This document shows positions 1 through 38,551 of a stretch of DNA of 38,551 nt, piece by piece. The position numbers were made by a program, and so were the translations under genes. The notes beneath the pieces are model-generated. The model ran no database searches. It had not been told where the DNA came from and worked only from the letters and a program-made list of their open reading frames with translations. How positions within the stretch are numbered: the first letter of the stretch is position 1; each line of letters starts with the position of its first letter. Source of the DNA: a virus; the IMG/VR virus record IMGVR_UViG_3300020055_000055, positions 1 to 38,551 of that record; one strand, given 5' to 3'.

Positions 1-274
1 TAATACCATTAAGTCCTACCTTCCAAGTTGTTCCTCTTTTTATTCCACCTACTTCTAACACAATAACTTTTTTACCTGTCTTTGTGTAGTAATCCCATAT
101 AGGTCGATTTGGAGACATACGTCCGTTGAATAACACACTCCATATAACAGCAACATCGGCGTGCATACTGTCATCTAATATTGTGTGTCCTGCTTTTCTC
201 AAACTGTGTTCAAAGGCTTCAAATACAGGCCGGCTGTTCATTGCACCATATTCTTTGAACAAACTAAATCTCAC
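1..274 (-). CDS. Conserved hypothetical protein, 3' end outside the window
   Basis: This is an open frame of 91 codons that runs off the left edge without a stop, so only the N-terminal part is visible. I chose the GTG at 272-274 because a GGAG sits 9 nt upstream of it and a late-promoter-like box lies just beyond. The visible protein begins VRFSLFKEYGAMNSRPVFEA and later reads VIVLEVGGIKRGTTWK. It has no signal peptide or membrane segment and I do not recognise a named family. It diverges from the glycosyltransferase gene at 316 and sits next to a large sugar-modifying cluster, so a role in glycan metabolism is possible but only by context. An ATG 11 codons further in is an alternative start. 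Confidence 0.7.
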   Translation of the reverse strand, partial: MRFSLFKEYGAMNSRPVFEAFEHSLRKAGHTILDDSMHADVAVIWSVLFNGRMSPNRPIWDYYTKTGKKVIVLEVGGIKRGTTWKVGLNGI

Positions 275-303
275 GGTTAAATACTCCAGTATTATATTTA
301 ACC
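275..303. promoter_or_regulatory. Divergent late-promoter pair in an inverted repeat
   Basis: GGTTAAATA (275-283) is mirrored by TATTTAACC (295-303), with 11 nt between them. Each arm carries a GTTAAATA box like the T4 late-promoter consensus. The plus box points at the TTG-started gene at 316 and the minus box at the GTG-started gene ending at 274. Box and Shine-Dalgarno spacing are reasonable on both sides. Promoter activity is inferred from the motif and its recurrence across the window. Confidence 0.6.
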
Positions 304-315
304 AAGGACAGTATC

Positions 316-1140
316 TTGCAAACAATTTCTTTTGTATCTACATTTCATCAGCCAGTATTAGATTTATATGGCCAACGTTTCATTGATAGTTTTAGTAAAA
401 ATGTAGATAAGGATATTAAGTTGTATTTGTATGCAGAAGATTGCACACCTATTGTAAATGATGACAGGATTGTTGTGCTTGATCAAAAAGCAGAATTATC
501 AAAACTAGTTGCATTTAAACAGCGTTGGAAAGATGTGCCTAAAGCCAATGGTAAATGTCCGCCTGAAATAAAAGCCAAACGTCCAAAAGATTGGTTTAAA
601 GAATTTAAATGGGATGCAGTTAGATTTGCAAACAAAGTATATGCAGTATTCGATGCTGCACAACGTTGTGACACTGATTGGATTATCTGGCTAGACGCAG
701 ATACATTTGTACATAGTCCAGTTACCTATTCACAATTGAGAAAGTTTACACCCGAACGTGCTTGGATGTGTTATTTAGGTAGAGGAAAAAAATGGCCAGA
801 GTGCGGCTGGTATGGAATAAACTTACGTGCAAAACCAGGCAAATGGTTTTTGAAGAAATTTGAAACAGTATACGAAGAAGCTGAAACTGGCATATTCAAA
901 ATGGACGAATGGCACGATAGTTTTGTATTTGAGGAAGTACGCAAAAAAGTTCAAGGCAAATTTGAAAGTTGGCCATATTTAAATATCAGCGGAGATCTTA
1001 TCAACGGCGAAGGGCATCCATTTATCAACAGTGATTTAGGAAAATATTTTGATCACTTAAAAGGCGATAGAAAAGAAATTGGTATTAGTAATAAACCAAA
1101 TGATTTAATTATAAAAAGAACGGAAGGTTATTGGCAATGA
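316..1140 (+). CDS. Glycosyltransferase, GT-A type with DxD motif
   Basis: This 274-aa protein looks like a GT-A-fold nucleotide-sugar glycosyltransferase. The metal-binding DxD is in IIWLDADT (D127, D129), and a C-terminal HLKG near residue 246 resembles the His that closes the metal site in GT8-like enzymes. The start is a TTG with AAGGA 7 nt upstream. It is supported by alignment of MQTISFVSTF with MSVTLVSTF of the paralogue at 12138-12857. The gene ends in an ATGA overlap with the next glycosyltransferase, so the two are probably co-translated. Its promoter is the box at 276-283. Donor and acceptor sugars cannot be read from the sequence. Confidence 0.82.
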   Translation: MQTISFVSTFHQPVLDLYGQRFIDSFSKNVDKDIKLYLYAEDCTPIVNDDRIVVLDQKAELSKLVAFKQRWKDVPKANGKCPPEIKAKRPKDWFKEFKWDAVRFANKVYAVFDAAQRCDTDWIIWLDADTFVHSPVTYSQLRKFTPERAWMCYLGRGKKWPECGWYGINLRAKPGKWFLKKFETVYEEAETGIFKMDEWHDSFVFEEVRKKVQGKFESWPYLNISGDLINGEGHPFINSDLGKYFDHLKGDRKEIGISNKPNDLIIKRTEGYWQ

Positions 1141-1889
1141 CATATGCAACAGTAACAACAATGAATCAAGAGTATTTTGATAACATAGGATATCAAATGA
1201 TTGAAAGTTATATTAAATACTGGCCTAAAAATATTAACTTGTATGTATATACAGAAAATTTTACTTTACCATATAATGAAAGTAATGTTATTGGTTTAGA
1301 TATTTTTGAAAAGTGTAATCCTAATTTACAAAAATTTATCGATGGTAGCAGAAAAAATATAACACGTAAATTTTCATACAAAGCATATTCTTGGATGCAC
1401 GCCTGTAAAAATCTTACAGAAGATACTTTAATTTGGCTTGATGCTGATACTGAAACAATACAAAATGTAGATACAAAATTTTTAGATACATTTTTACCAA
1501 ACAACGAACTACTAGCTTATATGTATGCACCTGGTGAAATTATAACTGAGAGCGGAGACATTGTGCCAGCAGATAATGCAGAAACTTGCATTTATTTTTA
1601 CAACAACAAACATAATTTTGCAAATGAATTTATGCAAAGATACGAAGGCATATATGAAAATAGAGAAATAGATGACAAATATAGATTTGGCAAACCACAC
1701 GACACTTGGGTAATCATTGATTGTGTAAAATTTGCCAAAGATAAAAATGTTGATATTATTAATCTAAACACTGCAAAAAAGAATAGAACACCTTTAAAAA
1801 AGACAGCACTTAGAGATCATTTTACTCACGCAAAAGGTAAAAGCAAATACGGTGTAGGAAAAAAAGATGAAGTTGCCCTTCAAGTCTAA
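1137..1889 (+). CDS. Glycosyltransferase, paralogue of the upstream gene
   Basis: This is a 250-aa GT-A-like protein with the DxD motif in LIWLDADTE (D102, D104) and a C-terminal HFTHAKGKSKYG like the HxxKG segment of its neighbour. I start it at ATG 1137, which overlaps the upstream stop as ATGA, rather than at the in-frame TTG two codons earlier. It shares the N-terminal TYATVTTMN and mid-protein layout with the products of 316-1140 and 12138-12857, so the window holds three copies of this family. It overlaps the FkbM-like methyltransferase gene by 23 nt, suggesting a three-gene unit that transfers and then methylates a sugar. Confidence 0.8.
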   Translation: MTYATVTTMNQEYFDNIGYQMIESYIKYWPKNINLYVYTENFTLPYNESNVIGLDIFEKCNPNLQKFIDGSRKNITRKFSYKAYSWMHACKNLTEDTLIWLDADTETIQNVDTKFLDTFLPNNELLAYMYAPGEIITESGDIVPADNAETCIYFYNNKHNFANEFMQRYEGIYENREIDDKYRFGKPHDTWVIIDCVKFAKDKNVDIINLNTAKKNRTPLKKTALRDHFTHAKGKSKYGVGKKDEVALQV

Positions 1890-2448
1890 AAGTCAGTCAC
1901 TACAAGATGTTTTTGCTTTTCAAGTTTGTAATTTCAAAACATATATAGAAATTGGTGCAAATCATCCAGCTAAGAAAAACAATACGTTCAATCTTGAAAA
2001 CAACGGATTTAAAGGTTACAGTATAGAATTTGATAAAAAGTGGAGACCAGATTGGCAATCCTCTACAAGAAAAAATCCTTGTTATTTTCATAACGCACTT
2101 GAATTTGATTACCTAAGGCATAACAACGATTTACATTTGCCTAAGCGTATTGGGTATTTAAGTTGTGATATAGAACCTCCAAAAAATACTTACAGCGCAT
2201 TGGTTAGAGTTATAGAACAAGGAATAAGTTTTGACTGTATAACTTTTGAACATGATGCATATAAAAGCAACGATGATTATAATCAACTAGCAAAAGATTT
2301 TCTAGCAAAACACAGATATAAAGTTGCTGTAAAAAATGTATATCATAAAGAAAACGTTGATAGATTTTTTGAAACTTGGTTTGTAAAAGATGATATTGAC
2401 TTTACTACTATAGAATATCACACTTGGAAAAAATTAATTAAAAACTAA
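1867..2448 (+). CDS. FkbM-like SAM-dependent methyltransferase
   Basis: This 193-aa protein carries the N-terminal pattern of FkbM-family methyltransferases: SQSLQDVF near residues 9-16, then YIEIGANHP as the SAM-binding motif I, followed by NNTFNLENNGFKGYSIEFD with the acidic residue that would hold the SAM ribose. FkbM enzymes O-methylate sugars and polyketides, and here the likely substrate is a glycan made by the two preceding glycosyltransferases. It overlaps the upstream gene by 23 nt. Its 3' end overlaps the convergent gene at 2434 by 15 nt, leaving no room for a terminator between the two operons. It is somewhat shorter than typical FkbM proteins. Confidence 0.75.
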   Translation: MKLPFKSKSQSLQDVFAFQVCNFKTYIEIGANHPAKKNNTFNLENNGFKGYSIEFDKKWRPDWQSSTRKNPCYFHNALEFDYLRHNNDLHLPKRIGYLSCDIEPPKNTYSALVRVIEQGISFDCITFEHDAYKSNDDYNQLAKDFLAKHRYKVAVKNVYHKENVDRFFETWFVKDDIDFTTIEYHTWKKLIKN

Positions 2449-3354
2449 AGGACGCAAGTGATCCCAAGCTTCACCTGACCTACATTCCTGCATATTCCAT
2501 TGAGTGTATGCAATATCGTTACACCATTGCTGGATATCAACTTCATAATTAATATTTTCAATTTTACTTAATTTTTTATGTGCAATAGGCCAAACCATAC
2601 TTCCGTTGTTAAGAGCAAAAACAGGTATACCTTCACACACTGCTTCTATAGCACTTAAACTATTATATGTTACAACACAGTATGCGTTGGCTAAATCCAA
2701 GTCCAATCCCACGCCGCCTTGATTGCCACCTTCGGTATAGTTTTCACTTACAAAAACATTCTCGCCTTTTATACTGTGTGCGCCTTTTAAACCTGCTGTA
2801 AGATTTCTCGGATGAGGTCTTATGATAATTTTTCTATCAGAATGTTTTCTAATTTTATTAACTGTTTCTTGCATCCATTGTGTAAAATGTTTATATCCAG
2901 CATCGTACAAATCAGTTAAGCTACTGTCACCTTCCTTTTGACCCATTATAATAATATCGTCTCCTGGGCTATGCCAATGCTTTATTTTTACACCTGTTTC
3001 TTTTTTAAATTTATTCCATCTATCTGGAGGACTTTTTTCATTGCCAAAAATACCTTCTGTCCATTTATAACTATACCATCCTAGTCTACAATAATTTTGA
3101 TAATATTTTCTAAAGTTTGCACTTTCATTTACTAAAAATGGTTTGCCGCTATCTAATACATATTCGTATGCACCAGATCTATCTTTGGTTGCATACTTTG
3201 GTTTTAATAAATTTGTTTGTAAATATGCGTCTGCATTATTAACAATGTCAGTATTCAAGTTATCAAACTGGTATGTATCTCCACAGGCTACAATTCCTTG
3301 AGCAATAGATTTTACTGATTTTGTACAGCCTTTAATACCAGCAACTTTTATCAT
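2434..3354 (-). CDS. GT-B-like glycosyltransferase, tandem paralogue A
   Basis: This 306-aa protein is one of four adjacent paralogues (with 3351-4277, 4264-5289 and 5286-6068). Shared signatures in order are DRWNK, a W..(9)..I..(4)..DR segment running into IIRPHPR, CVVTYNSLSAIEAVCEGIPVF, and a C-terminal TQWNMQECRSGEAWDHL. The RxHP and YxSxxxxxAxxxGxPvF elements resemble the nucleotide-binding half of GT-B capsule or LPS glycosyltransferases, so I infer transferase activity. I chose ATG 3354, which overlaps the previous stop as ATGA, over the track-like start 8 codons upstream. It is the last gene of the 10-gene minus-strand operon and overlaps the convergent FkbM-like gene by 15 nt. Confidence 0.7.
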   Translation of the reverse strand: MIKVAGIKGCTKSVKSIAQGIVACGDTYQFDNLNTDIVNNADAYLQTNLLKPKYATKDRSGAYEYVLDSGKPFLVNESANFRKYYQNYCRLGWYSYKWTEGIFGNEKSPPDRWNKFKKETGVKIKHWHSPGDDIIIMGQKEGDSSLTDLYDAGYKHFTQWMQETVNKIRKHSDRKIIIRPHPRNLTAGLKGAHSIKGENVFVSENYTEGGNQGGVGLDLDLANAYCVVTYNSLSAIEAVCEGIPVFALNNGSMVWPIAHKKLSKIENINYEVDIQQWCNDIAYTQWNMQECRSGEAWDHLRPLVFN

Positions 3355-4277
3355 ACATATTGCCTCATATGACGCCACGCCTCTCCGGATTTTAATTCTT
3401 CAAAATTCCAATGACTCATAGATATTTTTTCTATCCATTTTTGTCTATCCTTAAGGACAGGTCTGTCTATTCTTCTTAATGAAGTTTCGGCAATGTCAAA
3501 TGCTTGGCTTGTTTCGGGTACAGGATCTGTAACAAAAACAGGTATGCCTTCTATTGCCGCAGCAACAGCAGGACTACTATTGTATGTTATTACAGCATGA
3601 CAATTGATTAAATCTTGTAATATATGATCATTTGTACTTAAACGCACACCAAAATGTTTCCATTTAATTCTCAAATATTCTTTTGCTTTTTTATCTCCTG
3701 GATGTGCTCTTACTACTATAGGTCTATCTGTAAATTTACGTATGCGTCTAACAGTATTTTTCACCCATTCGACTACACCTAGTTCTCCCATACTCCAGCC
3801 ACCATTACGTTGGCAGCAAATTAAAATATGATGTCCGTTTTGTCTTTCTGGTTTTAATTGTATATTTAAATTCCTACTTATACTTTGCCATCTAGCAGGA
3901 TCAGGATTATCCCAAAAGTAATTACCAGTTGTAGGAAATACTCCATTCATACTGTATCTTAAATAGTGTTTTGAATTACCAGGATCTGCATAAAGAAATA
4001 AATTGCTATCTGCAATAATAGTTGATTTATTATTTTTTAATTGATTTTCGTATACACTTTTTCGCAAATGCAAATGCGGAGATTTTACAGTTTTAAAATT
4101 ATGTTCTGCAATAAATCCTTGCAACACTGCTACATCACTTAATTCCCATCTTCTTTCTTGCGATACTTTTCCAATATCGCCAACACGATTTACACCCTCT
4201 ACAAAGAAGTTTAATATATCAATTTTTTCTTGATTCTTAGCATTTGGGATGCCACGTAAATAACTAACTACTTTCAT
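3351..4277 (-). CDS. GT-B-like glycosyltransferase, tandem paralogue B
   Basis: This is a 308-aa protein of the same four-member family. It shows ARWQSI, a block of W....VRRIRKFTDRPIVVRAHPGDK, then CHAVITYNSSPAVAAAIEGIPVF and a C-terminal HWNFEELKSGEAWRHM. The RAHPG and the GIPVF helix are the best-preserved parts and match the expected donor-binding half of a GT-B enzyme. The gene starts 14 nt inside the end of paralogue C and ends in an ATGA overlap with paralogue A. N-terminal halves differ much more among the paralogues than C-terminal halves, as expected if acceptor specificity has diverged while donor use is kept. No signal peptide or membrane segment is visible. Confidence 0.7.
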   Translation of the reverse strand: MKVVSYLRGIPNAKNQEKIDILNFFVEGVNRVGDIGKVSQERRWELSDVAVLQGFIAEHNFKTVKSPHLHLRKSVYENQLKNNKSTIIADSNLFLYADPGNSKHYLRYSMNGVFPTTGNYFWDNPDPARWQSISRNLNIQLKPERQNGHHILICCQRNGGWSMGELGVVEWVKNTVRRIRKFTDRPIVVRAHPGDKKAKEYLRIKWKHFGVRLSTNDHILQDLINCHAVITYNSSPAVAAAIEGIPVFVTDPVPETSQAFDIAETSLRRIDRPVLKDRQKWIEKISMSHWNFEELKSGEAWRHMRQYV

Positions 4278-5289
4278 TTTCTTTTTTGTATTCGTCTATA
4301 GCAAAATGCACCGGTTGTTTTAAATGAGCCCACGCTTCTCCACTTGCCATTTCTTCTTTTGACCATTGACAATAAGCAAGTGTGTTTAACCAATCTTGTA
4401 CAACTCCTTCGTCTTCTATGTAAGGATTTTCAAATTGTTTTACATCTTGTGAACTAATACCCCAAGTAAAATTACCAGGATCACCTGCAATTACAGGTAC
4501 ACCATTTAGCACTGCATCTATACTCAATCCACTTGTATATGCAATAACACATCTAGCATCTAAAATTTGTTGATCCCAAGGTGTATATTTTCCACTTACA
4601 AAAGTTACATTTTTAATATTATTGAATGCCAAATATTGATATACCGGAAGATGCGCATCAACTCCCTTTGAACTTAGCCCAGGATGAGTTCTGATTTCAA
4701 TTGGTCTATCTGTTATAGGTGTAATTTGATTTAAAACCCAAACACACCATTCGTTTATATCCATACCTCTTAGACTTGCATCTCCTGGTAATTGCAAAGC
4801 AATAACAATTTTGTCGCCTTTTTCTTTTCTCCATCCTTTGTAGTTAAATCCTAATTTTTGGAACCTGTCACCGTCGTATTTCTTTTCTAATCCAAATATT
4901 GCTGCTTCGTTTAAGAATCCATTAACACCTACTCTGTGATATTCACTTTCTTGAAACATTACTCTACCTAATAGTTGTGTTTCAATACACAAAAAAGGTT
5001 TATCACTTTGTGCTACTTCACTACGTACAGTGTGATGAGGAGATTTTCTTTCAGGTTTCCAACTACCAAATATAACTCCTAAATCATATCTGCCTTTTCC
5101 TCTATCGTCATAATTGAATTCAACACCAGTACCTAGTCCCATTGCTTTATTCATTCTTTTGATAATTGCAACATCTTCGTCGCCTAAATCGTCAGCAATT
5201 AAATCTTGTTTTATTCCTTTGTACATATGACGTAAAACATCTCGTTCACGTTCTCTAAATGTACTTTGCATAAAAACTTCTACTTTCAT
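4264..5289 (-). CDS. GT-B-like glycosyltransferase, tandem paralogue C
   Basis: At 341 aa this is the longest of the four paralogues. It carries DRFQKL, W....LNQITPITDRPIEIRTHPG, then CVIAYTSGLSIDAVLNGVPVI and CQWSKEEMASGEAWAHL. Extra length lies in an N-terminal segment (MKVEVFMQSTFRERERDVL) and a charged C-terminal tail. The start overlaps the stop of paralogue D as ATGA and the end overlaps paralogue B by 14 nt. As for the others, transferase activity is inferred from the RxHP and GxPv motifs and from the glycan context. The sugar is unknown. Confidence 0.7.
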   Translation of the reverse strand: MKVEVFMQSTFRERERDVLRHMYKGIKQDLIADDLGDEDVAIIKRMNKAMGLGTGVEFNYDDRGKGRYDLGVIFGSWKPERKSPHHTVRSEVAQSDKPFLCIETQLLGRVMFQESEYHRVGVNGFLNEAAIFGLEKKYDGDRFQKLGFNYKGWRKEKGDKIVIALQLPGDASLRGMDINEWCVWVLNQITPITDRPIEIRTHPGLSSKGVDAHLPVYQYLAFNNIKNVTFVSGKYTPWDQQILDARCVIAYTSGLSIDAVLNGVPVIAGDPGNFTWGISSQDVKQFENPYIEDEGVVQDWLNTLAYCQWSKEEMASGEAWAHLKQPVHFAIDEYKKENESS

Positions 5290-6068
5290 AATTCTCTATC
5301 TTTCATTAATCTTTTGTAGGCAAGTCCGTTAGCAAATTCATCTGTGTGAAATTGACCATATGCTAAATGATGTGCCCAGGCATACAACTTATCTTTGTGT
5401 TGTATTGTAGGATCTTCAAGTTTGCTTAAATCTTTATCGCAAACAGGATCAGCTGCTGTAGGAGCAAGTGTAAATGCAGGAACTCCACTGATTACACTTT
5501 CTACTGCTGCTATACTTTGATATGTCACCATAGCGTGACATTTATCTAAATCTTGCCATATTGTGTTTTTTAATCTTTCGCTGCGTATTTCTTTTGCACG
5601 TATCTTTATAGGACGGTCTGTGTGTTTTTGTATTTCTTTGACTGTTTGTTTGGTCCAATCTTCTAAATCTATCCCATAAAACTTGCAAGGCTTTTCACTT
5701 GGCAGTACAAGTAAAATATGTTGGCCTCCAGGACGATGTGCTTTTAATTTAATATTTAATTTATTCCATCTGTCGTCTGGACGTTCTATTATTTTATTAT
5801 GTTGTAAATCATTGTAAACAATCCTATGCCAAAATTTTAGGCCATTTGGATTGCCTGGGGATTTGTAATTTCCAAAATATCCGCTGTCCATATAATAGAA
5901 AGGTTTTTTACTTTTCCATCTTTCTTTAATAAGTTGTTTCTTTGCTATACTTCTTATAAGAATTGCTTCATCGGGAATAGGTTCGTCATAATCTTGCATA
6001 GGCAATCTAGCACCTTTTGCAAATTTATTAATAAAAACATCTTGTTTATTTTTGCTTAAACAAATCAT
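5286..6068 (-). CDS. GT-B-like glycosyltransferase, paralogue D, motif-degenerate
   Basis: This is the shortest of the four paralogues (260 aa). It retains DRWNKL, W....EIQKHTDRPIKIRA, CHAMVTYQSIAAVESVISGVPAF and YGQFHTDEFANGLAYKRL. However, the HPG that follows RP.x.R in the other three is replaced by KEIRS, and the segment between these motifs is shorter. It may therefore be inactive, of altered specificity, or a partner subunit. It overlaps the methyltransferase gene before it and paralogue C after it, both as ATGA, so it is translated as part of the operon and has no sign of frameshift or stop. Confidence 0.68.
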   Translation of the reverse strand: MICLSKNKQDVFINKFAKGARLPMQDYDEPIPDEAILIRSIAKKQLIKERWKSKKPFYYMDSGYFGNYKSPGNPNGLKFWHRIVYNDLQHNKIIERPDDRWNKLNIKLKAHRPGGQHILLVLPSEKPCKFYGIDLEDWTKQTVKEIQKHTDRPIKIRAKEIRSERLKNTIWQDLDKCHAMVTYQSIAAVESVISGVPAFTLAPTAADPVCDKDLSKLEDPTIQHKDKLYAWAHHLAYGQFHTDEFANGLAYKRLMKDREL

Positions 6069-6598
6069 TTATAAAAAAACATTCCTGAACGTTTAAAAAA
6101 CTTTTTGCGCATATTTGATATACTATGTAAATGTTTAGTATATTCTTCGTCATATGTAAAGCCGTATTGATTAAAAGCATCTATCCAGTAGTCTAAATCT
6201 TTACAGTTTACATGATGATGTCCTTTTTTACCAGGAGGTGCAGCAGTACAACACACGTATTTTGCACATTGAAATACTTGCATATAATTTGGCATATATT
6301 CTTCATATACGTGTTCTAAAAATTCAACGCTCCAAGCTAAATCAAATTTACTTAATATATTTGGTTTACCTAAAGTAAAATCGTGCAGCAAAGTATTATT
6401 TGTATTTTGTATTACTGTATCGTCGCCATCAACACCATACCAGTACACTTTTTTTGCTTCAGCCAATTCACGCATTCCGCCTGGTCCGCAGCCAATATCT
6501 ATCATACGTTTAATATTAAATTTATCTACAATGTGATCAAATACAGGTTGATCAACATTGGTTTTATTACCGTGTCCGCCTAAATGTGATTTTGCCAT
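6065..6598 (-). CDS. SAM-dependent methyltransferase, class I
   Basis: This 177-aa protein has the class I motif I, MIDIGCGPGGM, near residues 32-42, then YGVDGDD as the acidic post-motif that would bind the SAM ribose, and FDLAWSVEFLEHV as motif IV. This layout is typical of small sugar or lipid methyltransferases of the Methyltransf_11/23 kind. The substrate is unknown. It begins in a TAATG junction with the preceding methyltransferase-like gene and ends as ATGA with the first of the four GT-B-like paralogues, so it belongs to the 10-gene operon. The basic C-terminus (RKKFFKRSG) is unremarkable. Confidence 0.78.
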   Translation of the reverse strand: MAKSHLGGHGNKTNVDQPVFDHIVDKFNIKRMIDIGCGPGGMRELAEAKKVYWYGVDGDDTVIQNTNNTLLHDFTLGKPNILSKFDLAWSVEFLEHVYEEYMPNYMQVFQCAKYVCCTAAPPGKKGHHHVNCKDLDYWIDAFNQYGFTYDEEYTKHLHSISNMRKKFFKRSGMFFYK

Positions 6599-7092
6599 TA
6601 TGTTCTCTTTTCAAATTTGTAATGCAAATGCTTGCTGTGAGGTTTTGCTAAACTTTCTATGTTTACGAAATCAAATTCTTCTATTAGTTCTCTTAAAAAT
6701 TCATGATCGTAACCGCTTTTGTGTGTATCCCAAGTATCTTCAAACTCTCCTCTTTGCCAGCCCCAAAAGCCTGCCCTGCTGTGTTTACGATCTCTATCAG
6801 TTGCTCTACGTTGCCATTGCTCAATATGAAACGTCATATTAGGTAACATCATTTCGCAAACGCCTCCTGGCTTTAATATTGTGTGCCATTTTTGCATTAC
6901 AACTCTGCCTTGTGCAAATGTCAAGTGTTCAAAAAAGTGTCTTGAAAAAATTGTATCTACTGTGTTTGGTTTTACGTGTTTATCTATGTCCCAAGCAGCA
7001 CACACAAAATCTACACCAGGTACATTTCTTATATCGCAAGTTTTATATCCTTCTCTCGTAGGAGTCTCACCTGCTCCAAATTCTATGTTCAT
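6598..7092 (-). CDS. SAM-dependent methyltransferase-like protein
   Basis: I place the start at ATG 7092, giving 164 aa, because it forms an ATGA overlap with the stop of the GT29-like gene. A longer frame reaching 7197 would bury 100 nt in that gene. The protein opens with NIEFGAGETP, a motif I variant, followed by YKTCDIRNVPGVDFVCAAWDID, VDTIFSRHFFEHL and LKPGGVCEMMLPN. These are the elements of predicted SAM methyltransferases found in polysaccharide clusters, where LKPGG marks the strand after motif IV. It sits between the GT29-like gene and a second methyltransferase. Confidence 0.78.
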   Translation of the reverse strand: MNIEFGAGETPTREGYKTCDIRNVPGVDFVCAAWDIDKHVKPNTVDTIFSRHFFEHLTFAQGRVVMQKWHTILKPGGVCEMMLPNMTFHIEQWQRRATDRDRKHSRAGFWGWQRGEFEDTWDTHKSGYDHEFLRELIEEFDFVNIESLAKPHSKHLHYKFEKRT

Positions 7093-7601
7093 TGTACTAT
7101 CCTTACATTCATCGCACGAACAAATTGTTCTTCTAATTGCCAATCGTGTGGCTGATAATTGGTTTCTTCGTAATACCACGTACCTGTACGTTTCCAATCG
7201 AACCCATATATAGTTATCTGTTTTGGTTTACAATGCTGTATATAATGTAATGCCATTAATCCACTGCTAGGTTTTCTGTGTTGTAAATCTTTACGTAAAC
7301 GATTTAATATCTTCATACTTAAATAATAATCAATTCTATTGTCGATTATTTTTCTACCTTTGTGACTCATATAAAAATTCTTAATATTATATTTTTCAAA
7401 TAAATCATCTACTGTTTTACTTTGTCCGATTGCCCAAACATCGGTACGAGTTCCTTGTGCTGTCGGATTCTGTATTATTACTCCTCTGTTTATTCTGCAA
7501 ACAACTTCGTGATTATCAATACTGTTACCGTGTGTGCTTTGCATTAGCGCACCCGAACTTCCTACAAGTGCAACATCTTTATTTTCAAACCAATCCTGCA
7601 A
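7089..7601 (-). CDS. Sialyltransferase-like (GT29-type) glycosyltransferase
   Basis: This 170-aa protein carries a recognisable sialylmotif L at residues 10-40 (ALVGSSGAL, then DNHEVVCRINRG). A sialylmotif-S-like stretch lies at 110-136 (KPSSGLMALHYIQHC, IYGFDW), and there is a late HDWQLEE resembling the VS motif His and Glu. Family GT29 enzymes transfer sialic acid from CMP-sialic acid and are best known from eukaryotes, with scattered bacterial and phage relatives. The protein is shorter than animal enzymes and has no membrane anchor, so it would act in the cytoplasm. Its true donor may be another CMP-linked sugar. It overlaps both operon neighbours. Confidence 0.75.
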   Translation of the reverse strand: MQDWFENKDVALVGSSGALMQSTHGNSIDNHEVVCRINRGVIIQNPTAQGTRTDVWAIGQSKTVDDLFEKYNIKNFYMSHKGRKIIDNRIDYYLSMKILNRLRKDLQHRKPSSGLMALHYIQHCKPKQITIYGFDWKRTGTWYYEETNYQPHDWQLEEQFVRAMNVRIVQ

Positions 7602-8406
7602 AATTAAACTCCATTGGTTTTTGTTTTTTCATAAATGTAAATAATTTTTTATATTCTTCTGTGTAATTTTTTACGTTGTTAATAGCATCTATAATTTCTT
7701 CATTACTACAACCAAAAGGTAGCACAGGTATATCTACCATTGCTGTAGCAAACAGTCCTTGATTTTTATGCGTATTGCCTTCGATAACAATAAAAGGTGT
7801 TTCTGCAACACAAGCTGCATACATTTCGTGATGTCTACCTGTAACTAATAAGTTACTATTTTTTATCTGGGAAACAAGATCACTCCACGTTTGAGTGAAA
7901 ATGTCAACATAGCCGTCTTCACCTACTCCTTTTATTTTTGGTTTTTTTGGTTTAGTTTTTGGTATATTCATTTTGTTGCCTGCAACAATATTATACCTAG
8001 GTTTGTCTGTATATTCTATTGGTGTAAAATAACTTAAATCTAAATGTCTATCAAACTTTATGCCAATCTGATTATATATTTCATATTGAGATTTAACTTC
8101 ACGAACACTAACATAATTTATATTAAGAAGGCGTTTAGTAAGTTCTAAACTATTTTCTTGCCAAACTGTGTTAACTAACATACTGTATTTTGCATCGCAT
8201 AATAAATCTATAATTTTGTAAGCACGATCTGCATTGTGATGCATAGTGCCTTCGCCATTTGCTATAACAACATCATATAAGGAAACATCAACGTCTAAAT
8301 CATCTGCAATGTATAGGTTGGGTATTTTTGATCTATAATAATCTATTACGGCTTTACACCCGCTATGGTAACGCTCTGTATTGTTTATTAACAATACATT
8401 AGGCAT
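7585..8406 (-). CDS. Polysaccharide pyruvyltransferase-like protein
   Basis: The 273-aa protein resembles the polysaccharide pyruvyltransferase family (PF04230), which adds ketal pyruvate to sugars of capsules and S-layer polymers. Supporting segments are VVIANGEGTMHHN at about 46-58, NYVSVREVKSQ at about 97-107, and LLVTGRHHEMYAACVAETPFI at about 187-207, which matches the family's conserved GRhH and G.P element. The gene overlaps the GT8-like gene by 8 nt upstream and the GT29-like gene by 17 nt downstream. Pyruvyl groups would add negative charge to a glycan, which fits with the sulfotransferase and dehydrogenase encoded nearby. Confidence 0.75.
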   Translation of the reverse strand: MPNVLLINNTERYHSGCKAVIDYYRSKIPNLYIADDLDVDVSLYDVVIANGEGTMHHNADRAYKIIDLLCDAKYSMLVNTVWQENSLELTKRLLNINYVSVREVKSQYEIYNQIGIKFDRHLDLSYFTPIEYTDKPRYNIVAGNKMNIPKTKPKKPKIKGVGEDGYVDIFTQTWSDLVSQIKNSNLLVTGRHHEMYAACVAETPFIVIEGNTHKNQGLFATAMVDIPVLPFGCSNEEIIDAINNVKNYTEEYKKLFTFMKKQKPMEFNFAGLV

Positions 8407-9073
8407 TCATCATATCCTGTAGTTCTGCTTTCCATAGATCCGCAAATTCACAGTTTCTATAGTTTTCAAACCAAGGACCGCCTTCTGTATAATGTATCAG
8501 CTTAGGCTTTTCAATATCGTCATATACGCCAACAAGATAGTTCCAAGTGTGATGTAACTCTCCTATTTCAAAATCGTTCAGCCAACTAAATCTGTGTAAG
8601 TATGCACCATTGATTTCAGGATCGTTGACTAGACTTTGTGTAACTTTCCGATTAGCAGGATGACCGCAATTAAACAACATTACACTACTCCAGTTTTTTC
8701 GTGGATAGATAGTTTGTTTTTGTCCGTCCATCTTTGTACCTTCTTTAGGTGTGTAGTCGTGCTGTACACACATGATAGCATACTTGTCGTCTGCTTGGTC
8801 AAACAGTTCTTTAATATCTGTAGTAAGGATCATATCGCAGTCCATAAACAATGCCCAGCCTTTGAAATCTGTAAGTTCTGGTATTAGAAAACGTGTAAAT
8901 GTAAATTCTGTGCTTGCAAGTTTATCTACGTCACGTTTGTACCATCCTGCATCACGTAATTCCTGTTGTTTAAGTGGACGCACATCTGCTGCTGGTTGTT
9001 TGCTCAATATACTGTGCTTACACACTTGATATGCAATATCCTCTCTTGTATCATATCCTACAAATACTTTCAT
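8399..9073 (-). CDS. GT8-like glycosyltransferase
   Basis: This 224-aa protein opens with MKVFVGYDTREDIAYQVCKH, the start of a GT-A family common in marine phages and bacteria. The metal-binding DxD is DCD at 78-80 in ALFMDCDMIL, and a C-terminal HYTEGGPWFENY near 194 supplies the metal-binding His and resembles HF.G..KPW of GT8 enzymes. The start codon lies in a TAATG junction with the cytidylyltransferase-cupin gene, so the two are co-translated. This hints that a CDP-activated or related sugar may be used nearby, though the donor is not determinable. Confidence 0.8.
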   Translation of the reverse strand: MKVFVGYDTREDIAYQVCKHSILSKQPAADVRPLKQQELRDAGWYKRDVDKLASTEFTFTRFLIPELTDFKGWALFMDCDMILTTDIKELFDQADDKYAIMCVQHDYTPKEGTKMDGQKQTIYPRKNWSSVMLFNCGHPANRKVTQSLVNDPEINGAYLHRFSWLNDFEIGELHHTWNYLVGVYDDIEKPKLIHYTEGGPWFENYRNCEFADLWKAELQDMMNA

Positions 9074-9843
9074 TAGTCTCTTCTTTCTATATCATCTTCT
9101 GTTAAATCTTTGCCCATCCACACTTCTATTACTTTGGCTGCTTTGTTATCAATGTTAATTGCTTTGTGCCAATAGCCAACCGGAATATCAATACTGTCTC
9201 CAGGCACAAGTAATTGTTGGAATTTATTGCCTTTTCTGTCTTCAAGTAACATTGCTATAACACCATCAACAACGTGCCAATGTTCGCTGCGTTTAAAATG
9301 TCGTTGATCACTCAGTGCTTTGCCTTCATAAAATGTAAGTTCTTTTACTTGCCATTCTCCGTTGCTATCTAATACTTTGTATTCACCCCAGGCACGTTTT
9401 GTTACAGGTTTATCCCAGTTTTGCAATATCCAACTACTCGAATTTTTCTTGTCTTCGCCGCCAACTCCAAATGCAAATTCAACATCTGGATGATCTCCAT
9501 ATACTGATAGTTCTGGACTATTTGTGTTTGTCCTATCACCGCCGTTTGCAAATACAACTTTCCAACTAGTACTTTTTGTTTGTAACACTTGACCGATTGC
9601 TGCACACGCACTATCATCGGTGTCGTTAAAACCAATAACTTCGTCTACACATTCAAGCTCTTTAATTATTGCTGTACGTTCATTAAAGGGCATAAATGGT
9701 CTACCTTTTTTACGTGTTAACCACTCATCGCTGTTTACAGCAACAGTTAGATGATCACCTAACTCACGTGCTGCTTTAAAATACTCAATATGTCCGCTGT
9801 GTAATGGATCAAAACCACCCGATACTAGAATTACTTTATTCAT
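9073..9843 (-). CDS. Cytidylyltransferase-cupin fusion protein
   Basis: This is a two-domain protein of 256 aa. Residues 1-135 are a HxGH nucleotidyltransferase (GGFDPLHSGH with H15 and H18, then ERTAIIKELECVDEVI and a late SSSW), like glycerol-3-phosphate cytidylyltransferase or the HldE cytidylyl domain. Residues 145-256 are a cupin (HFKRSEHWHVVDG at 182-194, IPVGYWHKAIN at 220-230) like the type II mannose-6-phosphate isomerase domain. The fusion could make and condition an activated sugar or alditol. It is the first gene of the 10-gene operon, separated from the sulfotransferase stop by 32 nt, with a late-like box 4 nt before its ATG and no clear Shine-Dalgarno sequence. Confidence 0.8.
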   Translation of the reverse strand: MNKVILVSGGFDPLHSGHIEYFKAARELGDHLTVAVNSDEWLTRKKGRPFMPFNERTAIIKELECVDEVIGFNDTDDSACAAIGQVLQTKSTSWKVVFANGGDRTNTNSPELSVYGDHPDVEFAFGVGGEDKKNSSSWILQNWDKPVTKRAWGEYKVLDSNGEWQVKELTFYEGKALSDQRHFKRSEHWHVVDGVIAMLLEDRKGNKFQQLLVPGDSIDIPVGYWHKAINIDNKAAKVIEVWMGKDLTEDDIERRD

Positions 9844-9870
9844 CTAGTATTTACTTTAGTAATCTACTAG
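9844..9870 (-). promoter_or_regulatory. Late-like box within a small inverted repeat at a start codon
   Basis: On the minus strand AGTAAATA (9848-9855) lies 4 nt before the ATG of the cytidylyltransferase gene. The same 27 nt form an inverted repeat, CTAGTA at 9844-9849 with TACTAG at 9865-9870, and inside it TTAC and GTAA can also pair. This is the only intergenic stretch in the 12-kb minus-strand sugar region, so it is the natural place for a promoter of the downstream 10 genes. The function of the hairpin is not known. Confidence 0.45.
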
Positions 9871-9875
9871 TTTAA

Positions 9876-10493
9876 TTATAAATGGTTTTTAAAATAATCA
9901 TAATCGTCTGCGTAGTGTTCTTGTATTATTTTTATTATTTCTGGATCTTTGTTGTATTCTACAAGATTGGTTTGACGATTTTTTCTATGTGTTGCTTGTA
10001 GTTTTACTTCAGCAATTCTACCAATATATTTTCTTACTTTCGTTGTTATATCAGCAGTTTTATACACTTTGTCATAACTATTAATATCTTTTTCAAGAAA
10101 GTATTCAACTTGTTTTCTACTGTGTTGTGCTACGTCAGCAAACTGACTTCTATAATTTTGTAGGTTATAAACAAAGTCTTCCCAACTTTTTATTGTATCA
10201 TTACTGTCATTCATATTACGCAAAACTACTCTATCATTGTAAATACTGTATAAACGTTCTATAGGATCTCTAATTATAACAATTTTGTTATCTATTTTTT
10301 GTATAGGAGAATCTTTATAAATTTTAGGTGTTAATTTTCCTGATGTGCGTAATTGTTTGTGATTTTGTCTTGGACTCAAATCGGTACTATAAGAATTAAA
10401 ACACTGAACTATGTAAACAACAATACTACTGCTGCCTGCTTTTTGCGCAACATCAACTTGAAGATTTTTTCCGTTATCAAAATACGCTATCAT
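9876..10493 (-). CDS. Sulfotransferase-family protein (PAPS-dependent)
   Basis: This 205-aa protein shows both PAPS-binding elements of the Sulfotransfer_2 and related families. A 5' phosphosulfate loop is at residues 17-23 (QKAGSSSI), and a 3' phosphate-binding segment is at 71-84 (KIVIIRDPIERLYSIY, with the conserved Arg and Ser). Such enzymes sulfate carbohydrates. A sulfated glycan would be consistent with the acidic-sugar and pyruvyl functions encoded nearby. It is the last gene of the uvsX-led chain and starts in an ATGA overlap with the dehydrogenase gene. PAPS would have to come from the host, as no ATP sulfurylase or APS kinase is in this window. Confidence 0.75.
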   Translation of the reverse strand: MIAYFDNGKNLQVDVAQKAGSSSIVVYIVQCFNSYSTDLSPRQNHKQLRTSGKLTPKIYKDSPIQKIDNKIVIIRDPIERLYSIYNDRVVLRNMNDSNDTIKSWEDFVYNLQNYRSQFADVAQHSRKQVEYFLEKDINSYDKVYKTADITTKVRKYIGRIAEVKLQATHRKNRQTNLVEYNKDPEIIKIIQEHYADDYDYFKNHL

Positions 10494-11284
10494 TCTCTCA
10501 TACCATTGAACACAGTTTTTTTAAACTTACGATTATCTGCGTCAATACTACTTATTAAATCAAAGTCTAATTCTAGTTTGTCAAGTAAACTAACAATAGC
10601 TTGTGTATCTTTTGGCAAACACATACCTCCATAACCACGCAGATTTGGATTTACATCTAAATACATATCTTTTGCTTTGCCTGTTTTAATGTATGCATTT
10701 TTTATAGTTGTATAATCGCAGTCAAGTTTTTCACAAATTTCATACATAACATTTGCAAATGTTACACGTAATGCAGCATATACATTATTATAATATTTTA
10801 ATACTTCTGCTTCATTAGGTGTAAGGTGTTCAGTATGTGCTGGTAAATTTCCGTGTGCTTGTACAAGTTTTCTATACACTTGTATATCGTGTGTGCCTAT
10901 TGCTAATAATTTATGATTGTTTATAAAGTCATCTGTTGCACAACGTTCACGTAAAAATTCAGGAACAAAACATATTGTTAATTTTTTATGCGTGTCAATC
11001 ATACGTTGTGTAAATCCAGGTACAACTGTACTGCGTATTGCAATTATTCCTTTGTACGAGTTATCATTTAATTCTTGTATAACACTTTCGATTATACTGG
11101 TATCACAACTTCCATCATCTGCTTGTGGTGTTGGTACACAAAGAAAACAAATTTCTGTTGACAATACATCTTGTATTTTTGTATCTAATTTAGTATCGTG
11201 TACAATTACACTGTTTTCTAAATATTCAAAACCTTCTTTGTTTGCTGTGCCTACTGCACCTAGCCCAACAATACCTATATTCAT
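10490..11284 (-). CDS. UDP-glucose/GDP-mannose dehydrogenase-like protein, short form
   Basis: This 264-aa protein matches the first two domains of nucleotide-sugar 6-dehydrogenases, which oxidise UDP-glucose or GDP-mannose to the uronic acid. It has the NAD motif GIVGLGAVG (4-12), FVPEFLRERCA near 106-116 like the family's NPEFLREG, the dimerisation helix AEVLKYYNNVYAALRVTFANV, and GYGGMCLPKDT with catalytic Cys222. Usual family length is about 390-450 residues; the C-terminal sugar-nucleotide-binding domain is absent. The stop is embedded in an ATGA overlap with the next gene, so the shortness looks evolved and not like a frameshift. Confidence 0.82.
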   Translation of the reverse strand: MNIGIVGLGAVGTANKEGFEYLENSVIVHDTKLDTKIQDVLSTEICFLCVPTPQADDGSCDTSIIESVIQELNDNSYKGIIAIRSTVVPGFTQRMIDTHKKLTICFVPEFLRERCATDDFINNHKLLAIGTHDIQVYRKLVQAHGNLPAHTEHLTPNEAEVLKYYNNVYAALRVTFANVMYEICEKLDCDYTTIKNAYIKTGKAKDMYLDVNPNLRGYGGMCLPKDTQAIVSLLDKLELDFDLISSIDADNRKFKKTVFNGMRE

Positions 11285-12141
11285 AATAAACTTTCTACTG
11301 TTTTCCTTAGTCCTATTTCTAAAGGTGTGTAGTCTGTAAATCCTGTTAACATTTGCACCAATGTTGTATCAGGACATCTACGTTTTGCACTACCTTTTGG
11401 ACCTGATAATATTTCTAGTTTATCTGGATTAATATCCATAAAACCCATTATCATTTTTGCAACTGTACTTATACTTGTTTCTATATCGTTGCCTACGTGA
11501 ACGATTTTATTGTTTGCATTGTTTACTAATCTATCAGTCATTTCGATAGCGTCATCGATGTAACAAAAACTTCTTGTATCGTCACCTTTGATATAGTATT
11601 CACCTTGTTTACATCGTTCTACAAACTCGCTGATAAAATGATCAACTTGTCCTGGTCCATATATGTTAAAGTAACGTATGATTAGCCACGGTAATCCGCA
11701 GTTTGCAACTAAGTTTTCACCGACAGCTTTCGGAACGCTATAACTCCATCTTGGGTTCGTAATGTCGTTAAACATAACTGGTACTTGTTCATCAGTTGGA
11801 ATATGGTAATAACCCGCATCAATTGCTCCTGAAAATATTTCACAAGTGCTTGCAAACACAAACTTTGTATTTGTATTCCTGTATCTCGATACTAAGTTAA
11901 AAGTAGGCAATGTATTGTTAAAACATACATCGGTTGGTTGTTCATAAAACAACTTTGTACCATTAGTAGCAGCAAGGTGTACAACTACATTTGCATCAGG
12001 CAAATTGTTTGTAGTTTCAACAAGGCATAAATCTTGTCCTGCTCTTTTGTCTACAACAACAGGATTTAAATTTTTATCCTGCAAATATTTGTAATAATGA
12101 CCTCCAATAAAACCCTTGTGTCCTGTTAGTACAAAAGTCAT
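11281..12141 (-). CDS. NAD-dependent sugar epimerase/dehydratase (extended SDR)
   Basis: This 286-aa extended short-chain dehydrogenase begins MTFVLTGHKGFIGGHY, where GxxGxxG (7-13) binds NAD. The catalytic set is S98/T99, Y134 and K138 in YSVPK, and the family-typical RYFNIYGPGQ (156-165) and RSFCYIDDAI (190-199) follow. Enzymes of this kind epimerise, decarboxylate or dehydrate nucleotide sugars. Paired with the dehydrogenase downstream it could convert a UDP-uronic acid, for instance to a pentose or galacturonate derivative. It is joined to both neighbours by ATGA overlaps. Confidence 0.85.
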   Translation of the reverse strand: MTFVLTGHKGFIGGHYYKYLQDKNLNPVVVDKRAGQDLCLVETTNNLPDANVVVHLAATNGTKLFYEQPTDVCFNNTLPTFNLVSRYRNTNTKFVFASTCEIFSGAIDAGYYHIPTDEQVPVMFNDITNPRWSYSVPKAVGENLVANCGLPWLIIRYFNIYGPGQVDHFISEFVERCKQGEYYIKGDDTRSFCYIDDAIEMTDRLVNNANNKIVHVGNDIETSISTVAKMIMGFMDINPDKLEILSGPKGSAKRRCPDTTLVQMLTGFTDYTPLEIGLRKTVESLL

Positions 12142-12857
12142 ATAAAAACCTTTCTTCTTACTAATGTGCGTTTTTGTTTATCACTGCCTTTATAGTGTTG
12201 CATATACTTGTTAAATGCAATATTGAAATGATTCTTTACAGCATTTTTTGGACTCAAGTTGAATCTAGCAAGCTGAGGAAAATCTTTCAAACAAGCATCA
12301 AAAACGTGACAATCTAATTGTCCGTCTAAGTTATATATCTCATCGGTATCGTAATACCATTGCCATTTGTTAAAAAAATGTCTTGATTTTCTATTTAGAA
12401 AAAATTGTAAAAAACCTGTTTCTGTATATTTGTCTTCTCTGCCTAAATATGATACAAAATAACCTTTTGGTAATTTACTTCCTAAATATTTTTTATCAAC
12501 ATATGTTTTAAATTCAGTATCGGCATCTAGCCAAATTAGTCTTTTTGTGTCAACAGTTCTACTTGCGTGAATTATTGCATAACTTTTATGTGAAAATTTT
12601 ACAGCATCTTTTATGAAGCCTTTTGTACCTTGAGGCACAGGCCTATGTTTATTTCTTTTTTTAAATTCTTGTAATTCTGGAATACTATCTTTTAGTACAT
12701 AATTTTCAAAATGAGTAGGTAATCCGGTGTATTCTACATCTGTATAAATTCTAACTTTTATATCTTTTTTAATATATGCGGCAGCACTTCTTAAAAAATA
12801 CTTTGCATAGTCTTTATAATTATTTTCACTGAATGTTGATACTAAGGTCACACTCAT
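12138..12857 (-). CDS. Glycosyltransferase, GT-A type with DxD motif
   Basis: This 239-aa glycosyltransferase is a third member of the family seen at 316-1140 and 1137-1889. It shares the MSVTLVSTFS start, LIWLDADTE (D111, D113) and a C-terminal YMQHYKGSD like the HxxKG of its relatives. Its start codon overlaps the stop of uvsY as ATGA, so a sugar gene has been attached to the recombination operon without any gap. The intervening region HRPVPQGTKGFIKDAVKFSHKSYA resembles the KWDAVRFANKVYA of the 316 gene. Donor and acceptor are unknown. Confidence 0.82.
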   Translation of the reverse strand: MSVTLVSTFSENNYKDYAKYFLRSAAAYIKKDIKVRIYTDVEYTGLPTHFENYVLKDSIPELQEFKKRNKHRPVPQGTKGFIKDAVKFSHKSYAIIHASRTVDTKRLIWLDADTEFKTYVDKKYLGSKLPKGYFVSYLGREDKYTETGFLQFFLNRKSRHFFNKWQWYYDTDEIYNLDGQLDCHVFDACLKDFPQLARFNLSPKNAVKNHFNIAFNKYMQHYKGSDKQKRTLVRRKVFI

Positions 12858-13309
12858 AAAGTAGCATCTTCCATTCCTGCTACACGTAGTTTGACAATGT
12901 TAGTGATTTGCCATTGCTTTTGATCAAGTGCTTTTAGTACACCTAACCACTTGTTGCGCATCAGTGCAAATTCGTTGATAATTTTTTCATAATCAACAAC
13001 ATCTTGTTCGCCGTCGACATATTTTTCTACGTCACGACTACTTAATGCACGTTGGTAGTTTTCTAAGTATTTGCGAAAAAATGAGCTACGCAATTTACGT
13101 AGCTCTATATTCAAGTATTCTAGTATCGCTTCAATTTCTTGAAGTTGATTAAATCTGTGTTCAACAATACCAGGCATTTCAGCCGACTGCTTTTCTACGT
13201 TACCTTTTAACTTGCATTCAAGTCTTGCTGCTTGAAGTTCTGTCTCAAAGTGTTGTATTGCCGCAGGAATCTGCGTTATGTCTCTGCTTACTCGACTGTA
13301 CCAAGCCAT
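12854..13309 (-). CDS. uvsY: UvsY-like recombination mediator
   Basis: This 151-aa protein resembles T4 UvsY (137 aa), which loads the UvsX recombinase on gp32-coated single-stranded DNA. It is rich in charged amphipathic helix, with HRFNQLQEIEAILEYLNIEL, SSRDVEKYVDGEQDVVDYE and the terminal LRVAGMEDATL, segments I recognise from the marine T4-like versions. The position downstream of uvsX and one small ORF supports the call. It starts in a TAATG junction with the 73-aa gene and its stop overlaps the next glycosyltransferase start. Confidence 0.85.
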   Translation of the reverse strand: MAWYSRVSRDITQIPAAIQHFETELQAARLECKLKGNVEKQSAEMPGIVEHRFNQLQEIEAILEYLNIELRKLRSSFFRKYLENYQRALSSRDVEKYVDGEQDVVDYEKIINEFALMRNKWLGVLKALDQKQWQITNIVKLRVAGMEDATL

Positions 13310-13530
13310 TAATCATCCCACTCATCGTAATCGTCTTGATCCATTTCTAAATAGTACTGAATAGCAGCATCCAAGTGTTTTTCGTTGCCAAGCATACCTT
13401 TAAGTTGTATATCATCTACACCATAATCAATAAGCATATCAACATACTTTTCTGCTGCCAATTCAATATGTTTTTTATCTAAATAACTTTTAAATAAATC
13501 CCACAGATCTGTGACAAAGTCTTCATCCAT
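13309..13530 (-). CDS. Small conserved acidic protein between uvsX and uvsY
   Basis: The product has 73 residues, is strongly acidic and ends EMDQDDYDEWDD. The core reads DLWDLFKSYLDKK, AAEKYVDMLIDYGVDD and LGNEKHLDAAIQYYLE, predicted as short helices. I recall similar small ORFs next to uvsX or uvsY in T4-like cyanophages, but no function is known to me. It overlaps the end of uvsX by 8 nt and the start of uvsY by 1 nt, so it is coupled to both. An accessory role in recombination or in DNA mimicry by the acidic tail is conceivable only as speculation. Confidence 0.75.
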   Translation of the reverse strand: MDEDFVTDLWDLFKSYLDKKHIELAAEKYVDMLIDYGVDDIQLKGMLGNEKHLDAAIQYYLEMDQDDYDEWDD

Positions 13531-14611
13531 CTATTACAGGCTCCTCGTCATGATCCACAACTTCTTCGGTTGCGTTAGCGATATTTACCATTTGTTCTTC
13601 TTTTGCCGGTAAATCGGCCATGATCATTTCGAGTTTGTCACCTGTCCAATTCTTGCGATATTCTAGTGTTTCTTCGCCTGTGCTACTCATATATTTGTAG
13701 CGGTTACCTTGTTTTTCAAGTAAGCCTTTTGCTTCAAGCAAATCAAACATACCCGAATATGGATCCATACCAGTTTCATATGGAATCTTAACTTGCACAC
13801 CTTCAAACGGTTTTGCGTAACGTGTTTTCATAACTTTACACGCTGCACGAATACCGTTTACTGTGCTGGTTTTGTTACCATCTGCATCTTCTTTTAGTTT
13901 TAGTTTTTTCATAGCAACTACCATTGAGCTTGCATAGATAAAACCGCTACCGCCTGAGATCTTATCATCTGGATCAAACATATCTTGCGATGCGTATGTG
14001 TGATTAGTAACAACCATACCTACGTTATATGAACCAAACATATTAACACAGTTAGTAACCAATGCTTTTAGTGCCTTGGCCTTACGACCCATATCGCCTT
14101 TCATATCACCTGCTTCGAACTGATTAACTTCAGTTGGTGACATAAGCATACCTAAACTATCAACTACAAACAATACCTTAGGACGATCGTCTTCTGCCAT
14201 TGCACGATAGTCGTCCATAAATGTTGAAATAGTTTTAGCAACATCGTCAATCATTGCCATATTAAGTTTTAGGATTTTGTCGTCTGTTGTTTCTACACCT
14301 AAGGCGTGTAGCCATTTTTCATCAAGAGCATTTTCACTGTCAATTAGTACAACAAAAATACCTTGTTCTTGTGCCGACTTTACAATGTTGCCAGACACAA
14401 TGTAAGACTTGCCTGCACCAGATTCGCCTGCAAACACGCTTACTTTACCTAGTGGAATACCTCTACGGAAATCACCACTAAGAAGATAGTTAAGTGCAAA
14501 GTTGCCTGTGCTGATCCAGTCTTGTGGATCGTTAAAGCCTGCACTCATACCTTTAATAGATTTAGTTAATGAGTTTCGAAACTTACTAGGATCGAATGCT
14601 TTTGTAGCCAT
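13523..14611 (-). CDS. uvsX: UvsX RecA-like recombinase
   Basis: This 362-aa RecA-fold ATPase drives strand exchange in recombination-dependent replication and repair. The Walker A motif is GESGAGKS at 62-69, Walker B is VLFVVDSLGML, and IDSENALD resembles the RecA segment with the catalytic Glu. VVTNHTYA and DKISGGSGFIYASSMV match the end of the RecA core. The length is close to T4 UvsX (391 aa). An AGGAGG Shine-Dalgarno lies 5 nt before the ATG. The gene follows the gp32 gene after a hairpin terminator, so it gets read-through or an unseen promoter. The next six genes overlap in a chain. Confidence 0.93.
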   Translation of the reverse strand: MATKAFDPSKFRNSLTKSIKGMSAGFNDPQDWISTGNFALNYLLSGDFRRGIPLGKVSVFAGESGAGKSYIVSGNIVKSAQEQGIFVVLIDSENALDEKWLHALGVETTDDKILKLNMAMIDDVAKTISTFMDDYRAMAEDDRPKVLFVVDSLGMLMSPTEVNQFEAGDMKGDMGRKAKALKALVTNCVNMFGSYNVGMVVTNHTYASQDMFDPDDKISGGSGFIYASSMVVAMKKLKLKEDADGNKTSTVNGIRAACKVMKTRYAKPFEGVQVKIPYETGMDPYSGMFDLLEAKGLLEKQGNRYKYMSSTGEETLEYRKNWTGDKLEMIMADLPAKEEQMVNIANATEEVVDHDEEPVIDG

Positions 14612-14624
14612 ATATACCTCCTAT

Positions 14625-14656
14625 AAAAAAGCGAAGGAAAGGGCCGAAGCCCTTTC
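14625..14656 (-). terminator. Hairpin terminator after gp32
   Basis: On the minus strand GAAAGGGC-TTCG-GCCCTTTC forms an 8-bp stem with a TTCG tetraloop. It starts 3 nt after the gp32 stop codon. The U-run (TTTTTT, 14625-14630) follows 6 nt beyond the stem, so termination may be partial. The stem also lies directly upstream of the uvsX Shine-Dalgarno sequence and could set the gp32 to UvsX ratio. Confidence 0.7.
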
Positions 14657-14658
14657 TA

Positions 14659-15660
14659 TTACTGATTTTGTCTTGCACGGATCATTGCTAGAATGTCTTG
14701 TGCGCCACCTGCATCTTCTGTTGCTGGTGCTGCCGCTGCTTCTGGAGCAGGAGCAGGTTCTGGCGTTGCTGCTGGAGCAGGATCTTGCCAACCTGTGTCA
14801 GTTACAGTTTCTGCTGCTGGAGTAGGTGCAGGAGTTGGTGCAGGTGCTGTTACTGGATCACCTGTACGTGCTTGCATACCTGCAGGACGGAAGTATTGAC
14901 TCCAACGATCTGCATCGTATGCTTCACCGTCTACACTTGCTTCAAACATTTCAGTTAAAACCTTAATTTCAACTTCGCCTGGTTTTTTAGGAAGGAAATC
15001 GTTGAGATTAAACAATCCATGTGTATTGATTGCTGCCATCTCTGCATCACCTAGTGGACGCTCTCTACGTGCCCAATTACTTGCGCCGTAATCTGCATAT
15101 CCACCTTTTGTACCCTTTGACAAACGGAAATCTACACCAGCAGTATAATCTGTTGGTAATTCTTCCATATCTGGGTCCATTAGTGCTGCTTTGATTAGTT
15201 GGAAGATTTGTGGACCAATAATAAAACGTCTAATTGGATTATCTGGTGTTGTATCTTCCTTCAATGGATCATCTGTAACAAAACCTTGGAAGATATATGA
15301 ACGTTTCTTCCAATACTTACGACCCATGTCTTCAAGACTTGGATCTTTAAACCAACCACGCACTTCTGCTAGGATTGGACACGATTCACCATACATTTCC
15401 ATACATGGAACTTGTACCTGTACTGGACGTGAATCTGTTTCGCCTTTTACGCCAGCAAATGGAAGTTTAATCATCAAACGTTCTTTCCAAAAGAAAGTGT
15501 TTGAATCATCGCCGTCAGGCAAAAAGCGTAGCGTTGCTTGCTCGCCTTCTTTCATATTCCAAAATGGGTAAATTGCGTTATCACCGCCGCCTGTTCGTTG
15601 TCCGCCAGCGCCGGCTTCTTGTTCTTTGAGCTTTGCTCTAATTTCTGCTAATGATGCCAT
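14659..15660 (-). CDS. gp32: gp32 single-stranded DNA-binding protein
   Basis: This 333-aa homologue of T4 gp32 coats single-stranded DNA during replication and recombination. Recognisable parts are the N-terminal self-association segment (ASLAEIRAKLKEQE), the OB-fold core with YPFWNMKEGEQATLRFLPDGD, and the segment PCMEMYGESCPI where T4 gp32 binds zinc. Only two of the cysteines are evident here, so zinc binding is uncertain. Residues 275-320 are a Pro/Ala-rich linker with PAPTPAPTPA and PEPAPAPEAAAAPA, followed by a conserved-looking QDILAMIRARQNQ tail. A GGAGG precedes the ATG by 7 nt. The operon has an early-type promoter with an embedded late box. Confidence 0.92.
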   Translation of the reverse strand: MASLAEIRAKLKEQEAGAGGQRTGGGDNAIYPFWNMKEGEQATLRFLPDGDDSNTFFWKERLMIKLPFAGVKGETDSRPVQVQVPCMEMYGESCPILAEVRGWFKDPSLEDMGRKYWKKRSYIFQGFVTDDPLKEDTTPDNPIRRFIIGPQIFQLIKAALMDPDMEELPTDYTAGVDFRLSKGTKGGYADYGASNWARRERPLGDAEMAAINTHGLFNLNDFLPKKPGEVEIKVLTEMFEASVDGEAYDADRWSQYFRPAGMQARTGDPVTAPAPTPAPTPAAETVTDTGWQDPAPAATPEPAPAPEAAAAPATEDAGGAQDILAMIRARQNQ

Positions 15661-15718
15661 AGTTATGCCTCCTTGTAATTTGCCTATGTTCTATGTGCCT
15701 TTAGTGTGCAGCACAATT

Positions 15719-15750
15719 ATTATACTACACAATGTTATTTATCTTGTCAA
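15719..15750 (-). promoter_or_regulatory. Combined sigma70-like and late promoter of gp32
   Basis: On the minus strand a perfect TTGACA (-35, 15745-15750) is followed 17 nt later by TAGTAT (15722-15727) and 20 nt later by TATAAT (15719-15724). Between them lies GATAAATA (15736-15743), the late-type box found before structural genes. The gp32 gene could thus be read both early by host polymerase and late by modified polymerase, as replication proteins need. Confidence 0.7.
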
Positions 15751-15765
15751 CTATTTTTTTGACAA
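15744..15765. other. Inverted repeat overlapping the -35 element
   Basis: TTGTCAA (15744-15750) pairs with TTGACAA (15759-15765) across an 8-nt spacer. The first arm contains the -35 hexamer of the gp32 promoter, so the repeat could be an operator. Equally it could form a weak hairpin after the upstream gene. Short arms make chance a real possibility. Confidence 0.35.
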
Positions 15766-15777
15766 TATTTTCAAATA

Positions 15778-15805
15778 GTTAGCAGATTATCTTAAACCTG
15801 CTAAC
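15778..15805 (-). terminator. Weak hairpin at the stop codon of the 582-aa gene
   Basis: GTTAGCAG (15778-15785) pairs with CTGCTAAC (15798-15805), 8 bp with a 12-nt loop. The TAA stop codon (15787-15789) lies in the loop and the last codons form one arm. No good U-run follows on the minus strand, so this is at most a weak terminator or an mRNA end stabiliser. Confidence 0.4.
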
Positions 15806-17535
15806 TCTTGAATTCTTGTAAAGTCTGTCATCTTACGTGCCTGGTATTGTTCAAATGCTTGACCTAGACGTTTTATAAACTGACTTGCTGGCTTGACGTA
15901 TTGATCACCATAGTCTTTTTCTATACTGGTCAATACTGCTGTTTCGCCTTTTGGAAACTTGCCTGTTTGTCTATCAAAGTAACTTAGGATAAACTCGCCT
16001 AATGGTGTTTTATCATCTTCAGCTGCAATGTCTTCTTTTGCAAATGGATTGCCGCCTGTCTTTTTCATGTGTTTTTTACGCTCGCCTGCCTCTGCGTCAG
16101 ACTTTTCATTTCCGCTCATTGCTTTTGCAATTGCTGCACGACGAGCTTTTAAATAATCATCCGAATCATCAGAATCACCGTCATTATCAATATCGTCGTC
16201 TTCGTCGCCTACAGTATCTAGTTTTTCAACTTGCATACTAAAGTTATCTGCAAATTGACCTAGTATTTTATCAAATGCCATATCTATTTCTGACTCTGTG
16301 TTAAAGCCTCTTGTGCTGCCTGTGATTTGACCATTTGGTGCAATTTCTGTGCTACCAATATTGCTTTGATCTGGTCCAATTTGACGCCACTTAAACATTT
16401 GCCCTTGTACTCTTACAATGTCAAAATCTTTGCCTTTTTGTTGATAACCATTTTTCATTGCATCTTGTATTGCTTCTTGTTCGCTAGGAAAAATATCATC
16501 GCTCATACGTGGTCTTAGTTTTGGACGTGGACTGCTATTTAATTCATTTACAATGTCTTCAAATGCTAATTCGCTTGCTTTTGTTGATTCGCCTACTAAT
16601 TTGTAAATGTATGGAAATACATCTTTTAATTCTTCGTTAAACTGTTTTACAGTTAATTGATCGATCCAATTTTCTGCAACGTCTTCTGGTACTTCAACTG
16701 CATCACTTGGTTCAAAACTCTCAAATGCAGTTTTGTAATTTGATGGCTTTTGGAGATTTTGGATAGTTTTCTTTACTGTTACAATACGCTCGTTTACTGT
16801 ATCCATATGTTCAGCAAGACTTTCTGCCATTACACTGCTACGGCCCATATAAGTTTTGAACTTGCGGAGATTAGATAGTTCTTCACTTAGGCTTGTAATA
16901 TGCTTACCAAAGTCATCAAATGGGTGTCCACCTTCGCTTACGTGGATAGCCATTGCTCTTGCACCACTAAGATGTTTAAATGGATATTTGAATTTTTCGC
17001 CTTCTGCGTTTTCAATAAAAAGCGAACCAATTTTTTTAGTTCTGCTTTCGCCTTCGCCAATTGGACCTGTGTGTTTGATTCTCAATTTAGCATTTCCAAT
17101 TTTTTGGAAACTTGTGTTTTCAGTTCCACGTAATGCTGATTCTGTCATTGCTGTTTCTCCGCGATTTGCTGCCATATAGCCGTAATCTCTTTGAGTAAAG
17201 TTTGATTTGTTAATATCTCTTACTTCAAAATTAAGTAAACGTTTTTTAGCAAATACTCTCATACCTTTAAGAAAGTTGTACCAATCTTCTTGTTCAGTGT
17301 ATCCTACTTCTTCTGTAAAATCTTTGTTATACATAATTGTAACACCTGATTTTTCGTCAAGCGATACACTTACTTTTCCTAATACATTATCTAAACTTTT
17401 AAAATCAAATTCATAAAAACGTGCTTGTGAAGGTTCGTTTGTTGTGTTACCTTCTCCGTCACCGATTGTTACGCTAGGAAAGCGTCCTCTAATCTCATTA
17501 AAAAGTTGTTCTGCTACTACGTTTAAATCTCTCAT
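15787..17535 (-). CDS. Large conserved T4-like phage protein of unknown function
   Basis: The 582-aa product begins MRDLNVVAEQLFNEIRGRFP, and I recall homologues in T4-like marine phages, without a known role. The N-terminal 280 residues look globular (YEFDFKSLDNVLGKVSVSL, FAKKRLLNFEVRDINKSN, HLSGARAMAIHVSEGG), followed by charged helices. Around residues 441-460 is an acidic stretch with DIDNDGDSDDSDD, similar to calcium-binding loops, running into YLKARRAAIAKAM. The location between terminase gp17 and gp32, with a late box 7 nt before the ATG, suggests a virion or morphogenesis protein. The box overlaps the stop codon of gp17, and no Shine-Dalgarno sequence is visible. Confidence 0.75.
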   Translation of the reverse strand: MRDLNVVAEQLFNEIRGRFPSVTIGDGEGNTTNEPSQARFYEFDFKSLDNVLGKVSVSLDEKSGVTIMYNKDFTEEVGYTEQEDWYNFLKGMRVFAKKRLLNFEVRDINKSNFTQRDYGYMAANRGETAMTESALRGTENTSFQKIGNAKLRIKHTGPIGEGESRTKKIGSLFIENAEGEKFKYPFKHLSGARAMAIHVSEGGHPFDDFGKHITSLSEELSNLRKFKTYMGRSSVMAESLAEHMDTVNERIVTVKKTIQNLQKPSNYKTAFESFEPSDAVEVPEDVAENWIDQLTVKQFNEELKDVFPYIYKLVGESTKASELAFEDIVNELNSSPRPKLRPRMSDDIFPSEQEAIQDAMKNGYQQKGKDFDIVRVQGQMFKWRQIGPDQSNIGSTEIAPNGQITGSTRGFNTESEIDMAFDKILGQFADNFSMQVEKLDTVGDEDDDIDNDGDSDDSDDYLKARRAAIAKAMSGNEKSDAEAGERKKHMKKTGGNPFAKEDIAAEDDKTPLGEFILSYFDRQTGKFPKGETAVLTSIEKDYGDQYVKPASQFIKRLGQAFEQYQARKMTDFTRIQELAGLR

Positions 17536-17542
17536 TGTATAC

Positions 17543-17550
17543 TATTTATC
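17543..17550 (-). promoter_or_regulatory. Late-type promoter box, 7 nt from the start codon
   Basis: GATAAATA on the minus strand, overlapping the TGA stop codon of gp17. Only 7 nt separate the box from the ATG of the 582-aa gene. T4 late transcription begins about 6-7 nt after the box, so the mRNA would begin at or just before the ATG. Confidence 0.6.
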
Positions 17551-19129
17551 AATAACTGCTGCTAACAAAGATTGGCATTGGCATTTCATAATCGTCTTCG
17601 TGTTCAATTTGACTGAATGTATTATACACTGTTGGATCCCAATCTTTCATTACACTCATAACTCTAAGTGTCAATAACAAACTACTTACCAGATCATCGT
17701 GATGTCCTGGCTTGGCTTGGAAACTACTACCTGCTGCAATGTATGCTTTTAATTCACTGATCAATGCTTTACTACGCACAGTTAGTTTATCATTTTCTAC
17801 CATTGTTTTTAGTCTAGCACAGGCAGTTGTTTTTGAACTATGTGTTGTGTTAAATCCTTTGCGGAACTTTCTAACGTGTCCTTTACGTATAGGTTCGCTG
17901 ATAAACAATCCTGGTATGTTTTCTTCTCCAAAATCATTTATCACAAGTAAGGCTGCCTCACCTATGCCGTTGTTCTCTACACTCCAATATATGTTACTTG
18001 AAGTTTTCATTTCATCTGACAAGTATCTGCACACATCTGCAAGCACACGTACTTGTCCTGGTATTGCTGTTAAGTTATGTTGCCACTCACCTACTTGTTC
18101 GTATGTAGGTAATTCTATCACTTGTATTGCTGAAAAATCGCCTCCTGTTCCCATACTAGGATCTAATCCTACAACATACGACTTTTTTGCATCTGGCTTT
18201 TTGTACCAACGCACTTGTCCCATACGTATGATCGGCTCTAGCCCTTCCATTGTTGCTAGTTTAATTGAATTAATTAGTGTTTCATCAAATACCAAAAACT
18301 CACAACCGTATTCACGTCTAAACTTTTCTTCACCAATACGTCCTATTTCGTCTGTTTTCCATTTTTCATCTCTATCAGGATGTTCGTGCCATTCTGCTCT
18401 AAATGCGTGGAAGCCGTTAATGCCAACTTCACTATCATTACCGTATTCATCAAAACGTTGTTCTGCTTGTTTCCAAATAGTAGCAAATGTATCTTCGTCT
18501 GAGTTAGGCGTGCTTGTAATAATAGCACGACCACCTGTTGCTAGTGTAGGAGATATTGAAGTCCAAAACTCTTCCGCAATGTTAGGTTGCACAAATGCAA
18601 ACTCGTCACAGTATAGTAGTGAGATACTCATACCACGTCCTGTGTTGCCTGTTGTTGTTTGACTTACAATCCTTGAACCATTCTCAAACTCTATGCTACC
18701 TTTGTTATAACTAGTAACACCTGCTCTAATATGATCTGGACAAGTTTCATAAACATAGCGTATACGTGCCATAATTTCCTGCGCACCTGTGTATTTGTGT
18801 GCTGCAATTAGAATAGTTTGATCTGGATTAAACATTGCATACCAAGCAAGATAGATAGCAGCACAGGTAGTTTTACCTGTTTGTCTAGGCATCATATTAA
18901 TATTAAATCTATAACTATGATAACTGTGCAACAAACGAAGTTGATATTCATAAGGATCAAACATAAGTTTGCCTTGCACAGGGTGCTGTATGTAAGCAAA
19001 ATGCCTTGCAAAATGCAAGTACCCCTCATTAGGATCCATACATGATAACAAGTCTTCAACTTGTTCATTTGTAAATGTTTCTTTTTGATTTGCTTTTTTT
19101 GTTAATACACCGTCTAAACTTTTACTCAT
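17549..19129 (-). CDS. gp17: gp17 terminase large subunit
   Basis: This is the packaging motor, an ATPase joined to an RNase-H-fold nuclease, 526 aa here against 610 in T4. Walker A is PRQTGKTT at 81-88, Walker B with the catalytic Glu is SLLYCDEFAFV (D175, E176), and TSTPNS near 206 is the coupling motif. The nuclease half begins VVGLDPSMGTGGDFSAI with D323 as a metal ligand, and HHDDLVSSLLL carries late acidic residues. I start at ATG 19129 and not at an in-frame TTG 5 codons upstream, since that stretch contains the late box. The ATG lies 4 nt after the box and has no Shine-Dalgarno sequence. Confidence 0.94.
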   Translation of the reverse strand: MSKSLDGVLTKKANQKETFTNEQVEDLLSCMDPNEGYLHFARHFAYIQHPVQGKLMFDPYEYQLRLLHSYHSYRFNINMMPRQTGKTTCAAIYLAWYAMFNPDQTILIAAHKYTGAQEIMARIRYVYETCPDHIRAGVTSYNKGSIEFENGSRIVSQTTTGNTGRGMSISLLYCDEFAFVQPNIAEEFWTSISPTLATGGRAIITSTPNSDEDTFATIWKQAEQRFDEYGNDSEVGINGFHAFRAEWHEHPDRDEKWKTDEIGRIGEEKFRREYGCEFLVFDETLINSIKLATMEGLEPIIRMGQVRWYKKPDAKKSYVVGLDPSMGTGGDFSAIQVIELPTYEQVGEWQHNLTAIPGQVRVLADVCRYLSDEMKTSSNIYWSVENNGIGEAALLVINDFGEENIPGLFISEPIRKGHVRKFRKGFNTTHSSKTTACARLKTMVENDKLTVRSKALISELKAYIAAGSSFQAKPGHHDDLVSSLLLTLRVMSVMKDWDPTVYNTFSQIEHEDDYEMPMPIFVSSSY

Positions 19130-19133
19130 ACAG

Positions 19134-19141
19134 TATTTAAC
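19134..19141 (-). promoter_or_regulatory. Late-type promoter box of gp17
   Basis: GTTAAATA on the minus strand, followed by CTGT and then the ATG. It sits directly after the U-run of the upstream terminator, so terminator, promoter and start codon fit within about 42 nt. A leaderless transcript is implied if T4 spacing applies. Confidence 0.6.
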
Positions 19142-19142
19142 C

Positions 19143-19169
19143 AAAAAAATAGCGCCCTAAGGCGCTATT
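19143..19169 (-). terminator. Rho-independent terminator after the 409-aa gene
   Basis: On the minus strand AATAGCGCC-TTAG-GGCGCTATT makes a perfect 9-bp stem with a 4-nt loop, followed at once by a T-run of about seven bases. It ends transcription of the minus-strand genes from gp16 to the peptidoglycan-binding-domain gene just before gp17. Confidence 0.88.
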
Positions 19170-19187
19170 GAGTTCTGGGGGGATGTA

Positions 19188-20417
19188 TTACTTTCTTGCT
19201 GCTAGTGCTGCACGAAGTTGAGATTTAATTTGTTCTTCTAAATCTTCATCTTCTGTATTCATTGGATTGTCGCCGCCTGCTGTTGCTGGATAAGATCCTT
19301 TTTCTTTATGTAGATCGTTACCCGATGGCATACTTGCACTTACATCGTTTGCATATTCTTCATCAGGCTCTGTACTAGCATCTTGGAAATTGCCATCATA
19401 ATCTTCTTCTTCCATTGCTTCGCCTGGTGCCATCATACGAATCATGTCGCCCATTTCTGGCTCTTTTGGTTTTGCACCACAGCCGCCCATTGGTTGGCTT
19501 GGACCGTGAATTTTACCGCAAATTGGGCAAGGTTTTGGACCTGGATTAATATCATCTGGGCCAACTACTTTGGCACCATCTGCACCTGCTAGTTGCATCA
19601 TACGTAGTATTTCTGCTACTTCGCTTGCATCTGCACCGTTAATGTTGATACTTGCTTCGTCTAATTGTTTTTTGTCTGTCATAACTGACTCCTTTGGTAA
19701 CACAGGTTTCATATTAACTTCATTTGGCGAAGCCCACTCTATATTTGCAGTTATTCTTTTACTAAAAGTACCATCATCATTTCTCTTTAATCGTGTAATT
19801 GAATAGTTTTTTTGGCCTGCCACACCGTTCATTTCCGGCTGTACCGAAGTAACTGCAAAGTCGTTGCCTTTTTGAATTAACACCTTATTTTGGTCATAAC
19901 TAAATCCAGGAGGTTGAGGGTTAACTGCTGTCCATTTTGAACTTGTTTGAGCCATACCAGCAGATCTTGTCTTTGCTTGGCTTTGGTCTACATTTACCTT
20001 GCTTGGATCTTTATCTGGATTGTTTGCATATTTTTCAATCATGCCTCTAGTTTCTGGACCAACAATACCATCTACTTTTGCACCTGAATTCTTTTGGAAT
20101 GTACGCACTGCTTTTTCTGTAGCAGGACCAAAAATACCATCAACTTCTGAACCTGTCATACCTAGATTTCTTTGTAGTTGTTTAACACCTTCGCCTCTGC
20201 TGCCACGTTTCATAATTTGATTATAGTCTGCGCCTTGTGGAGCAGGTCTTGCTGCTGCTTGCTGTTTATCTGGATCTTTCCAAGCGCCTGTTTGTGCGTC
20301 ATTAACAGCCTGTGCTGCTGCTTTTTTTGCTTTTTCTTTTTCTAGTCCCATACCGACTAGTGCGCCCATTAATGCAATTGCTAATGGATTTTCTGTTAAT
20401 ACTTCTTTACGTTTCAT
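19188..20417 (-). CDS. Phage protein with peptidoglycan-binding domain and Cys-rich knuckle
   Basis: This is a 409-aa modular protein. Residues 68-130 are a PG_binding_1 domain (RGSRGEGVKQLQRNLG, VDGIFGPATEKAVRTFQ, VDGIVGPETR). Residues 297-313 form a small metal-knuckle candidate, CPICGKIH with a later GGCG (C297, C300, C313, H304). The acidic C-terminal third contains PDEEYAND and DLHKEKGSYPATAGGDNP, patterns I recall from virion proteins of marine T4-like phages. A short hydrophobic stretch (PLAIALMGALVGMGL, 11-25) near the N-terminus is not a clear signal peptide. A virion protein touching cell wall is a reasonable inference; no lytic catalytic domain is visible. It overlaps the previous gene as ATGA. 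Confidence 0.78.
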   Translation of the reverse strand: MKRKEVLTENPLAIALMGALVGMGLEKEKAKKAAAQAVNDAQTGAWKDPDKQQAAARPAPQGADYNQIMKRGSRGEGVKQLQRNLGMTGSEVDGIFGPATEKAVRTFQKNSGAKVDGIVGPETRGMIEKYANNPDKDPSKVNVDQSQAKTRSAGMAQTSSKWTAVNPQPPGFSYDQNKVLIQKGNDFAVTSVQPEMNGVAGQKNYSITRLKRNDDGTFSKRITANIEWASPNEVNMKPVLPKESVMTDKKQLDEASININGADASEVAEILRMMQLAGADGAKVVGPDDINPGPKPCPICGKIHGPSQPMGGCGAKPKEPEMGDMIRMMAPGEAMEEEDYDGNFQDASTEPDEEYANDVSASMPSGNDLHKEKGSYPATAGGDNPMNTEDEDLEEQIKSQLRAALAARK

Positions 20418-20968
20418 GATAACACCGCCTTACTGTTTTCAGCATCGCCAATATCTTTGCTATCACCTGCAGGTGCTTCACCAACGTAATCGTTGTCTCT
20501 TTCTTTACGTGCTGTTTCTAATTCTTTCAACAAGTTCATTACACGATCTGGGCCTGCGTCTGCTTGTGCGCTTTCGCCTCCCAAGTCTTCCTGAGTCAAT
20601 TTTGCTGTGTATTCGTCTTTTGCATCTTCTTGCTGATATAGTTCTTGTGGTTCGTTTGGATTACGTACAATGATGTGACTTTGAGGAACACTGCATACAC
20701 CGCCTAAGTATTCTTGTAATACTTGTACAGTTGTTGGGTATGTAAGTTCAACTTCATAATAATGAACTTCTGTATTTTCTAACTGTGGAAAATCTAATGG
20801 ACGTTCTTGAATTGGAGTTTTCTTACCTGCTGACATTTTTGTGATGCCAAACTTTTGTAATCCTGTTTCAATCATGTCCTCGCATCCATCAGGTCTATCA
20901 CCTGCGATGCCAATTTTAAATTCATATGTTTTCTTTGATTCTGTTAAATAATCAGCAAAATTTTTCAT
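20414..20968 (-). CDS. Conserved hypothetical phage protein
   Basis: This 184-aa protein begins MKNFADYLTESKKTYEFKIGIAG, and its N-terminal 110 residues look like a small alpha/beta domain (VHYYEVELTYPTTVQVLQEYLGG, SHIIVRNPNEP). The remainder is charged and probably flexible. I do not assign a function. The start FADYLTESKK resembles N-termini of other marine T4-like phage virion proteins. It lies between terminase gp16 and the peptidoglycan-binding-domain protein, overlapping the latter as ATGA, and has its own late-type box about 24 nt upstream, so it is probably expressed late with the packaging genes. Confidence 0.72.
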   Translation of the reverse strand: MKNFADYLTESKKTYEFKIGIAGDRPDGCEDMIETGLQKFGITKMSAGKKTPIQERPLDFPQLENTEVHYYEVELTYPTTVQVLQEYLGGVCSVPQSHIIVRNPNEPQELYQQEDAKDEYTAKLTQEDLGGESAQADAGPDRVMNLLKELETARKERDNDYVGEAPAGDSKDIGDAENSKAVLS

Positions 20969-20990
20969 CGACGTATCCTAAACTATAATA

Positions 20991-21473
20991 CTATTTATCT
21001 TTATCCAAACCTTTTAGGCGCTCAAGTAGACTGTTTCTATCAGTAACAACATAGCCTTCACCGCTTACAATATCGCCATCTGTAGGTCCGCTGTCTCTAT
21101 CCATTTTTTCTTTTTTAAGTTGTAGTTCAACCATTTTAAGTTTTTTATCTAGTTTTGCAACTTTGGCATCTAATGATGTTTTTAACATTGTACCTGCAAC
21201 TTCAAATACTCTACCACTGTAACGACTTTCTACGTTCATGCCTAGGTCCATTAAGTCATCATATGCAGTCATTGCTTTGTCAGCAACTTCATTTAGTTCA
21301 GTATCTGCCATATTGCCTAAACCTTTTACAGCAGGCAATGCACTAGCTATTTTGTCAAACTCTGCAATATCACGAAATGTATCTTCATGCTCAACAACAG
21401 GTTTACGATCTTCTTCTTCCTTGAGATCTTCGTTGTCTGGTAAGTTTAACATTTCTTCAAGTTTTTTAGTCAT
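20991..21473 (-). CDS. gp16: gp16 terminase small subunit
   Basis: This 160-aa protein is close in length to T4 gp16 (164 aa), which recognises DNA and stimulates the gp17 packaging ATPase. It has an acidic N-terminus (NLPDNEDLKEEEDRK), a central helical region (GLGNMADTELNEVADKAMTAYDDLMDLGMNVES), then a long coiled-coil-like helix (AGTMLKTSLDAKVAKLDKKLKMVELQLKKEK), the part that oligomerises into rings in relatives. The C-terminus includes VSGEGYVVTDRNSLLERL, similar to the late gp16 segments of marine T4-like phages. A late-type box precedes it. Confidence 0.83.
   Translation of the reverse strand: MTKKLEEMLNLPDNEDLKEEEDRKPVVEHEDTFRDIAEFDKIASALPAVKGLGNMADTELNEVADKAMTAYDDLMDLGMNVESRYSGRVFEVAGTMLKTSLDAKVAKLDKKLKMVELQLKKEKMDRDSGPTDGDIVSGEGYVVTDRNSLLERLKGLDKDK
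20992..20999 (-). promoter_or_regulatory. Late-type promoter box before the 184-aa gene
   Basis: GATAAATA on the minus strand, lying on the last codons and TAG stop of gp16 (GAT AAA TAG). The ATG of the next gene follows 23 nt later, giving room for a short leader. Confidence 0.6.
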
Positions 21474-21495
21474 ACTATAAATCCATTATATACTA

Positions 21496-22035
21496 CTATT
21501 TACCCCAGTTTTTATCAGTGTTCATATATGCGGTTATAGTTGCACGCCAGTTGTTGCCGCTTTCATAACTGTGCCAAGTTTCGTTGTCATTGCCGCATAA
21601 TACCAAGCATCTGCCAGGTTGCCAAGGAATTTGAATTTTATTGCGTTGTTGATTGTTACTCATTACAAATGTTCCAATACTTTCTAAAGGTCCTACATAT
21701 GTAACAAATGTCCAAATTTTTGTTTTATCATCGCAATGCGGCGGAAAACTGTAACCTGCTGTGTTTATTGCTAAATGTCCTAATGGATATATTTTTTCAC
21801 TATTTCTAGCTGGCTCCGAATCAAATAAGTTGATAGTATATGGCATTTTATCTATTGTCTTTTGCACAATGGTTTTATATGGTTCTTCTAGGTATTCAGG
21901 ATTATAACTTTGTTTTACATTTTTGTTTTTTATACATTTTTTACAAAAGTGAGATAATATGTTTACATCTTTAGAATTTATAAAATCGTCAATTATCCAA
22001 TGTCTCCAAGGAAACGTTTGTTTATATATTTTCAT
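21496..22035 (-). CDS. 2-oxoglutarate/Fe(II)-dependent oxygenase-like protein
   Basis: This 179-aa protein carries the facial triad of 2OG-Fe(II) dioxygenases: HxD at H100 and D102 (FPPHCDD), and the distal His at 155 (ETWHSYESGNNWRATITAYM) with R164 placed to bind 2-oxoglutarate. PWQPGRCLVLCG precedes the distal His, as in prolyl-hydroxylase-like members. Such proteins are abundant in marine T4-like phages and may hydroxylate a protein, nucleic acid or sugar; the substrate is unknown. Its location between gp4 and gp16 hints at a virion substrate. It overlaps gp4 as ATGA. Confidence 0.8.
   Translation of the reverse strand: MKIYKQTFPWRHWIIDDFINSKDVNILSHFCKKCIKNKNVKQSYNPEYLEEPYKTIVQKTIDKMPYTINLFDSEPARNSEKIYPLGHLAINTAGYSFPPHCDDKTKIWTFVTYVGPLESIGTFVMSNNQQRNKIQIPWQPGRCLVLCGNDNETWHSYESGNNWRATITAYMNTDKNWGK
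21497..21504 (-). promoter_or_regulatory. Late-type promoter box before gp16
   Basis: GGTAAATA on the minus strand. As with the box before the 184-aa gene, it is built into the upstream gene's final codons (GGT AAA TAG of the 2OG-oxygenase gene). The gp16 ATG follows 23 nt later. Confidence 0.5.
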
Positions 22036-22469
22036 TTTCGTTTGCCTTGATGGAAAATATCTCCTTCGTTGACAACTCTAAACATCATACCTTTTTGTTT
22101 ACAATATGCTCTTGCTGCTGACCATTTTGCTTGATTTATAACATAGTGTGCTTTATTAGCTCTGCTGTTTCCTAGTTTTTCTTTCAATGTATGATTAGCT
22201 GGTTTGATTTCTATTAGTTCAACGTGTTGCTTACCTGTTCTATCATTATATACAATAAAAAAATCAGGAACATAAATTGTGTATTTTCCTGTTAATGGAT
22301 GTCTATAAGGAATTTTAATTGCTTCACTTGCCCACTTTGAAATATTTTCATTGCTATCACACATACGCATGAAAGCAAATTCCCAACTACTACGATAAGT
22401 TGGAGTACGTCCGCCTATGTATTTGTCAGGGTTTTTGAGTGTAAATTTACCCTGGGCAAAACGTGACAT
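22032..22469 (-). CDS. gp4: gp4 head completion protein
   Basis: This 145-aa homologue of T4 gp4 (also called gp50) is needed for finishing filled heads before tail joining. Identifying segments are KNPDKYIGG, YRSSWEFAFMRMCD and IPYRHPLTGKYTIYVPDFFIVY, then VELIEIKPA. The PDF, EIKP and upstream E in SSWEFAF form a pattern like a PD-(D/E)xK endonuclease, consistent with a DNA-end-trimming role proposed for the family. It starts in a TAATG overlap with the 124-aa gene and ends as ATGA with the oxygenase gene. Confidence 0.88.
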   Translation of the reverse strand: MSRFAQGKFTLKNPDKYIGGRTPTYRSSWEFAFMRMCDSNENISKWASEAIKIPYRHPLTGKYTIYVPDFFIVYNDRTGKQHVELIEIKPANHTLKEKLGNSRANKAHYVINQAKWSAARAYCKQKGMMFRVVNEGDIFHQGKRK

Positions 22470-22843
22470 TAGAGTCTCACATTCCTGTTTTCGGTAGTTT
22501 CTATATTGTAATTATTTTTGTAACCTAGTGCGCTGATTTTACTTCTATTGTTGTTTAATATTGCGCTTACCAATGTGCTAAGTTGAACTTCGTCTAATCC
22601 TGTTAACGTATCAATGATTTCAAACACATTTTTATTTTCTGCTTTTGCCTGCTGTATTACTATAGTAGCAACAGCAATTGCTGCATCTTTTGTAAATTTA
22701 CGTTTTGTAAAAAATCCAACAACGGTATCAACTTCATTGCTTGTTAAACTAATTTGTTTAGTAAAGTATCTGTCAAAAAACTGTTTTGTTTCTTTTGCGC
22801 TATCTTGTACTTTGTTTAATTCTTCGTTGGCAAAACTGCTCAT
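22469..22843 (-). CDS. Conserved hypothetical phage protein
   Basis: This 124-aa protein is predominantly helical (SFANEELNKVQDSAKETKQFFDRYF, FTKDAAIAVATIVIQQAKAENKNVFEIIDTLTGL, QLSTLVSAILNNNRSKISALG), with no membrane segment or catalytic motif I can recognise. It overlaps the 435-aa structural-protein gene upstream and gp4 downstream, both by a few nt, so it is expressed with them late in infection and may be a small tail or head completion component. It ends in TENRNVRL, perhaps a flexible tail. Confidence 0.7.
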   Translation of the reverse strand: MSSFANEELNKVQDSAKETKQFFDRYFTKQISLTSNEVDTVVGFFTKRKFTKDAAIAVATIVIQQAKAENKNVFEIIDTLTGLDEVQLSTLVSAILNNNRSKISALGYKNNYNIETTENRNVRL

Positions 22844-24147
22844 CCGATTACTCCAATATCTTTTAAATCACTTTCAAAATTAGTTCCAATAGGAGAGCTT
22901 GTTCCTTGATTCATTTCGTTAAAATTATTTAACGCACTGGCTTCGATTTGTAATTTAATTGTGGGCGACAACGATTCGTAAAATTGCTTAGATTCTTGTC
23001 TATTTAATCCACTGTACACACTAATAAGCCTTACTGATTGTCCTGCTGCATAGTCAGCAAGTTTTTGTGGATTATTTTGTAATTGTCTTTTATACTCTTG
23101 GTCGCTTAAACTTAAATTTTGATTACGCAACTGTACCGGAGTAGATTCAATGAATGTATTATTAAATGTGCTAGGAAAATAATTAGTTGTTGTAGCCGGT
23201 TGTCTTACAATTTGATTAATTGGTTGTGTAGATAATGGTAATTGTTCTTGCTTTTGTGTGCTATTAAATCCTGTCAAATCTACAACATTAGAAAGTAAGT
23301 CTTGGAATATTTCTGCCCAAAATGTATTGTCTGCTGTGTCTTTTGCAACACTACTTGTGCTTACACTATTGTAAGGACTTGGCACTGTATCGTAATGCTG
23401 TACATCTCCAAAGTTTTGAACTGTTTCTGGTGAAGTAATAGCTCTATCATAAAATACACTTTCATATGCAAGACGCATTGTATTTTTCATCACGCCTGCA
23501 CCGTCTGCTTGATCTACTCTATCGTGTTGCCATTCTTCTATTAATGGATTAACCAAAGTAAAACTTGTAAACGTGCTTTCTTTGTTTTGAGGATGTAATT
23601 GATGAATGACTATACTATTAAAGAAAGGTACATCTGTTGTTCTTCTTCTATTGAATCCATGTCTATAAGTGTTAGCAATATCTGTATCATATAATTTTGT
23701 TTGATATGCTCTTGGTTTTGTTCCTTCGGTATCATAGTTACCATCTTGATAATAATACCTGTAGTATGCTTCCCAAAGCAGTGTTGTTAATCCTGCATTA
23801 TCATCATGGAATTCTATACTAATAGGATTGTAATTTATTTGTGTTTGTATAACTTTTTTTCTATTATACTGATTTAACGTTTCAGTATTAAGAGTATAAC
23901 TTGGTAAGTCTGCACTACTAGCCAATAAATTATATTCTTTTCTATTAAGTTGATTAAAGACATTTCTACCTAAAACACTCAATGCAACTGGATTTACTTC
24001 GATAACAATATGATATAAAAACTTATTTTTTGGTGCTAATCTAAAATTATTACGTCTATAAAGTGCTGCCGCGTGTGCATAATCGCCCATAATGCCTTTG
24101 GACGAATCTAAACGACTAAAATTATCATAAAAACTATTCAACGCCAT
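22840..24147 (-). CDS. Virion structural protein, possibly tail-tube-like
   Basis: This 435-aa protein is not the portal gp20 that follows gp19 in T4. The N-terminal 270 residues have LAPKNKFLYHIVIEV, LASSADLPSYTLNTETLNQYNRKKVIQ, then YNPISIEFHDDNAGLTTLLWEAYYRYYYQD and MRLAYESVFYD. These resemble the strands and helix of gp19-type tube folds, so a tube-related or tube-baseplate linking part (like gp48 or gp54) is possible. The rest is low-complexity, Gln/Asn/Ser-rich. It lies directly after gp19 and a terminator, with a late box 4 nt from the ATG and no Shine-Dalgarno sequence. Confidence 0.65.
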   Translation of the reverse strand: MALNSFYDNFSRLDSSKGIMGDYAHAAALYRRNNFRLAPKNKFLYHIVIEVNPVALSVLGRNVFNQLNRKEYNLLASSADLPSYTLNTETLNQYNRKKVIQTQINYNPISIEFHDDNAGLTTLLWEAYYRYYYQDGNYDTEGTKPRAYQTKLYDTDIANTYRHGFNRRRTTDVPFFNSIVIHQLHPQNKESTFTSFTLVNPLIEEWQHDRVDQADGAGVMKNTMRLAYESVFYDRAITSPETVQNFGDVQHYDTVPSPYNSVSTSSVAKDTADNTFWAEIFQDLLSNVVDLTGFNSTQKQEQLPLSTQPINQIVRQPATTTNYFPSTFNNTFIESTPVQLRNQNLSLSDQEYKRQLQNNPQKLADYAAGQSVRLISVYSGLNRQESKQFYESLSPTIKLQIEASALNNFNEMNQGTSSPIGTNFESDLKDIGVIG

Positions 24148-24151
24148 ACTG

Positions 24152-24159
24152 TATTTATC
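24152..24159 (-). promoter_or_regulatory. Late-type promoter box, 4 nt from the start codon
   Basis: GATAAATA on the minus strand, then CAGT and the ATG of the 435-aa gene. It follows 5 nt after the gp19 terminator, the same terminator-promoter-ATG layout as at gp17. Confidence 0.62.
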
Positions 24160-24164
24160 TCATT

Positions 24165-24193
24165 AAAAAAGGAGTCATTAAGACTCCTTTTTT
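24165..24193. terminator. Rho-independent terminator after gp19
   Basis: AAAAAAGGAGTC and GACTCCTTTTTT flank a 5-nt loop; the stem is a perfect inverted repeat with T-runs in both directions. On the minus strand it ends the gp19 transcript 22 nt after the stop codon, isolating the very abundant tube mRNA from the next gene. Confidence 0.9.
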
Positions 24194-24214
24194 GGTAGCA
24201 ATCTCATTTAAGTA

Positions 24215-24853
24215 TTAAAGAGCTGCGCCGCCTGTAGCACCTGTTCCTGTTTCACTGTTTCTATCTTGGAAGTTATTAGGTGTACCTACTCCAATATTTA
24301 ATTGTACAGCGTTATCGTATGTGACATTTAAATTTACAGTCATTGCGTCATTTGTTGCGTATGACATTGAACCATAATCAACTTGGTTTAGATAACAACC
24401 ATATAGTTCCCAAGTTTCTAAAACTTGTGGTGTATTAGCACCGTTACCACCATCTAAGATTTCAATACGCTGTGTAAATTTATAATCTTGACCGGTTGCA
24501 GCACTTGCTTGTTCAAAGAAGTCGAACTGTTTCTGTAGCTGTTCGCCAACTAGTTTTTGAACATTGCCGTTAATATCATCACGTAAATTTACGGTTACAG
24601 GCTGCCAAGTGTGCTTACCTGCCATAAAAATTTTACTGTTATAAACATCTAATTGAATAGGATCAAACTGAATGTTTGGTCTTGTTGCATCAATTACTTG
24701 TTTTGTTAATTCTGTTGTGTTTCCAGTAATACCAAAATTTTCCAGTGTCACTCTAAAGCGATACTGAAGTTTTGGCATAAGCAAACCTTGACTACTTGAA
24801 GTAGTGTCGTTTGCTAATGGAACTGTTAAATTCAATAGAGTTGAGATTGCCAT
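24215..24853 (-). CDS. gp19: gp19 tail tube protein
   Basis: This 212-aa protein (T4 gp19 is 163 aa) is the repeating unit of the tail tube inside the sheath. Typical segments are MPKLQYRFRVTLENFG, WQPVTVNLRDDINGNVQKLVGEQLQKQFDFFEQ, and LETWELYGCYLNQVDYGSMSYATNDAMTVNLNVTYDNAVQL. The extra C-terminal tail NIGVGTPNNF followed by Gly/Thr-rich residues is not in T4. AAGGAG precedes the ATG by 9 nt and a late box lies further upstream. The terminator behind it makes it a single-gene late unit as in T4, where gp19 is made in large amounts. Confidence 0.93.
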   Translation of the reverse strand: MAISTLLNLTVPLANDTTSSSQGLLMPKLQYRFRVTLENFGITGNTTELTKQVIDATRPNIQFDPIQLDVYNSKIFMAGKHTWQPVTVNLRDDINGNVQKLVGEQLQKQFDFFEQASAATGQDYKFTQRIEILDGGNGANTPQVLETWELYGCYLNQVDYGSMSYATNDAMTVNLNVTYDNAVQLNIGVGTPNNFQDRNSETGTGATGGAAL

Positions 24854-24878
24854 CTATAGTTTCTCCTTAATACACAAG

Positions 24879-24886
24879 TATTTATC
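24879..24886 (-). promoter_or_regulatory. Late-type promoter box before gp19
   Basis: GATAAATA on the minus strand, followed by CTTG and a leader of about 20 nt with an AAGGAG Shine-Dalgarno sequence. This is the ordinary leadered version, unlike the compact boxes at gp17 and the 435-aa gene. Confidence 0.68.
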
Positions 24887-24890
24887 ATTT

Positions 24891-24916
24891 GTAGGGGGTT
24901 TTTAATCACCCCCTAC
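24891..24916. terminator. GC-rich hairpin after gp18
   Basis: GTAGGGGGT and ACCCCCTAC pair as a 9-bp stem with an 8-nt loop, 10 nt after the gp18 stop. No T-run follows on the minus strand, so it may be a factor-assisted terminator or a 3'-end stabiliser of the sheath mRNA instead of a classical rho-independent site. Confidence 0.6.
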
Positions 24917-24925
24917 TTTATGATA

Positions 24926-27900
24926 TTAAAGACCTGCGATCTCTCCTGTGTTTTTGATACGTAGCGGAATGTAAATAAATTCTACTGCTTTTACTGGTTC
25001 AATAGCAATATCTACATACAACTCATTTCTGTCAATTCTAGCAGGAGTGTTGTTTGTTTCATCACACACAACTAAGAAGTCAAACAATGCTCTAAGTCCT
25101 ACAAGTTCCACTAGTAAACTTTCAACTTGTTGTTTAATTTCATCACGTGTGATTTTATCATTTGGCTCAAACAAATATGGTTTTGCAAGTGTGTTAAGTT
25201 GTGATCTTAAATATACAACTAATCTTGCAACATTTATTCTGTCTAATGCACTAGCATTTGCTGCTCGAGTTTTCTGTCCAAATACAACAAGCCCTGCTCC
25301 TGTTAGGAATGTGATTGGGTTAACGTTGTTTGAGTACAGTGTATCTCTTACACCTTCGTTTAATGCTGCCGGAACAAATTCGCCTTCACTGTTAATATAA
25401 CCTGTTGAAGTTGCGTTTGTTACACCGCCGCGTCTTGTACCTGCTGGAGCAAACCAAGGATAAGCAACTTGGTCATTAAGTGCAAATGTGCGTAATACCA
25501 TATGTGATGCTGGAACAACAATATTGTTTCCTGCATTGTCACTGCTAAATCCGCTTGGATAATATACACCTAAGTATTCATCTCTACTTACTAGACCAGT
25601 ATCGTTATCTTCTACTGCTGCATTTACGTTAGTTGCCCATTCGTTAAGTGAAGTTGCATCATGTGTCAAACGCATTGGAGAATCACCTATAACAAATGCT
25701 GACAAACCTCTGTCATAGTTTAGTGTAATCATTTCACCAATTAGCTCTGGATAACCTGGTGATGCAATCAAGTTAAAGATACGTGATTCGTCATCACGGA
25801 TATCTTGATTATCATTTACTAATGCTTGTAACGCTTGTATTACAACTTTACGCTGTGCTTTACGTCCAAAGCTACCCGAGCCGTCTGCTTCGTTAGCTGA
25901 TTCTGTTACCCAACGGTGTGGATAGTATCCTGCCATTGATTCGTCACTTGCACGAGCGTTTGTAGCAGAAATGTCAATGTAGTTACGCACAAATTTCTTT
26001 ACATTAAATCCACTTCTACGTGTGTTCCAAAGCAACATACCTTTTGGATATAATGCTGGATCTGGAGCATCTGGATCTAAGTAACCGCTTGTTAACAAGT
26101 CACTAATGTCACCAGCTTCATCGCTGTTTGCACCTGCTGTGTTGTAACGTGCATCTGCAAAAATAACACCGTTTTCTGTTGTTTGGTCAGTTGTATCTAA
26201 TTCTGTCCAAGATGCTAATGTTTGATTGTAACGATAAATTTGTGGGAAGTTTTCTAAGTCTGCTGTGCTTACCCAAAGATCGCCTGTTACAAGTGGTGAA
26301 CCATCTGATTGTTCGTTAGGCTCAGTTGCACTTACAATAGGTCCTTCTGGACTTGATGAAGCGTACTCGGTTTGATAACCTACCCACGAACTACCATCGT
26401 GTACCATAATATCAATTTCATCTACAACACTGCTGTACCATAGAGCACCGTCTGCTGCTAATGCAGTTGGTGCGCTTGCACTTGCTGTGTATGTCAATTC
26501 TTTCCAAAGTGTAGCAATATACTCATTTGCTCCGCCTGTTGGTGAATCATAAAAGTTTGCTGTACCAGAATTTGCAGTGTAATCCCAAGCATCAAATGCT
26601 GATCCTAGTTTTGTATTTGTATCTACAAATCTAATTTCGCCTCCAAGTGCGTGTGTGATTACAACTTTGTTTCCTGTAGCTACACTTGCAGTTACATTTG
26701 CAAGACCTGCTGCGTTGATACCTGCTGCTAATAAATCAGCATCGCCAACTGCACCTGTTGGTGTAAAGCTAACTGTTACAGGTGTACTCATTGCTGCGCT
26801 GCCTTTTACACTTTCACTGATTGTAAAATCGCCTGCACTTGCTGTAAATGTGGTTGCTGTAATAGCAGCACTTGTAATTGTTGTTGCACCTGCTGCATTA
26901 CGCTTGAAGATTGTAAAATCTGCTAGGTTAGTTGCTGCTTCTGTAGTGTTTGTTTGTACGTAAACATCTGCTGTTGTTAAACCTAAACCACCGCCAGCTT
27001 GGTCCATATTATAGATTGCTGCGTGATTTGAATCATAAATTGGAGCACTTGTTGTATCCCAAAGTCCTGTATCACTGTTCCACGCTTTTACACTCCAGTT
27101 TGCACCTACGTTCGGAGTTGTTGTTTTAATCCATATACTACCTGTTGGTCTTGGGTTTGTATCACCTGATTTGTAAAGAGGTACACTTGTATGAGCAGAG
27201 GCCTGTAGTTTAGGAGCATAGTAGTTTGTGCCTGCTGTCAATCCTGCAACAGTTAATACTGTTCCAGTACCTGCAATTTGGAAACCATCGTGTGAACTAC
27301 CGTCATTGAAAATTACAATGCGTGAATCAACAACATTTGCTGTAATACCTGAGCCACTTGCTGCTGTGTTAAAATCAGCTGCTAATTGTGCTGGAGTATT
27401 TCCTGTTAAAGCAAATGTAAAGATTTGTGTTGCACCGTCGGTTTGATTAATAGTGATATTGTCTCCTGGTGTGAACGGAGTTGCGGTAAGTGACTCTGTA
27501 CCTGTCACACTTGCCCAACTTTCTTTCCAGTCTGCACTTCCTACTACTACCCAAGTACCTACTGTAATACCTGCTGCTGCGTTACCTGGTGATTTGTAAT
27601 ATATTGTTGGCACAGTTGTTAATGCAACAATTGCATAATCGCCAATAGAACCTACTGATCCTTTTGGTGTGTAATCGCCACCGCTGTAATCTACAACTTG
27701 TGTTGAATCAGTAATTACAGTAGGAACTTTGTTTGTAAAACTTTGTCCTGTGGTATTTGATGTTGAAACTGTACTACCGTCCCATTCAAAAATACCATAT
27801 CTACTGTTTGCAGTATCTAACCAATATGTTCCGTCTGCTGGATTTGCTGTTGTTGCAGTTGAACTTGCAGTTAAAGCACCTAAGTCTACATCTGCACGAA

Positions 27901-28228
27901 CAACATATGCTCTATTGCTAACACCCAAATATGAGTATGCAGCCTGCAATCCATATTCGTTTTGTTCTCCGCCATGGATTGGATTGTTATTATTATCTAC
28001 ATAAAATGTTGGATCACCGAATGTATCTACAAGTTCACGCTGTGAAGTTAGTAGGTATGGTTTTCCAGCATTTGCTTTTGTGGTACCTGGAGCTGTTCCT
28101 GTTCCTGCACCATTTAGTTTATTTTCGCTTGTTGCGACAAATATAATAGGTACTGTGCCTGGTTCTGCCGGAGTGTAAAAACTCTCGTCAATAACGCTGA
28201 CCTCTACACCTGGTGATGTTAATGCCAT
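24926..28228 (-). CDS. gp18: gp18 tail sheath protein with a very large insertion
   Basis: This contractile sheath subunit is 1100 aa against 659 in T4. Residues 1-118 (ALTSPGVEVSVIDES, YGLQAAYSYLGVSNRAYVVRADVDL) and about 685-1100 (FNVKKFVRNYIDIS, RDDESRIFNLIASPGYPELI, LTGAGLVVFGQKT, RINVARLVVYLRSQL) are typical sheath core. The C-terminal IYIPLRIKNTGEIAGL completes it. The middle, about 120-680, is Thr/Ala/Gly-rich and contains several small W-DG modules plus two similar beta-rich units (with TFALTGNTPAQLAADFNTA and VSFTPTGAVGDADLLAAGI). These would sit on the outer sheath surface. AGGAG lies 9 nt before the ATG. Confidence 0.92.
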   Translation of the reverse strand: MALTSPGVEVSVIDESFYTPAEPGTVPIIFVATSENKLNGAGTGTAPGTTKANAGKPYLLTSQRELVDTFGDPTFYVDNNNNPIHGGEQNEYGLQAAYSYLGVSNRAYVVRADVDLGALTASSTATTANPADGTYWLDTANSRYGIFEWDGSTVSTSNTTGQSFTNKVPTVITDSTQVVDYSGGDYTPKGSVGSIGDYAIVALTTVPTIYYKSPGNAAAGITVGTWVVVGSADWKESWASVTGTESLTATPFTPGDNITINQTDGATQIFTFALTGNTPAQLAADFNTAASGSGITANVVDSRIVIFNDGSSHDGFQIAGTGTVLTVAGLTAGTNYYAPKLQASAHTSVPLYKSGDTNPRPTGSIWIKTTTPNVGANWSVKAWNSDTGLWDTTSAPIYDSNHAAIYNMDQAGGGLGLTTADVYVQTNTTEAATNLADFTIFKRNAAGATTITSAAITATTFTASAGDFTISESVKGSAAMSTPVTVSFTPTGAVGDADLLAAGINAAGLANVTASVATGNKVVITHALGGEIRFVDTNTKLGSAFDAWDYTANSGTANFYDSPTGGANEYIATLWKELTYTASASAPTALAADGALWYSSVVDEIDIMVHDGSSWVGYQTEYASSSPEGPIVSATEPNEQSDGSPLVTGDLWVSTADLENFPQIYRYNQTLASWTELDTTDQTTENGVIFADARYNTAGANSDEAGDISDLLTSGYLDPDAPDPALYPKGMLLWNTRRSGFNVKKFVRNYIDISATNARASDESMAGYYPHRWVTESANEADGSGSFGRKAQRKVVIQALQALVNDNQDIRDDESRIFNLIASPGYPELIGEMITLNYDRGLSAFVIGDSPMRLTHDATSLNEWATNVNAAVEDNDTGLVSRDEYLGVYYPSGFSSDNAGNNIVVPASHMVLRTFALNDQVAYPWFAPAGTRRGGVTNATSTGYINSEGEFVPAALNEGVRDTLYSNNVNPITFLTGAGLVVFGQKTRAANASALDRINVARLVVYLRSQLNTLAKPYLFEPNDKITRDEIKQQVESLLVELVGLRALFDFLVVCDETNNTPARIDRNELYVDIAIEPVKAVEFIYIPLRIKNTGEIAGL

Positions 28229-28262
28229 TTTCTTGTTCTCCTAAACAATGTTATTATAGTAT

Positions 28263-28270
28263 TATTTAGC
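28263..28270 (-). promoter_or_regulatory. Late-type promoter box before gp18
   Basis: GCTAAATA on the minus strand, followed by ATACTATAATAACATTG and a Shine-Dalgarno AGGAG before the gp18 ATG, giving a leader of roughly 28 nt. Confidence 0.58.
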
Positions 28271-28306
28271 AGATCTGGCGTAAAAACAGGGGTTTTGGTA
28301 GGTTAT

Positions 28307-28813
28307 CTACCCAGTTAATTTGCCTTTATACAGTTCATCTACCCAAAACTCTAAGTCTTTAAGTGTGCCATTATTGTCTATATAAAAGTCAGCCATCCAA
28401 GGTTCTAGTGTCATACTTTCTACTGGCTCTTTGGGTAAGTAGTCGCTGCGGTCTACCCAAATAGCATAATCAAAAACATTTGTGTTTCGCATTGCAAAAT
28501 ATTCACGTTTGTTCCTTAGTCCGCAGTAAATATCATGCTCATTAAAGATAGCTCTGCCTAATGTAGCAGCATCACGTTTGTTCATGTCGCTTATAGCATT
28601 ATACCATTCAGTCCTATGATTGTGTCTATCAGCATAGCACTGTTCTTCAGTATCATAGTTGTACTTCTTTTTTAACAAATCATAAATGAAAAGTTTTGAA
28701 CAGAAAGCACTGCTGCTTTCAAAACTATATCCGTACTTGTCTCTAAGTATTTCGCAGACAGTATCTTTACCGTGTCTGCCGTGACCGATTACCAACAGTT
28801 TCTTTTTATTCAT
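28307..28813 (-). CDS. P-loop deoxynucleoside-monophosphate-kinase-like protein
   Basis: This 168-aa P-loop kinase begins MNKKKLLVIGHGRHGKDTVCEIL, with Walker A GHGRHGKDT at 10-18. The GRHGKDT form is common in phage dNMP kinases such as those related to T4 gp1. FSFESSSAF-like and TLGRAIF segments could bind the base, and VFDYAIWVDRSDYLP resembles the lid-proximal region. The expected role is dNMP phosphorylation for DNA synthesis, but the target nucleotide is not known. It sits among tail genes but has its own sigma70-type promoter, consistent with early expression. The Asp in place of Ser/Thr directly after the Walker Lys is usual in this subgroup. Confidence 0.75.
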   Translation of the reverse strand: MNKKKLLVIGHGRHGKDTVCEILRDKYGYSFESSSAFCSKLFIYDLLKKKYNYDTEEQCYADRHNHRTEWYNAISDMNKRDAATLGRAIFNEHDIYCGLRNKREYFAMRNTNVFDYAIWVDRSDYLPKEPVESMTLEPWMADFYIDNNGTLKDLEFWVDELYKGKLTG

Positions 28814-28818
28814 AATTT

Positions 28819-28847
28819 ATATTATGATAAAAGTTGTTGTTTGTCAA
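28819..28847 (-). promoter_or_regulatory. Sigma70-type promoter of the kinase gene
   Basis: On the minus strand TTGACA (28842-28847), 17 nt, then TAATAT (28819-28824), ending 5 nt before the ATG. The -35 overlaps the last codons of gp13. The spacing is ideal and the -35 perfect. The start site would lie at or just inside the ATG, so a very short leader is implied. Confidence 0.65.
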
Positions 28848-29611
28848 CCAATTAGGAAGCTATATCCTGTGCCGCCGGCAACTGCCATTGCTAGATCTTC
28901 TTCTAGTTTTTCCATTTCGGCTTGTGCTTCTGCTTTCAATGAATCACCGTTAAGTGTAGTTCCGCCACCTGGGCCAGCAATAGTAGCAAATTTACTTCGT
29001 GCTTCTCCTAGCATATATTTACAAGCTGCTAATGTATAATCTTTAATCCATTGTGATGCTTTATAATCATCTAGTAATTGCATATCAGGTCGATAGTTAT
29101 AACAATACAACAATGCTTCTTCTTCTGCTCTTGGACGTTGTAATATTGTAAGTTTGCTAGTTGTTGGATTCCATTTGAATTCTATAAAGCTACCAAACAT
29201 ACGTCCTACTAATTCTTGTTGTTGTGCAAAGAAATCATAAGTTGCAAGACCACCAATACCACTTCCTGCTAACAAATAAGTGTTTGTATAAGCTAAGTTA
29301 AAAGGTTCAAACAAACTACCACCGTCTGCACTACCGCCTAATCTGCTGCCGATACTGCGTCTATAAATTTTTCTAACCTCAATAATTTCTTGAGGTAATT
29401 CATAGACATTTTGATCTTGATTGAATTTTACAGTTACGTAACTTTCTTCTACGCTGTTTTCGCTTCGTTGTCTATATTTTGTTAATGCTTTAGTCAAAGC
29501 AGTTTCATAATGGATTGGATCTAGTTCTACATCCACCATTCCTCCGCCTAAAAAAGCGTTTACATAATCAAATACTTGTTGTTTTTGTGTAGTTAAATTA
29601 CTATCTGCCAT
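28844..29611 (-). CDS. gp13: gp13 neck protein
   Basis: This 255-aa neck protein helps close the filled head and joins it to the tail. The sequence matches gp13 of marine T4-like phages closely: GGGMVDVELDPIHYETAL, LTKYRQRSENSVEESYV, ELPQEIIEVRKIYRRSIGSR, NLAYTNTYLLAGSGIGGLATYDFF, and ASQWIKDYTLAACKYMLGEA, then RSKFATIAGPGGGTTLNGDSLK. T4 gp13 is 309 aa. GGAG lies 6 nt before the ATG. It is transcribed away from gp14 through a shared palindromic late promoter, whereas in T4 genes 13 and 14 are adjacent and co-oriented. Confidence 0.92.
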   Translation of the reverse strand: MADSNLTTQKQQVFDYVNAFLGGGMVDVELDPIHYETALTKALTKYRQRSENSVEESYVTVKFNQDQNVYELPQEIIEVRKIYRRSIGSRLGGSADGGSLFEPFNLAYTNTYLLAGSGIGGLATYDFFAQQQELVGRMFGSFIEFKWNPTTSKLTILQRPRAEEEALLYCYNYRPDMQLLDDYKASQWIKDYTLAACKYMLGEARSKFATIAGPGGGTTLNGDSLKAEAQAEMEKLEEDLAMAVAGGTGYSFLIG

Positions 29612-29627
29612 TGGTTATCTCCAATTG

Positions 29628-29643
29628 TATTTATCGATAAATA
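29628..29643. promoter_or_regulatory. Palindromic divergent late promoter of gp13 and gp14
   Basis: TATTTATCGATAAATA is a perfect 16-bp palindrome that places one GATAAATA box on each strand, tail to tail. The minus box serves gp13 (17 nt to the ATG, with GGAG). The plus box serves gp14, whose ATG follows only 5 nt after it. One sequence thus drives both halves of the neck module. Confidence 0.72.
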
Positions 29644-29648
29644 TGTGT

Positions 29649-30809
29649 ATGCCAAGACTAAGTTTATATAGACCAGAAAGATCACATGACTATGATTTCT
29701 TAGACAAAATGATCTATGAACAATTTACTGTTGGCGGTACTGATCTTTTGATTCACAAGTACTTAGGGCCAAAAAATCCGTCCGATGACAACACAACATT
29801 TGAACAAAAGCAATATACAGAAGCAAGCGAAACTAACATTCAAGATCTTTTGTTTTTAGAAAACCGCGATAGAAAATATGACGAAGACATTTATGTCGTA
29901 AGGGCACATTACAATGTGCAAGATCAAGACTTTGATTTAAGTCAGTTTGGTTTGTTTTTACAAAACGATACATTGTTTATGACAATGCATATTAATAGCA
30001 GTGTAAAAACAATTGGCAGAAAGATTATGCCTGGTGATGTTTTTGAATTACCACACTTGATTGATGAGTATGCAGCTAACGATTACAGTGTTGCGTTGAA
30101 AAGATTTTATGTTGTTGATGAAGTAACTAGAGCAGCAGAAGGATTTAGTCAAACTTGGTATCCGCATTTATATAGAGTAAGATGTAAACAGATACTTGAT
30201 TCACAAGAATACAAAGATATACTTGAGGCAAGTGCAGAGGATGAAGATAATCCAAATCTAAAACTAAGAGATGTATTAAGTACATACGAAAAAGAAATGC
30301 AAATAAACGATGCTGTAATTGCACAAGCAGAAGAATATGCAAACCAAAGTGGTTATAGCACTATCCAGTTTTATACGCTGAGTGTTGACGACAAAGGCGA
30401 AATGGCAATTGTTAGTGCAGACTACAACGATCTGCTTGTTGACGGTACAATTGGTGCTGACACTATTTTTGTTACACCAGATGGAAATGGTTATCAAGGT
30501 TACTTAGTTGGAGACGGTATTCCGCCAAACGGTTATCCTTATGGACAAGGTACAGGATTTCCTACTGTAATAAATGAAGGTGATTATTTTTTGAGAACAG
30601 ATTTATCTCCTAACAGATTATTTAGATATGACGGCAATAGCTGGAGAAAAATTGAAGATAATGTTAGAACAGAAATTACACCAACAGATACAAGAGATAC
30701 TCTAAAAGGCACATTTATCAACAACACAACAGTAAATACCATTGGTGGTGAAGAAGTGCAAGAAAGACAAGCACTTAGTAAAGCACTTAGAGCAAAGGCA
30801 ACTGACTAA
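29649..30809 (+). CDS. gp14: gp14 neck protein
   Basis: This 386-aa protein (T4 gp14 is 256 aa) partners gp13 in head completion and tail joining. MPRLSLYRPERSHDYDFLDK, EQFTVGGTDLLIHKYLGPK, ENRDRKYDEDIYVVRAHYNVQD and FSQTWYPHLYRVRCKQILDSQ are typical of marine T4-like gp14. I start at ATG 29649, since the upstream in-frame ATG and TTG would overlap the promoter box. The C-terminal 130 residues are an extension containing GDYFLRTDLSPNRLFRYDGN, a module also seen in gp15 and gp18 here. No Shine-Dalgarno sequence precedes the ATG. The stop overlaps gp15 as TAATG. Confidence 0.9.
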   Translation: MPRLSLYRPERSHDYDFLDKMIYEQFTVGGTDLLIHKYLGPKNPSDDNTTFEQKQYTEASETNIQDLLFLENRDRKYDEDIYVVRAHYNVQDQDFDLSQFGLFLQNDTLFMTMHINSSVKTIGRKIMPGDVFELPHLIDEYAANDYSVALKRFYVVDEVTRAAEGFSQTWYPHLYRVRCKQILDSQEYKDILEASAEDEDNPNLKLRDVLSTYEKEMQINDAVIAQAEEYANQSGYSTIQFYTLSVDDKGEMAIVSADYNDLLVDGTIGADTIFVTPDGNGYQGYLVGDGIPPNGYPYGQGTGFPTVINEGDYFLRTDLSPNRLFRYDGNSWRKIEDNVRTEITPTDTRDTLKGTFINNTTVNTIGGEEVQERQALSKALRAKATD

Positions 30810-32512
30810 TGCAATTTTTTTATGATGGACAAATCCGTAGATATCTAACACAAATTGTTAGAGCTTTTAGCAATTTTAGTTATCAAGACGGTGACGGTGA
30901 TCTAAGACGTGTGCCAGTTATGTATGGAGATATAACAAGGCAAGTTGGAAGTATCATAAGAGAAAACTCAGAAAACAAATTGCCAAGTGCTCCTCGTATG
31001 GGTATATACATTACTAGCTTGCAAATGGACAGAGCTAGGTTAAGTGATAGCAGTTATATAAGTAAAATAAATTTACGTGAAAAAGAATTTGATGAAAATA
31101 CTAGTAGTTACTTAAGAAGCCAAGCCAAAGGATACACAGTTGAAAGACTGCATCCTACTCCATATACACTAGCTATAAATGTTGATTTATGGAGTACTAG
31201 CACTGATCAAAAGTTACAAATACTAGAACAAATTTTTATGTTGTTTAATCCAGACTTAGAATTCCAAACAACAGATAATTATGTTGATTGGACTAGTTTA
31301 AGTACTTTGTATTTAGAAGATATAAACTTTAGCAGCAGAAGTATTCCTGTTGGAACCAACGACGAAATTGATGTTGCAACAATTGGTTTTACTGCTCCAA
31401 TTTATATTTCACCGCCTACTAAAGTTAAAAAACTTGGTATTATTACAGATATTATTACAAGTATTTTTAATCAAGATCAAGGTACAATAAGTTTAGAAGG
31501 ATTTAATCCACCAACAGATAGCGATCAAGGTGCATCAAGCGGAACAACTGTTTTAGCAGATGGCACAATAATTGATAATCAAAGTGGTGTAACCAGCACT
31601 CAAGCTGTAGGATTAGGAGGCAGACTAGATTTATCAAATCCTGTGATATCAAGTTATAGAAATTTTGATTTGATTGTACAACAAGAAACAGGTAAACTTG
31701 CAATTAATAAAGAATTACGTGTAGGCGAAATTACGTGGTTAAACGTTTTAGAAGCAGAACTGCCAGCAAAATTCCAACCAGGTATTAGTCAAATTAGAAT
31801 ACGTAGAGCAGAACTACAATCAGAAATTGTAGGTACATTATCATTAACAGAAGGCGACCATTTTACAATAAACATTGACTGGGACGAAGATACATTACCT
31901 AGCAACACTCTTATTACTGGTCCGACAAAAACAGATGGTACAATTAATTATATTGTAAATCCAATCGAATTTAATCCATTAAGTGTAAAACAATCAGGAA
32001 CACGCATATTGTTGTTAGGTCCATTGGGCTTTCGTGTAGATAGAACGTTTACTGCAACTTATAGTGATGATAAAATATATACCGACATAGATTATTTTAT
32101 TCAAAACAGCAGTTTTGAATCAAGAATAGGTTCGGAAACAGTAAGTAGTTTTGATGTGTATGTTAACGGTGCTGTTGTTGCTGCAACAGGTTCTAACGAC
32201 AACGATAAGTTCTTAATTACATTAGATGTTCCTTTAGTAGCAGGAGATGTTGTACAATATGTTCTAACACTAAACGAAGACGGAGCAGAAGCTTGGAAGA
32301 ACGCAGATGCTAGTGATTTTGCAGCAGATAAAAATGACATTGTAGAATGGGATGGTAGTAATTGGCATATTATTTGGGATGCAAGTGCTGACGAAACCAC
32401 AACATATGTTACAAATGTTACAAACGGTCAACAGTATTATTGGAACAATTATTATTGGCAAACTGCTATAGATGGATATTATCCAAGAGGAACTTGGACA
32501 ATAACTTTATAA
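30809..32512 (+). CDS. gp15: gp15 tail sheath terminator with C-terminal extension
   Basis: This 567-aa protein is about twice the T4 gp15 length (272 aa). gp15 caps the tail tube and sheath and connects to the neck. The N-terminal 210 residues are clear gp15 (FYDGQIRRYLTQIVRAFSNFSY, GDITRQVGSIIRENSENK, YTVERLHPTPYTLAINVDLWS, LEQIFMLFNPDLEFQTTDNYVDWTSLS). The remainder, beyond about residue 230, is a beta-rich extension with Thr/Asp-rich segments and a C-terminal part rich in Trp and Tyr that holds DIVEWDGSNWHIIW. The extension probably decorates the neck. It starts in a TAATG junction with gp14. Confidence 0.9.
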   Translation: MQFFYDGQIRRYLTQIVRAFSNFSYQDGDGDLRRVPVMYGDITRQVGSIIRENSENKLPSAPRMGIYITSLQMDRARLSDSSYISKINLREKEFDENTSSYLRSQAKGYTVERLHPTPYTLAINVDLWSTSTDQKLQILEQIFMLFNPDLEFQTTDNYVDWTSLSTLYLEDINFSSRSIPVGTNDEIDVATIGFTAPIYISPPTKVKKLGIITDIITSIFNQDQGTISLEGFNPPTDSDQGASSGTTVLADGTIIDNQSGVTSTQAVGLGGRLDLSNPVISSYRNFDLIVQQETGKLAINKELRVGEITWLNVLEAELPAKFQPGISQIRIRRAELQSEIVGTLSLTEGDHFTINIDWDEDTLPSNTLITGPTKTDGTINYIVNPIEFNPLSVKQSGTRILLLGPLGFRVDRTFTATYSDDKIYTDIDYFIQNSSFESRIGSETVSSFDVYVNGAVVAATGSNDNDKFLITLDVPLVAGDVVQYVLTLNEDGAEAWKNADASDFAADKNDIVEWDGSNWHIIWDASADETTTYVTNVTNGQQYYWNNYYWQTAIDGYYPRGTWTITL

Positions 32513-32525
32513 AATAACTATTTGT

Positions 32526-32960
32526 ATGAATCAAATAATTTGTAGTGGTGCTTTGTTTTATAGTTTGCAAACGCACAGATTTTTATTATTACATAGAGCA
32601 AAAAGTAAATCTAAAAATGTTTGGGGTCTTGTAGGTGGTACAAACGAAGGTTATGAAACACCCTGGGAAGGTCTAAAAAGAGAAATACAAGAAGAAATTG
32701 GCAGTGTACCAGAAATTAAAAAAACAATCCCATTAGAAACATTTATTAGCAGTGACGAACATTTTCATTTTCACACTTATTTGTGTGTCGTTGAAAAAGA
32801 ATTTTTACCAAAACTAAACGACGAACACGATGGATACTCATGGGTAAAATTTGGTTCATGGCCTAAACCCTTGCACAACGGACTATCAAACACTTTACGT
32901 AGTAAATATAATCAAAATAAACTAGAAACTATTATCCAGCTTGTTGATATAATTTCTTAA
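32526..32960 (+). CDS. Nudix hydrolase
   Basis: This 144-aa Nudix-fold pyrophosphatase has a complete Nudix box at residues 38-60: G38, E44, R52-E53, E56-E57 and G59, fitting GX5EX7REUXEEXGU except that the last hydrophobic is Ser60. Nudix enzymes hydrolyse X-linked nucleoside diphosphates. Here the substrate could be an oxidised dNTP, a dinucleotide, an mRNA cap-like 5' end or a nucleotide sugar. It follows gp15 by 13 nt. Its last 29 nt overlap, in the opposite direction, the end of the 880-aa gene, so transcription from both strands would meet here. Confidence 0.9.
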   Translation: MNQIICSGALFYSLQTHRFLLLHRAKSKSKNVWGLVGGTNEGYETPWEGLKREIQEEIGSVPEIKKTIPLETFISSDEHFHFHTYLCVVEKEFLPKLNDEHDGYSWVKFGSWPKPLHNGLSNTLRSKYNQNKLETIIQLVDIIS

Positions 32961-35574
32961 ACTCATCTTTCAACCAATTAAAATCATTGAGTTTTGCTAG
33001 TTCTACTGGATTATCTTTGTGCTCTTCGCCAAAGTTTTTACCTGCTATAGCACCAGCAATTGCTGCTTTACCAAATGGTTTATCATCGCCTTTACTGCAC
33101 CAGGCATCTAATCTAAATTCTGTCTCGTCGTCTTTTTGTCTTGCAATAGTACGACTTGCAAGTTTTGCACATTCTCTAAATCCACTGCGCCAAGCACTAA
33201 ACGAGTCTGTGTTAAATGCAGTAGTATTGCTCATTTCATCAATGCCTTTGAACTTATCACTAATGCTAGTTGTCATATCTGTAGTAGATTCGTCTAAGTT
33301 CCTTGTTAAAGCAGTAGGCAATAATTTTACACCGCCGTAACCATATACAAGTCCATTAATAGGATTATAACTTCTCCATACGTGTACAGTTTCTTTACCA
33401 TCTATATCATATGCAGGAACATAAAAGTCAAAATCAAATCCGTCAATTATTTCAGCATCTCCATCTACTACCCAAAACATTTCCGTTTCTGCTAGTTCTG
33501 CTGCACGTTTGTGAGCAGCATGAATGCCTTTAATATCCATTACACGTTTTGCTCTAGGAAATTTTTCGCTCAGTGAATTAAAGTTGTCATCAGCATTTGG
33601 TTCTCCATTACTAATAAAAACAATATCATAAGGTTTAGGACGACTGCCTACCTCTGGATATTCTTTTTTAGTAACAAAAAATCTATAATCAATTTCACGT
33701 TGACTAATGTTTAATTTTTTACTAGTTAATGAAATACCATCATAAAATTCTCCGTTTTTCCAAACGTGATTAATTTTGCGTTCATATTGATTATGATGAC
33801 TTATATAAAAATCCCAATTAAAATTATCTACAGGTAAAAAACTATCATTTACCATCCAGAACATATCAAAATTACAATCTTTTTTTGCTCGTAAATAATC
33901 TTGATAATCATTCACTGTGTAAATTGGATATTGCTTAGGATTACTTGCAACAATTTCGTGTTCTTTTTTCTTAATTAAAAATCTATGTTCTATTTCTTTT
34001 TCACTTACTAAAACATTTTTACTGAATAAAACAATACCATCGTATGTGTCATTGTTTAAAAATACGTGATTGATATTTCTATCATAAGTGTTGTGATGAT
34101 CAAAATATAGATCAAAAGCAAAATCTTCACACACTTCTACATCATCTGGTATACCCCAAAACATTTCCGACTCACAATTATATAATGCTTCGGTGTAGTC
34201 TTCATATGAATTGATTACAAATTGTTGGAATTTTTTTGGTGTACTAGCAACAATATTGTGTTCTTTTTTGTTTACATAAAATCTATGATCAAATTCTTTT
34301 TCACTTATTTCAGACCTTGCACACATTAATGCAATGCCGTCATACGAATCTTCATTTAGGAAAACGTGATTTGTTTTCATATCAAAAGACTCTTGATCGT
34401 GAAAATATTTGTCCCATTCAAATTCTTCATTTACATCAACATCGCTTGGTATTAACCAGAACATATCACTGCCGCAACTTGCTATTGCACTTTTGTATTG
34501 TTCATATGTATCAATATTAAAACGTTCAAAATCTTTTGGTACACTTGCAACTTCTTCATGATCAATCTTGTGTTCTAATTCTCTAAAAATAATTTCTTTT
34601 TCTGTCACAGGTGAGTTTTTACTAAACAAAAAGACACCATTGTATTTGTTTCCATTTAACCAAGCGTGATTGCTTTTTCTATCTGAGCTATGATGGCTAA
34701 TATAATAATCAAATTTAAAATCTTCATTGATAATAATTTGATTGCTATATCCCCAAAATAAATGCGTTGTTGATTTTTGTAATGCAGATTGATAATCGTA
34801 ATAATCATTAATTTCAAAACAATCATATGGTCTAGGATTACTTGCCATAATCCTTACTTCTTTTTTATCAATTAAGAATCTATGTTTTAATTCCCTTTCA
34901 GAAATATCATAATTTTTTGGTAGCAACATAACACCATCTAATTGATCAATGTCCCCGTTGCCAAAAACGTGTGGTGTATCATAACTCCATTCATCGGGTT
35001 TATAACTAAATTTAAATGTATCTCTTACAACAGTATCATCGTAAACAATCCAAAACATATCAGTAAAACTTTGTTCTCTAGCTTGTTCCACCGTGTCTAC
35101 AGATTGTACTTTAAATCCTCTTTCGATTAGATTATTGTGTACAGTTTTATCTTCTCCAATGTAAAAGATATCAAATTTTTCTTGCCCTTTATAAGGGCTG
35201 TAATGTCCAGCAATATATTTTTCTTCTATTTCAATAAAATTATTCCAATGTGCATCTCTGCTTACTAAACGAACCAAATCATAGCTTTTTACTTCTCTAC
35301 TTTTTTCAAATACATAAGGAAATTTAAACGTTGCTAATTGATTAGGCATATAATACCAAGGAAAACTTGGATATATTTCTATACCTTTTTTTATTAGCCA
35401 AACATATTTTGTGGTAATTTCATTTTCTTTTTCTTTTAAGATAGAATAGTCAGTAGGATCATCAACATAAAAAACATTCCACTTAGGCAAAAAATGATTT
35501 TTTAAACTGTCTTGTCCAGGAAACAAACCTGGGGTTGATTTTAATTTATCGAATTTTGAAAATGCTGTTTTCAT
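32932..35574 (-). CDS. Giant modular protein with tandem glycosyltransferase-like repeats
   Basis: This 880-aa protein has six copies of a module marked by an FW pair at F174, F273, F372, F472, F572 and F700, with period 99-100 except the last. Each module reads roughly Y..Y..A......MFW-x4-7-D..v..-(F/W)-x-(F/W)-D.Y(I/F)..H..Y-D/E-R..NHV(W/F)-L/K-N-YDGI.L.SK, then EKE...RF...KKE..I.AS.P. The last (about 650-755) keeps DGD at 704-706 in WVVDGDAEI and ends with HVWRSYNP and GYGGVKLLP, as in marine phage glycosyltransferase-like proteins. Earlier modules lack the full DxD. It overlaps the GT2-like gene as ATGA. Confidence 0.78.
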   Translation of the reverse strand: MKTAFSKFDKLKSTPGLFPGQDSLKNHFLPKWNVFYVDDPTDYSILKEKENEITTKYVWLIKKGIEIYPSFPWYYMPNQLATFKFPYVFEKSREVKSYDLVRLVSRDAHWNNFIEIEEKYIAGHYSPYKGQEKFDIFYIGEDKTVHNNLIERGFKVQSVDTVEQAREQSFTDMFWIVYDDTVVRDTFKFSYKPDEWSYDTPHVFGNGDIDQLDGVMLLPKNYDISERELKHRFLIDKKEVRIMASNPRPYDCFEINDYYDYQSALQKSTTHLFWGYSNQIIINEDFKFDYYISHHSSDRKSNHAWLNGNKYNGVFLFSKNSPVTEKEIIFRELEHKIDHEEVASVPKDFERFNIDTYEQYKSAIASCGSDMFWLIPSDVDVNEEFEWDKYFHDQESFDMKTNHVFLNEDSYDGIALMCARSEISEKEFDHRFYVNKKEHNIVASTPKKFQQFVINSYEDYTEALYNCESEMFWGIPDDVEVCEDFAFDLYFDHHNTYDRNINHVFLNNDTYDGIVLFSKNVLVSEKEIEHRFLIKKKEHEIVASNPKQYPIYTVNDYQDYLRAKKDCNFDMFWMVNDSFLPVDNFNWDFYISHHNQYERKINHVWKNGEFYDGISLTSKKLNISQREIDYRFFVTKKEYPEVGSRPKPYDIVFISNGEPNADDNFNSLSEKFPRAKRVMDIKGIHAAHKRAAELAETEMFWVVDGDAEIIDGFDFDFYVPAYDIDGKETVHVWRSYNPINGLVYGYGGVKLLPTALTRNLDESTTDMTTSISDKFKGIDEMSNTTAFNTDSFSAWRSGFRECAKLASRTIARQKDDETEFRLDAWCSKGDDKPFGKAAIAGAIAGKNFGEEHKDNPVELAKLNDFNWLKDEFKKLYQQAG
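33625..35172 (-). repeat. In-frame tandem repeats of about 297-300 nt in the 880-aa gene
   Basis: At least four regular units (residues about 250-650) plus one divergent unit before them. Adjacent units differ at many positions in protein and DNA, so the duplications are old, unlike recent slippage repeats. Strongest shared blocks are MFW, the H..YDR.INHVFLN.D.YDGI segment and the IEHRF..KKEHEIVAS.PK.. linker. Confidence 0.8.
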
Positions 35575-36155
35575 AGTGTGTTTGCTTTCAATCCTAAATG
35601 AACTAATTTAATATCTGCATCTAACCAAACATCAATTCCGTGATGCATTGCTTGATTACAAAAGTATATATCCTCGCCGCAGTAATTATCTTCTGATTTA
35701 TTATATTCGTGTGCAAACCAAGGCTTTGGTAACTCTTTAAATACTTCTGCTTTTACTAACATACAACCCATTCCTACAGCCCAAATTTTGTGTAATCCGC
35801 TGTTTTGGTTCAATCTTGTGTGTATGTTTTCTGGATCTGTAAATGCTACTGATCTATAAGGAGCATATCGTGTACTGTATTGTGCAGCAACAATATTTTT
35901 ATTGTGTGTCATTAAAACATCAGCAGTATTTGCTGGAAACTGCATATCGCTGTCTAGCCATAGTAGATGTGTTGCATCTTTTTCTAATGCAAGATTTGCT
36001 AAGTCGATACGTTGTTGCGCAATCACGCTTCCACAAACAATGTGTAGATCAAATGGTATTTCTAACTTAGTAAGCCTACTAGTTAATTTACTTAAACTTT
36101 GAGCAAAAAAAGTGTGTACTTGATCTCTTGCAGGAACACAGATACCAATTTTCAT
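35571..36155 (-). CDS. Glycosyltransferase, GT2-like
   Basis: This is a 194-aa GT-A-fold protein with an N-terminal strand MKIGICVPARDQV, then VIAQQRIDLANLALEKDATHLLWLDSDMQFP, where D68-S-D70 is the metal-binding DxD. A long acceptor-side stretch GMGCMLVKAEVFKEL, HEYNKSEDNYCGEDIYFCNQA follows, where GEDIYF resembles the catalytic ED of GT2 enzymes. It would transfer a sugar to an unknown acceptor. The start codon forms a TAATG junction with the 125-aa gene and its stop overlaps the 880-aa gene as ATGA, so all three are co-expressed from the strong promoter at 36555-36583. Confidence 0.83.
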   Translation of the reverse strand: MKIGICVPARDQVHTFFAQSLSKLTSRLTKLEIPFDLHIVCGSVIAQQRIDLANLALEKDATHLLWLDSDMQFPANTADVLMTHNKNIVAAQYSTRYAPYRSVAFTDPENIHTRLNQNSGLHKIWAVGMGCMLVKAEVFKELPKPWFAHEYNKSEDNYCGEDIYFCNQAMHHGIDVWLDADIKLVHLGLKANTL

Positions 36156-36532
36156 TACAATACTGTATTAGGAATCTCAGCTTCGTTTAATTCTTTTTCT
36201 GCTGCAACTGTTAAGTTATTCCAAGTACGTGCAGAACCTGTAGCAACTTTTACACATTCTTGAAAATCTGCAGGATCAAGTGCAGCCATTGCTAACATAT
36301 TTTCTGGTTGTACTTTACCAATTGTAAGAAGGTCAGCACCGGCAGCGTGTCCAATTTTTTGAATCCAATGCAGTCTATCATCGTCTGCTGGTACAGACAT
36401 TTCAGCAACTGCTGCTTCAGCTTCAGAATGTAAGTCTGCATCTAAATCCAATGTTGCAAGTTTTGCAAGTTTTCTTGCTTTGGTGTATTCTTGTGCCAAA
36501 TCAACATTTAGCACTTCATAAAGTGTTTTCAT
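36155..36532 (-). CDS. Hypothetical protein, first gene of the 125-aa/GT/880-aa operon
   Basis: This 125-aa, Ala-rich, acidic and largely helical protein begins MKTLYEVLNVDLAQEYTKAR. Segments such as DADLHSEAEAAVAEM and DRLHWIQKIGHAAGADLL look amphipathic. I do not recognise a family, and it has no membrane or signal sequence. It is the first gene behind a perfect-consensus sigma70 promoter and has GGAG about 8 nt before its ATG. It is coupled to the GT2-like and 880-aa genes, so it could be a regulator or partner of those enzymes. That is context only. Confidence 0.72.
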   Translation of the reverse strand: MKTLYEVLNVDLAQEYTKARKLAKLATLDLDADLHSEAEAAVAEMSVPADDDRLHWIQKIGHAAGADLLTIGKVQPENMLAMAALDPADFQECVKVATGSARTWNNLTVAAEKELNEAEIPNTVL

Positions 36533-36554
36533 TATTTGCTCCTATTCTATATAG

Positions 36555-36583
36555 ATTATAATTGATTATAACACCTTTGTCAA
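36555..36583 (-). promoter_or_regulatory. Perfect-consensus sigma70 promoter
   Basis: On the minus strand TTGACA (36578-36583), a spacer of exactly 17 nt, then TATAAT (36555-36560). A second TATAAT lies inside the spacer (36565-36570) at non-optimal distance. It starts 5 nt after the stop of the candidate fibre gene and drives the 125-aa, GT2-like and 880-aa genes, suggesting strong early expression by host polymerase. Confidence 0.85.
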
Positions 36584-36587
36584 GTAA

Positions 36588-38551
36588 TTAGTCATCAAAT
36601 GTTAAATGATATAATATTCCTGTCCAAGATAATACCCACATATTTTCTCCAACACCATCGAGTTGGAAACCTGCTACGCTCATTTCTCTAGGTAATCTTA
36701 AACTTCTCTGTAAAGTCCATGTACCTCCTACAAGATCCATACTGTTACAGGTAAATTGACCAAATGTATTAGCGCCAGGACAATATAATATAAATTCAGC
36801 ATAATTCGGAGTTAATGAATTTGTTAAATGTCTAACGTGAATACCAGTAATTGCGTTAGCACTGTATGATATTCCAAATACAACTCCTAAAGGATCAAAT
36901 CCTGCATTAACTAATTTAGTCCTTAGTTCTACTGATGAATATACATTATACATACTAGGAGACACGTTGTTCAATGTAGCACTTGCTCGCCATTGGTGTA
37001 AATATCCATCTGTGCCAGTCATCCAATAATAAGAATTATTTACATCATCTAAGTTATGAGAAGTTTCTAAAGAGTGTGCTGCACCTAAAGCATAAATGTT
37101 TCCAGTGTTACCACTTTTTGCAGCACTTGTCCTACCATTTAAAGTATTATCGGCAATACCTCCTGCAGCAGAGATATTCATATGGATTTCAGGTCCAGAT
37201 CCATTGAGATATGTAATATATGTTTGTTGTCTGCTTGTTGATTTATCCATAAAATCAGCAAATACAGGACCAGGAAAAGTGAAACTACTTGCCAAATATG
37301 AACTTATATCTCTTGTATGTGTACTACTTACTGTGTTCAGATTCCATCCTTGAGTCATATTCACTTGTGCGGCAATATTATTACTGGTACCTGCATATGC
37401 GCCAACTTTTTGGCCGTATTTATAATCAGAATAAAGTAAACCGCCGTTTCTGTCTAAATCTGGCAAGTAATTGTAATAATTTGGAGGTTGATAAACTGCG
37501 CCTGACGTGTTACCAAGTAGTGGATACCAAAAATCACCTCCGCCTGTATAATTCAATGCACTTAGATCTTCACTTGAAAAATCAAATGGTGTGGTTAATT
37601 CGTACAATACAGCAGCGTGGCCATACTGAACGTGGCCCATAATAACTTTTGTTCCGGTTGAATCTAGGTGGCGTGACCATCCAGATATACCACTACTATA
37701 ATATGAATCTCTTGTGGTTGGAGCATTGTCAACAACATCCCAGCTTGTTCCTAACTCATATCTCAATATTCCTGTGCCCGATTGTGTATATTCTCCTACA
37801 AACAAATAGTCTTCTGTAACTTGGAAAAAGTCAGGATAATCATAACCAGCATTATCAGGTCTATCAAATCTGCCATCATATGTAACTGTTCCAGAGACAG
37901 GATCGCTGCCAGTATAGCTAAATTGATAGATATATTGAAAACCGTTGACAACATCGTCTCTGCCTAACAACCAAAATTTATTTTGACTTGGTTCCCATTG
38001 TGCATAGTCTATTCTCTGGAATGATTTAAAGTCAGAATATGCTCTTGTAGTAAGGCCGGTATAACCGTTTAAATCGAAATTAGTTGATGTAACTTTTGAT
38101 ATACCATTAATAGGACTCCTAAACATTATACAAGTAGTGCCTGCACTATTCCAATTTAATCCTTTAAAACCAGAAAACTGGGTAGTGTTATGTTTAAAAC
38201 TTGTTTTTTCGCTTGCTCCACCTAGTGTCCACGGTGAGAGTAAATCTATTTGTCCGCCACCTGAAGTATTAAGATCAGATGTAAAATAAAGTTTGTTTCC
38301 ATCCGGCGATGGAAAAATATGTGTAGCACCCCCTTGGTTGGTTGTAAAACTTCTTTTTCCACCTAGTTCTTGAAAATCAGGAGGACCAGATTGTGCTCTG
38401 AGATTAGCAAGCTGATAGTTTTTAGCATTACTGAATGAACTTGTTGCACTTTGATAACCACCGAATGTACTACTCATTGTAATAGTAGTACCTTGAGAAA
38501 TACCAATATATGTACCTAATATACCTAAAACATATGTGCTTACTTCTCCTT
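36588..38551 (-). CDS. Candidate beta-propeller fibre or host-recognition protein, 5' end outside
   Basis: An ATG at 38477 would give 629 aa, but the frame stays open for 24 further codons to the window edge. These read GEVSTYVLGILGTYIG, ISQGTTITMSS, so the true start is probably further right. The visible protein is rich in Tyr, Gly, Ser and Asn. Repeating strands such as IFPSPDGNKLYFTSD, WEPSQNKFWLLG, LDSTGTKVIMGHV and GENMWVLSWTGILYHL look like blades of a beta-propeller. A TITMSSTFGG-type motif resembles the start of domains in marine phage fibres. No catalytic motif is visible. A receptor-binding or adhesin role is inferred from composition and position, not demonstrated. Confidence 0.62.
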   Translation of the reverse strand, partial: GEVSTYVLGILGTYIGISQGTTITMSSTFGGYQSATSSFSNAKNYQLANLRAQSGPPDFQELGGKRSFTTNQGGATHIFPSPDGNKLYFTSDLNTSGGGQIDLLSPWTLGGASEKTSFKHNTTQFSGFKGLNWNSAGTTCIMFRSPINGISKVTSTNFDLNGYTGLTTRAYSDFKSFQRIDYAQWEPSQNKFWLLGRDDVVNGFQYIYQFSYTGSDPVSGTVTYDGRFDRPDNAGYDYPDFFQVTEDYLFVGEYTQSGTGILRYELGTSWDVVDNAPTTRDSYYSSGISGWSRHLDSTGTKVIMGHVQYGHAAVLYELTTPFDFSSEDLSALNYTGGGDFWYPLLGNTSGAVYQPPNYYNYLPDLDRNGGLLYSDYKYGQKVGAYAGTSNNIAAQVNMTQGWNLNTVSSTHTRDISSYLASSFTFPGPVFADFMDKSTSRQQTYITYLNGSGPEIHMNISAAGGIADNTLNGRTSAAKSGNTGNIYALGAAHSLETSHNLDDVNNSYYWMTGTDGYLHQWRASATLNNVSPSMYNVYSSVELRTKLVNAGFDPLGVVFGISYSANAITGIHVRHLTNSLTPNYAEFILYCPGANTFGQFTCNSMDLVGGTWTLQRSLRLPREMSVAGFQLDGVGENMWVLSWTGILYHLTFDD

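Follow-up and report, generated by a model that had tools for sequence, protein, structure and literature searches.

The window (the whole 38,551-nucleotide stretch analysed here, a 38.5-kb virus record) is the contig of an uncultured, aquatic T4-like phage and encodes T4-like head, tail and packaging genes; among the matches listed, no terminase of a cultured phage exceeds 53% identity to that of the window. Its minus strand carries an open reading frame for an 880-residue protein, referred to below as the repeat glycosyltransferase (repeat-GT), whose modules and neighbours are collected in Table 1.

Table 1. Features of the repeat-GT locus (positions in the window; residues are those of the 880-aa protein).
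Feature	Position	Strand	Basis
Repeat glycosyltransferase gene, 880 aa	32932..35574	-	ORF and relatives
Module 1, residues 34-133, degenerate, N-terminal	35176..35475	-	module HMM on window and relatives
Module 2, residues 134-244, predicted to retain beta1-alpha1 half; VYDD replaces DxD	34843..35175	-	module HMM, model
Module 3, residues 245-344, predicted truncated GT-A core, non-catalytic	34543..34842	-	HMM, model, shuffles
Module 4, residues 345-443, predicted truncated GT-A core, non-catalytic	34246..34542	-	HMM, model, shuffles
Module 5, residues 444-543, predicted truncated GT-A core, non-catalytic	33946..34245	-	HMM, model, shuffles
Module 6, residues 544-648, predicted truncated GT-A core, non-catalytic	33631..33945	-	HMM, model, shuffles
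Module 7, residues 649-790, predicted GT-A domain with intact DGD	33205..33630	-	alignment, model, structure search
DGD, residues 704-706	33457..33465	-	both D invariant in 69-row alignment and in 73/73 last modules
C-terminal helical region, residues 791-880; RExxKL and FNTD conserved nearby	32935..33204	-	alignment, model
GT-like neighbour gene P0002, 194 aa, phrog_1574; stop overlaps repeat-GT start (ATGA)	35571..36155	-	
125-aa protein, phrog_1409, function unassigned; TAATG overlap with next gene	36155..36532	-	
Promoter-like site, sigma-70-type, TTGACA-17-TATAAT (12/12)	36555..36583	-	consensus match only
Small-ORF-like N-terminus fused to PD40 beta-propeller-like protein; runs off window	36588..38549	-	

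Wherever gene order was mapped around a repeat-GT of at least six modules, the genes run in the order fibre, (small ORF), 125-aa protein, GT-like P0002 and repeat-GT. A Nudix gene and tail genes converge on this conserved cassette, of which the 125-aa protein is a member. The small ORF of relatives (L204-L218) is 45-60 aa long (MALPATGSTITMSQIRNYF...SFGGYYFP) and precedes the 125-aa gene; the window has an apparent homologue of it, fused to the PD40 beta-propeller-like protein of about 600 aa.

Homology and predicted fold of the modules

The initial annotation had described six modules of about 100 residues, marked by FW pairs at residues 174, 273, 372, 472, 572 and 700 and reading YDD, YSNQ, PSD, PDD, NDS and DGD at the metal site. 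All six positions are exact and each motif was found at its claimed place. The six modules are real, but a seventh, degenerate module at the N-terminus (approximately residues 34-133) had been overlooked, and the period, which holds across modules 2-7, ends in a longer unit made up of the GT-A domain and its helical region (residues 649-880). Smith-Waterman scores between pairs of modules 2-7 lie 8-43 s.d. above those of shuffled sequences, so the periodicity is not a product of chance. Module 1 is weak within the window protein alone (z≤4.1) but is recognised across relatives by the module HMM, and in many of them its position reads VWVVDxx. Comparison of an alignment of internal modules only with one of catalytic modules only (hhalign probability 97.2%, E=3e-11) upholds the proposal that the two kinds are homologous. 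The array has the homologous units, single predicted fold and variable copy number of a tandem repeat.

When modelled alone with AF2, the C-terminal domain reached a pLDDT of 90.6, and all 26 of the listed Foldseek matches in the PDB at E≤0.001 were either glycosyltransferases of the GT-A type or HddC, a GT-A-like nucleotidyltransferase (best E 4e-5, probability 1.00). Among the matches listed at this threshold were WrtF, PcManGT, pp-GalNAc-Ts, RmlT, K4CP, CgT and ArnC, which we take to be glycosyltransferases of this type, together with HddC. The query-normalised TM-scores of these matches are low (0.33-0.44), and assignment of the model to the GT-A fold thus rests on the probability and consistency of the matches. 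The full-length model (pLDDT 86, pTM 0.59) agrees with the expectation that the modules share one fold, but its pTM leaves their arrangement relative to one another uncertain. Modules 3-6 were mostly modelled at pLDDT 90-95 with the same order of secondary structure, E-H-E-E-(H)-E-E-H-E, which is that of the catalytic domain without its first strand and helix. The internal modules are thereby predicted to be truncated GT-A cores that lack the beta1-alpha1 half, although module 2 retains it.

The best structural matches, both for the C-terminal domain and for the full model, are GT2/GT27-like GT-A enzymes (K4CP, pp-GalNAc-Ts, RmlT and WrtF). These share with the phage protein a DxD after a central strand, but identity is only 7-15%, at the low query TM-scores given above for matches at E≤0.001. 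The chondroitin polymerase K4CP has two full domains, whereas the cores of the phage protein are truncated, dead and arranged in a row. The weak matches of the full model included human lysyl hydroxylase LH3 and Mimivirus R699, multi-domain glycosyltransferases with a non-catalytic GT-like domain. In enzymes of this kind a GT-A-derived domain can persist without glycosyltransferase activity alongside an active one; they have one or two full domains, however, as opposed to up to a dozen tandem truncated cores in variable number. Foldseek returned only two BFVD models that match along the array, the uncharacterised proteins A0A6J5LK21 (804 aa, E 6e-36) and A0A6J5L5L5 (1076 aa, E 9e-32) of uncultured Caudovirales. 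Although these are just 14-16% identical to the repeat-GT and have no assigned function, the whole-length match of the models suggests that they apparently have the same architecture.

Profile searches of Pfam, PHROG and NCBIfam gave no significant match and no family entry for the repeat-GT, in keeping with the earlier remark that no described protein of this design was known. Likewise, we found no significant sequence relative among PDB sequences or cultured phages; a Cr30 match (E=6) was judged unrelated. PF00535 (CAZy GT2) is matched below threshold by 21 of 69 members at E≤0.1, with a best E of 0.0026, but the curated cut-off was not reached and the window's own domain had no match. A search covering part of the journal literature returned no description of such a protein. 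The fold is a known one, and the architecture appears to be undescribed.

Copy number and selection among relatives

A first scan of IMG/VR gave 46 loci, a profile scan found 244 related stretches, of which 80 were kept, and shorter forms were added by a scan with the C-terminus of a ten-module relative. Copy number varies among homologues, a point that the initial annotation had raised for checking: the 73 distinct complete proteins have between 1 and 13 modules, most often seven (n=36), then two (n=10), three (n=8) and five (n=5), with rarer forms of ten, four or one (n=3 each), eleven (n=2) and six, twelve or thirteen modules (n=1 each). On a tree of the C-terminal domain, 11 changes of copy-number class are required, compared with a possible minimum of 4, and one ten-module and one five-module form are placed within or beside the seven-module group; copy number has therefore changed repeatedly. 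Contigs from metagenome-assembled genomes (MAGs), reached by a scan of a genome collection, yielded only one-module forms or tandem catalytic-type forms. One of these (L199, 3051-4634) has two catalytic-type domains fused in tandem with DGD in both. Repeat-GTs of about 1100 aa (L109, L110, L112 and L115) are extended at the C-terminus by some 225 aa; a PHROG search with one such extension gave no significant match. A nine-module form (L041 and L130, the same contig) looks like the product of an in-frame deletion in which the first part of a module was joined to the module that follows, and could be natural or an artefact of assembly.

The proposal that a module was amplified in tandem with loss of its metal site is supported by these proteins. 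A DxD is present in the last module of all 73 (DGD in 51, DAD in 22) compared with none of 276 internal modules, in which D never occupies the first position. The internal modules have near-invariant residues of their own at HMM columns H80 (274/276), G90 (276/276), L93 (276/276) and E104 (275/276), and a conserved polar loop, HHNxYDRxxNH. Every module is under purifying selection, median pairwise dN/dS being 0.12 for the catalytic module, 0.17-0.27 for modules 2-6 and 0.34 for module 1, values which are rough given that dS is near or above 1. Across the 36 distinct seven-module proteins, modules 3-6 share a mean identity of 60-71% with modules of the same rank, compared with 34-52% between modules 3-6 within the window protein. 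Each module of a seven-module protein is closer to the same rank elsewhere than to its neighbours, which implies that the amplification in these proteins is old; recent copies do occur in some longer forms (87% identity in L135). The absence of DxD might have been taken to mean that the internal modules are pseudodomains decaying after a recent duplication, but the dN/dS values and the rank orthology common to the seven-module proteins contradict such decay and leave it highly implausible. Judged from their conserved residues, the internal modules are not eroding.

A proposed arm, its acceptor and the fibre cassette

The most economical reading of these data, and in our estimate the most likely one (probability of about 0.55), is that the repeat-GT has a single active GT-A domain, and that its pseudo-GT-A repeats form an arm by which the acceptor is held or positioned. 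The last domain (residues 649-880) would bind a nucleotide-sugar via its DGD and transfer the sugar. The preceding modules would be copies of the central half of this domain from which the metal site was lost, with modules 3-6 having also lost the beta1-alpha1 nucleotide-binding half, and would persist as structural repeats. The arm so formed may present a long acceptor, either a polysaccharide or a fibre, to the single active site, and we infer that the array binds glycan. Because the start of the repeat-GT gene overlaps the stop of P0002, the two proteins are probably made together and would act in sequence on one glycan. That the array is instead a mere spacer or oligomerisation stalk, without a ligand and maintained for stability, strikes us as unlikely: its repeated changes in copy number are what one would expect of such an element, and a role in the core or at interfaces could account for all of the near-invariant residues, but purifying selection in every module and the conserved polar loop of the internal modules argue against it.

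For an arm that holds an acceptor, the gene neighbourhood adds the tail fibre as a rival target to a polysaccharide. Among loci with at least six modules, 39 of 43 have upstream a gene for a tail fibre that bears an S74 chaperone domain, whereas at five modules or fewer the count is 2 of 29; the complete fibre ORFs are 3181-3874 aa long. From this association, the substrate of the cassette could be the giant tail fibre of the phage itself (or the adjacent small or beta-propeller virion-like protein), with the repeat arm docking along the fibre. We consider this doubtful, however, as low-copy forms of the repeat-GT occupy other gene contexts, module number has no tight link to fibre length (nine- and ten-module forms share a 3793-aa fibre) and the cassette has a promoter-like site of its own.

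This site also bears on a different target, namely that the cassette remodels a host surface glycan (O-chain or capsule) bound by the arm and so alters the receptor of the fibre, blocking superinfection or the re-adsorption of progeny. A consensus match to TTGAC(A/T)-N17-TAnnnT stands behind the fibre gene in 13 of 13 distinct relatives examined, and the 12/12 match in the window precedes the 125-aa gene. Single promoter-like sites are often within chance expectation, and the argument lies in their constant position and spacer. Since this sigma-70-like promoter is separate from the late-like motif GATAAATA that precedes the fibre gene, early expression is suggested; a late-like motif, ATAAATAA, is however also present at the end of the fibre gene in most relatives, so that expression may be late as well. 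The first 13 kb of the window hold a dense carbohydrate cluster (316-12857) comprising glycosyltransferases, a GT8, an epimerase and a cytidylyltransferase with mannose-isomerase cupin, which favours a host glycan. So does a precedent from marine pelagimyophages, likewise aquatic myophages, in which glycosyltransferases of the host-recognition region lie near tail fibres, with the host O-chain as their proposed target (PMC7029224). The part of that article considered here gives GT8 as the most represented family and contains no tandem dead-module protein. We regard a host-glycan target as a tentative possibility.

A more ambitious formulation, to which we would give somewhat less than even odds, is that the variable array of up to a dozen metal-less truncated GT-A cores is a polysaccharide- or fibre-binding ruler which feeds one terminal active glycosyltransferase, and represents a new class of repeat protein that is widespread in uncultured aquatic phages. 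If one active domain is indeed served by such an arm, an enzyme domain would have given rise to a tandem structural repeat in which only the final copy is still active. The natural variants of 1-13 copies would then offer a ready-made series for asking how the length or specificity of the product depends on acceptor-binding arms, and the gene would point to a cassette for glycan modification that follows the tail fibre gene in uncultured phages. Finally, a second, distant single-domain relative of about 300 aa is present in the same phages (L154, 1697-2590; L193, 2394-3305; L185, 2536-3453) and reads SYDEPNAE...VDADN in L154; in L183 and L185, radical-SAM genes lie near genes of the family.
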